Assembly: GCA_029262005.1 (NCBI GenBank)
Contig: JAJDAG010000196.1
Location: forward strand, 1 to 40,580
DNA from: Candidatus Zhuqueibacterota bacterium
GTDB taxonomy: Bacteria; Zhuqueibacterota; Zhuqueibacteria; Oceanimicrobiales; Oceanimicrobiaceae
DNA: 40,580 nucleotides
Direction: 5' to 3'
Part shown: positions 1 through 40,580 of the stretch, one piece after another
How the letters are laid out: every line of letters starts with the position of its first letter
How positions within the stretch are numbered: the first letter of the stretch is position 1
Notes under the pieces: model-generated
What the model saw: only the letters and a program-made list of their open reading frames with translations
Database searches by the model: none
What the model was told of the DNA's origin: nothing
Translations under genes and position numbers: made by a program

Positions 1-97
1 CCGCCCAAAATGATTTTCCAAATATAAAAAACTTAAAAAGGCAAAATAAAAAACACGCCACTTTAAGGTTGTTTGAAAATTGCGTTTTCACACAGTC

Positions 98-142
98 TGG
101 TCATTTCGAACCCGGCGTTGTTCAGTCGGCGTGAGAAATCTG
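98..142. repeat. Dispersed imperfect palindrome (GTCATTTCGA..GAGAAATCT type)
   Basis: The left end reads GGTCATTTCGAACCCG and the right end CGGCGTGAGAAATCTG. The two halves are partly complementary (ATTTC against GAAAT, CCCG against CGG). This form is a common intergenic repeat in environmental bacterial genomes. It is a degenerate single copy with no associated gene. Confidence 0.45.
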
Positions 143-246
143 TTGAGGCATCAAAACTTTATCTCGGCTCTATGTTGAATAGTGTGGGTATGGTTGTTCT
201 TTCGGTCAAACCTCTCTACGATTCATCCCCGCGACCGCCATCTATG

Positions 247-434
247 AATCCTCTACGAGGATTAGAACGGTGGTGGGTTTGCATACCTACAATAATGAAA
301 GCTCTACGAGCTTATCTTTGCTGTGAGTAAACGAGCCTGCAAAATCAGAAATCTGTGCGCAACAGAAAAACATCGTAGATGTTTGATTATTGTAAAAATA
401 AATAGCCCTGAAAAACCTATCCTCGTAGAGGATA
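247..434. repeat. Nested inverted-repeat element of four TAC/GTA-loop hairpins
   Basis: Four short perfect hairpins with 3-nt loops lie at 247-263 (AATCCTC/TAC/GAGGATT), 299-313 (AAGCTC/TAC/GAGCTT), 368-384 (AAACATC/GTA/GATGTTT) and 418-434 (TATCCTC/GTA/GAGGATA). They are arranged as two nested inverted pairs. The outer pair shares the core ATCCTCTACGAGGAT in opposite orientations. The inner pair has different stem sequences but shares the flank TACAATAATGAAA (288-300), inverted at 382-394 with 12 of 13 bases matching. Stems that differ while base pairing is kept indicate selection on structure. It is REP/BIME-like or a small non-autonomous element; no transposase is visible in the window. 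Confidence 0.6.
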
Positions 435-899
435 CATAAAAAAAGTTGGGCAGGTGAATTCAACTGGTTGCTGTTTCAATCTCTTATTTACCCATACAAA
501 ACAACACAGAGCCTTTATCTCTATGCAAACGTCATTGCCGCAACTTCTCTCATGTGCTAAAGCAGATTCCTCCATTGCCGGGAAGCGCGCTGTTGGGAAT
601 GACAATAAGGGAGCAGGGGCAGGCTCAAGCGGGCACTACGTACAAAAGTCAGCCCTTGAAAAGGGGGGACTCAGGGGGATTCGCAGCAAACACCTCAAAT
701 CCAACACCTGGATTGGCCAAGAAATAGTTCTCTCAGCAAACATTGCAGTCTTGACATTCACATCTTGTATTTCTATTTTTATGCATACTCATGAAGCCGG
801 AAAATCATAAAGGGCAGGGCCGGATGTTGCAATGGCATCATCCTGAACCTGGCCATAGCCAGGCAGACGGACAAACTCGCCCTGTCGTCAGGAAAATGA

Positions 900-1319
900 T
901 TGGTTAAACTAAACAAAAGCACGCAATATGCGCTCTATGCCATTGTAGAGCTTAGTTCGCAGCCGGACGCGGTGCTTTCGGTTGCGCATATCGCAAAAAA
1001 GTACAGCATCTCCGACCATCATGTGGCCAAGGTTTTACAGCAACTTGTGCGCTCCGGGCTCATCCGCAGTATTCGCGGCACAAATGGCGGCTTTCAAATT
1101 GCCACGGATCCGAAAAAAGTGACCATGCTGGATGTGGTAAATATCTTTGAACCACAACATTCCGCCACCGACTGTCCCCTGGTTGGCGCCATCAACAGTT
1201 GTGACTTGCAACCTGAGTGCGGAATCGGCGTCGTGCTTAATGAAATTCAGGCGCAGGCGATTTACACGCTTAAGTCAGTTTCAATTGCCACCCTTGTTTC
1301 TCCCAAAAGAATTGCATAA
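900..1319 (+). CDS. Rrf2-family Fe-S transcriptional regulator
   Basis: A 139-residue winged-helix regulator of the Rrf2 family (IscR, NsrR, RsrR). The N-terminal 60 residues form the DNA-binding domain (tyrosine- and alanine-rich opening helix, recognition helix around 36-50, wing RSIRGTNGGFQIA). Cysteines C92, C101 and C107 sit where Rrf2 proteins bind a 2Fe-2S or 4Fe-4S cluster, so it probably senses redox state, oxygen, NO or Fe-S status. The start is TTG at 900: a TGA at 897-899 in the same frame rules out anything further upstream, and AGGAAAA precedes it at 889-895. It lies about 700 bases upstream of the catabolic genes on the same strand. Control of that anaerobic locus is plausible but not shown by the sequence. 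Confidence 0.88.
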   Translation: MVKLNKSTQYALYAIVELSSQPDAVLSVAHIAKKYSISDHHVAKVLQQLVRSGLIRSIRGTNGGFQIATDPKKVTMLDVVNIFEPQHSATDCPLVGAINSCDLQPECGIGVVLNEIQAQAIYTLKSVSIATLVSPKRIA

Positions 1320-1333
1320 GCGGATAAGTGCAT

Positions 1334-1617
1334 CTAAATAGCACAAGATATTTTTTGGACAGGATTAACAGGATTTACAGGATAAACAGGATTCTCTGAG
1401 TTTATTGAAGCAAAGGCCAATTAAGGTCAAAAGTCAAAAATCCAGCTGTCACTCCGGAGGAGTCTTGTTCGCCTGTTAAACAGCTGTAAATTAAAAAGAT
1501 TCCTCCAGAATGACAAAGGTGTTGTGAATTATTTAGGCTAAATAACACAAGATATTTTTTGGACAGGATTTGCAGGACAAACAGGATTCTCTGAGTTTAT
1601 TGAAGCAAAGGCCAATT
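1334..1617 (+). repeat. Pair of about 80-90 bp direct repeats (GGACAGGATT family)
   Basis: The copies are at 1334-1422 and 1538-1617. Each begins CTAAATA(G/A)CACAAGATA, continues through a T-run and GGACAGGATT units, and ends AAAGGCCAATT. The second copy lacks about 10 bases of the internal ACAGGATT tandem. The ACAGGATTTACAGGAT motif is a known type of dispersed degenerate repeat. No protein is encoded. Confidence 0.7.
1447..1515. repeat. Imperfect inverted repeat (TGTCAYTCYGGAGGA type)
   Basis: TGTCACTCCGGAGGAGTCT at 1447-1465 is mirrored by AGATTCCTCCAGAATGACA at 1497-1515, with 3 mismatches in 19. It lies between the two direct repeats and belongs to the same kind of dispersed spacer repeats. 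Confidence 0.5.
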
Positions 1618-1689
1618 TTGTAAATTCTGTTTATCCGCTTTATCTTTTGGGTTTCGGAAAGAAAATGGTGGTGAGAATTAGTTTAATTA

Positions 1690-1727
1690 AAACAATCCGT
1701 GAACATCCGTGCTAATCCGTGGCTAAC
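1690..1727. repeat. ATCCGTG triplicate dispersed repeat
   Basis: Three ATCCGTG units at roughly 11-12 base spacing (AATCCGTGAACATCCGTG, then CTAATCCGTGGCTAA). This is a well-known degenerate intergenic repeat in many environmental bacteria. No function can be assigned. The rest of 1320-1900 shows no gene. Confidence 0.5.
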
Positions 1728-1904
1728 AATATTCTTCTTGGATGCCTTGCAACCGGACAAGTCGTTTATTTAAGAAAAAAGTGGCAACCTGTTCTTTTAG
1801 TGCAACCAGCCCTCGTACCAGTCTATTTAAAATTTTAAACAGGTATTCTCTTGCCTGTATTAAGTTTTTTTACCCAAGTGAGACCAATGCGTCCCAATAT
1901 TTTG

Positions 1905-1933
1905 TTGACATTTCTTAAATATTATGTTATTTT
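1905..1933 (+). promoter_or_regulatory. Sigma70-like promoter upstream of trpB2
   Basis: TTGACA at 1905-1910, a 17-base spacer, then TATTTT at 1928-1933 (perfect -35, four of six at -10). The leader to the ATG at 2026 is about 85 bases and ends in AAGGAGAG. A small palindrome CTGTT-T-AACAG at 1999-2009 abuts the ribosome binding site and could be an operator. This is the likely start of the upstream catabolic operon. Confidence 0.5.
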
Positions 1934-2025
1934 GGGCATCCTCGATTCATTCAATCCAAAGTTGTTCGTTGTACTGCAATTATTGTTGCTGTGTATTCCT
2001 GTTTAACAGAAGGAGAGTATGAGTA

Positions 2026-3393
2026 ATGAGCACTGCCAAAAAGATCCATTTATCAGAAAATGAAATCCCGGAAAAGTGGTACAACATTCAAGCCGACATG
2101 CCCAATCCAACCTTGCCGCCGTTGAATCCCGGCACCGGTGAACCCATTGGTCCGGAAGCGTTGGCGCCATTGTTTCCCATGGGCCTGATCATGCAGGAAG
2201 TATCACAGGAGCGTTGGATTGAAATTCCCGAAGAAGTGCGAGAGATATATAAAATATGGCGTCCGACGCCGCTTTTCAGGGCAACCGGCCTTGAAAAAAT
2301 GCTGGATACACCGGCTAAAATTTATTATAAGTATGAAGGTGTCAGCCCGGCCGGGTCGCATAAACCCAACACAGCCGTGCCACAGGCTTATTACAATAAG
2401 CAGGAGAATGTCAAACGCATCACCACAGAAACAGGGGCCGGTCAGTGGGGCAGTGCCCTGAGCTTTGCCTGCCAGTTGTTTGGCATCGACCTTGAAGTTT
2501 ATATGGTAAGAATAAGCTACGATCAAAAGCCTTATCGCAAAAGTATGATGAACACATGGGGCGCCAGGGTTCTCGCCTCTCCAAGTGAAACCACTGAATC
2601 CGGTAGAAAGATTCTGGCTGATGCGCCCGATTCACCGGGAAGTCTCGGCATCGCAATTTCAGAAGCGGTTGAAAGAGCGGCCACTGATGAGGGCACAAAG
2701 TATGCGTTGGGCAGTGTGTTGAATCATGTGCTGATGCATCAAACCGTTATCGGTCTTGAGGCATTGAAGCAACTTGAAAAAGCGGGTGATTATCCGGATG
2801 TTGTGATTGCGCCATTTGGCGGCGGCTCGAATTTCGCGGGTATTGCCTTTCCGTTTCTGCGCCATAATTTTCAGGATGGTAAAAAGACCCGGTGTATTGC
2901 CGTTGAACCGGCTTCCTGTCCAAAACTGACAAAGGGTGAGTTTCGTTATGATTTTGGTGATACTGTTGGCTTGACGCCGCTTTTGCCCATGTACACGCTG
3001 GGGCATACTTTTGTGCCCGCGCCCATTCATGCCGGCGGCCTGAGATACCATGGCGCAGGCGCCATTGTTAGTCAATTATTGAAAGACAACCTCATTGAAG
3101 CAATCGCCTTGCAACAATTGGAATGCTTTGAAGCAGGTGTAAAATTTGCGCAAGCAGAAGGCATTATACCCGCCCCTGAAGCCACACACGGCATTGCTCA
3201 AGTATTCCGGGAAGCAGAAAAAGCCAAAGAGGAGGGCAAGTCCAGGACCATTCTGTTCAATCTTTGCGGCCATGGCCATCTCGACATGAGCGCTTATGAT
3301 GATTATTTCAGCGGGCGACTCACCGATCATCACTTGACCGATGAGCAGTTACACTCCGGACTCAAAGATTTGAACACCCCGGCTGCAACTTAA
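2026..3393 (+). CDS. trpB2: Tryptophan synthase beta-like protein, TrpB2 type
   Basis: PLP enzyme of 455 residues, matching the long TrpB2 branch rather than the roughly 400-residue TrpB1. The PLP lysine is K113 (SHKPNTA), the catalytic glutamate E135 in ETGAGQWG, and the PLP phosphate loop GGGSNF at 265-270. The N-terminal [13 protein letters not shown] is a TrpB2 signature. TrpB condenses indole with L-serine to give tryptophan; TrpB2 enzymes often work without a stable TrpA partner. No trpA or other trp biosynthesis gene is nearby. Instead it heads a catabolic run, so scavenging free indole into tryptophan for degradation is the likely role (inference). The start at 2026 is set by an in-frame TGA at 2020-2022 and by AAGGAGAG. 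Confidence 0.9.
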
Positions 3394-3429
3394 GGCGGTC
3401 GCGTTGCAACAGGACTAAGCGTTCACGGC

Positions 3430-3462
3430 AATGAGACGAGCGCCCGGCATGTTCGTCTCATT
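3430..3462 (+). promoter_or_regulatory. Perfect 10-bp stem hairpin between trpB2 and hyuA
   Basis: AATGAGACGA (3430-3439) pairs perfectly with TCGTCTCATT (3453-3462) across a 13-base loop. No T-tract follows, so it is not a classical intrinsic terminator. It may be an RNA processing or attenuation structure. It contains the upstream in-frame ATG (3431) of the hyuA frame, which argues that translation starts downstream at 3512. Confidence 0.5.
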
Positions 3463-3511
3463 AACACTATTCACACTGTTCGGGAAATCAGCGAGAAAAC
3501 GCACCACATCT

Positions 3512-5611
3512 ATGAATCACAAACTCGGCATTGATGTTGGCGGTACTTTTACAGATTTTGTCCTGCTGGATGAATCCACAGGTGAAATTATCGTCCATAA
3601 ATGTCTGACCACGCCCGGCGATCCATCGGATGCTGCGGTGGACGGCATTCAGGAGCTGACGAAACGCGTGCCCGGCCTGCCACAGAAATTGGCAGAGGTC
3701 ATCCATGGCACAACACTGGTGATCAACGCCATTATCGAGCGTAAGGGAGCGCCTACAGCCTTGATAACGACAGAGGGGTTCCGCGACGTCCTCGAACTGG
3801 GTCGCGAAATTCGCTATGCTCCTTACAACATTTTTGCTGAGTTTCCTGAACCGCTGGTTCCCAGGCGGTTGCGGCTGGAAGTGGAGGAACGCATTCGCGC
3901 CGACGGCAGTGTTCTCACTGCCATGAACCTCGAACGCGCGCGGGAGATCGTAGGCACACTGCCGCAGACCGGTGTGGAGTCGGTTGCTGTCTGCCTGCTC
4001 AATTCATTTGAAAACCCTGAACATGAATTAGCGCTCAAGAAAATCATCGCCCAGGCATGCCCGGGCGTGTCTATTTCCATTTCTTATGAAGTATTACCTC
4101 AGATTCGCGAGTACGAGCGCACCAGCACCACGGTGGCCAATGCTTATGTTAAACCGCTGACGGAAAAGTATTTGTACCGGCTTTCAGATCGCCTGACTTC
4201 ACTCGGTTTTAAAGGCCGGTTGTTCATCATGCTTTCCAGTGGTGGCATTACATCGGTGCAAACGGCCGCCGAATTCCCGGTGCGCATCATTGAGTCCGGT
4301 CCGACGGCCGCGGTCATCGCCGGTGAGTATTTCAGCCGCCTGTTTGAACTCCCCGACATGTTCTGCTTCGACATGGGCGGTACCACGGCCAAGTCTTGCT
4401 TGATCCAGGACGGCGTGGCCGGTGTGGTGCCCACTTTCGAGGTAGGTCGGGTGCAGCGCTTTATGAAAGGCAGCGGTCTAACCATTCAAGTGCCTGTGGT
4501 TGATTTGATGGAAATCGGTGCCGGCGGCGGCAGCATTGCTCGCATGAGCCAGGTAGGTACCTTGCAAGTGGGACCCGAAAGCGCCGGGGCCGATCCCGGA
4601 CCCATCTGTTACGGATTGGGCGGTGAGAAGCCAACTGTCACGGATGCTGATTTGCTGCTCGGATACCTCGACGCCGACTACTTTCTCGGTGGTGAAATGC
4701 AATTAGACGCAAAGGCTGCCCGAAACGCCATTGCAGAACAAATTGCCGAGCCCCTGGGCGTTTCCACCATCCAGGCGGTCTGGGGCATTCACGATTTGAT
4801 CAACGAAACCATGGCTGCCGCTGCCAAAACCCACATTGCTGAGCGCGGCGGCAATCCAAAAGTCGTGACCCTGGCTGCATTTGGCGGCGCAGGGCCGGTG
4901 CACGCATTCGGACTGGCCCGCAAGTTAGGGGCGCCGCGGGTTATCGTGCCGCCGAACGCCGGAGTGGGATCGGCACTTGGATTTTTCACTGCGCCACGCG
5001 CTTTTGACTTGGTGCGCAGCCACAAGGTGTCTCTGCAAGAGGCTGATTACAACGAAATCGAATCGTTGTTTGGCGAAATGGAAGCCGAGGGCGAACGAAC
5101 CCTGCGCACCGCCGGCGTCACCGATGAGATTTCCTTTTTACGCTCTGTGGATGCGCGTTTCGTCGGTCAGGGTTCGGAGACGAATCTATTGCTGCCGGAA
5201 GGCGCTTTTACCACATTGAAGCCGGAGGCATTACGTCGCCAATTCGACGAAACTTATGAAAAGTTGTACGGTCGCACATATCCGGAGACGCCGGTGGAAT
5301 TCGTCAACTTCCGGGTGCGTGCCAGTCTGCCGGTGCAACCGCTGCAACTGCCCCGGTTGCATGGCAAACAGGCAAGTTTGCAAGAAGCCCTCAAGGGTGA
5401 ACGCCTGGCCTATTCCGGCCTGGCACACGATTTCATCCCGTTTACAGTTTACGACCGCTACAAGCTGTTCGCCGGCGCAACCATTGCGGGGCCTGCTATC
5501 ATCGAAGAACGCGAATCCACTGCCATCGTTGGTGAGGATGCGACAGTCACAGTGGATGAATTTGGTTTCTTGTGGATTGAACTTAAGGGTAATGATAAAA
5601 GAGTTCCATAA
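3512..5611 (+). CDS. hyuA: Hydantoinase/oxoprolinase family protein, A subunit
   Basis: 699 residues, the usual length for HyuA. The N-terminal ATPase-fold glycine loop is GIDVGGTFTDF (residues 6-16). Further family motifs are HGTTLVINAI, ESGPTAAV, FDMGGTTAKS, EIGAGGGSIA, SAGADPGPICYG and GGAGPVHAFG. These enzymes use ATP to open lactam or imide rings (5-oxoprolinase, N-methylhydantoinase) or, in relatives, to carboxylate ketones. HyuB follows downstream. In the iaa pathway a hydantoinase-like enzyme is assigned to opening the lactam of 2-oxoindoleacetate, and the neighbours here fit that. The start at 3512 (MNHKLGID) is where family homology begins; the frame stays open back to 3431, but that stretch is hairpin sequence. 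Acetone or acetophenone carboxylase is less likely because no third subunit is present. Confidence 0.88.
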   Translation: MNHKLGIDVGGTFTDFVLLDESTGEIIVHKCLTTPGDPSDAAVDGIQELTKRVPGLPQKLAEVIHGTTLVINAIIERKGAPTALITTEGFRDVLELGREIRYAPYNIFAEFPEPLVPRRLRLEVEERIRADGSVLTAMNLERAREIVGTLPQTGVESVAVCLLNSFENPEHELALKKIIAQACPGVSISISYEVLPQIREYERTSTTVANAYVKPLTEKYLYRLSDRLTSLGFKGRLFIMLSSGGITSVQTAAEFPVRIIESGPTAAVIAGEYFSRLFELPDMFCFDMGGTTAKSCLIQDGVAGVVPTFEVGRVQRFMKGSGLTIQVPVVDLMEIGAGGGSIARMSQVGTLQVGPESAGADPGPICYGLGGEKPTVTDADLLLGYLDADYFLGGEMQLDAKAARNAIAEQIAEPLGVSTIQAVWGIHDLINETMAAAAKTHIAERGGNPKVVTLAAFGGAGPVHAFGLARKLGAPRVIVPPNAGVGSALGFFTAPRAFDLVRSHKVSLQEADYNEIESLFGEMEAEGERTLRTAGVTDEISFLRSVDARFVGQGSETNLLLPEGAFTTLKPEALRRQFDETYEKLYGRTYPETPVEFVNFRVRASLPVQPLQLPRLHGKQASLQEALKGERLAYSGLAHDFIPFTVYDRYKLFAGATIAGPAIIEERESTAIVGEDATVTVDEFGFLWIELKGNDKRVP

Positions 5612-5617
5612 GCCAAT

Positions 5618-6035
5618 ATGGGTTTAAGCGGAAAAAATATTAACCACGAAGAGCAGGAAGTGGAATTTGATGAGCCTTCAAAACGTGTAATCGGTTGTGC
5701 GATTGAAGTACACCGAGCTTTAGGTCCAGGACTCCTGGAATCTGCTTATGAGCAGTGCTTGGGTAGAGAACTCGCTTTAAATGAGATATCTTTTTAAAGT
5801 TCAGGCTCCTTTGCCAGTTGCCTATAAAGGCGTCCGATTAGATTGTGGATACAGAATAGACATTATTGTCGAAAAGAAACTCATAATCGAACTTAAAGTT
5901 GTGGAGAAGCTTTTACCAATTCACATTGCTCAGATATTGACTTACATGAAATTAGCTAATGTCTCAGTAGGCCTGCTTATGAACTTTAATGTTCAGTTAC
6001 TAAAAGACGGTGGAATTAAACGGTACGTACTTTAA
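5618..6035 (+). pseudogene. GxxExxY family protein, frameshifted
   Basis: The 5' part (5618-5797) encodes about 59 residues with the family core [20 protein letters not shown], then hits TAA. The 3' part (read from about 5796, open to 6035) continues with LPVAYKGVRLDCGYRIDIIV, IELKVVEKLLPIHIAQILTY and LLMNFNVQLLKDGGIKRYVL, the normal C-terminus of the family. Removing one T from the run of five at 5791-5795 restores a continuous protein of about 138 residues, so this is a +1 indel (real decay or assembly error). The function of GxxExxY proteins is unknown; a PD-(D/E)XK-like fold has been suggested. Residues 8-14 (INHEEQE) are encoded by the flanking repeat. It sits between hyuA and hyuB, which normally adjoin. 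Confidence 0.85.
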
Positions 6036-6065
6036 GGTCTTCGTGACATTCGTGCTCTTCGTGGT
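5643..6065. repeat. Terminal inverted repeats of the GxxExxY cassette
   Basis: ACCACGAAGAGCA at 5643-5655 is exactly complementary to TGCTCTTCGTGGT at 6053-6065 (13 of 13). The right side has a further TTCGTGACATTCGTG copy. The left repeat lies inside the 5' codons of the GxxExxY gene, and the right one ends just before the hyuB start. CACGAAG-type repeats often flank GxxExxY genes in environmental genomes, so the bounded segment looks like a discrete inserted cassette. Confidence 0.65.
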
Positions 6066-6074
6066 AGAAAAAAA

Positions 6075-7751
6075 ATGACAGGGAAAATGATAACGAAGTT
6101 TGACCCGATCACTCTGGAAATTCTTTGGCGTCGCTTGCTATCCATCGTGGATGAAGCCGATGCCACAGTCGCACGTACGGCTTTTTCCAGTTTGCTGCGG
6201 GATGCGCACGATTACACCTGCATGTTCACCGATCGCCAGGGACGTGAGCTGGCGCAGGGTACGTTGGCAACGCCGGGGCAGTCCGGCGCCATGGCGCTGG
6301 GCATCAAGCGGCTGGTGCAAAGTATTCCGGCGGAGACTTTCCGCCCGGGCGACGTCTATATTACCAATGATCCATGGGCGCTGGCCGGACACCTGAATGA
6401 CATCTGTGTGTTCAGTCCCATTTTTCACAAGGACAGGCTGGCGGCGTTTACAGCCTGTGTTCTACACCACTCGGACATCGGTGGGCGGGTGGCGTCGGAC
6501 AACCACGATGTGTTCGAGGAAGGGCTGTTCATTCCGCTGGTAAAACTCTACGATGCCGGTGTGGAAAATCAGGCGGTAATGGACCTGATCCGCTGGAACG
6601 TTCGCACCCCGGACGAAGTCATCGGCGACATCCGCTCGCAGATTGCGGCCAACCATGTTTGCGCCGAGCAAGTTTGCCAGATGATGGCAGCAGAGAATCT
6701 CGACAGTCTGGACGACCTGGCCGACGAAATTATCCAGCGCAGCGAGAAGAGCATACGCGCCGCCATTGCCAAAGTGCCGGATGGCATCTACCGGGCTGAG
6801 GGCGTCATCGAGCAGATGGCGGACCGTGCGGATATCGTCATCAAAGCGGCCGTGGAAATTTCCGGCTCCGACATCATGGTGAATCTGGAAGGCTCTTCAC
6901 CCCAGGTGGACTGGGGCGGCAATGTGGTCTACAACTTTACTTACGCCTACGTGCACATGGCCGTCAAAAGCATTTTCGATCCGGATATTCCCAACAACGA
7001 TGGCAGTGTGGCTCCCATTTGCCTGAAAGCGCCGGAAGGAAGTGTGGTGAACTGCCGTTTTCCGGCGGCCGTGGCAGCCCGTATGCAAATCGGCCATTTC
7101 ATGACTGAAATTCTCTATCGCGCTCTGGCACCAGCGCTGCCGCAGCGGGTCATCGCCGGCAGTGGTGGCACACCCGCTACCATGAACGTCTTTTATGGCA
7201 AACAAAGCAACGGCCGCCCCTGGCACTCCGTACTCATTCGCGGTGGCGGTACCGGCGCCGGCTGCAGGCAGGACGGCGAGCAGTGCTACATTTTCCCGGC
7301 CAATGGCGCCAACACACCTGTGGAAATTCTGGAAAGCGACACCCCGTTGATCGTCGAGCGCCGCGAATTACTGCCGGACTCGGGGGGAGCCGGCAAGCAG
7401 CGCGGGGGGCTCGGTCGCCGTGTGGTTTTCCGCATACCGGATGACGAGTATGCCCCGGAGCCGCCGGTAAATCTGGGTATCCAATCCGGACGTTTCCGTC
7501 TGCCGCCGGCAGGCCTGTCTGGTGGTCGGCCGGGTGCCCGGGCACAGTTTCTCGTCAATGGCGAGCCGGGTAATCCATACGGCTTGACCCGGCTGCAACC
7601 CGGAGACCGTGTCACCATGGACGCTGCGGGCGGGGGTGGTTATGGAGCCCCAAAGGAACGTGACCGGCAAGCCCTGCTAGTCGATGTGCAGGACGGCAAG
7701 GTGTCAATGGAGGCGGCAAAGAAAGATTATGGGATTGAAATGGATTTGTAA
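6075..7751 (+). CDS. hyuB: Hydantoinase/oxoprolinase family protein, B subunit
   Basis: 558 residues, normal for HyuB. It opens with FDPITLEILWRRLLSIVDE and contains SPLLRDA-like FSSLLRDAHDYTC, the conserved DVYITNDPWALAGHLNDI, HHSDIGGRVASDN and the glycine-rich C-terminal signature AAGGGGYGAPKERD. HyuB binds HyuA to form the ATP-dependent lactam or imide hydrolase. Here the partner gene is separated from hyuA by the GxxExxY cassette. The likely substrate is 2-oxoindoleacetate or its CoA ester (inference from neighbours). Start 6075 lies right at the cassette's right repeat with no ribosome binding site; ATG 6087 (MITKFD) with GGGAAA just upstream is equally possible. The insertion may have replaced the original 5' end. 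Confidence 0.88.
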   Translation: MTGKMITKFDPITLEILWRRLLSIVDEADATVARTAFSSLLRDAHDYTCMFTDRQGRELAQGTLATPGQSGAMALGIKRLVQSIPAETFRPGDVYITNDPWALAGHLNDICVFSPIFHKDRLAAFTACVLHHSDIGGRVASDNHDVFEEGLFIPLVKLYDAGVENQAVMDLIRWNVRTPDEVIGDIRSQIAANHVCAEQVCQMMAAENLDSLDDLADEIIQRSEKSIRAAIAKVPDGIYRAEGVIEQMADRADIVIKAAVEISGSDIMVNLEGSSPQVDWGGNVVYNFTYAYVHMAVKSIFDPDIPNNDGSVAPICLKAPEGSVVNCRFPAAVAARMQIGHFMTEILYRALAPALPQRVIAGSGGTPATMNVFYGKQSNGRPWHSVLIRGGGTGAGCRQDGEQCYIFPANGANTPVEILESDTPLIVERRELLPDSGGAGKQRGGLGRRVVFRIPDDEYAPEPPVNLGIQSGRFRLPPAGLSGGRPGARAQFLVNGEPGNPYGLTRLQPGDRVTMDAAGGGGYGAPKERDRQALLVDVQDGKVSMEAAKKDYGIEMDL

Positions 7752-7901
7752 GCAAGCAATATTGAAGTGAGGGCGATACAAAAATATGAATGCAATAGCT
7801 GCGACCCCTGATTTTTGATACAGGAGTCCCCTTTTATATTCGCATAATTAATATGAATTCGTATATTAGTATCGCAATCCTGTAGATAATAAGGAAGTCC
7901 A

Positions 7902-8390
7902 ATGGAATACACACTTGAGAAAAAATTTAAAACGCTCAGCCAGATCACGCGTGCGGCGCATTTTGAGTGGCGAGAGACGTTTCGGAAAATGTATCCTGAT
8001 CAAGATCCGAAAGAAGCCGTGTTGAAATACTGGGAAATCGTCGGCCACGACACTGCCCGGGCCTATCTTAAAAAAATCGACAAAACAAAGCCGGTGGCAC
8101 CGCAGGTAGCTCAGCAAATTGTAAACAGCAGTCTGGCCATGGGTGAGGAGGCACGGCTGGTCGATGGAGAAAGCAACGGCGAAGTCTGTTTTGAGCATCA
8201 GGCTTGTCCCTGGCATGAATGGCACCAGCGCTACGACGCTCTGGACGAAGACCAACCTGGCTGTGATTGCTGGATAGCGACGCTGATCAACGACATCAAT
8301 GAAGCCCTGGGAACGAACGTGACATTTGAAACGCTCTGCTCCCTGCCAAATGGTGATGCCAGTTGCAAGAGAGTGCTGCGCGAGAAATGA
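7902..8390 (+). CDS. Small Cys/His-rich protein, ATC-hydrolase-like
   Basis: 162 residues, preceded by AAGGAAG. The C-terminal half carries C96, H99, C102-P-W-H105-x2-H108, C121-x-C123, C146 and a final GDASC155 segment. This layout resembles the L-2-amino-thiazoline-4-carboxylate hydrolase family (PF14196-like), members of which are found as stand-alone proteins in anaerobes. I am not certain of the family. The gene sits between the lactam-opening HyuAB genes and the acyl-CoA dehydrogenase, and the 151-base gap upstream shows no other gene. A hydrolytic or accessory role in the indole ring-opening steps is conceivable but is only inferred from position. Confidence 0.55.
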   Translation: MEYTLEKKFKTLSQITRAAHFEWRETFRKMYPDQDPKEAVLKYWEIVGHDTARAYLKKIDKTKPVAPQVAQQIVNSSLAMGEEARLVDGESNGEVCFEHQACPWHEWHQRYDALDEDQPGCDCWIATLINDINEALGTNVTFETLCSLPNGDASCKRVLREK

Positions 8391-8417
8391 AAACCTGAAA
8401 CTTGAATGCACAAAAAA

Positions 8418-9548
8418 ATGAATTTCAATTTAACAGAAACTCAGAAATCCATTCAACAAACCTTCAAGGCGTTCGCAGAACAGAAGGTTAAGCCCGCAGC
8501 TGCGGAAATCGATGAAAACAAAACGTTTCCAATGGAATTGTTTAAGCAAGTCGGGGAGCTGGGATTTTTCGGCATGCGCTATCCAGAAGATGTGGGCGGC
8601 AGCGGCTCGGACATCGTTTCGTACTGTCTGGCCGTGATTGAGCTGGCACGCGGTTCGTTGTCCCTGGCGGCGGTTTGTACCATGCAGTCGTTGATGGCAA
8701 CTTACTTTCTCTACCGATTTGGCGACAAAGAGATTCGCGATGCTTATTTTTCTGAAGCGCTGTTCGGGAACAAGATCGGCGGTATTTGCATGACCGAGCC
8801 CAACGCCGGCAGCGACCTCATGGGCATCAAAACCGTGGCGAAAGTACGGAATAATGACTTTGTGTTGAGCGGACAGAAAACCTGGGTGACCTCCGCGCCG
8901 GTGGCGGATTTTTTCACCGTGTTGGCCCGCACCGATAATCATGAGCAGCTTTCTATCTTTTTTGTACCGGCCAAAACCGAAGGCGTCATCATCGGCAAAA
9001 ACATCGACAAGCTCGGTGTGTGCGGTTCTGTGACCAGCGAAGTGGCCTTTGACGAAGTACACTTGCCGAAAAATTATCTGCTGGGCGGCATCGGGGAAGG
9101 CACCAAATGTCTGCGTGAAATCCTGGCTGAAATCCGCATCATGACCGCGGCCCTGGCAATAGGTGTCGCCACAGCCGCTTATCAAGACGCTTTGGAGTAC
9201 GCGAAAACTCGAGTGCAATTCGGCAAACCCATCGGCAAGTTCCAGGCCATCAAAATGAAGCTGGCTGACATGGCGGTACAACTGGAAAGCGCCAATCGCA
9301 TGCTTTTCCATGCCGCCTGGTTGAGCGACGAGGACCTGCCACGGCAAAAGCAAGCCGCCATGGTGAAACTCTACGCTTCCGAGTGCGCAAACAGTATCTG
9401 TGATCAGGCATCGCGGATAATGGCTTCGTACGGTTATGCAAAGGAATACCCCATGCAGCGGTATTTGCGGGATGCGCGTTTTACCCTTATTGGCGGTGGG
9501 ACATCGGAAATTTTGCAACTGGGCATTGCGAAGGAATTGGGCTTGTAA
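8418..9548 (+). CDS. Acyl-CoA dehydrogenase lacking the usual catalytic Glu (IaaF-like candidate)
   Basis: 376 residues with the complete acyl-CoA dehydrogenase fold: CMTEPNAGSDLMG (124-136), SGQKTWVTSA (151-160), RVQFGKPIGKFQAIKMKLADM (265-285) and IGGGTSEI (358-365). The catalytic base of the MCAD type (E in YEGT) is G360. The alternative base position before the conserved Arg, used by isovaleryl-CoA and long-chain enzymes, is I239. Both canonical bases are therefore absent. IaaF, the benzylmalonyl-CoA dehydrogenase of Aromatoleum, oxidises and decarboxylates its substrate, with CO2 loss replacing proton abstraction, so a missing base fits (inference). An upstream in-frame ATG exists at 8406; family homology starts at MNFNLTETQ. 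Neither ATG has a good ribosome binding site. Confidence 0.85.
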   Translation: MNFNLTETQKSIQQTFKAFAEQKVKPAAAEIDENKTFPMELFKQVGELGFFGMRYPEDVGGSGSDIVSYCLAVIELARGSLSLAAVCTMQSLMATYFLYRFGDKEIRDAYFSEALFGNKIGGICMTEPNAGSDLMGIKTVAKVRNNDFVLSGQKTWVTSAPVADFFTVLARTDNHEQLSIFFVPAKTEGVIIGKNIDKLGVCGSVTSEVAFDEVHLPKNYLLGGIGEGTKCLREILAEIRIMTAALAIGVATAAYQDALEYAKTRVQFGKPIGKFQAIKMKLADMAVQLESANRMLFHAAWLSDEDLPRQKQAAMVKLYASECANSICDQASRIMASYGYAKEYPMQRYLRDARFTLIGGGTSEILQLGIAKELGL

Positions 9549-9557
9549 ATTATTAAA

Positions 9558-9669
9558 CTCGAAACTCGAAACTCGAAACTCGAAACTCGAAACTCGAAAC
9601 TCGAAACTCGAAACTCGAAACTCGAAACTCGAAACTCGAAGCTCGAAGCTCGAAGCTCGAAGCTCGAAA
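9558..9669. repeat. Heptanucleotide tandem array, 16 units of CTCGAAA/G
   Basis: Eleven CTCGAAA units (9558-9634), four CTCGAAG units (9635-9662) and one final CTCGAAA (9663-9669), uninterrupted. The array begins 10 bases after the acyl-CoA dehydrogenase stop and lies upstream of the four-helix-bundle gene. Its regularity opens long spurious frames on both strands. Such TCGAAA-type arrays are commonly seen next to four-helix-bundle (IVS/S23-like) genes. Confidence 0.9.
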
Positions 9670-9771
9670 CAATAATGCAATTCTCAAAAACTAAAATACA
9701 AAGCAGAAAAGTTGATATAGCGCTGATATTGAAAAGACAGGCTATCTTGGTTTAGTTCGAATAGAATACGA

Positions 9772-10149
9772 ATGAATGAAAAACGAAATTCTAAGCGTTA
9801 TGATTTAGAAGATCGAACTTTGGAATTTGCGGGAAAAGTCAGGGCGTTTGTTAAGAAATTCCCCAAAACCATCGCAAATATTAAAGATGTCAGGCAACTC
9901 GTCAAGGCATCTGGCTCGGTGGGAGCGAATTATATTGAAGCGAATGAATCGTTGAGTAAAAAAGATTTCGTTTATCGAGTTAAGGTTTGTAGAAAAGAAG
10001 TCAAAGAAAGCAGATACTGGTTGAGATTGGTTGACAGCTACGATGATTCAGAATTGGAAAGGGAACGAGATTTACTGGTAAATGAAGCCACTGAATTGAT
10101 GAACATCTTTGGCTCTATTATTCGGAAGGTAGAAATAAACTACACTTGA
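9772..10149 (+). CDS. Four-helix-bundle protein (23S rRNA IVS / S23 family)
   Basis: 125 residues, typical length. Family motifs are YDLEDRTLEFAGKVRAFVKKFP at the start, IKDVRQLVKASGSVGANYIEANE in the middle and KDFVYRVKVCRKEVKESRYW, followed by a long amphipathic helix. The fold is a small helical bundle related to proteins encoded in rRNA intervening sequences and to diversity-generating-retroelement Avd proteins; function as a free-standing gene is unknown. It is flanked by the CTCGAAA array upstream and CCCGAAA plus TTCGAATTTC repeats downstream, and interrupts a catabolic operon, which suggests a mobile or horizontally spread cassette. No ribosome binding site is visible before the ATG. 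Confidence 0.88.
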   Translation: MNEKRNSKRYDLEDRTLEFAGKVRAFVKKFPKTIANIKDVRQLVKASGSVGANYIEANESLSKKDFVYRVKVCRKEVKESRYWLRLVDSYDDSELERERDLLVNEATELMNIFGSIIRKVEINYT

Positions 10150-10216
10150 AACCCGAAACCCGAAACCCGAAACCGTTTCGAATTTCGAATTTCGGATTTC
10201 TGATTTGTTTGAAGCT
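10146..10216. repeat. Downstream repeat of the four-helix-bundle cassette
   Basis: Three CCCGAAA heptads follow GAAA and overlap the stop region of the four-helix-bundle gene. A GTTTCGAATTTCGAATTTC segment and TTCGGATTTC then follow. The first block reads in the same sense as the upstream CTCGAAA array and the second is TTCGAA-palindromic, so together they give the cassette related ends. The next gene starts at 10243. Confidence 0.75.
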
Positions 10217-10242
10217 TCGAGTTTTAAGAACTGGACTTGATC

Positions 10243-11658
10243 ATGACAAACATACTTTCTTACGGCATTTCCCTGCCCCATTTTCGGGTTGACAGTAGCA
10301 CTTTGAATCCGTCCCGTGGTCGGAAGCAGGAGCAGAGGGCTGTCATTTTCGTGGATGAGGATCCAATCACTCTGGCGTATGATGCAGCAAACAAGTGCCT
10401 CGCGAATTTTGCAGCGGCGGAATCCGGACACAAAAAGATCGATGCTGTTTTGTTTGCCACAACAACGCCCGTTTTCCAAAACAGGTACCACGCTTCGTTC
10501 CTGGCCGAACTGCTGGATATCCCGAATGGCATACTGGCGCTGGATTTCACCTCATCACTCAGAGCCGGTACGGATGCACTCATTCTTGCAGACCAATTAT
10601 TAACGACTGGGAAATATGAGCGAGTCTTGCTGCTGGCTGCTGACACATATTTCCCAGCCATCGGTGAAGAACTCGCACCCTCGCTCAGAACCGGACACGC
10701 TGGTTGTGCTCTGCTCCTGAGTCGGGAGGATGGTTTCGCATCAATCGCGGCATCCCGCTCATACAGCAGTTTCATTGCAGAGGACTTCGTTTACAAAGGC
10801 AGTGCCGTGCAACCGGATGCCCGATTTGGCCGCGACGCCGGATTCAAGTCGAGCGTCAAGCATGCTCTGAACGACTTCCTTGAACACACTTCGGCTGAAG
10901 CCGCGGATTTCGATGCTGTGATTCTGAATTCAATCTTTGCCCGCAGCGGCGCGGGTCCGTTTTTAAAGAATGGATTCAATGCTGAAAAGCAATTCTTCAG
11001 AGACATTTTAGCGGCGCAGTTTGGATTTTCCGGAGCCTGTCACGCTTTGATGCTGTTGATCCATAGCCTGGAAAGAGAGGCGGAGCGGGTCCTGTTGTTT
11101 GATTGCGGGAACGGTACCAACGTAATTGATATTAAGAGAATTCGTCCGGCTTCTCCAGCATTATCCAGGCAACTCGATAAAGGCGAAACGGTGACCAGCT
11201 ACCAGGATTATTTGCTGCTGCGGCAGGCAGGAAACGTCAACTTAAAATCTGCCACAAAGCAGGACATGTTCTCCTCCGACATGATGCTGGAACGGGAAAA
11301 GAAAAACCTGCTGCAGCTTCAGGGATTTGCCTGTACCGGGTGCGGCACGGTTTATTTTTTGAAAACCATGCGCTGTAAAAACTGTAAGTGTGAAAAATTT
11401 GATGTCCGTAAATTAGAAAAAACCGGTATCGTATTTTCGTTTACCCGGGAACACTATTTCCCCAGCTCATTTGCACCGGTCACCATGGTGGTGGTTGATT
11501 TGGACGGCGGCGGGCGAGTCACTTTACAACTCACCGACGACATGTATGCAAGCGGCACCCGGGAAAATCCGATTGGCGCCAGAGTGCAGCTCGTTCTCCG
11601 AAAAATGATGGAACAGGACAAGAAGCCGAACTATTTTTGGAAATGTAGATTTTATTGA
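10243..11658 (+). CDS. HMG-CoA synthase-like protein fused to a DUF35 Zn-ribbon/OB-fold domain
   Basis: 471 residues. Residues 1 to about 330 have a thiolase/HMG-CoA-synthase fold (DAVLFATTTPVF at 68-79, LDFTSSLRAGTDAL at 100-113). From about 360 a DUF35 module follows, with zinc ribbon C364-x2-C367-x10-C378-x2-C381 and an OB fold. In active HMG-CoA synthases a cysteine lies in the helix before AGT; here S104, S105 and L106 occupy that stretch, so the domain is probably non-catalytic. In archaea, thiolase, HMG-CoA synthase and DUF35 form one complex, and in toluene degradation BbsA (DUF35) pairs with BbsB (thiolase). Fusion here, next to an active thiolase, points to a scaffold for beta-ketoacyl-CoA cleavage. 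The frame also has TTG at 10237; ATG 10243 is preferred. Confidence 0.85.
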   Translation: MTNILSYGISLPHFRVDSSTLNPSRGRKQEQRAVIFVDEDPITLAYDAANKCLANFAAAESGHKKIDAVLFATTTPVFQNRYHASFLAELLDIPNGILALDFTSSLRAGTDALILADQLLTTGKYERVLLLAADTYFPAIGEELAPSLRTGHAGCALLLSREDGFASIAASRSYSSFIAEDFVYKGSAVQPDARFGRDAGFKSSVKHALNDFLEHTSAEAADFDAVILNSIFARSGAGPFLKNGFNAEKQFFRDILAAQFGFSGACHALMLLIHSLEREAERVLLFDCGNGTNVIDIKRIRPASPALSRQLDKGETVTSYQDYLLLRQAGNVNLKSATKQDMFSSDMMLEREKKNLLQLQGFACTGCGTVYFLKTMRCKNCKCEKFDVRKLEKTGIVFSFTREHYFPSSFAPVTMVVVDLDGGGRVTLQLTDDMYASGTRENPIGARVQLVLRKMMEQDKKPNYFWKCRFY

Positions 11659-11770
11659 TGAATTGTTGCGAGGTCTCGCTGCTGAGTTAAAAGAGTGACG
11701 TTTTAATAAGACAGCAATATTATTGCGACAAAACAGGCCATGAGTCAAATAACCAACTTTGTATAAAACG

Positions 11771-12964
11771 ATGAATAAAACTGAGTCCCCAAACATCGCT
11801 ATTATTGGCACCGGTTGTACAAAATTCGGTGAGCTGTTCAGTAAGAGCTACGATGACCTTGTTAGAGATGCAGTTACCGAGGCTCTGGACGATGCTAAGA
11901 TTTCCATTGATTTGGTAGATGCCGCCTGGCTATCCACGGCGTTTCCTGAAATTGGTGTGTTCAAGGGCAGGAGCGGCATGGACTTGGCCGAGCCGTTGTC
12001 CCTCTATGATCTGCCGGTGACGCGGGTCTCTAATTACTGTGCCTCTGGGGCAGATGCCATCCGCAATGGTGTTAACGCGTTGATGGCGCACAATTGTGAT
12101 GTGGTTTTGGCACTGGGGGTTGAAAAGCTCCGCGACCGGCCACCGCAGGACAGTATTGTAAAAATGATGGTTGAATACGGCCACCCATACTACCAAAAAG
12201 GATTTACAGCCGCAGGCACTTTTGCGATTTATGCGAACAGACATTTTAAGGAGTACGGCGTTACCCGCGAGGATCTTGCAGCAGTTTCCGTGAAGAACCA
12301 TTATCACGGCACGCTGAACCCAAAAGCGCATCATCGCCGCGAGTGTACGGTTGACCAGGTGCTATCCTCGCCAATGGTGGCGGACCCGCTGACGGTTTAC
12401 GATAGTTGCCCAACAACGGATGGCGCCAGTTGCGTCATCCTGGTGCGCGCCGAAGATGTGGACCCATCAAAGCATGTTCCGATTTTTGTAAAGGGCATCG
12501 GCTTGTCGGTTTCAACGGGTTGGGACATGCCGTTTTTTGATCCAAACCACGACTTCCTGTCGTTCCGCGCAACTCAGCAGGCCGCAGAAAGGGCCTATAC
12601 ACAAGCAGGTATTGCAGACCCGCTTAACGAAATCGATCTAGCTGAAGTGCACGACTGTTTTTCCATTGTTGAGTTGCTGACTTATGAAGATCTCGGGTTC
12701 TGTAAACCCGGTGAAGCCAAGGAGATGATTCGTGGAAATTCAACTGCCCGGGACGGTGAATTGCCGGTGAACGTTAGCGGCGGACTGCTTTCCTGCGGGC
12801 ATCCAGTGGGCGCCACCGGCGTGCGCATGGTGACGGAAATCGCCACCCACCTCAGAAACAGAGCCGGTGAACGTCAGGTAGAAGGCGCTAAAGTGGGGCT
12901 GGCGCAAAATATCGGCGGGCCAGGTGCCATTGCATCGGTGACGATTTTGAGCAACGAAGTTTGA
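11771..12964 (+). CDS. Thiolase (SCP2/acetyl-CoA acetyltransferase type)
   Basis: 397 residues. The nucleophilic cysteine is C90 in SNYCASGADAIRNG, and the C-terminal NVSGGLLSCGHPVGATG supplies the second Cys and catalytic His. The sequence belongs to the SCP2-thiolase branch that pairs with DUF35 proteins, and the preceding gene provides such a domain. In this locus it would cleave 2-aminobenzoylacetyl-CoA with CoA to anthraniloyl-CoA and acetyl-CoA (inference from the pathway). An upstream TTG (11759) is open, but ATG 11771 is the sensible start. The 112-base gap upstream contains no gene. Confidence 0.88.
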   Translation: MNKTESPNIAIIGTGCTKFGELFSKSYDDLVRDAVTEALDDAKISIDLVDAAWLSTAFPEIGVFKGRSGMDLAEPLSLYDLPVTRVSNYCASGADAIRNGVNALMAHNCDVVLALGVEKLRDRPPQDSIVKMMVEYGHPYYQKGFTAAGTFAIYANRHFKEYGVTREDLAAVSVKNHYHGTLNPKAHHRRECTVDQVLSSPMVADPLTVYDSCPTTDGASCVILVRAEDVDPSKHVPIFVKGIGLSVSTGWDMPFFDPNHDFLSFRATQQAAERAYTQAGIADPLNEIDLAEVHDCFSIVELLTYEDLGFCKPGEAKEMIRGNSTARDGELPVNVSGGLLSCGHPVGATGVRMVTEIATHLRNRAGERQVEGAKVGLAQNIGGPGAIASVTILSNEV

Positions 12965-13027
12965 AACTCGAAAAACGAATTCCGAAACTCGAAGCAAAAG
13001 ATTCGAATTTCAATATTCGGATTTATT
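12962..13027. repeat. Solo CGAAA/TTCGAATTTC footprint without a gene
   Basis: Directly after the thiolase stop the sequence runs TGAAACTCGAAAAACG, CCGAAACTCGAAG, then GATTCGAATTTC and TTCGGATTT. These are the same modules that flank the four-helix-bundle gene (upstream CTCGAAA heptads, downstream TTCGAATTTC and TTCGGATTT), but with nothing between them. It looks like an empty, excised or not-yet-occupied version of that cassette. Confidence 0.65.
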
Positions 13028-13050
13028 AAACAAAAAGCAGATCCTTGATT

Positions 13051-13443
13051 ATGACCAACAAAAAACTAAAAATTCTATTAGGCAAACCCGGCTTGGATGG
13101 ACATGATGTTGGTGTCAAAGTCTTGGGGCATGCCCTGGTTAAGGCTGGTTTCAATATTGTTTACACGGGGCTGCGAAAACAAGTCTCGGACATCGTGCAG
13201 ATGGCTCGGGAGCAAGGTGTGGATGTCATCGGTCTTTCAATTCTATCCGGGACACATCTTGTTATTTGTGAACAGATGCATGCGGCAATGAAAAATGCCA
13301 ACCTGGCCACCCCGTGGATTATTGGCGGAAATATACCCGATGAGGACGTCGTTGCGATTGTGGAAAGAGGGGCCACTGCTGCCTTTCCCACCGGGACCAG
13401 CATTGCAGCCGTGATTGGTTATTTTACCGCCATGAAAAAATGA
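13051..13443 (+). CDS. B12-binding small subunit of an acyl-CoA mutase
   Basis: 130 residues forming a stand-alone cobalamin-binding domain. The signature D16-x-H18-x2-G21 (LDGHDVG) places H18 as lower cobalt ligand; the later GLSILSG and IIGGNIP motifs complete the base-off/His-on site. Free-standing small subunits of this size occur in isobutyryl-CoA, 2-hydroxyisobutyryl-CoA and ethylmalonyl-type mutases. The catalytic large subunit begins 12 bases downstream, so the two form one heteromeric enzyme. ATG 13051 is preferred over TTG 13045. Confidence 0.92.
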   Translation: MTNKKLKILLGKPGLDGHDVGVKVLGHALVKAGFNIVYTGLRKQVSDIVQMAREQGVDVIGLSILSGTHLVICEQMHAAMKNANLATPWIIGGNIPDEDVVAIVERGATAAFPTGTSIAAVIGYFTAMKK

Positions 13444-13455
13444 GAAAAAGGACAC

Positions 13456-15063
13456 ATGAAAAATAACCAGCAGTCATTATCACGCGTCGTTCTTGAGTCC
13501 GGAATTGAAGTGGCGCCACTTTACACGCGGGAGGACATAGAAAAAACCGGTTCCGCAGACGACATCGGCCTACCCGGACAGCAACCCTTTACGCGTGGCA
13601 TTCATGCAGAAATGTACCGCAAGCGACCTTTCACCATGCGGCAGTATGCCGGGTTTGGCACCCCGGCCGAAACCCATGAACGCTTCCAATATTTGATCAA
13701 AAACGGCCAAACCGGTCTGAATGTCGCGTTTGATTTGCCGACTCAAACCGGCCTTGACTCAGATGATCCATGCGCTGCCGGGGAAGTTGGGCGGGTTGGC
13801 ATGTCCGTGGACACCCTGGCTGATTTCGAGGAAGTTTTCAAGGGTATCGACCTCGACAAGATTACGGTTTCTCTTACTATTAACGGTTCAGCGATCGTGC
13901 TGATCGCCATGTATTTTGCCATGGCGGAGAAATACGGCTTCGATATCAAAAACCTTCGCGGCACTGCACAAAATGACATTTTGAAAGAATTCATCGGCCG
14001 CGGAACCTGGGTTTTTCCTGTGGATGCGTCTGTAAAACTCGTTGTTGACACAATCGAGTACTGCGCCAATGAAGTTCCCAAATACAGTCCTGTGAGTGTG
14101 TGCGGCTACCACATTCGTGAGTCCGGGGCCAATCCGGTTCAGGAAATGGCCTATGCATTTTGCATTGCCAAGGCGTACACCGACGAAGCACTGGCACGCG
14201 GACTCGACATTGACGAATTTGCCTCGCGGCTTTCTTTCAACTTCGATATTTATGGTAACTTGTTTGAACAGATCGCCAAGTTTCGTGGTGGCAGACGGCT
14301 CTGGGCAAAAATTATGAAAGAGCATTATCAGGCAAAAAACGAAAAATCAGGCTGGATGCGGATGATCGCCGGTGGCGGTGGCGGCGGTTTGACCAAAGAG
14401 CAGCCGGAAAACAACATTATCAGAAGCGCCTACTATGCTTTGATCAGTGCGCTTTCCGGAACTCAGACCATGGCCCTGTGTTCCTACGACGAAGCTTATA
14501 CCATCCCCACTGAAAAAGCCGCCGAGATTTCGTTACGAACCATGCAGATTCTCACACATGAAATGGGACTTTGCGACACGGTTGATCCGCTTGGCGGCTC
14601 GTATTATGTGGAAACATTGACCAATCAAATGGAAACGGCGATTGCCGAGCAAATGCAGGAAGTAGATGCGAAAGGCGGTATTGTTGCGGCCATTGCTTCA
14701 GGTGAAATCCAGCAGGCGATTTCCGAACAAGCTTACGAGCGTGAGCTGGCCATTCAGGAAGGCAGAACACCAAAGGTGGGAGTGAACTGCTTCCGAAAAG
14801 AAGAAGAGGCAAGAACGGTTGCGTTTCATCCGTATAATGAAGAAAATGCTCGCAAGCAGCTCGTGAACTTGAGTAAAGTGAAAGCGGAACGCAACGCAGC
14901 AGAAGTCTCAAAATGCCTGGAAAAAATTAGAACCGATGCCAGAGCCAACCTCAATCTTATGCCTGCGGTAATAGAGGCTGTCAAAGTCTACGCCACAGTG
15001 GGGGAAATCACTGCTGCTCTAAAAGATGTTTACGGAGAGTATGTGGAGCCGATTTATTTTTGA
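13456..15063 (+). CDS. B12-dependent acyl-CoA mutase, catalytic large subunit
   Basis: 535 residues, a methylmalonyl-CoA-mutase-type TIM barrel without its own B12 domain. Motifs: TMRQYAGFGT (60-69), GLNVAFDLPTQTGLDSDDP, GTAQNDILKEF, SVCGYHIRESGANPVQE and GGRRLWAKIM. Y64 in RQYAGF matches the tyrosine of methylmalonyl-CoA mutase, where isobutyryl-CoA mutase has Phe; this favours a substrate with a free carboxylate. The iaa pathway uses such a mutase to convert 2-aminophenylsuccinyl-CoA to 2-aminobenzylmalonyl-CoA, the substrate expected for the unusual dehydrogenase at 8418 (inference). The ribosome binding site is AAAAAGGA, 7 bases before the ATG. 2-Hydroxyisobutyryl-CoA or ethylmalonyl-CoA mutase cannot be excluded by motif alone. 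Confidence 0.9.
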   Translation: MKNNQQSLSRVVLESGIEVAPLYTREDIEKTGSADDIGLPGQQPFTRGIHAEMYRKRPFTMRQYAGFGTPAETHERFQYLIKNGQTGLNVAFDLPTQTGLDSDDPCAAGEVGRVGMSVDTLADFEEVFKGIDLDKITVSLTINGSAIVLIAMYFAMAEKYGFDIKNLRGTAQNDILKEFIGRGTWVFPVDASVKLVVDTIEYCANEVPKYSPVSVCGYHIRESGANPVQEMAYAFCIAKAYTDEALARGLDIDEFASRLSFNFDIYGNLFEQIAKFRGGRRLWAKIMKEHYQAKNEKSGWMRMIAGGGGGGLTKEQPENNIIRSAYYALISALSGTQTMALCSYDEAYTIPTEKAAEISLRTMQILTHEMGLCDTVDPLGGSYYVETLTNQMETAIAEQMQEVDAKGGIVAAIASGEIQQAISEQAYERELAIQEGRTPKVGVNCFRKEEEARTVAFHPYNEENARKQLVNLSKVKAERNAAEVSKCLEKIRTDARANLNLMPAVIEAVKVYATVGEITAALKDVYGEYVEPIYF

Positions 15064-15121
15064 TTAAGCCAAGTGCCTGGCTGCAGATTGGTGAAAATTT
15101 GTGCCAATAGGAACCAGCAAA

Positions 15122-16339
15122 ATGAAGAAAACAATACTCAGTTTAGAACAAGCCCTGACCCTGCCATATGCTACAGAGCGCTTTGTGCATTTAGGCTGGC
15201 GAGTGATTCGCATTGAGTCTGCGGGCGGTACAGGCAGGAAAGGCGATCCCAACCGCTATATCGGTGAGGATACGGGTGTCGATGATTTGCACGCATATTA
15301 TCTTGCCCCAAACCTGGGCAAAGAGGCGATTACGTTGAACCTGAAAACGGCTGAAGGGCAGGCACTGCTTCGAACCATTATCAAAGAGCTGCATGTGGAT
15401 GTCTTCCTATGTAACACGCTGCCCAAACGCTACAGGCAGCTTGGTATAGATTACGAGACGCTGAGTCAGGCCAATCCGTCTTTGATTTGGTGCGGCATCT
15501 CGGCGCTCGGACCTGAATATCCTGACCGCGCCGGTTATGACCCGGCACTACAGGCTATGTTGGGCTACATGTTTCTCACGGGTGAGCCGGATCGGGATCC
15601 CATGTTGTGCGGCCTGCCTATCATCGATTTGAAGGCAGGTGACGAGGCCTTTACACAGGTTTTGCTCGCATTCCTGGAGCAGGCCAATGCCGGCGCGGAC
15701 ACATCAGGAAAGGAAATACACATTTCTATGGCTCAGTGTGCCGCATCCTGGCTAATTACGGCTCTGCCGCAACGGGTCTTTGCACAGACTGAGGCCGTTG
15801 CCTTCACCCGCAGCGGCAATGAACACCGTAGTTTTGTGCCATCCAACTGTTATCCGACAAAAGATGGTTTCGTCTATCTGGCCATCGGCAGTGATTCACA
15901 GTGGGAAAAATTGACTCAGATGACAGGATTTGAGCATCTCAGAAAGCCCAATCGTCAGACAAATAATGGTCGCCAGGAAGATAAAGAGCGCATTTATGCT
16001 GATATTCGAAAAGGGCTGCAGCAATACACAACCGGGCAGTTCATTGAGATTTGCCTGAGGGAAAATCTGGCGGTTGCGCCGGTTAATTCAACGCGGCAAG
16101 TCTCTGACCTTGAATTTGTAAAAAAAATTATGATAAAGACAGAGCTGCCTTCGAATTCTTCCGGCACCGGTAAAGAAGTTGCGTTGTTTCCTGCGCCGAT
16201 GAATACTGAATTTCTGGCGCAAAACGAACATCGACTTTCTTGCGCGCCGCGGTTGGGACAGCACAACAAATCAATTTTGCAGGAGGCTGGGTTGACTGCT
16301 ACCGAGATAGAGTTGTTGGCAGAGCGTGAAATTATTTGA
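15122..16339 (+). CDS. CaiB/BaiF (class III) CoA-transferase
   Basis: 405 residues, family-typical. The catalytic aspartate is D169 in GLPIIDLKAGDEAF, the same number as in formyl-CoA transferase. The N-terminal CoA-binding region contains WRVIRIES and the LNLKTAEGQALL segment. Class III transferases move CoA between acids and are used in aromatic pathways (BbsEF with benzylsuccinate; IaaL, a phenylsuccinyl-CoA transferase of indoleacetate degradation). After lactam opening, CoA must sit on the carboxylate that the mutase will migrate, and this enzyme is the candidate (inference). It starts 58 bases after the mutase. ATG 15122 with AGGAACC is preferred over an upstream in-frame ATG-less extension to 15101. 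Confidence 0.87.
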   Translation: MKKTILSLEQALTLPYATERFVHLGWRVIRIESAGGTGRKGDPNRYIGEDTGVDDLHAYYLAPNLGKEAITLNLKTAEGQALLRTIIKELHVDVFLCNTLPKRYRQLGIDYETLSQANPSLIWCGISALGPEYPDRAGYDPALQAMLGYMFLTGEPDRDPMLCGLPIIDLKAGDEAFTQVLLAFLEQANAGADTSGKEIHISMAQCAASWLITALPQRVFAQTEAVAFTRSGNEHRSFVPSNCYPTKDGFVYLAIGSDSQWEKLTQMTGFEHLRKPNRQTNNGRQEDKERIYADIRKGLQQYTTGQFIEICLRENLAVAPVNSTRQVSDLEFVKKIMIKTELPSNSSGTGKEVALFPAPMNTEFLAQNEHRLSCAPRLGQHNKSILQEAGLTATEIELLAEREII

Positions 16340-16442
16340 GCAGATCCAAATCGACTGACACAGGATAGTTTTGATATCGTTATGAGGAGTTTGGTTTTAT
16401 TTAGGGTACAAAAAATGAATCACTTAACCTCGAAGAAATAAT

Positions 16443-19400
16443 ATGCTCAGTAAAATATTGCAAATAGTCACCCCGTATGAAGCGCCCGAAAAAGTCTGCG
16501 TCATGGGTAATGAGGCCGTTGCCAGAGGCGCAATTGAGGCTGGAGTTCGGGGTGTCTTCGCCTATCCGGGCACACCCTCGACGGAAATATCTGAGGCTTT
16601 CAAGCATGTGAGTACGTTTCAAAATGCCCCTGACCGCCGGAAAGAATTCCCCAAGCTGACCGCCGATCCACTGTACTTTGAGTATAGTGTCAATGAAAAG
16701 ATCGCCCTGGAAAAGGCCATCGCCTATGCCATTGGCAACCGCAATGCCCTGTGCTGCATGAAAAATGTGGGGATGAACGTCGCTTCTGATGCACTCATGA
16801 CCATCACCTATCAAACCATCGGTGCCGGCCTGGTAATCATCGTCTGTGATGACCCTGGCTGCTACTCGAGTTCCAATGAACAGGATTCTCGCTACTGGGG
16901 TAAAATGGCCTCTGTTCCATTGTTTTGTCCGGCCACTCCGGAGGAAGCCCGCAGCATGACCAAAGATGCGTTTCGTCTGTCCAGAGAGCTGCTGCTGCCG
17001 GTGATTGTGCGCATGACGACGCGTGTTGGCCATGCGAGAAATATTGTTTACTACGGCCCTATTGATACCGGAATTCAGCCACCAAAATTTGAGAAGCTGC
17101 CGCAACATATCAATATTCCGGCGAGAACGGCCGCGGCCCACAAAAATTTAATCGACAAGCTAAGTGGAAAGGTGGTAACTGAAGCGCTACATCAACATGC
17201 TGTTTCACGTCTACCGGAAAAACAGAATGGCACCAAAAACAAACCGGTTTCTCTTGGAATTATAGCCAGTGGTGTCGCTGCAATTTATGCCCATGAGATT
17301 CTGCAAAGCCCTGAAGTGAGGGACCGGGTTGGACTTCTGAAATTAGGTCTTGTTCACCCCTTTCCCGCTGATGAGGTCAGTAATTTTCTCAGGCAGGATT
17401 TTGAGAGAATTTTGGTTCTCGAAGAGCTGGAACCGTTCATCGAAAACGAGGTTCGGGTGCTTGCACAAAAGCGCGGCCTGCGCATCGATATTTTGGGCAA
17501 AGGCTTTGCCGGGCTGGAAGCAACCGGTGAGTACAATATAGACATTGTCAGTACGGCACTGGCAGCGTTTACCGGGCTGCTGCTGTCGGCTTATAATCGC
17601 AGCGGGTTGCCCTGTGCCGAGAAATACCTGGAATCTCTGCCCAATAGGCCGCCTGCGCTTTGTCCGGGCTGTCCACACCGCTCCACTTTTTATGCTTTGA
17701 AGTTGGCCATACCGCGCCGGGACAGCCAAATCGTGCTTTGCGGTGACATTGGCTGTTTTGGGCTCGGGGCTTTGCCGCCCTTGCAGATGCTCGATACCAT
17801 TCACCACATGGGAATGAGTATTTCTATGGCGCAGGGATTGGCAGAGGCATTCCGGTCGAAACCTCAGGGCGAGAAATTTGTTGCTCTGGTCGGCGATGGC
17901 ACTTTTTTTCATTCCGGTGTCGCTGGTCTGTTAAATGCTGTTTACACGCGCGCCAACGTGCTCGTAATTATTTTCGACAACCGGACAATCGGCATGACCG
18001 GAAGGCAAGATCACCCTGGTGCACCGGGGCAGAGCAAGTACCGCGAAATTAACCTGCCTGCTCTTGTCAAAGGCATGGGCGTGGATTATGTCGAAACCTT
18101 TAACCCGCTTGACTTGCAGGACAGTTTCACCAAACTTAGCAATGCTCTGACGCATGAGGGTGTTGCGGTGGTCGTTGCGCAATCACCGTGTTTACTGATT
18201 CCGGCGGTAAAAGCCAACATTTCGAAAGACAGCATGATTCGGGTTGATCATAGTCTCTGCAACACTTGCCACAACCAGAAAGATCATGAATTGTATTGCG
18301 CCAAAATCACTTTACCCAAAAGTGGTCTTGCCAAAGCGCGGGCCAAACAGGTCGCCGGCGAACACATTCCCGCCAAAGAGCAGGCATGCCCGGCAAATAT
18401 ATGCAACCACGGTTTCTTCAGCGCTATTCTGGCAGGGGATTACAAAGAAGCACTCGATATCGTGCGCGATAAAATGCTGTTTGCCAAAGTGTGTGGCGAC
18501 ATTTGCCACAAACCGTGCGAGTCTCTTTACCGTGAAAATGGTGGCCCAACCGTACCGATCAGACAGTTGAAGCAGTTCGTCTCGGACATTGAAGAAAATT
18601 CTCGCGATTTTACTATTCAGAAAAGGCGAATTTCGAATGTTGAGCCGAAGCAACAGCGCATCGCTGTGGTTGGCGCCGGACCTGCGGGCTTGAGCGCTGC
18701 CTACGATTTGCTGCAACAGGGTTACGCAGTCAAAATATTTGAAAAAGAAGACGAGGCGGGCGGCCTTCTCACTTATGCCATTCCAGATTTTCGTATGGAC
18801 AAAAAAGGTTGTGCAGCCGAAATTGCGCAGCTTAAAGCACTGGGTGTTGAATTTCAATTCAACAGTTGCCTGGGCGAGGATATTGACGTTTCGCAATTGG
18901 CTGAGCAGTTCGACGCGCTAATTATTGCTATTGGCATGGGCGTGTACCCAACTCTCGATGTAATTGAAAACAATGTGGGCGAAACCAGCAAGTTCACAGC
19001 AGTGTCCTTCCTGCGACAATACAATTTGAAATCGCTGGCCGTGAAACCAGCGTCTTCGATATTCGTGATTGGTGGCGGCAACAGTGCTATCGATGCGGCC
19101 CGGACGGCAAAGAGCCTGGATCCCGCCAATGAAGTAATGCTTTCATGTATTGAGACATTGGAAGAAATGCCGGCGTTTGCGGAAGAAATCGCCCACGCCA
19201 AAGCGGAGGGTGTGCAGCTTATTTGCAACAGCAACGTCACTGTCTGCAAGACAGACGCTGATGGCAGGATTTCCATCTCTCTGGATTGTTTCACAGAGAA
19301 AAGCCATTTGCAGGAGCTTCGCTGCGATTATGTGATCACCGCTATTGGTCAGAGAGGCGACGAGACGACCGTGGCCGGTGCCAGACTCAAATTGGACAGC

Positions 19401-19907
19401 AGTAACAGAATCGTCACATCAGCCGCAACCGGACAGACAAATCTCCGAAACGTATTTGTTGCCGGTGACATTTCCGCAGAAAACCATATCAGCCTCATCG
19501 GCGCCATCGCCAGCGGCAAGAAGGCTGCTGTTGGGGTCAGGCAACTGCTCGAAAATTATGATTTCGCCTACGAGGGCCATGTTGCGCTCAACCGGCTGAA
19601 TACTTCTGAGAACAATTTTGCCTCGAAACCACAGAAAAATGGTAAATTCAGCGCGCTGCAAGTGATTGAAGAAATGCCGGCGTTTGAACTTTTTCAAGCT
19701 TGTGAAAAATGCAATCATTGCATCGACAATTTTGGCTGCCCGGCAATGATCAAGGTCAACGGCCAGGTTGAGATCGACGATCAGCTTTGCACGCGATGCG
19801 GTTACTGCATCGATGTCTGCATCAATGATGCGATTCATTGGCGTGAAGTGAGAGCGGATGTTTTACCGTTGCTTCCAGTTGAAGTTTTGAACGGTTCGTC
19901 TGTTTAA
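16443..19907 (+). CDS. iorA: Indolepyruvate oxidoreductase alpha subunit fused to GltD-like NAD(P)H oxidoreductase and ferredoxin
   Basis: 1154 residues in three parts. Residues 1 to about 590 are IorA: YPGTPSTEISEAF near the N-terminus, CPGCPHRSTF near 407, and the TPP site GDGTFFHSG (from 484) with DNRTIGMTGRQDHPG. Residues about 600-1050 resemble the small subunit of glutamate synthase: N-terminal Cys clusters (CNTC, CGDICHKPC), FAD loop GAGPAGLSAAYDLL near 744, and NAD(P) loop GGGNSAIDAA near 877. From about 1085 there is a ferredoxin-like end (CEKCNHC; CTRCGYCIDVC). IorA normally ends in its own ferredoxin domain. The fusion could pass electrons from indolepyruvate oxidation, or from NAD(P)H, to the ferredoxin pool needed by benzoyl-CoA reductase, recalling the 2-oxoglutarate:NADP oxidoreductase of Azoarcus evansii. 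Confidence 0.9.
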   Translation: MLSKILQIVTPYEAPEKVCVMGNEAVARGAIEAGVRGVFAYPGTPSTEISEAFKHVSTFQNAPDRRKEFPKLTADPLYFEYSVNEKIALEKAIAYAIGNRNALCCMKNVGMNVASDALMTITYQTIGAGLVIIVCDDPGCYSSSNEQDSRYWGKMASVPLFCPATPEEARSMTKDAFRLSRELLLPVIVRMTTRVGHARNIVYYGPIDTGIQPPKFEKLPQHINIPARTAAAHKNLIDKLSGKVVTEALHQHAVSRLPEKQNGTKNKPVSLGIIASGVAAIYAHEILQSPEVRDRVGLLKLGLVHPFPADEVSNFLRQDFERILVLEELEPFIENEVRVLAQKRGLRIDILGKGFAGLEATGEYNIDIVSTALAAFTGLLLSAYNRSGLPCAEKYLESLPNRPPALCPGCPHRSTFYALKLAIPRRDSQIVLCGDIGCFGLGALPPLQMLDTIHHMGMSISMAQGLAEAFRSKPQGEKFVALVGDGTFFHSGVAGLLNAVYTRANVLVIIFDNRTIGMTGRQDHPGAPGQSKYREINLPALVKGMGVDYVETFNPLDLQDSFTKLSNALTHEGVAVVVAQSPCLLIPAVKANISKDSMIRVDHSLCNTCHNQKDHELYCAKITLPKSGLAKARAKQVAGEHIPAKEQACPANICNHGFFSAILAGDYKEALDIVRDKMLFAKVCGDICHKPCESLYRENGGPTVPIRQLKQFVSDIEENSRDFTIQKRRISNVEPKQQRIAVVGAGPAGLSAAYDLLQQGYAVKIFEKEDEAGGLLTYAIPDFRMDKKGCAAEIAQLKALGVEFQFNSCLGEDIDVSQLAEQFDALIIAIGMGVYPTLDVIENNVGETSKFTAVSFLRQYNLKSLAVKPASSIFVIGGGNSAIDAARTAKSLDPANEVMLSCIETLEEMPAFAEEIAHAKAEGVQLICNSNVTVCKTDADGRISISLDCFTEKSHLQELRCDYVITAIGQRGDETTVAGARLKLDSSNRIVTSAATGQTNLRNVFVAGDISAENHISLIGAIASGKKAAVGVRQLLENYDFAYEGHVALNRLNTSENNFASKPQKNGKFSALQVIEEMPAFELFQACEKCNHCIDNFGCPAMIKVNGQVEIDDQLCTRCGYCIDVCINDAIHWREVRADVLPLLPVEVLNGSSV

Positions 19908-19932
19908 TGAAACAGAGAAATGGAGAAGAGGA

Positions 19933-19952
19933 GAATCGCAGACTGCGCATTC
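19933..19952. repeat. Short hairpin in the iorA-iorB spacer
   Basis: CGCAG-A-CTGCG (19937-19947) is a perfect inverted repeat bracketed by GAAT and ATTC. The surroundings (AGAGAAATGGAGAAG on one side, TTTCTCCGATTC on the other) form a degenerate GGAGAA/TTCTCC repeat. It may modulate iorA/iorB expression. No gene lies in this 80-base spacer. Confidence 0.4.
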
Positions 19953-19987
19953 ACCGTTTCTCCGATTCACTTTAGAAGAAGAAAACG

Positions 19988-20581
19988 ATGGAAACAAACA
20001 AGTCAAAGAAAATGCTCATAGCCGGCGTCGGCGGTCAGGGTGTGGTGTATTTGACCAATTTGATGGTTGAAGCAGCAATGCTCGCCGATGTTGCTGTGGC
20101 CACAAGTGAGATTCACGGACTGGCACAACGCAGCGGCTCAGTCATCGCAGCCATGACTTTCGGGGGAAATGCATACGGATTTGTTGAAACAGGTGGCGCA
20201 GATTTCCTGCTTGGGCTTGAACCGTTGGAGGCGCAACGTTGTCTGCCTTTCCTCAATCCCCAAAGCCAGGTTGTCATTGATGACAAACGAATATTCCCTT
20301 ATTCCGTCAACGCTGGAACAGCAACTTACCCGGATACCGCAGCCTTTGTTGCATATTTACAGAAGAATATTGCCCGGGTGATTTTCAATCAGGATTTCGC
20401 TGCGGGCCTTGATGCCATCCTGCGCAATGTCCACTTGCTTGGCCGGGCGTCCGGTCTTCCGGGGTTTCCCGTACAGCCTCAGTACATTGAACAGGCACTC
20501 AGCCAATCAACTAAAAGTAGCTATTCCCAACAAAGTCTCCAGGCATTTCAAGCAGGTCAGGCAAATGAAAAAAACAATTAA
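19988..20581 (+). CDS. iorB: Indolepyruvate oxidoreductase beta subunit
   Basis: 197 residues of the IorB/pyruvate-ferredoxin-oxidoreductase gamma family. The N-terminus has the CoA- and TPP-interacting loop IAGVGGQGVVYLTN, then SEIHGLAQRSGSVIAAMTFG and the GADFLLGLEPLEAQR segment, all typical of IorB. It forms the heteromer with IorA that converts indolepyruvate, CoA and oxidised ferredoxin to indoleacetyl-CoA and CO2. The length matches the single-domain form. Its 3' end overlaps the next gene by 17 bases, so it is translationally coupled to the Mo-hydroxylase genes. Confidence 0.92.
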   Translation: METNKSKKMLIAGVGGQGVVYLTNLMVEAAMLADVAVATSEIHGLAQRSGSVIAAMTFGGNAYGFVETGGADFLLGLEPLEAQRCLPFLNPQSQVVIDDKRIFPYSVNAGTATYPDTAAFVAYLQKNIARVIFNQDFAAGLDAILRNVHLLGRASGLPGFPVQPQYIEQALSQSTKSSYSQQSLQAFQAGQANEKNN

Positions 20582-21047
20582 ATTTTCAATTAACGGGACC
20601 AAAGTTCAGCAGGAAGTCCTGCCGGCTTATTTATTGATAGATGTCATTCGCGACGGCCTGGGGTTAAGGGGCACCAAGCCCGGCTGTCTCGAAGGGGAGT
20701 GCGGTGCCTGCACTGTGCTCATCGATGGTCTGGCTGTGAACTCCTGCTTGTATCTCGCGGTCAACGCTGATGGTAAAGAGGTGACCACCATTGAGGGACT
20801 GATATCCGGCCCGGATTTCAGCCTTGATCCGGTGCAGCAGGCAATGGTCGATTTCGGTGCTGTGCAATGCGGATTCTGCACTTCCGGCATGGTCATGTCC
20901 ATCAAGGGCTTCTACGATGAATGTGTTTCGGCTCAGATTCAGCCGAACAGAGAGCAAATCAAGAAAGGCCTGGAGGGCAATCTATGTCGCTGTACGGGTT
21001 ACAAAAAGATAATTGATGCGGTGGAATCTCTGTTTGAGGAAGCATGA
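20565..21047 (+). CDS. Molybdenum hydroxylase, 2Fe-2S small subunit
   Basis: 160 residues with both 2Fe-2S clusters of the xanthine oxidase family. The plant-type cluster is in GCLEGECGACTVLIDG plus NSCLY; the helical-domain cluster is in CGFCTSGM plus NLCRCTGYKKI. It transfers electrons from the Mo centre to FAD. ATG 20565 begins the family homology (MKKTIKFSING) inside the end of iorB. The subunit order small-large-FAD and coupling to iorB put this enzyme in the indole branch. It may be indoleacetate (or indoleacetyl-CoA) C2 hydroxylase; the related 4-hydroxybenzoyl-CoA reductase is the main alternative. Confidence 0.92.
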   Translation: MKKTIKFSINGTKVQQEVLPAYLLIDVIRDGLGLRGTKPGCLEGECGACTVLIDGLAVNSCLYLAVNADGKEVTTIEGLISGPDFSLDPVQQAMVDFGAVQCGFCTSGMVMSIKGFYDECVSAQIQPNREQIKKGLEGNLCRCTGYKKIIDAVESLFEEA

Positions 21048-21147
21048 ATTTGCCTTGACGTTTATGCGCTTTCGTCCAGAATAGTTACAGAAAAGTGCTG
21101 CACATCATGCTGCATTTAACAAGTTAACATGGTTTAAAGATATCCCG

Positions 21148-23436
21148 ATGAAAAGAGACTTGAAAATAATCGGCAAACCGACTCGCAAGCTGGACGCTGA
21201 GGCGCGCGTTAGTGGCGAGGCGGTTTACGGGCACGATATTGTCTTGCCAAACATGCTGCACGGCGCCATTTTGCGAACGAAACATCCGACAGCCGAGATA
21301 CTGTCCATTGACACTTCTAAGGCAAAAGCGCTGCCGGGTGTGGTTTGCGTTCTCACTGCTGACGATGTTGATGTGAATAATATCAGTTATAAAGGCGATC
21401 ATCCCATTCTAAAGAAGGGTGAGGTGAATTGTATTCGGGATGAAATTGCAGCGGTTGCCGCCACTAGCAGAGAAATTGCAGCAAAGGCCCTTGCGTTAAT
21501 TGAGGTTGAATACAAAGTAAGGGAAGGCATCTTTGATCCATTTGCGGCGCTGAAAAAAGAGGCGCCGCAGCTTAACCGCTTCGCCTCAAAGGAGCAGGGT
21601 AAGAATATTGCAGATTCCTTTCACTATGAACACGGCGATTTGCAAGAACAGAAAGAGAAAAGCACTTGCGTTGTGAGTCAGCGCTACACTTTGCCGCGCG
21701 TAACGCATTGCTGCATGGGAACCAGCGCCGTCACGGCAGATTATTCCAGATCAACAAAACGGCTCACTTTATACAGTTTGTCACAGGTGCCATTCCTTTT
21801 TCAAAGAGATCTCGCCAAAGCATTGAGAATGGAACCATCTAATATTCGCATCATCCAGCCTGTGATCGGCGGTGGTTTTGGCAGCAAGCTGGATATGCAC
21901 CCTTTCGAGCCCATCTGCGCTTTGCTGTCGATGCAGACTTGCCGGCCTGTGCAAATTGTTTTTAGTCGGGAGGAGGAGTTTATCGCTTCTCCAACGCGAC
22001 AGCCTATGGTTATCGACTTGACAACAGGCGCGGATGCTGACGGTAAGTTTACCTTTCGTGAGGTGAAAATAACAAAAGATAACGGAGCTTACACTTCCTG
22101 GGGTGCAACCACGCCGTTTGTGATGATGCAGACTTTCTCGTCGCTCTACCAGATCCCTGCTTGTCGTTTCGACTCTTATGCAGTGTACACCAATAATGTT
22201 TTCGCCGGCTCCTTTAGAGGCTACGGCAACCCGCAGGCCACTTTTGCGCTTGAAAGAAATATTGATTTGATGGCCATGGAACTCGGCATGGACAAAATGC
22301 AAATTCGTCTGCTAAATGCCAATTTCGCCGGTGAAGAAACCGGTCAGAAGTTGCACTTCAGAAGCTGCGGCCACAAGGATGCTCTGCAAATTGTCAGCGA
22401 TAAAGCAAACTACAAAAATCGTCAAAAATCTAACGGTACCGGACGATTCAGGCGCGGAATCGGCCTGGCCTCAATGCTGCATGTTGGCGGTGGCGCAAAA
22501 ATCTACCCGTCCGACGGTTGTGGCACAATTGCCAAGTTTGACGACTATGGCTACCTGACCATTATCAGCGGCGCCAGCGAAATCGGCCAGGGCTCGGAAA
22601 CAGTGCTTGCTATGATTGCGGCGGAAGAGCTCGGCGTCAGCATTGAGAAAGTCAGAATCATCAATTCCGACACAGATATCAAGCCGTGGGATGTGGGCGT
22701 GCATGCCTCCAGAACCAGCTTCATTGCTGGAAATTCACTTCTTGGCGCTTTAAGCATACTCAAAATTCAGCTATCAGCTAAAGCGGTTGCGTTGCTTGGC
22801 ACCGATTTGGATGATCTTATATTTGAAGACGACCAAATTCGTTCAGGCCGTACAGGAAAAGCTGTGAAAATCGGCAAGGTTGTGCGAGATATTCACTTCA
22901 AACAACCGCATGAGCTTTGCACGGCAAGCTATTATTATGAGCCGGATAGTGAATATCAGGATGGGGCGTTCAAGGGCAATGTTTCCAGCGCTTATGCCTT
23001 TGCTGCGCAGGCAATCGAAGTTGAGGTTGACACTTACACTGGTAATGTCAGAGTTGTTGATGTGCATGTTGCCCAGGACGTTGGCAAAATTCTCAATCCA
23101 CTGGGCCTGGCCGGTCAGATTGAGGGCGGCGTTGTCATGGGGCTTGGTTACGCATTAACTGAGGAGTTGATTGCCTCCGAGGGACATGTGCGCAACCCCA
23201 ATTTTCATAATTATAAACTGCCAACAGCAAGCGATATTCCTGAGATTCATTTTCATCCAATTGAGACAAGTGATCAGGAGGGGCCGTATGGCGCAAAAGG
23301 TGTCAGCGAGGCACCGCTTATTCCTACGGCTGCGGCAGTTGCTAACGCTGTCTCTGATGCACTGGGGGTGGAAATCTTTTCGCTGCCGGTAACGCCTGAA
23401 AAAATCTTGCAAGCATTGAAAGAGAAAAGTGTATGA
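21148..23436 (+). CDS. Molybdenum hydroxylase, large Mo-cofactor subunit
   Basis: 762 residues, xanthine dehydrogenase family catalytic chain. It shows the opening KPTRKLDAEARVSGEAVYGHD, the Mo-pterin loop GGGFGSKLDMHPFEP, AGSFRGYGNPQATFALE, a second pterin-binding region ASEIGQGSETVL and the C-terminal EGPYGAKGVSEAPLIP, whose Glu is the active-site base near Mo. These enzymes hydroxylate N-heterocycles with water; in the iaa pathway the first oxidation of the indole ring at C2 is ascribed to such an enzyme. A 100-base gap precedes it without a gene. Its end overlaps the FAD subunit start by 4 bases (ATGA). Confidence 0.9.
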   Translation: MKRDLKIIGKPTRKLDAEARVSGEAVYGHDIVLPNMLHGAILRTKHPTAEILSIDTSKAKALPGVVCVLTADDVDVNNISYKGDHPILKKGEVNCIRDEIAAVAATSREIAAKALALIEVEYKVREGIFDPFAALKKEAPQLNRFASKEQGKNIADSFHYEHGDLQEQKEKSTCVVSQRYTLPRVTHCCMGTSAVTADYSRSTKRLTLYSLSQVPFLFQRDLAKALRMEPSNIRIIQPVIGGGFGSKLDMHPFEPICALLSMQTCRPVQIVFSREEEFIASPTRQPMVIDLTTGADADGKFTFREVKITKDNGAYTSWGATTPFVMMQTFSSLYQIPACRFDSYAVYTNNVFAGSFRGYGNPQATFALERNIDLMAMELGMDKMQIRLLNANFAGEETGQKLHFRSCGHKDALQIVSDKANYKNRQKSNGTGRFRRGIGLASMLHVGGGAKIYPSDGCGTIAKFDDYGYLTIISGASEIGQGSETVLAMIAAEELGVSIEKVRIINSDTDIKPWDVGVHASRTSFIAGNSLLGALSILKIQLSAKAVALLGTDLDDLIFEDDQIRSGRTGKAVKIGKVVRDIHFKQPHELCTASYYYEPDSEYQDGAFKGNVSSAYAFAAQAIEVEVDTYTGNVRVVDVHVAQDVGKILNPLGLAGQIEGGVVMGLGYALTEELIASEGHVRNPNFHNYKLPTASDIPEIHFHPIETSDQEGPYGAKGVSEAPLIPTAAAVANAVSDALGVEIFSLPVTPEKILQALKEKSV

Positions 23437-24308
23437 ATTTTGAAATGATAACACCGCGCACAACCGGTGAATTGTTGCAGGCCCTGGCAAATAATCAGGG
23501 CAGCAGGGTCAGAATCGGGGCAGGGTACACCGATCTCATTCTGGAACTCAAAGGCCTGAAGTGTGAAGAGACGCCGTTGGTGATTAATCTTGCGGATCTG
23601 ACCGACCCGAAGTTTACTCATATTGAGAAAACAGACGCCGGCATCAGGTTAGGTGCACTGGTGACAGCCGGCAAAGTCATCATTGATGCAAGCATTCAAA
23701 CAGAATTGCCCGTTCTGTGTAAAGCAGCGAGCGAATTGGGATCTCGGCAACTCAGGCACAGGGCAACCCTTGGCGGCAATTTATGCACTGCCTCTCCAGC
23801 CGGCGACATTGCTGCGGCCCTGGTGGCGCTTGAAGCAAGGTGTGAAATTTTATCGGCCGACGGAACACTTAGAACTCTGGCCTTGACAGATTTTCTCGTC
23901 GGGGTACGTAAAACCGCCTTGCGGCAGGATGAAGTTTTGCAAAGCGTTTTTATTCCAACCAGAAAATCAATCAATAAACATTTATTGTCGGACTTTCTAA
24001 AAGTAGGAACACGACGGTCCATGGAAATAGCCGTGGTATCATTGGCCTATCAGTTTGAACTGGATGCAGAAGAAATAATCAGGCATGCAGGCATAGCAAT
24101 TGGCTCAGTTGCACCGACAGTAAAGTTCGTAAGCGCGGCCGGCGAATTTCTTGTCGGCAAGAAGTTCTCATCCATCGGAGCAGTTGCAGCAGATAAATTT
24201 GCAGCCATGGTTTGCGCGGAAGCGACCCCCATTTCCGACATCAGGGCATCGGCGTGGTATCGCAGGGAAGTCCTTTATAATATTAGCAGGGGTATTTTTG
24301 ACAAATGA
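23433..24308 (+). CDS. Molybdenum hydroxylase, FAD subunit
   Basis: 291 residues of the CoxM/XdhB family. FAD motifs are RVRIGAGYTDLIL and RHRATLGGNLCTASPAGDIAAAL. It has only five scattered cysteines and no Cys-rich insertion, whereas the beta subunit of 4-hydroxybenzoyl-CoA reductase carries an extra 4Fe-4S loop. This favours an ordinary oxidising hydroxylase over a dehydroxylating reductase. Its stop overlaps the start of the aminotransferase by 4 bases, so Mo enzyme and aminotransferase are translated together. Confidence 0.9.
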   Translation: MNFEMITPRTTGELLQALANNQGSRVRIGAGYTDLILELKGLKCEETPLVINLADLTDPKFTHIEKTDAGIRLGALVTAGKVIIDASIQTELPVLCKAASELGSRQLRHRATLGGNLCTASPAGDIAAALVALEARCEILSADGTLRTLALTDFLVGVRKTALRQDEVLQSVFIPTRKSINKHLLSDFLKVGTRRSMEIAVVSLAYQFELDAEEIIRHAGIAIGSVAPTVKFVSAAGEFLVGKKFSSIGAVAADKFAAMVCAEATPISDIRASAWYRREVLYNISRGIFDK

Positions 24309-25333
24309 TCACCGAAACTGAAAAAATCGCCGGAATTATCAAACTCTCACAGAACGAAAATCCGTTTGGCGCTTCTCCCGCGGCTTTGAAAGCAATTTCT
24401 GATAATTTTCACTCAATTTATCGTTATCCCGAATTTACGCACCTGGCGCTCAGAGAAAAGCTCGGCCATAAGTTTAGCACACCTGCCGATAATATTGCTA
24501 TTTCAGCGGGTTCAGTCGAGATGATAGAGCTAATCATTAAGACGTTTGTTGGTCGTGCAGAAAATATTGTTACCTGTGCAACAACATTTGTAGCCTATAA
24601 ATTACTGGCAAAAGTAAATAGACGAGAATGCCGGCTCTCCAGATTAGACAATGAGCAGATAGACCTGATTGACATGGCCGCGGTGTGTGATGATTTAACA
24701 AGAGTGGTATTTCTCGCCAACCCGAACAATCCTACCGGCGCCATGGTTTCGCATGATGGACTGCGGAACCTGCTGCAATCGCTTTCACCGGAAATACTGG
24801 TGGTCAGCGACGAGGCATACGCTGAATATGTGACTGACTCTGACTATCCCGATTCACTGAAATTGCAAAAAGAGCACCCCAACCTGATAATTCTGCGGAC
24901 CTTTTCCAAGATTTATGGTCTGGCTGGTTTACGCATCGGCTACGCAATCGCTCAGCCGAAAATAATTCAGGCTTTGCGCGAAAGCCGTACACCGTTTTCT
25001 GTAAATCGACTGGCGGCGCTGGCAGCATCCGCTGCGTTGGATGACATTGATTTTACCACAAGATGCACTGAACTTAATAGCCAGCAACGTGACATCCTGT
25101 ATCAGGAAATTACTGATCTCGGCTTGAAGACCGTCCCTTCGCACGGCAACTTCCTTTTCGTGCGTTTCGCATCTGTGGTAGAGAAATTTAAAACTCTCTA
25201 TTCGTTGAAAGAGAGCGGAATTCTCGCGCGGGATATGGAGCCTTTTGGTGCGAAAACCTGTTTGCGGATCAGTGTCGGGCGCCCTGAAGAGAATCGTCGT
25301 TTAGTTGAATGCATCCGTCTTAGTAACAAATAA
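24305..25333 (+). CDS. HisC-type class I/II aminotransferase, probable aromatic aminotransferase
   Basis: 342 residues, PLP fold type I close to histidinol-phosphate aminotransferase. Motifs: LSQNENPFGASPAAL at the N-terminus, VFLANPNNPTGAMV, SDEAYAEY, the PLP lysine in RTFSKIYGLAGLRIGYA and CLRISVGRPEEN near the end. HisC-like enzymes frequently act on aromatic amino acids. No his gene is nearby, and the gene is coupled by ATGA to a Mo hydroxylase in a run that includes indolepyruvate oxidoreductase, so tryptophan to indolepyruvate is the likely reaction (inference). A role in histidine synthesis is the alternative. Confidence 0.85.
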   Translation: MITETEKIAGIIKLSQNENPFGASPAALKAISDNFHSIYRYPEFTHLALREKLGHKFSTPADNIAISAGSVEMIELIIKTFVGRAENIVTCATTFVAYKLLAKVNRRECRLSRLDNEQIDLIDMAAVCDDLTRVVFLANPNNPTGAMVSHDGLRNLLQSLSPEILVVSDEAYAEYVTDSDYPDSLKLQKEHPNLIILRTFSKIYGLAGLRIGYAIAQPKIIQALRESRTPFSVNRLAALAASAALDDIDFTTRCTELNSQQRDILYQEITDLGLKTVPSHGNFLFVRFASVVEKFKTLYSLKESGILARDMEPFGAKTCLRISVGRPEENRRLVECIRLSNK

Positions 25334-25363
25334 AACTTGGCAATGTTACCAGACTGAAATTGC

Positions 25364-25415
25364 TTGACAATTTGTGGGAGAACAAGTATATTGAATACCC
25401 GCATTCAGGTACCTG
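25364..25415 (+). promoter_or_regulatory. Strong sigma70-like promoter with palindrome, upstream of had
   Basis: TTGACA at 25364-25369, a 17-base spacer and TATATT at 25387-25392 (six and five matches to consensus). The perfect palindrome CAGGTACCTG follows at 25406-25415, about where a repressor just downstream of the start would bind. The reverse strand of the palindrome begins AAACAGGTA, a word also present at 1837-1845 ahead of trpB2. This is the probable start of the benzoyl-CoA operon. AGAGGA lies ahead of the had ATG. Confidence 0.65.
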
Positions 25416-25477
25416 TTTACCGTAATTTGAATTTATTTGTAATTTTTACGAAATTCTAAATAGAAAAGAGGACCACA

Positions 25478-26563
25478 ATGCCGAATATTCAAGCCTGGCA
25501 AATGCTTGAAGTTGCCAAGCCAATGCAATTGGCCCAAATTGCCCAACCCGCCTTGTCGGCCAATGAAGTTCTAATTCGAGTTGTTGGCTGTGGTGTCTGT
25601 CACACGGACCTTGGTTTCCTTTATGACGGCGTGCGAACCGTTAAAACATTGCCACTGACGCTTGGGCATGAAATCAGCGGTATTGTCGAGGCTGCCGGTG
25701 ATGATTCACAAAATTGGCTTGGCAAGGCGGTTATTGTCCCGGCAGTAATGCCGTGTGGTGAGTGTGAACTTTGTCGCAAAGGTCGCGGAACCATCTGCCG
25801 CAAGCAAAGCATGCCTGGTAATCATATCGATGGCGGTTTTGCCAGTCATATTGTTGTTCAGGATCGATACCTCTGCCATGTTGATATTGATTCTCCTGGG
25901 AAACAGTTTGGCGACTCAGGAGTGAGTCTAACTGAACTTTCGGTTATTGCAGATGCTGTGACCACGCCTTATCAAGCGATAAAAAATGCCGGTCTCAGCG
26001 CTGGAGATGTGGCTATTTTTATTGGTGTTGGCGGCATTGGTGGCTTTGGTGTGCAAATAGCTAAGGCGCTTGGAGCGACGGTTATTGCCATCGATATAGA
26101 TGAACGCAAATTAACCACACTGCGCAAATTTGGTGCGGATGTCACGTTCAACGCTACTGAATTCGACCCGAAAAGCATGCGCAAGGCTGTGCGCGAGTAC
26201 GTGGCTGCAAACTCCCTTTCTCCATTTGAGTGGAAAATTTTTGAAACATCCGGCACAAAGCCTGGTCAGGAAACCGCTTTTGCTCTCCTGACATTCGGCG
26301 CCACACTTAGCGTGGTTGGTTTTACAATGCAGACGTTGGAGCTACGCCTCAGCAATCTCATGGCGTTTGATGCAAAAGCCATCGGCAATTGGGGATGCCT
26401 TCCACAATACTATCCTGATGTATTGGAATTGGTCAGGACCGGAAAAGTTCAACTCGGCCCGTTTGTGCAAACCTTTCCGCTAAGCGAAATTAACGCTGTT
26501 TTTGAGCGCGTTCATAACAAAGAAATCGAAAAAAGACCTATTCTTGTTCCCGACTTTGATTAG
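25478..26563 (+). CDS. had: 6-hydroxycyclohex-1-ene-1-carbonyl-CoA dehydrogenase
   Basis: 361 residues, zinc-dependent medium-chain alcohol dehydrogenase. Catalytic zinc ligands include C41 in GVCHTDLGFLYDG and H64 in GHEISGIVEAAG; the structural zinc site is C93, C96, C99 and C107. The NAD loop is GVGGIGGFGVQIAKALG. Length and sequence match Had of Thauera and BzdX of Azoarcus, which oxidise the hydroxy group formed by Dch. It is the first gene of the benzoyl-CoA branch and is followed after 10 bases by oah, the enzyme for the next reaction. Confidence 0.9.
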   Translation: MPNIQAWQMLEVAKPMQLAQIAQPALSANEVLIRVVGCGVCHTDLGFLYDGVRTVKTLPLTLGHEISGIVEAAGDDSQNWLGKAVIVPAVMPCGECELCRKGRGTICRKQSMPGNHIDGGFASHIVVQDRYLCHVDIDSPGKQFGDSGVSLTELSVIADAVTTPYQAIKNAGLSAGDVAIFIGVGGIGGFGVQIAKALGATVIAIDIDERKLTTLRKFGADVTFNATEFDPKSMRKAVREYVAANSLSPFEWKIFETSGTKPGQETAFALLTFGATLSVVGFTMQTLELRLSNLMAFDAKAIGNWGCLPQYYPDVLELVRTGKVQLGPFVQTFPLSEINAVFERVHNKEIEKRPILVPDFD

Positions 26564-26573
26564 GAGACAGTCA

Positions 26574-27665
26574 ATGGAAAGTTTCAAAAACCACGATTTA
26601 GTACCAAACTTCGAGTTTAAGGAAATTGATTATCAATTAAAGCCGTGTCTGGACGCGCAGGGGCAGCCTGTGCAAGGGCTTTTCAATGCGTGGATTATTC
26701 TGGACAATCAGAAGCAGTTGAATTCATATACAACGCAAATGGTTAAGGAAGTGATTTTAGCTTTCAGAATGGCTTCGAACTCGCGCAATGTTGTATGCGT
26801 TGTTTTTACCGGGGCCGGTGATCGTGCTTTTTGTACCGGTGGAAACACCAAAGAATATGCTGAATATTATGCCGGGCAACCAGAGGAATACCGTCAGTAC
26901 ATGCGCTTGTTCAATGATATGGTTACTGCCATTCTTCATTGCGACAAACCGGTTATTTGCCGCGTCAACGGTATGCGCATAGCCGGGGGGCAGGAAATCG
27001 GCATGGCCTGTGATTTTTCAGTTGCCAGTGATATGGCGCTCTTTGGTCAAGCCGGGCCAAAACACGGCTCTGCGCCCGACGGCGGCTCCACAGATTTTTT
27101 GCCGCTTTTTGTTGGCATCGAGCAGGCAATGTCCAGCTTGACTCTTTGCGAAATTTGGAGCGCCCACAAGGCGCAGCGGCTGGGGTTGGTGACAGAGATC
27201 GTGCCTGCTTTAAAGAAAGAGGGTGAGTTTATTGCCAACCCACTGGTAATAACGGATCGATGGATTGGCGACACCGGCCAAATCGTTTATGGCGAATCCA
27301 AAGCCGGGGAGGCGAAACAGGCAGCCAAAGATTTGATGAAACAGTGTGAGGTTGATCTGTCGAAACTGGATGAGGCGGTCGATAAACTCTGTACTGCATT
27401 GCTGCTGACCGTCCCGGGTTGTATCACCAAAACACTTGAATCGTCGCGCAAGCACAAATTGGCGCATTGGGATCGCAACCGGGAAACGAACCGTGCCTGG
27501 CTCGGTTTGAATATGATGACTGAGGGCAAAGCCGGATTCAAGGCGTTCAATGAAGGCATTAAAGGTCATCGTGAACTCGATTTTATCAAACTGCGGCAAA
27601 TGCTGGCGCAGGGGGAGCGCTGGGGCGATGAGCTCATCGATGCTGTAATGCCACCAACTGAATAG
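26574..27665 (+). CDS. oah: 6-oxocyclohex-1-ene-1-carbonyl-CoA hydrolase (ring-opening)
   Basis: 363 residues of the crotonase superfamily. Signature segments of Oah/BamA are FCTGGNTKEYAEYYAGQPEE (from residue 86), CDKPVICRVNGMRIAGGQE (123-141), and GQAGPKHGSAPDGGSTDF (158-175). The enzyme adds two waters and opens the ring to 3-hydroxypimelyl-CoA. It is a widely used marker of anaerobic aromatic degradation. The start at 26574 follows AGGAGACAGTCA; the frame is open to 26502 inside had, but homology begins at MESFKNHD. Confidence 0.95.
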   Translation: MESFKNHDLVPNFEFKEIDYQLKPCLDAQGQPVQGLFNAWIILDNQKQLNSYTTQMVKEVILAFRMASNSRNVVCVVFTGAGDRAFCTGGNTKEYAEYYAGQPEEYRQYMRLFNDMVTAILHCDKPVICRVNGMRIAGGQEIGMACDFSVASDMALFGQAGPKHGSAPDGGSTDFLPLFVGIEQAMSSLTLCEIWSAHKAQRLGLVTEIVPALKKEGEFIANPLVITDRWIGDTGQIVYGESKAGEAKQAAKDLMKQCEVDLSKLDEAVDKLCTALLLTVPGCITKTLESSRKHKLAHWDRNRETNRAWLGLNMMTEGKAGFKAFNEGIKGHRELDFIKLRQMLAQGERWGDELIDAVMPPTE

Positions 27666-27690
27666 CTGAATTGAAGTACGGCCAAACACG

Positions 27691-28134
27691 ATGGATTTCA
27701 CCATACGAAAAATTTGTGCAGATGATAGCCGGGCTGTAATTGAAATCGACAAAATTCATTCCAATGAGGCAAAACCGGATTATTGGACGGCCAGGCTTGA
27801 GCCGTTCATCACCGGAGCCAGGAAGAAGGGATCGGCGCTTGGGTACGTCGCCGTTGCAGATGGCAAGGTTATCGGCTATGTTTTGGCTGAGGCGCGCGCC
27901 TGGGAGTTTGGCTCTCCCAATTGCGGCTGGATTTTTGCCATCGGTGTTGATCCGAGGAGCAGCAGGGAGGGCGTTGGCCTTGCTTTGTGCCGCGAAGTTT
28001 GTTTGAAGTTTAAATCACAGGGGATGGATAAAACTCGTACGATGGTTCGAAAGGACAATGTCGAAGTTCTGAGTTTTTTTCGCGCCTCAGGTTTCAGGGC
28101 AGGCCCGTTTGTCGAACTTGAACTTGAATTTTAA
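27691..28134 (+). CDS. GNAT-family N-acetyltransferase
   Basis: 147 residues with a complete GNAT fold: IRKICADDSRAVIEID at the start, VAVADGKVIGYVLAE for beta 4, and the acetyl-CoA loop IGVDPRSSREGVGLAL. The end has FFRASGFRAG. Substrate unknown. It lies 25 bases after oah in the benzoyl-CoA operon. Lysine acetylation regulates aromatic acyl-CoA ligases in some bacteria (Pat-type GNATs), so a regulatory role is possible but not shown. Confidence 0.85.
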   Translation: MDFTIRKICADDSRAVIEIDKIHSNEAKPDYWTARLEPFITGARKKGSALGYVAVADGKVIGYVLAEARAWEFGSPNCGWIFAIGVDPRSSREGVGLALCREVCLKFKSQGMDKTRTMVRKDNVEVLSFFRASGFRAGPFVELELEF

Positions 28135-28175
28135 AAACAATCAATTGTTTTCACAGTAATTTTAGGAGTTTGGTC

Positions 28176-28499
28176 GTGAGTAAGATATTGATGTCATTAT
28201 CATTGGCTGTTTCGGACATAGAAACTTCTGTTGCATTTTATGAAGCACTGGGCTTTAACGTAATTGATGGTGGCCATTTGTCCTCTGAATATCCAGACAC
28301 CGACAAGGCCAAATGGCGAATTGTGGCGCTTGGTTATTCGAGGATTGGCCTGTTTGCCGGCATGTTTGAACACAACATGATGACATTTTACAACATGGAT
28401 ATGGCTGAAGTTGGTAAGAAGTTAAACGAAATCGGTGTTAAACGGGATAGCACAAGTATGGTTGAAGATCCTGATGGCAACATAATTCACTTTGAGTAG
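28176..28499 (+). CDS. VOC (glyoxalase/bleomycin-resistance fold) protein
   Basis: 107 residues, one vicinal-oxygen-chelate domain: LSLAVSDIETSVAFYEALGF at the start and MVEDPDGNIIHFE at the end. E107 would be a metal ligand, while the N-terminal His of the typical motif is replaced (SLAVSD), so metal binding is uncertain. GTG 28176 is chosen because AGGAG ends 7 bases upstream; the TTG at 28170 is too close to it. Position between GNAT and Dch suggests a minor role in the benzoyl-CoA operon. Exact function unknown. Confidence 0.75.
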   Translation: MSKILMSLSLAVSDIETSVAFYEALGFNVIDGGHLSSEYPDTDKAKWRIVALGYSRIGLFAGMFEHNMMTFYNMDMAEVGKKLNEIGVKRDSTSMVEDPDGNIIHFE

Positions 28500-28579
28500 G
28501 CTTGCGCTGAAAAAAAGAGGGTTGAAAAATTCTCCTGCCGGAATGACTGCTGAAATAAAACTCAAATGCTGGAAAGATT

Positions 28580-29353
28580 ATGACAGATTATAAGAAAATA
28601 ACGGTTGCACACAATCACGACAAGCAGACCGCGACCATCGTTCTCAATGCGCCCAAAGGCAATGTTTTGGATGCGGGAATGATGACTGAACTGACCGCGG
28701 TTATCGCTGAAGAGGGGCGAAGGTCATCGACAAAGGCCTTGATTTTCAAGGGTGCCGGAGAGCATTTTTCCTTTGGTGCCAGCGTGGAAGAGCATCAAAA
28801 AGAGCAAGCTCCCGCCATGTTGCAGACATTCCACGGAATGATGCGTGCATTGGTTGAAGCGAGCAAGCCGACGTTTGCCCTGGTGCGCGGCCAGTGTCTT
28901 GGTGGCGGCATGGAGTTGGCTTGTTTTTGCAACTGGATATTTGCTGCAGAGGATGCACGGTTTGGTCAGCCGGAGATACAGCTTGGCGTCTATCCGCCTG
29001 TGGCAGCGCTTATTCTTCCGCATATTGTCGGCCAGGTTGCAGCGGATGATTTGATTCTGAGTGGCCGTTCCGTAAGCGCACGTGAAGCGCAAACAAAGGG
29101 ACTGGTTTTTTCAGTTTCCGAAGATCCTGAGGAAGAACTGGAAAAATATCTCGCGAAGCAAATCTTGCCTAAAAGCGCAGTTGCATTGCAATATTGCGTC
29201 AAGGCCTCGCGGTATGAAATGTACAAAAGCTTCCTGCAAAATATTGATTTTGTAGAGAAGATGTATGTTGCAGAACTCATGGAAACCCACGATGCAAACG
29301 AAGGCATAACTTCATTTATTGAAAAGAGAAAACCTGTTTGGAAGAACGCATAG
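28580..29353 (+). CDS. dch: Cyclohexa-1,5-diene-1-carbonyl-CoA hydratase
   Basis: 257 residues, crotonase superfamily, the size of Dch/BzdW. Oxyanion-hole segments are HFSFGASVEEHQ (62-73) and RGQCLGGGMELACFCNWIFA (103-122), followed by FGQPEIQLGVYPPVAA, which is characteristic of dienoyl-CoA hydratases of benzoyl-CoA degradation. The enzyme adds water to the dienoyl-CoA product of benzoyl-CoA reductase, giving the substrate of Had. It precedes bcrC by 67 bases. GGAAAG is the ribosome binding site. Confidence 0.92.
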   Translation: MTDYKKITVAHNHDKQTATIVLNAPKGNVLDAGMMTELTAVIAEEGRRSSTKALIFKGAGEHFSFGASVEEHQKEQAPAMLQTFHGMMRALVEASKPTFALVRGQCLGGGMELACFCNWIFAAEDARFGQPEIQLGVYPPVAALILPHIVGQVAADDLILSGRSVSAREAQTKGLVFSVSEDPEEELEKYLAKQILPKSAVALQYCVKASRYEMYKSFLQNIDFVEKMYVAELMETHDANEGITSFIEKRKPVWKNA

Positions 29354-29420
29354 TGTGTTTTAAGCCCGGCGTGAGAAGTGATTTTTATTCAATTTCACCA
29401 AACCAAAATGGAGATAATTG

Positions 29421-30593
29421 ATGGCGCAAAACTTAAAAATTTTTGACGGTTGGCAAGGCAAGGCGCTCGATGACATCTTTGCCTTCTGCCGGGAACTTGT
29501 TGAAGATCCCGACTATCCCACTGTTCGAAAATGGCGTGAGGCAGGCGGCAAGGTTGCCGGGCACTTTCAGGTCTATTTCCCTGAAGAAATTGCCCATGCG
29601 GCCGGTTTTTTGCCGTTGAGAATCTGCGGTGCCCAGGTTGATGGCATGGAAGCAGAATCACACTTTGGTTCGTATCTCTGTTCTATTATTAAAACGTCGC
29701 TTGAATTGGCTTTGACTAAAAAGGTCGAGCTTGATTTGTTTGTGACACACCCGATTTGTGATGCTGCCAGAAATCTTGGTGCCATTTGGGGGAGAAACTT
29801 TCCTTATAAATGCCAAATTCTTTACTTGCCGCAAAACCCGAACTCATCTTATTCCTTGCAGTATTTGACAGACGAATACAATCGTCTAAAAAGTGATTTG
29901 GAAGAAATTGCGGGTAGAAAAATAGCCAATGAAGAACTGAATCGTTCCGTGGAAATTTACAACGAAAGCCGGGCGCTTATGCGACGCATTTACGCGATAA
30001 AGCGTGAAACCCCCTGGTTGATTGCTGCTGATGAAGCATTCTGTCTTATCGCCGTGGCCGGTTTCATCCCGCGCGAAGAATATGTCGAGTTTCTAAAAGC
30101 GGTTCTGCCTATGATTGAGGCACGGGAAATGAAAAAGCAAGACAAGATGCGCGTGGTCTTCGAAGGTGGCTTTTGCGAGTTGCCCCCAGTAGATCTGCTG
30201 CAGACGATTGAGCGGTCTTGCTACCTCGTCGATGACGACCTTCTGATCGGTTTACGCTGGTTCCTCGATGATATAAAAATAAATGGCGATGCAACCCGGA
30301 GCCTGGCAAAATCCTATCTGGATAATTCATCTTACAGTCCTGTGCAGCACGATTTGCGCAAGCCAAAAGAAAAAATGCTATTAGAGCGAGTTAAGGGGGC
30401 TCAGGCAGAAGCCGTCATCATTGCAGCAGCCAAAATGTGTGAGCCGGGCCTTGAGGAGCAGGTGACCTACAGCAAAATGTTGGATGATGAAGAAATTCCC
30501 TATTTTGTCAGCGAGTTTGAGGAGAATCAGACTTCCTTTGATAATCTTGGCATTCAACTTGAGACTTTTGTTGAGAATATTTTATTTAGTTGA
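29421..30593 (+). CDS. bcrC: Benzoyl-CoA reductase (class I), BcrC/BzdN-type subunit
   Basis: 390 residues of the HgdB/BcrB/C family. It contains [20 protein letters not shown] (48-67), C87 in SYLCSI and C113 in [10 protein letters not shown], candidate ligands of the double-cubane or 4Fe-4S clusters that reduce the aromatic ring. Together with BcrB it forms the substrate-reducing module, driven by ATP hydrolysis in the activator module encoded downstream. GGAGAT precedes ATG 29421 (a TTG lies 3 bases earlier). The stop is followed by a ribosome binding site and bcrB after 14 bases. Confidence 0.93.
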
Positions 30594-30607
30594 TAGGAGA
30601 ACTTGAT

Positions 30608-31903
30608 ATGGCTGAAACAACGACATTTTCAGAAGACCTTGTCGGACGTGGCAATAAAGATGGCGCAGCGCTATTCCGTGATTGGTTCACTGATTTGACA
30701 AATGTTGCTGAAGAAGGACGCGGTGCTGCTTACGTTTTTGTTATGGGCAGTCTCAATGAGATTTTGAAGACCTTTGATTTCCCGATTGTTTTTCCGGAAA
30801 TAAACTCTCTGCAAACGGCTGTTCGTCGTGTTGCGCTTGAATTTTTAAATGATGCGGAGAATTACGGCTATTCTCCAGATATTTGTGGCTACGTAAAAGC
30901 GGATGTATCTGTTCAGCTACAGGGGGGCAAGCATCCCATGGGGACGATTCCCAAACCGAGCATTGCCGTGCTGACCAACGCCTGCAACACGTACATCAAG
31001 TGGGCGGAAATTTGGGAACGTATGTACAATATCCCAATGTTTACTCTCGATGTGCCTGGCACCAGGGCGGATGGCACCAAAACATCGAAAGGTGACGAGG
31101 GTTTTGAAAATGATCGCAAATATGTTGCCGAGCAGCTCAAGGAACTCATTAAACTCTGCGAGAAAGTTTCGGGCAAGAAGTTTGATATCGATAAGTTGCG
31201 AGAAGTGTTGGGGCATGCCAATGTCATGAGCAGAGGCTGGAAGCGGATCCTGGAAATGAATGCCAGCAGGCCATCGGTATTTAGCGCGCTCACCGATGGC
31301 ACCATTTTTCTTGGTGTTGCAAACGGGCTTCGTGGAACACCCGAGGGCGCACAGTACTTCAATCAGCTTGTGGAAGAAATGGAGTATAAGGTTAAGAATG
31401 GCATCGGGACCCTCACTGAAGAGGAATTTCGACTCTTTTTTGTCGGTGTGCCGTGTTATCCGATTTTTCGGCGCTTCAACGAGTTCTTTACAGACTGGGG
31501 CGGTACATTCATTCATTCAACCTATTTGTGGTTTGCTTCCGGCGGCACCAACCTGGGCTTTGAATATGATCTGGACAATCCCATTGATAGCCTGGCTGAG
31601 GGTGTTTTAGTCAACGTTCGCGATGCAATGGATAGCATGTTCCATCAACATCAAACCGTGCTCGATTTAATCACCCCCTACCAATTAGATGGTGTTGTAT
31701 ATCATCCGATAAAAAGTTGTAGAACCGTTTCTACAGGCCTGGCCGATGGCAGAAGGTATGTGATGGAACGAAAAAACATCTCTACTTTATTTATTGAATC
31801 AGATATGATGGATCAGCGTGTGGTTTCAGAGGCACAAATGAAGAACAGGATCGATGCCTTTTTTGAGGGGATGATTTCGAGGAAACAAACGGCGACTGTT
31901 TGA
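30608..31903 (+). CDS. bcrB: Benzoyl-CoA reductase (class I), BcrB/BzdO-type subunit
   Basis: 431 residues, matching BcrB/BzdO. Features are YVFVMGSLNEILKTFDFPIVF near the N-terminus, C127 in LTNACNTYIKWAEIWER, FVGVPCYPIFRRFNEFF and the C-terminal YHPIKSCRTVSTGLADGR with its cysteine. It pairs with BcrC to bind the acyl-CoA and clusters. ATG 30608 is preferred, with AGGAG seven bases upstream; the frame is open from 30590. A 137-base gap to the activator genes holds no gene and no clear promoter. Confidence 0.94.
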   Translation: MAETTTFSEDLVGRGNKDGAALFRDWFTDLTNVAEEGRGAAYVFVMGSLNEILKTFDFPIVFPEINSLQTAVRRVALEFLNDAENYGYSPDICGYVKADVSVQLQGGKHPMGTIPKPSIAVLTNACNTYIKWAEIWERMYNIPMFTLDVPGTRADGTKTSKGDEGFENDRKYVAEQLKELIKLCEKVSGKKFDIDKLREVLGHANVMSRGWKRILEMNASRPSVFSALTDGTIFLGVANGLRGTPEGAQYFNQLVEEMEYKVKNGIGTLTEEEFRLFFVGVPCYPIFRRFNEFFTDWGGTFIHSTYLWFASGGTNLGFEYDLDNPIDSLAEGVLVNVRDAMDSMFHQHQTVLDLITPYQLDGVVYHPIKSCRTVSTGLADGRRYVMERKNISTLFIESDMMDQRVVSEAQMKNRIDAFFEGMISRKQTATV

Positions 31904-32040
31904 TAGTGCGTCGCTACGTCTAATGATCTAAGCTGCATTACATTTGGTCATTGTGCCTGTTTTATTGCCTGGTCCCTGTTGTAATATTGCTTTGAATAAT
32001 AATACCGTAGATTGACGGCTAATTAGATTGGAGGTCACGT

Positions 32041-32853
32041 ATGTCGTATGCTGCTGGCGTGGATGTTGGCTCCACACAAACAAAAGCCATCGTTATAAAT
32101 GAGAAGAGGGAAATAGTTGGCCGTGCTTTGATCGATACCGGAGCGAATGTCACTGCTGCGGCTGAAAAGTCTTTCCAGCAGGCATTAAAGTCAGCCAATG
32201 TTGGAAACGAAGAAGTTGAGTATGTTATTGGTACGGGTTACGGGCGCTACAAGGTAACTTTTGGCAACCGGCAAATTACTGAAATCAGTTGCCACGGCCG
32301 CGGTGCAGTTCATATGTTTCCAAAGACACAAACTGTGATTGACATGGGTGGCCAGGATAGTAAGGCTATCAGGGTTAGGGCGGATGGCGAAATTGTTGAT
32401 TTCTGTATGAACGACAAATGTGCGGCTGGTACAGGTCGGTTTCTCGGTGCTGCTTCCGTGGCGCTGGACATCCCTCTGGAGGAGCTTGGACCAACTGCGC
32501 TTCTGGCTGACAAGGCCGTTCGAATTAGTACCACGTGCACTGTCTTCGCAGAATCAGAAGTTTTGGCCTGGTTGGGCAAAGGTAAAAAAGTGGACGAAAT
32601 TCTTTGGGGCGTACATCAATCAATCGCCACTCGGTCAGTGGGATTGTTGCGCAGGGTTGGCGTTGTGGATGAAATCACATTTACCGGTGGCGTGGCAAAG
32701 AACACGGGCATGATAAAATCGCTGGAAGATGGTTTGGGAAAGAAAGTCAATGTTGGGGAAGATTCACACTTTATGGGTGCATTGGGAGCCGCTTTGTTCG
32801 CGCTCGATCACATTTTTAGTAGTCGTAAACCTGCAAAGAAGGAGGCTGTCTAA
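32041..32853 (+). CDS. bcrD: Benzoyl-CoA reductase ATPase/activator subunit (first of two)
   Basis: 270 residues, BadF/BadG/BcrA/BcrD family ATPase of the ASKHA fold. Phosphate loop [14 protein letters not shown] (6-19), second loop [11 protein letters not shown] (100-110); C127 (NDKCAAGTG) and C166 ([11 protein letters not shown]) bind the 4Fe-4S cluster shared between two activator chains. It uses ATP to push electrons from ferredoxin to the BcrBC module. Start codon ATG with GGAGGT 4 bases upstream. Both activators are short, as in Azoarcus BzdP/BzdQ and unlike Thauera BcrA (about 430 residues). Which of the two corresponds to A or D cannot be settled by eye. Confidence 0.85.
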
Positions 32854-32854
32854 A

Positions 32855-33688
32855 ATGAAGTATACCATGGGACTCGACGTGGGCTCTACATACACAAAAG
32901 CGGTTGTGTTTAGTGAGGAAAATGAAATTATTAGCAGGAAAATGGAAGCAACCGGATCCAAGCTGCGCGAGGTTACCAACCGCGTTGCGGAAGAAGTCTG
33001 TTCCGATGTCGGCCTGACTATGGACGATATTTCCTATGTTATCACCACCGGTTATGGCAGGCATCAGGTGCCGTTTCGTGATCTGCAAGTTACGGATCTT
33101 ACGGCCACAGCGCGTGGTTGCCATTTTCTTTATCCCGGTTGCCGTACCGTGCTGGACATTGGCGGCCAAACCATGAAAGCGAGCCGCATTGATGAACTTG
33201 CCAGGGTTTCAACTTTTCGTCTAAACGATAAATGCGCCTCAGGAACCGGGGCCTTTCTGGAAAAAACCGTCCGCTACATGGGTTATAATACGAATGATAT
33301 CGGGCCGCTGTTGAATCTGGCAAAAGAGATTGTCCCAATTTCCGGGGTATGTGCTGTTTTTGCTGAATCCGAAGTCATCAGCCACTTGTCCGAAGGCGTG
33401 CCGCCCGAGGATATAATGTACGGCTCTATTTTGTCGCTAACAGACCGCTCGGTTCAGCTTATGAAGCGCATAAAGGCCGAGCCGGAATATACATTGGTCG
33501 GTGGCATTCTTCGTTGGGAAAGAATGGCTGAGGTTATCAGAGAAAAGCTGAATGCAGATGTGAATGTACCGGAAGGCGACATGCCGCAGTTTGTTGCTGC
33601 GCTTGGATGCGCAATTCTTGGACATATTCGTTTGCGCAAGCAAAGTGAGTCCACGACCGGGGGAACAAGCGTCCTGGCTGCAGCTTGA
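32855..33688 (+). CDS. bcrA: Benzoyl-CoA reductase ATPase/activator subunit (second of two)
   Basis: 277 residues, paralogue of the preceding gene with the same layout: [15 protein letters not shown] (6-20), [10 protein letters not shown] (101-110), C127 (NDKCASGTG) and C166 ([12 protein letters not shown]). The two chains would form a heterodimer holding one 4Fe-4S cluster between C127/C166 pairs. It starts one base after the previous stop, with AAGGAGG inside that gene's end; the longer open frame from 32729 is an overlap with the upstream gene. The A/D assignment is tentative. Confidence 0.87.
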
Positions 33689-33762
33689 GTTTGTTCATTT
33701 AATGCCGGGCACCGCACTTTGTGACAAGCAGTAGTGATGAACTGTCAAAAGGTAAAATCAAG

Positions 33763-34074
33763 ATGAAGGAAAAGGGGCAAGACTCGAACAATCCGCTCAA
33801 TTTATTGAATGAATCGGCTGATAGTTGCTCAAGTGTGAGCGGCAGTTATCTCGGTTGTTCGGTTCCACCGGATCCTCAATTAATTGCCGATGGCTGGGCG
33901 CGTCGGTTCATCGGTGATGCAAGAATGGCCCGCGATGCAGTGGACACATACACAGACGTCGGTTACGAAGTACGACTTGAAGAAGTGGACCCCGGCCAAT
34001 TGAATGATGATTGCGGTGGTTGTAAAGTGATGTTCGCCCATTTTCGCGCAGTCTATACCCGCAAGAAAAAATAA
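33763..34074 (+). CDS. Hypothetical small Cys protein
   Basis: About 103 residues from ATG 33763, or 117 from GTG 33721; neither start has a strong ribosome binding site. The C-terminal half looks conserved in style: DPQLIADGWARRFIGDARMA, then YTDVGYEVRLEEVDPGQLND, then DDCGGCKVMFAHFRAVYTRK. The CGGC pair could bind a metal or act as a redox pair. I do not recognise a named family. It lies between the reductase activators and tryptophanase, on the same strand, so it may be an accessory of the benzoyl-CoA branch. Confidence 0.6.
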   Translation: MKEKGQDSNNPLNLLNESADSCSSVSGSYLGCSVPPDPQLIADGWARRFIGDARMARDAVDTYTDVGYEVRLEEVDPGQLNDDCGGCKVMFAHFRAVYTRKKK

Positions 34075-34131
34075 GACACCTTCCGGTGAGTTGCTGTAAG
34101 GGAATAATAGCCAAAATAACAGAGGATATGC

Positions 34132-35502
34132 GTGAAAACCATAATTGAGCCGTTTCGCATCAAAATGACTGAGCCGGTTAAACTGATCTCCCCGGAAGAA
34201 AGAGTTGCGGCGCTGGAAAAAGCACACCACAATGTTTTCCTGATCGATGCTGAGGAATGCTGCATAGACCTGCTGACGGACAGCGGCACAGGCGCAATGT
34301 CAAGTCAGCAATGGGCGGCTATGATGCTTGGAGATGAAAGCTACGCTGGCAGCAAGTCCTGGAAAAAGTTTGAGGCAACCATTAAAAATATCACCAATAT
34401 CAAACATGTTTTTCCCACGCATCAGGGGCGCGCTGCGGAAAATATCCTGGCGGCTACCACGCTCAAGAAAGGGGATATCGTACCCAACAACAGCCATTTT
34501 GACACAACCCGGGCCAACATAGAATATGTTGGCGCACAAGCGGTTGATCTGTTGTGTGCCGAAGGCCTGGATCCGGCTCTGGATGTGCCGTTTAAAGGGA
34601 ATATGGATTTAGACAAGCTGCAACGTTGCATCGAGACACATGGCGCCGACAAAATCCCTTTTGGCATGATAACGGTAACCAACAATACTGGCGGCGGGCA
34701 ACCGGTGTCAATGGCCAATATTCGTGGTGTTAAAGAAATTCTTGACCGGTTTGGCATCCCACTGGTTATCGATGCCTGTCGTTTTGCAGAGAATGCCTAT
34801 TTTGTGCGGCAGGGTGAGGCAGGCTATCAGGATCGCACGCTGCTCGAAATTGCCCAGGAGATGTTTTCCTTTGCTGACGCTGCAACCATGAGCTGCAAAA
34901 AGGATGGCCTGGCAAACATTGGTGGTTTTCTTATTTGCAATAACGATGAATGGGCAGAGCAATTTAAGAATATACTGATTCTGCGGGAAGGCTTTCCAAC
35001 CTATGGCGGTCTGGCAGGTCGGGATTTGGAAATTATTGCTGTTGGACTTATGGAAGCGTTGGAGTATGACTACCAAGTCTATCGTCACGCCACAGTCTCT
35101 TATCTTGGGGATAAACTTAAAGAACTTGGTATTCCGCACGTAAAACCTGTTGGCGGCCATGCGGTTTTTCTAGACGCCAAAGCAATTTTACCACATGTGC
35201 CGGCTTCAGAGTTTCCCGGGATTGGTTTGGTAAATGCAATTTACCTGGAAGGTGGTATTCGCTGTGTTGAGCTGGGAAGTGTCATGTTTGGCAGGAGCGA
35301 TGCAAATGGGAATGAAGTGCCGGCACCGCTTGAGCTTGTACGATTGGCATTTCCCCGGAGAGTTTACACGCAAAGTCACTTCGATTATCTAGTTGAGGTT
35401 CTGGCAGCAGTTTGGAAAAATCGAAAAAATATAAAAGGTCAACGGATTACATATCAACCCCCTTTTCTCCGGCATTTTACTTGCCATTTTGAACCGCTCT
35501 AA
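34132..35502 (+). CDS. tnaA: Tryptophanase (beta-eliminating lyase; tyrosine phenol-lyase family)
   Basis: 456 residues, aligning without gaps at the start to tyrosine phenol-lyase. PLP lysine K257 in MSCKKDGLANIGG; LLTDSGTGAMS, PTHQGRAAEN and EGFPTYGGLAGRD are family motifs. At the three positions that separate the two activities it has D124 (TPL Thr124), L381 (TPL Arg381) and H448 (TPL Phe448); tryptophanase has Asp, Ile and His. It therefore most likely splits tryptophan into indole, pyruvate and ammonia, or runs in reverse. GTG start with AGAGGA upstream. It ends the + strand locus, 3' end overlapping the kinase relic on the other strand. Confidence 0.9.
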   Translation: MKTIIEPFRIKMTEPVKLISPEERVAALEKAHHNVFLIDAEECCIDLLTDSGTGAMSSQQWAAMMLGDESYAGSKSWKKFEATIKNITNIKHVFPTHQGRAAENILAATTLKKGDIVPNNSHFDTTRANIEYVGAQAVDLLCAEGLDPALDVPFKGNMDLDKLQRCIETHGADKIPFGMITVTNNTGGGQPVSMANIRGVKEILDRFGIPLVIDACRFAENAYFVRQGEAGYQDRTLLEIAQEMFSFADAATMSCKKDGLANIGGFLICNNDEWAEQFKNILILREGFPTYGGLAGRDLEIIAVGLMEALEYDYQVYRHATVSYLGDKLKELGIPHVKPVGGHAVFLDAKAILPHVPASEFPGIGLVNAIYLEGGIRCVELGSVMFGRSDANGNEVPAPLELVRLAFPRRVYTQSHFDYLVEVLAAVWKNRKNIKGQRITYQPPFLRHFTCHFEPL

Positions 35503-35840
35503 ACGTGATGACTACAGAACCAGTTTAGCGTTTGCCGGCTTGCAAAGTCATCTGTAACCAATATCGTTGGACGTTTGTCTATCCTGAGTTCAATACTGCC
35601 AAGCGTTTCTTCTTTTTTTTTGGTTTTGTTATGTAAATCCAAAATATCTTTTAAATCCGGGTAGGAATGGTTCCCGTCCTCAGAATTGCCTTCGCAACAG
35701 GGTAAAGTCAATTTTAACTGAAATCTGCTGCCTGCACCTTCTTTGCTCTCCACCCATAATTTACCACCGATGCTCTTTGTCAACGACTTCGCGATATTCA
35801 GGCCGAAACCTGTGCCGCCAAACTTACCGGTGTTTTATAT
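35499..35840 (-). pseudogene. Hybrid histidine kinase fragment, truncated at both ends
   Basis: Reading the minus strand from about 35835, the sequence encodes the end of a kinase ATPase domain (GKFGGTGFGLNIAKSLTKSI, then GGKLWVESKEGAGSRFQLKL) and, after a linker, the first strand of a receiver domain (TILVTDDFASRQTLN) before a stop at 35499. The N-terminal kinase part and nearly all of the receiver are missing. The upstream break falls just before the inverted repeat at 35845-35893, so a deletion or rearrangement there is likely. Confidence 0.75.
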
Positions 35841-35844
35841 AAAG

Positions 35845-35893
35845 AGGCGAAGCTGCGTCTACCCATAATTTAGCAGATAATGCAACTTCGCCT
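35845..35893 (-). terminator. Inverted repeat, possible terminator of the lipoprotein gene
   Basis: AGGCGAAGCTGC (35845-35856) pairs with GCAACTTCGCCT (35882-35893), 11 of 12 bases, across a 25-base loop. On the minus strand the stem is followed by CTTTATAT, a weak T-tract, 54 bases after the lipoprotein stop. It could be a terminator, or a repeat marking the junction with the decayed kinase. Confidence 0.4.
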
Positions 35894-35946
35894 GTTTATA
35901 AATGCAAGGATTTATTGTTCTGTTAATTCCGAGCGTATTTCACTTT

Positions 35947-37671
35947 TTATTTGATTGTTGCGGTGCCCCGGGGGAATCCAGAGGCGTTGTTTGCAGTCGA
36001 ATAAGTTGTATGATCCGTCGCATCGGTCGGAATTTGCCCGACAGTCGGTTTTAGAGTAAAAGGCGCGGCATCATCATCCGGCATCGGTTCGATAGAGATA
36101 ACCGCAGTAGCGCCGGCCAAATCAGTCGGAAAGCTTAGCCCGGTTGGCGCGTTATTTAAGAAATCTTCCCCTGGAAAAGGTGGTCCTGACTGGGCGCCAC
36201 TGAAAGGTGCGGCATTATCGGCGGCCGCAAGCTCAGTGAACTTGCCGGAAGTAACCGGAGTGCCGTTGATAACAACCCAACCTTCATACTCCCAACCGGC
36301 AGGCAGTACCGGCAAGGTTAATCCTGCCATTGCATTGATTACACTAATCGTAACAGTGCCCCCGGGGTAGTTTGCCGCGTTATTATTCATAGAATAAGTA
36401 ACATGATCTACCGCATCGGCAGGAATCATTCCGACCAACGGTTTTAGAGTAAAAGGCCCGGGAGAATCGTCCGGGGAGGGTTCGATGGAGATAACCGCGG
36501 TTGCAGCGGCCAAGTTAGTCGGGAATGTCAGCCCGGCCGGAGCGGTATTCAGTAAATCTTCGCCTGGAAAGGGGGGGCCTGATTGTGGTCCACTGAACGG
36601 CGCGGCATTGTCGGCAGCGGCCGGATCGGTAAATTTACCGGTTGTGACCGGAGTACCATTAACAACTGCCCATCCTTCATATTCCCAACCGGCAGGCAGT
36701 GTCGGCAGCGTCAGTCCTGGTGCCGGCATACCGGAGGCGAGGCTCAGGAACCAAATGCCGCTGTTTTCATTGGTTGTGACTGTGTCGGTTGGTGTTGCCA
36801 AAATATAATCTCCGGCGGCACCGGAAAAATCATCGCCCAAGGCAGCGGCATGGCCACCGCTCAAGGTTGCATTACTTCCAGACACATCACCGGCCAAATA
36901 ATGCGTTGCTGCCGGAATTGCATCGGTATCACCAGCGGGCTCAATTGTCAGCACGATGGCGGTCGCTGCGCTTAAATCACCGCCTAAAGTAAATTCGCCG
37001 TTGGCAATTGTTGTTCCACTCAGGCTAACCAGATTATCGCTGGCATCCACATTAAACTTCCCCGTGGAAACCGGTGAACCATTCACAATGGCCCAGCCTT
37101 CGTAATGATAGCCGTTTAAAAGCGGCTCCAGTCCGGTAAAATTCATGGTAAAAGTAGTGCTCGGCGGATTTAAGAACCAAATTCCGCTGTTTTCATTGGT
37201 GTTCGGGCCATCGGTTGGGGTCGCTAAAATGTAATTGCCTGCTGTGCTGGAAAAATCATTTCCCAGTGCGGCGGCATGCCCTACGGCAAGCGTTGCGGCA
37301 TTATTGGCGACATCACCGGCGAAAATATGAGTGGCAGCGGGTACGGCGTCGGTATCTCCATTTGGCTCAATTGTGATAACCACGGCAGTGGCATCGGCCA
37401 AATCTTCTGCAACATCGAACTCACCTTGTGTAATGGCACTTCCATTCAGATCAACAAGGTCGCCACTGCCGTTTACGTTAAATTTTCCGGTGGAAACCGG
37501 CGCTCCGTTGATAATTGCCCAACCTTCGTAATGGTAGCCATTATTCAACGGGTCGACACTCTGAAAACTTAATTGCAGAGAGTGAAGGCCGGTTGATGGG
37601 CTCATACCATCATCACTGCAACTTACCAACAGGGCTAAAAACAACCCGGATACAATTATTTGAAAACGCAT
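35947..37671 (-). CDS. Lipoprotein with four RskA-like repeats
   Basis: 574 residues. Signal peptide residues 1-17 with lipobox L15-V16-S17-C18, followed by SDDGMSPS, so it is a lipidated envelope protein. Four repeats carry the motif YEGW-x3-NG-x-PV-x2-GKF: two of an A type (YHYEGWAI, also with GDTDA-PAATH and GHAAALG blocks) and two of a B type (PAGWEYEGW, with SGPPFPGED and PDD blocks). The repeats resemble the C-terminal domain of anti-sigma-K factors (RskA); no anti-sigma helix or membrane segment beyond the signal is present. GGAGGGATT before the ATG fixes the start. Function unknown; it may bind a ligand at the cell surface. A Pho-box-like promoter lies upstream. Confidence 0.8.
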   Translation of the reverse strand: MRFQIIVSGLFLALLVSCSDDGMSPSTGLHSLQLSFQSVDPLNNGYHYEGWAIINGAPVSTGKFNVNGSGDLVDLNGSAITQGEFDVAEDLADATAVVITIEPNGDTDAVPAATHIFAGDVANNAATLAVGHAAALGNDFSSTAGNYILATPTDGPNTNENSGIWFLNPPSTTFTMNFTGLEPLLNGYHYEGWAIVNGSPVSTGKFNVDASDNLVSLSGTTIANGEFTLGGDLSAATAIVLTIEPAGDTDAIPAATHYLAGDVSGSNATLSGGHAAALGDDFSGAAGDYILATPTDTVTTNENSGIWFLSLASGMPAPGLTLPTLPAGWEYEGWAVVNGTPVTTGKFTDPAAADNAAPFSGPQSGPPFPGEDLLNTAPAGLTFPTNLAAATAVISIEPSPDDSPGPFTLKPLVGMIPADAVDHVTYSMNNNAANYPGGTVTISVINAMAGLTLPVLPAGWEYEGWVVINGTPVTSGKFTELAAADNAAPFSGAQSGPPFPGEDFLNNAPTGLSFPTDLAGATAVISIEPMPDDDAAPFTLKPTVGQIPTDATDHTTYSTANNASGFPRGTATIK

Positions 37672-37716
37672 AATCCCTCCATTGAGGTTTGTTAGTGTAT
37701 AATTAACTATGCGTGA

Positions 37717-37782
37717 ATTGTAATCAATAAAGTTCACAGGCATTTCACAGAAATCTAATAAACAATTAAATTAAGTTCACAG
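37717..37782 (-). promoter_or_regulatory. Pho-box-like direct repeats with -10 element
   Basis: On the minus strand CTGTGAA (37750-37744), 4 bases, then CTGTGAA (37739-37733): two 7-bp direct repeats at an 11-base period, the architecture of a PhoB box. Ten bases further on lies TACAAT (37722-37717), the position of the -10 in Pho promoters, which lack a good -35. A third CTGTGAA lies upstream at 37782-37776, about three helical turns away. The lipoprotein ATG is 45 bases beyond the -10. A response regulator of the right class is encoded next door. Confidence 0.6.
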
Positions 37783-37881
37783 GATTCTCACTTGACTCAT
37801 TTGAGAGGATGGGGAAAAAGAATACCCGGGACTGCTGGCATTCAAGGTAATTGAAGGAAAATCAGGGAAGGAGCCGCTAAT

Positions 37882-39363
37882 TTAAGTTTGCGCCGGCTGC
37901 CAGGAATGTAATATGAAAGAGAAGGTGGTGCCAACATTTACCTGGCTTTCTACAGAAATTGAACTTTTGTGAATATCCAGGATTTTCTTAGTAATGGCCA
38001 GGCCTAACCCGGCGCCACCGGTTGTGCGTGCCCGACTTTTTTCTACCCGATAAAACCGGTCGAAAATGAGAGGCAGTTCCTCTTCCCGGATGCCACAGCC
38101 GGTGTCTGACACCCGCACGCAGATTTCCTGATTAACATGCTTAATCTCAATTTTTATCGTGCCATTTTCTGCTGTGTATTGTAAAGCATTGTCAATCAAA
38201 TTTGAAAGCGCGCGCTCTATTAAACCGATTTCTGCATACGCCTGGGGGAGCGATTCAGGTAATTCTGTTTCCAGGTGAATATTTTTCTTCTCCGCAAGTG
38301 GTTTGAATTTCATGATTACATCTTGCAGTAAATCCGTGACGGAGAAAGGCTCCAATTGCGGCTGGCTTTGATGGGCGTCAAGTTTGGAAAGCTCGAATAG
38401 TTGTTCAATCAAATTCTCAAGCAGAAGTGAAATCTGCAAGGTGGCATTAATATATTTCAGGCGTTCGGCACGATCCAGAGTATCATCTTTTAGTTGAATT
38501 GTTTCTAAATAGCCTTTAATTGAAGCAATTGGGTTGCGAAGATCGTGGGAAATATTAGCGACCAGTTCGCGTCGAATTTGATCTGTCTTTTTTAGTTCAT
38601 CCATATTTGCGACAATGGTGTCTGCAAGTTTATTGAAGGAATAAGCCAGATGGCTGATCTCATCATTTTTCGTAACCGGAATGCGTTCGTTCAATTTCCC
38701 TTTTTCAAAATCGCGAACAACGTCGGTCATAACGCGAAGCCGTTGCGTCAACAAAGCAAAGAGAATTAAACCAATAATAGCGGTAGCAGTGCTGCTGAGC
38801 AGCAAGCCCAGAATAAGGGTTTCCGTCACAAAGCTTCCCCAAATCGTCTCGGCAACGGTATCAAACTGTTCGCTGCCGATAATGATGTATAAATAACCAT
38901 CAATGTTCTTGTTGATTCGAACCACCGCGGCGGAGAAAACTTTTTCGCGGCCTGAGTGGCGGGGATCATCGCCCAAAATAGGTGTGGGCCGGCTGCCTTC
39001 TACAAAACTTTTAACTGGTTCCAGTCTCACCGTTTCGGCTTGCAGCTTTTTGTGCGGTTCTGCAAAAAATGCTAATATTTTCCCGTTATCATCAAGCAAA
39101 TAGATTTCAATGTTAGGATTGATCACCATCATATAGTGAATCATGTGTTTAATGCCGGCATAATCGATACTGTCGGCTAAAAACTCATCAAAGTCGACAG
39201 CCATGTTTTTTGCCAGATCCCAATTCATAGTTTGATCTGCCTGGTTGTAAAAGCTCTTGGAAGAATTGAGCGTGATAAAGATTTGGGCGATGCCCATTAT
39301 TAATAACAATATTAAAAATATAGCGGAGAGTTTAACATAGAAAGATTGCAAGAACGTTTTCAT
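37882..39363 (-). CDS. Membrane sensor histidine kinase (PhoR-like class)
   Basis: 493 residues. Membrane segments at about 11-31 and 181-206 enclose a roughly 150-residue periplasmic sensor. A HAMP domain follows (about 207-256), then the phosphoacceptor helix with H273 in VANISHDLRNPIASIKGYLE, and the ATPase domain with N box LSNLIDNALQYT, DTGCGI and GGAGLGLAITKKI. It would phosphorylate the adjacent regulator. Its ATG overlaps the regulator stop (ATGA), so the pair is co-translated; the frame extends back to 39408, but family homology starts at MKTFLQSFY. The signal is unknown. Confidence 0.93.
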   Translation of the reverse strand: MKTFLQSFYVKLSAIFLILLLIMGIAQIFITLNSSKSFYNQADQTMNWDLAKNMAVDFDEFLADSIDYAGIKHMIHYMMVINPNIEIYLLDDNGKILAFFAEPHKKLQAETVRLEPVKSFVEGSRPTPILGDDPRHSGREKVFSAAVVRINKNIDGYLYIIIGSEQFDTVAETIWGSFVTETLILGLLLSSTATAIIGLILFALLTQRLRVMTDVVRDFEKGKLNERIPVTKNDEISHLAYSFNKLADTIVANMDELKKTDQIRRELVANISHDLRNPIASIKGYLETIQLKDDTLDRAERLKYINATLQISLLLENLIEQLFELSKLDAHQSQPQLEPFSVTDLLQDVIMKFKPLAEKKNIHLETELPESLPQAYAEIGLIERALSNLIDNALQYTAENGTIKIEIKHVNQEICVRVSDTGCGIREEELPLIFDRFYRVEKSRARTTGGAGLGLAITKKILDIHKSSISVESQVNVGTTFSFILHSWQPAQT

Positions 39364-40085
39364 GAATCGAGCTCCTCTTCTTCGGAAAATCGGTAACCAA
39401 CCCCCCATAAGGTTTTTAAATATCGGGGAGTGGTAGGATCTTTCTCAATCTTGTTGCGAAGACGATTTATGTGAGAATTAACCGTATGATCGTAACCGCT
39501 ATACTGATAGCCCCAAACCAAGTCCAGCAACTGTTGGCGATTATAAACCCTACCGGGATTCTTGACAAAAAGGGTGAGCAAATCAAATTCTTTTGCAGTT
39601 AACTCGATCTTTTTTCCGGCCAGAGTTACGTTGCGTTTAATTAAATCGATTTTCAATTCAGCCAGGCTAAGCGGGGTGTTTTCTTCCTGGCTTTTGCTGG
39701 TCTCCTTATCTACTTCAATACGTCGCAATATGGCTTTTACACGGGCAATAAATTCTCTGACACTGAAAGGCTTTGTGATGTAATCATCTGCGCCAAATTC
39801 CAGCCCCAGAACTTTGTCCATCTCATCTTTTCTGGCGGTTAGCATTAAAATGGGTATGAATGGATTTGTGCTGCGAATCCGTTTGCAGACTTCCAGCCCA
39901 TCCATTCGCGGGAGCATGATATCCAGAATGACTAACGGATAATTGTTTGACAAGGCTTTGTTAAGTCCGGACAATCCATCGACTGCACGCTCGACACCAA
40001 AGCCTAAATCTTTTAAATGAATTTCCAAAACGTCAACAATGTTCGGATCATCTTCAATAAACAAAATTTTTTCATGTTGTGGCAT
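39360..40085 (-). CDS. OmpR/PhoB-family response regulator
   Basis: 241 residues. Receiver domain with the acidic pair E11-D12-D13, phosphoacceptor D55 in LVILDIMLPRMDG, T83 and K105 (YITKPFS); a linker near 120-140, then a winged-helix DNA-binding domain (LTAKEFDLLTLFVKNPGRVY, HINRLRNKIEKDP, LKTLWGVGYRF). It is the partner of the kinase downstream. Proteins of this class bind paired direct repeats at 11-base spacing, such as those at 37733-37750. The TCS promoter would lie in 40086-40200, where I see no strong hexamers. Confidence 0.95.
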   Translation of the reverse strand: MPQHEKILFIEDDPNIVDVLEIHLKDLGFGVERAVDGLSGLNKALSNNYPLVILDIMLPRMDGLEVCKRIRSTNPFIPILMLTARKDEMDKVLGLEFGADDYITKPFSVREFIARVKAILRRIEVDKETSKSQEENTPLSLAELKIDLIKRNVTLAGKKIELTAKEFDLLTLFVKNPGRVYNRQQLLDLVWGYQYSGYDHTVNSHINRLRNKIEKDPTTPRYLKTLWGVGYRFSEEEELDS

Positions 40086-40198
40086 AGCTGCTGCACCTTT
40101 GTTTTCTATTGCCGGAACTTAAAGATAAAAGTATTCATAATCCTCACAAAATATTAAAATATTCGTGATTTCAAGTTTTGTGTTTATTGCAGCATTAA

Positions 40199-40336
40199 AA
40201 GACCCTAAGTTTAGCAGTTGGCTCAGATTTGATTTCAGGTGTAAATAGACCGGACTGGGGCGTTAGAATGGGCTATCATATTTCCCTTGACAGTTCTGGT
40301 AAATTGGAGTGCATTTTGCAGCTTGATGGTTACTAA
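40199..40336 (+). other. Possible 3' remnant of a coding sequence
   Basis: An open stretch of 45 codons after an in-frame TAA ends at a TAA at 40334-40336. It reads VNRPDWGVRMGYHISLDSSG and ends ILQLDGY, an alternating polar/aromatic pattern like the last strands of an outer-membrane barrel. There is no start codon with a ribosome binding site. It converges on the barrel gene of the opposite strand with a 4-base overlap. It could be chance; I see no other gene in 40086-40332. Confidence 0.25.
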
Positions 40337-40580
40337 TATCTTAAATAGTAATGAACTCCAAGACCCAGAATTATGCTGGCTGAACGATTCTCTTCCGCAT
40401 CAAATTTAGTGGTTCCGTAACCAACCTCGAAATTCGCCCAGAGAGGCAAGCCGACATTCTCACGAGATATCTCAATACCAATGCCTACTCCATACCCAAG
40501 ATTTGTTTCAGTTTTATCTTCGGGCAAGCCTTTAAAACTCATTGCGCCTAATAAACCGTATGCATACGTGCTGGAAAGGT
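40333..40580 (-). CDS. Outer-membrane beta-barrel protein, C-terminal part (continues beyond window)
   Basis: Open on the minus strand from the window edge, about 81 residues visible. Alternating residues with GVGIGIEISREN, LWANFEVGYGTTKF, ASIILGLGVHYYLRY and a terminal aromatic residue are typical of barrel strands. An internal ATG at 40542 is not the start, because the frame stays open upstream (LSSTYAYGLLGA). The protein is partial, so family and function cannot be given. Confidence 0.65.
   Translation of the reverse strand, partial: LSSTYAYGLLGAMSFKGLPEDKTETNLGYGVGIGIEISRENVGLPLWANFEVGYGTTKFDAEENRSASIILGLGVHYYLRY

Follow-up and report, generated by a model that had tools for sequence, protein, structure and literature searches.

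Within the window, by which we mean the whole 40,580-nucleotide stretch of DNA analysed here, one gene encodes a thiamine-dependent 2-oxoacid oxidoreductase (IorA) combined with FAD and NAD(P) modules, and this raises the question of which oxoacid such an enzyme would oxidize and where its electrons would go. The initial annotation had proposed two roles, namely coupling of 2-oxoacid oxidation to NAD(P)+ reduction, or donation of electrons through a fused ferredoxin to ATP-dependent benzoyl-CoA reductase. The former is the better supported of the two, as described below, while the case for the latter is weak.

A flavoprotein module lies inside the IorA chain

The fused gene and its parts are as follows.
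16443-19907, + strand: IorA-flavoprotein fusion ORF, 1154 aa, no internal stop
16443-18242, + strand: thiamine diphosphate-binding IorA catalytic core, residues 1-600 (TIGR03336 at 17-622; Pfam TPP_enzyme_C at 435-578)
18258-18299, + strand: junction cysteine group Cys606, Cys609 and Cys619 (cysteine conservation map)
18372-18599, + strand: Fer4_20-type Fe-S domain of the inserted NfnL/GltD module (Pfam Fer4_20, PF14691, at 644-719)
18657-19484, + strand: FAD/NAD(P)-binding reductase fold of the inserted module (Pfam Pyr_redox_2, PF07992, at 739-1014; fold matches)
19146-19154, + strand: residues 902-904, C-I-E, at the YRR position of NfnL/GltD-type NADPH sites
19692-19835, + strand: terminal 2[4Fe-4S] domain with eight cysteines at 1087-1126 (Pfam Fer4 at 1109-1131; closer to the IorA ferredoxin domain)

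The uninterrupted reading frame, the family scans, the predicted model and the homologues all bear out that thiamine, FAD/NAD(P) and Fe-S groups are carried on a single chain, as initially annotated. In the family profile scan TIGR03336 (IorA) matched with 582 bits against a cut-off of 650.9, and we therefore class the protein as an IorA-related variant and not as an IorA equivalog, its substrate specificity not being assured by this match. Residues 633-1132 matched the profile of an NAD(P)-binding protein that ends in a ferredoxin domain (NF009410/PRK12771), with 272 bits against a cut-off of 516. The AlphaFold2 model of the fusion was confident (mean pLDDT 84.9, pTM 0.71), its flavin half gave NfnL, the glutamate synthase small subunit and DPD as fold matches, and both the FAD and the NAD(P) Rossmann motifs, GAGPAG and GGGNSA, were found in the chain.

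The terminal Fe-S domain had been taken for an extra, fused ferredoxin. We rejected this origin as an added module, since the terminal domains of all 15 fused proteins scored higher against the IorA ferredoxin domain than against that of GltD-type proteins. For the window protein the best pairwise scores were 135 and 81, respectively, and the HMM scores 52 and 27 bits. The assignment uses these scores alone, because the GCPA count of 62 out of 62 is circular, the domains having been picked by GCPA. An IorA-like terminal domain implies that the flavoprotein sits within IorA, ahead of its native electron wire. On these scores IorA is interrupted by the NfnL/GltD-type FAD/NAD(P) module, which separates its catalytic core from its own C-terminal 2[4Fe-4S] domain.

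Homologues of the fused chain

The full-length chain was searched for in one genome per bacterial and archaeal species, and homologues at 49-58% identity were found in four independent assemblies.
L047: Bacteroidetes MAG, full-length fusion
L048 and L050: Saprospiraceae MAGs, full-length fusions
L049: Krumholzibacteriia-labelled MAG, full-length fusion

More distant full-length fusions (about 30-37% identity) occurred in Chloroflexota, Planctomycetota, Acidobacteriota and Myxococcota-labelled MAGs, and one small phylum contributed several genomes that carry them. The window protein and those of L047-L050 group into a five-member clade that both trees, IorA and GltD, support at 100%, and L056 stands apart from it in both, on a long branch. 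The fusion may have arisen once or several times: a single origin was not rejected by the IorA tree (AU p 0.235), and the GltD tree requires at least two changes in fusion state, a count which took the broken copy of G150 as unfused. In the G150 assembly that gene (L046:7866-11184) is broken, and the residue at the break is undetermined. In L069 (Acetothermia, 9887-14028) three genes encode an IorA lacking the Fe-S tail, a flavoprotein with an IorA-like Fe-S tail and IorB, which is either a split form of the enzyme or a frameshifted fusion.

Cysteines 649, 654, 684, 688 and 692 belong to the Fer4_20-type domain. Cys684 is present in all five fusions of the window clade, which we also call the iaa clade, as against one of ten other fusions, and cysteines at columns 645 and 696 of the other fusions are absent from this clade. 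The junction group Cys606/609/619 is kept in 5/5 and in 8-10 of the 10, respectively, and derives from either the start of the IorA ferredoxin domain or the N-terminus of GltD.

The fusion stands in an anaerobic indoleacetate (iaa) gene cluster

The genes around the fusion, all on the same strand, are listed below.
3431-7751, + strand: hydantoinase/caprolactamase-type A and B subunits (IaaCE-like lactamase; family match)
8406-9548, + strand: acyl-CoA dehydrogenase with GGG motif (IaaF-like; TLIGGGTSEIL)
10237-12964, + strand: HMG-CoA-synthase-like protein with BbsA-like tail, plus thiolase (last thiolytic step)
13045-15063, + strand: B12 mutase small and large subunits (IaaGH-like)
15101-16339, + strand: class III CoA-transferase (IaaL-like), directly upstream of the fusion
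19988-20581, + strand: iorB, beta subunit partner (TIGR03334, 134 bits, below the cut-off of 206)
20565-24308, + strand: xanthine-dehydrogenase-type hydroxylase gamma, alpha and beta subunits (proposed indoleacetyl-CoA ring hydroxylase; same order in L048-L050)
24305-25333, + strand: HisC-type aminotransferase (proposed to convert tryptophan to indolepyruvate; TIGR01141, 320 bits, above cut-off)
25478-29353, + strand: benzoyl-CoA-pathway genes Had, Oah and Dch, interspersed with two small ORFs (above cut-off for TIGR03201 and TIGR03200, below it for TIGR03189)
29418-33688, + strand: ATP-dependent benzoyl-CoA-reductase-type subunits C, B, A and D (best matches Bcr-type)

From 2026 to 35502 the window is one same-strand run, made up of a tryptophan/indoleacetate-type degradation set and a benzoyl-CoA reduction set. 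A TrpB-like gene (2026-3393) stands at one end of it and a gene of the tryptophanase/tyrosine-phenol-lyase type (34132-35502) at the other, and these two could channel indole in or out. The HMG-CoA-synthase-like protein and its BbsA-like C-terminal part form one chain (10237-11658), and a small ORF with a weak ATC_hydrolase match (7902-8390) lies just before the iaaF-like gene. A promoter and terminator scan gave hits at chance level only.

By gene content and order, this locus is an anaerobic indoleacetate (iaa) cluster. All IaaF proteins carry GGG where most acyl-CoA dehydrogenases have YEG (PMC8360864), and we found GGG in the acyl-CoA dehydrogenases of the window, L048, L049, L050 and L056, as against YEG in the more distant ones of the control loci L044, L045 and L147. 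The IaaCE-type genes (IaaCE is described in PMC8453981 and PMC5214803), like the IaaGH- and IaaL-type genes, were assigned by family and gene order and not by comparison with Aromatoleum sequences. The order CoA-transferase, fusion, IorB, hydroxylase is kept in L048-L050, with HisC also in L049 and L050, and this conserved order spans Bacteroidota and Krumholzibacteriota-labelled MAGs. In L047 the fusion directly follows the CoA-transferase and the locus ends at the fusion; the CoA-transferases of L047-L050 are 57-71% identical to that of the window and hold the same position. Almost all fusion loci that extend past the fusion have an IorB match next to it.

The AMP-binding signature of a CoA ligase was absent from the window and from the iaa fusion loci, while it fired in seven other loci. 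Lacking the IaaB ligase signature, the window holds an iaa-like cluster with another entry and not the Aromatoleum iaa operon, and such absence is what would be expected if IorAB supplied the thioester.

Loss of the YRR motif in iaa-located fusions

In NfnL and DPD structures the YRR motif holds the 2'-phosphate of NADPH. The motif, which is also present in solved NfnL-type chains, was kept in 9/9 other fusions and replaced by C-x-E in 6/6 iaa-located ones, five of these six being the related proteins of the window clade. The form is C-[IVL]-E in that clade and C-P-E in L056, where, given its long branch, the change could be drift. With an acidic residue where the arginines would stand, NAD+ should be preferred over NADP+, and C-x-E in the iaa-located fusions thus predicts NADH as their product.

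Proposed function of the fused enzyme

From the observed chain, its architecture with the inserted module, its place among iaa genes and the missing YRR motif we infer the substrate, the direction of electron flow and the specificity for NAD, and we think it reasonably probable that the fusion serves as alpha subunit in an oxidoreductase for indolepyruvate (arylpyruvate) which, with an NfnL/GltD-type flavoprotein inserted, makes indoleacetyl-CoA and NADH together with IorB. It is the iaa context that narrows the substrate to an arylpyruvate, most likely indolepyruvate. The HisC-type aminotransferase would convert tryptophan to indole-3-pyruvate, and the fused IorA with IorB would oxidatively decarboxylate it to indoleacetyl-CoA, replacing the CoA ligase. 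Thiamine would hand its electrons to the Fe-S clusters, these to FAD and FAD to NAD+, so that NADH would be formed and not free reduced ferredoxin. Indoleacetyl-CoA would then undergo ring hydroxylation, ring opening, rearrangement and cleavage to 2-aminobenzoyl-CoA, which benzoyl-CoA reductase would dearomatise.

Individual parts of this scheme have precedent: an OFOR is reported to convert indolepyruvate to indoleacetyl-CoA (PMC13290082), IorAB acts in arylpyruvate catabolism (PMC5109826), and the iaa pathway is entered at the activated compound indoleacetyl-CoA (PMC8360864). Entry of tryptophan into the iaa route through IorAB was not found in the literature searched, in which the described entry is a CoA ligase, nor did the open-licence literature searched contain an IorA with an inserted NfnL-type module linked to the iaa route. 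The locus offers a case, open to test, of an oxoacid oxidoreductase that would have been switched from ferredoxin to NAD+ by insertion of a flavoprotein into its electron path, with a residue change (YRR to C-x-E) that tracks pathway context, and it suggests a ligase-free tryptophan route into the anaerobic indoleacetate pathway, joined here to ring reduction in one gene run.

Alternative readings

In the ferredoxin-donor role, the terminal Fe-S domain would pass low-potential electrons from indolepyruvate, and perhaps from NAD(P)H, to free ferredoxin and so feed benzoyl-CoA reductase. The bcr genes indeed lie downstream on the same strand, and 2-oxoacid oxidoreductases and Nfn-type enzymes have been implicated as donors to this reductase elsewhere (PMC9973337). 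The lack of a separate ferredoxin gene, from which the fused one had been made a candidate donor, holds for the window but not for the genome, which encodes separate ferredoxins as well as an oxidoreductase of KorA/KorB type accompanied by a ferredoxin gene. Moreover, the terminal domain is the ordinary IorA wire, and ferredoxin reduction driven by NAD(P)H alone is uphill. It had also been suggested that the same domain order be sought beside bcr/bzd genes; in L047-L050 and L056, however, the fusion lies within the iaa cluster and the bcr genes are on other contigs, so that the fusion tracks the iaa cluster, the bcr link is particular to the window, and a tie of the fusion to bcr was rejected. 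Fusions L051-L054 and L043-L045 have no iaa or bcr genes nearby, an outcome of the kind that the initial annotation had itself named as refuting. Taken together, we hold this role to be unlikely.

The KorA- and KorB-like genes in question follow a ferredoxin gene at L005 (G000 C42), and they are a possible ordinary electron source for the reductase in this genome. The iaa cluster of L047 contains, at 1737-4601, an ORF for a KorD-like ferredoxin together with two further ORFs (368 and 259 aa) that may encode a second 2-oxoacid oxidoreductase. All four reductase subunits of the window fall well short of the Bcr and Bzd equivalog cut-offs, the A-like one being only 270 aa, and they may represent a distinct subgroup, perhaps for 2-aminobenzoyl-CoA.

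A general fermentative enzyme for arylpyruvate or branched-chain oxoacids, with NAD(P) output and placed in the iaa cluster by chance, would fit the related fusions of Chloroflexota, Planctomycetota and the phylum of G116, which adjoin unrelated genes. Against this reading, which we consider improbable, the gene order of the window clade is maintained across four other genomes, and the clade has residue changes of its own.

We see only a slight chance that in iaa clusters the fused enzyme divides indolepyruvate electrons between NAD+ and ferredoxin, thereby both running the pathway and powering benzoyl-CoA reductase, possibly by flavin-based bifurcation. Bifurcation as such, with the NfnL-like FAD splitting electrons between NAD+ and ferredoxin, is suggested by the closest solved folds, which are subunits of the bifurcating Nfn and Stn complexes. 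It is nevertheless very improbable: no NfnS-type partner was present among the annotated window genes, the potential of 2-oxoacid oxidation is low enough to make bifurcation unnecessary, and the fold also occurs in GltD and DPD, which do not bifurcate.

An assembly or binning artefact, for which it may be said that the window is a draft-genome contig and that the fusion was present in no other of the 82 genomes of its phylum, is scarcely conceivable, since the same single chain in four independent assemblies excludes an assembly join, the tetranucleotide signature of the contig agrees with its genome and one gene on it has 69% homologues in the same family. The break near 18240 that had been feared is not there, the chain recurring in full length in other assemblies, and a foreign origin of the contig is not supported.

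Comparison with known systems

There is precedent both for 2-oxoacid oxidoreductases linked to NAD(P) and for fusions of an OFOR with a flavoprotein. With IorAB (TIGR03336/TIGR03334) the fusion has in common the thiamine core, the C-terminal 2[4Fe-4S] domain and the IorB partner, but it carries an FAD/NAD(P) module before the Fe-S domain and scores below the IorA cut-off. With NfnL, GltD and PRK12771-type proteins it shares Fer4_20, the FAD and NAD(P) Rossmann folds and the overall fold, whereas here the module is part of an IorA chain, and in the iaa clade it lacks YRR and has gained one cysteine and lost others.

The 2-oxoglutarate:NADP+ oxidoreductase of Azoarcus evansii and phenylglyoxylate:NAD+ oxidoreductase are NAD(P)-linked enzymes of anaerobic aromatic metabolism with a separate flavoprotein subunit. 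The latter is named, with its genes PadEFGHI, in PMC5109826. Unlike the fusion, both have separate subunits and act on other oxoacids, and the comparison made here is one of described properties. Pyruvate:NADP+ oxidoreductase of the Euglena type is a PFOR-flavoprotein fusion with NADP+ output, but its flavoprotein is unrelated, belongs with another OFOR family and is appended, while that of the window is inserted. Finally, the Aromatoleum iaa cluster shares with the window the IaaCE-, IaaF-, IaaGH- and IaaL-like genes and the GGG motif; the window differs in having, instead of a CoA ligase, an aminotransferase, the IorA fusion and IorB, with the bcr genes joined on.
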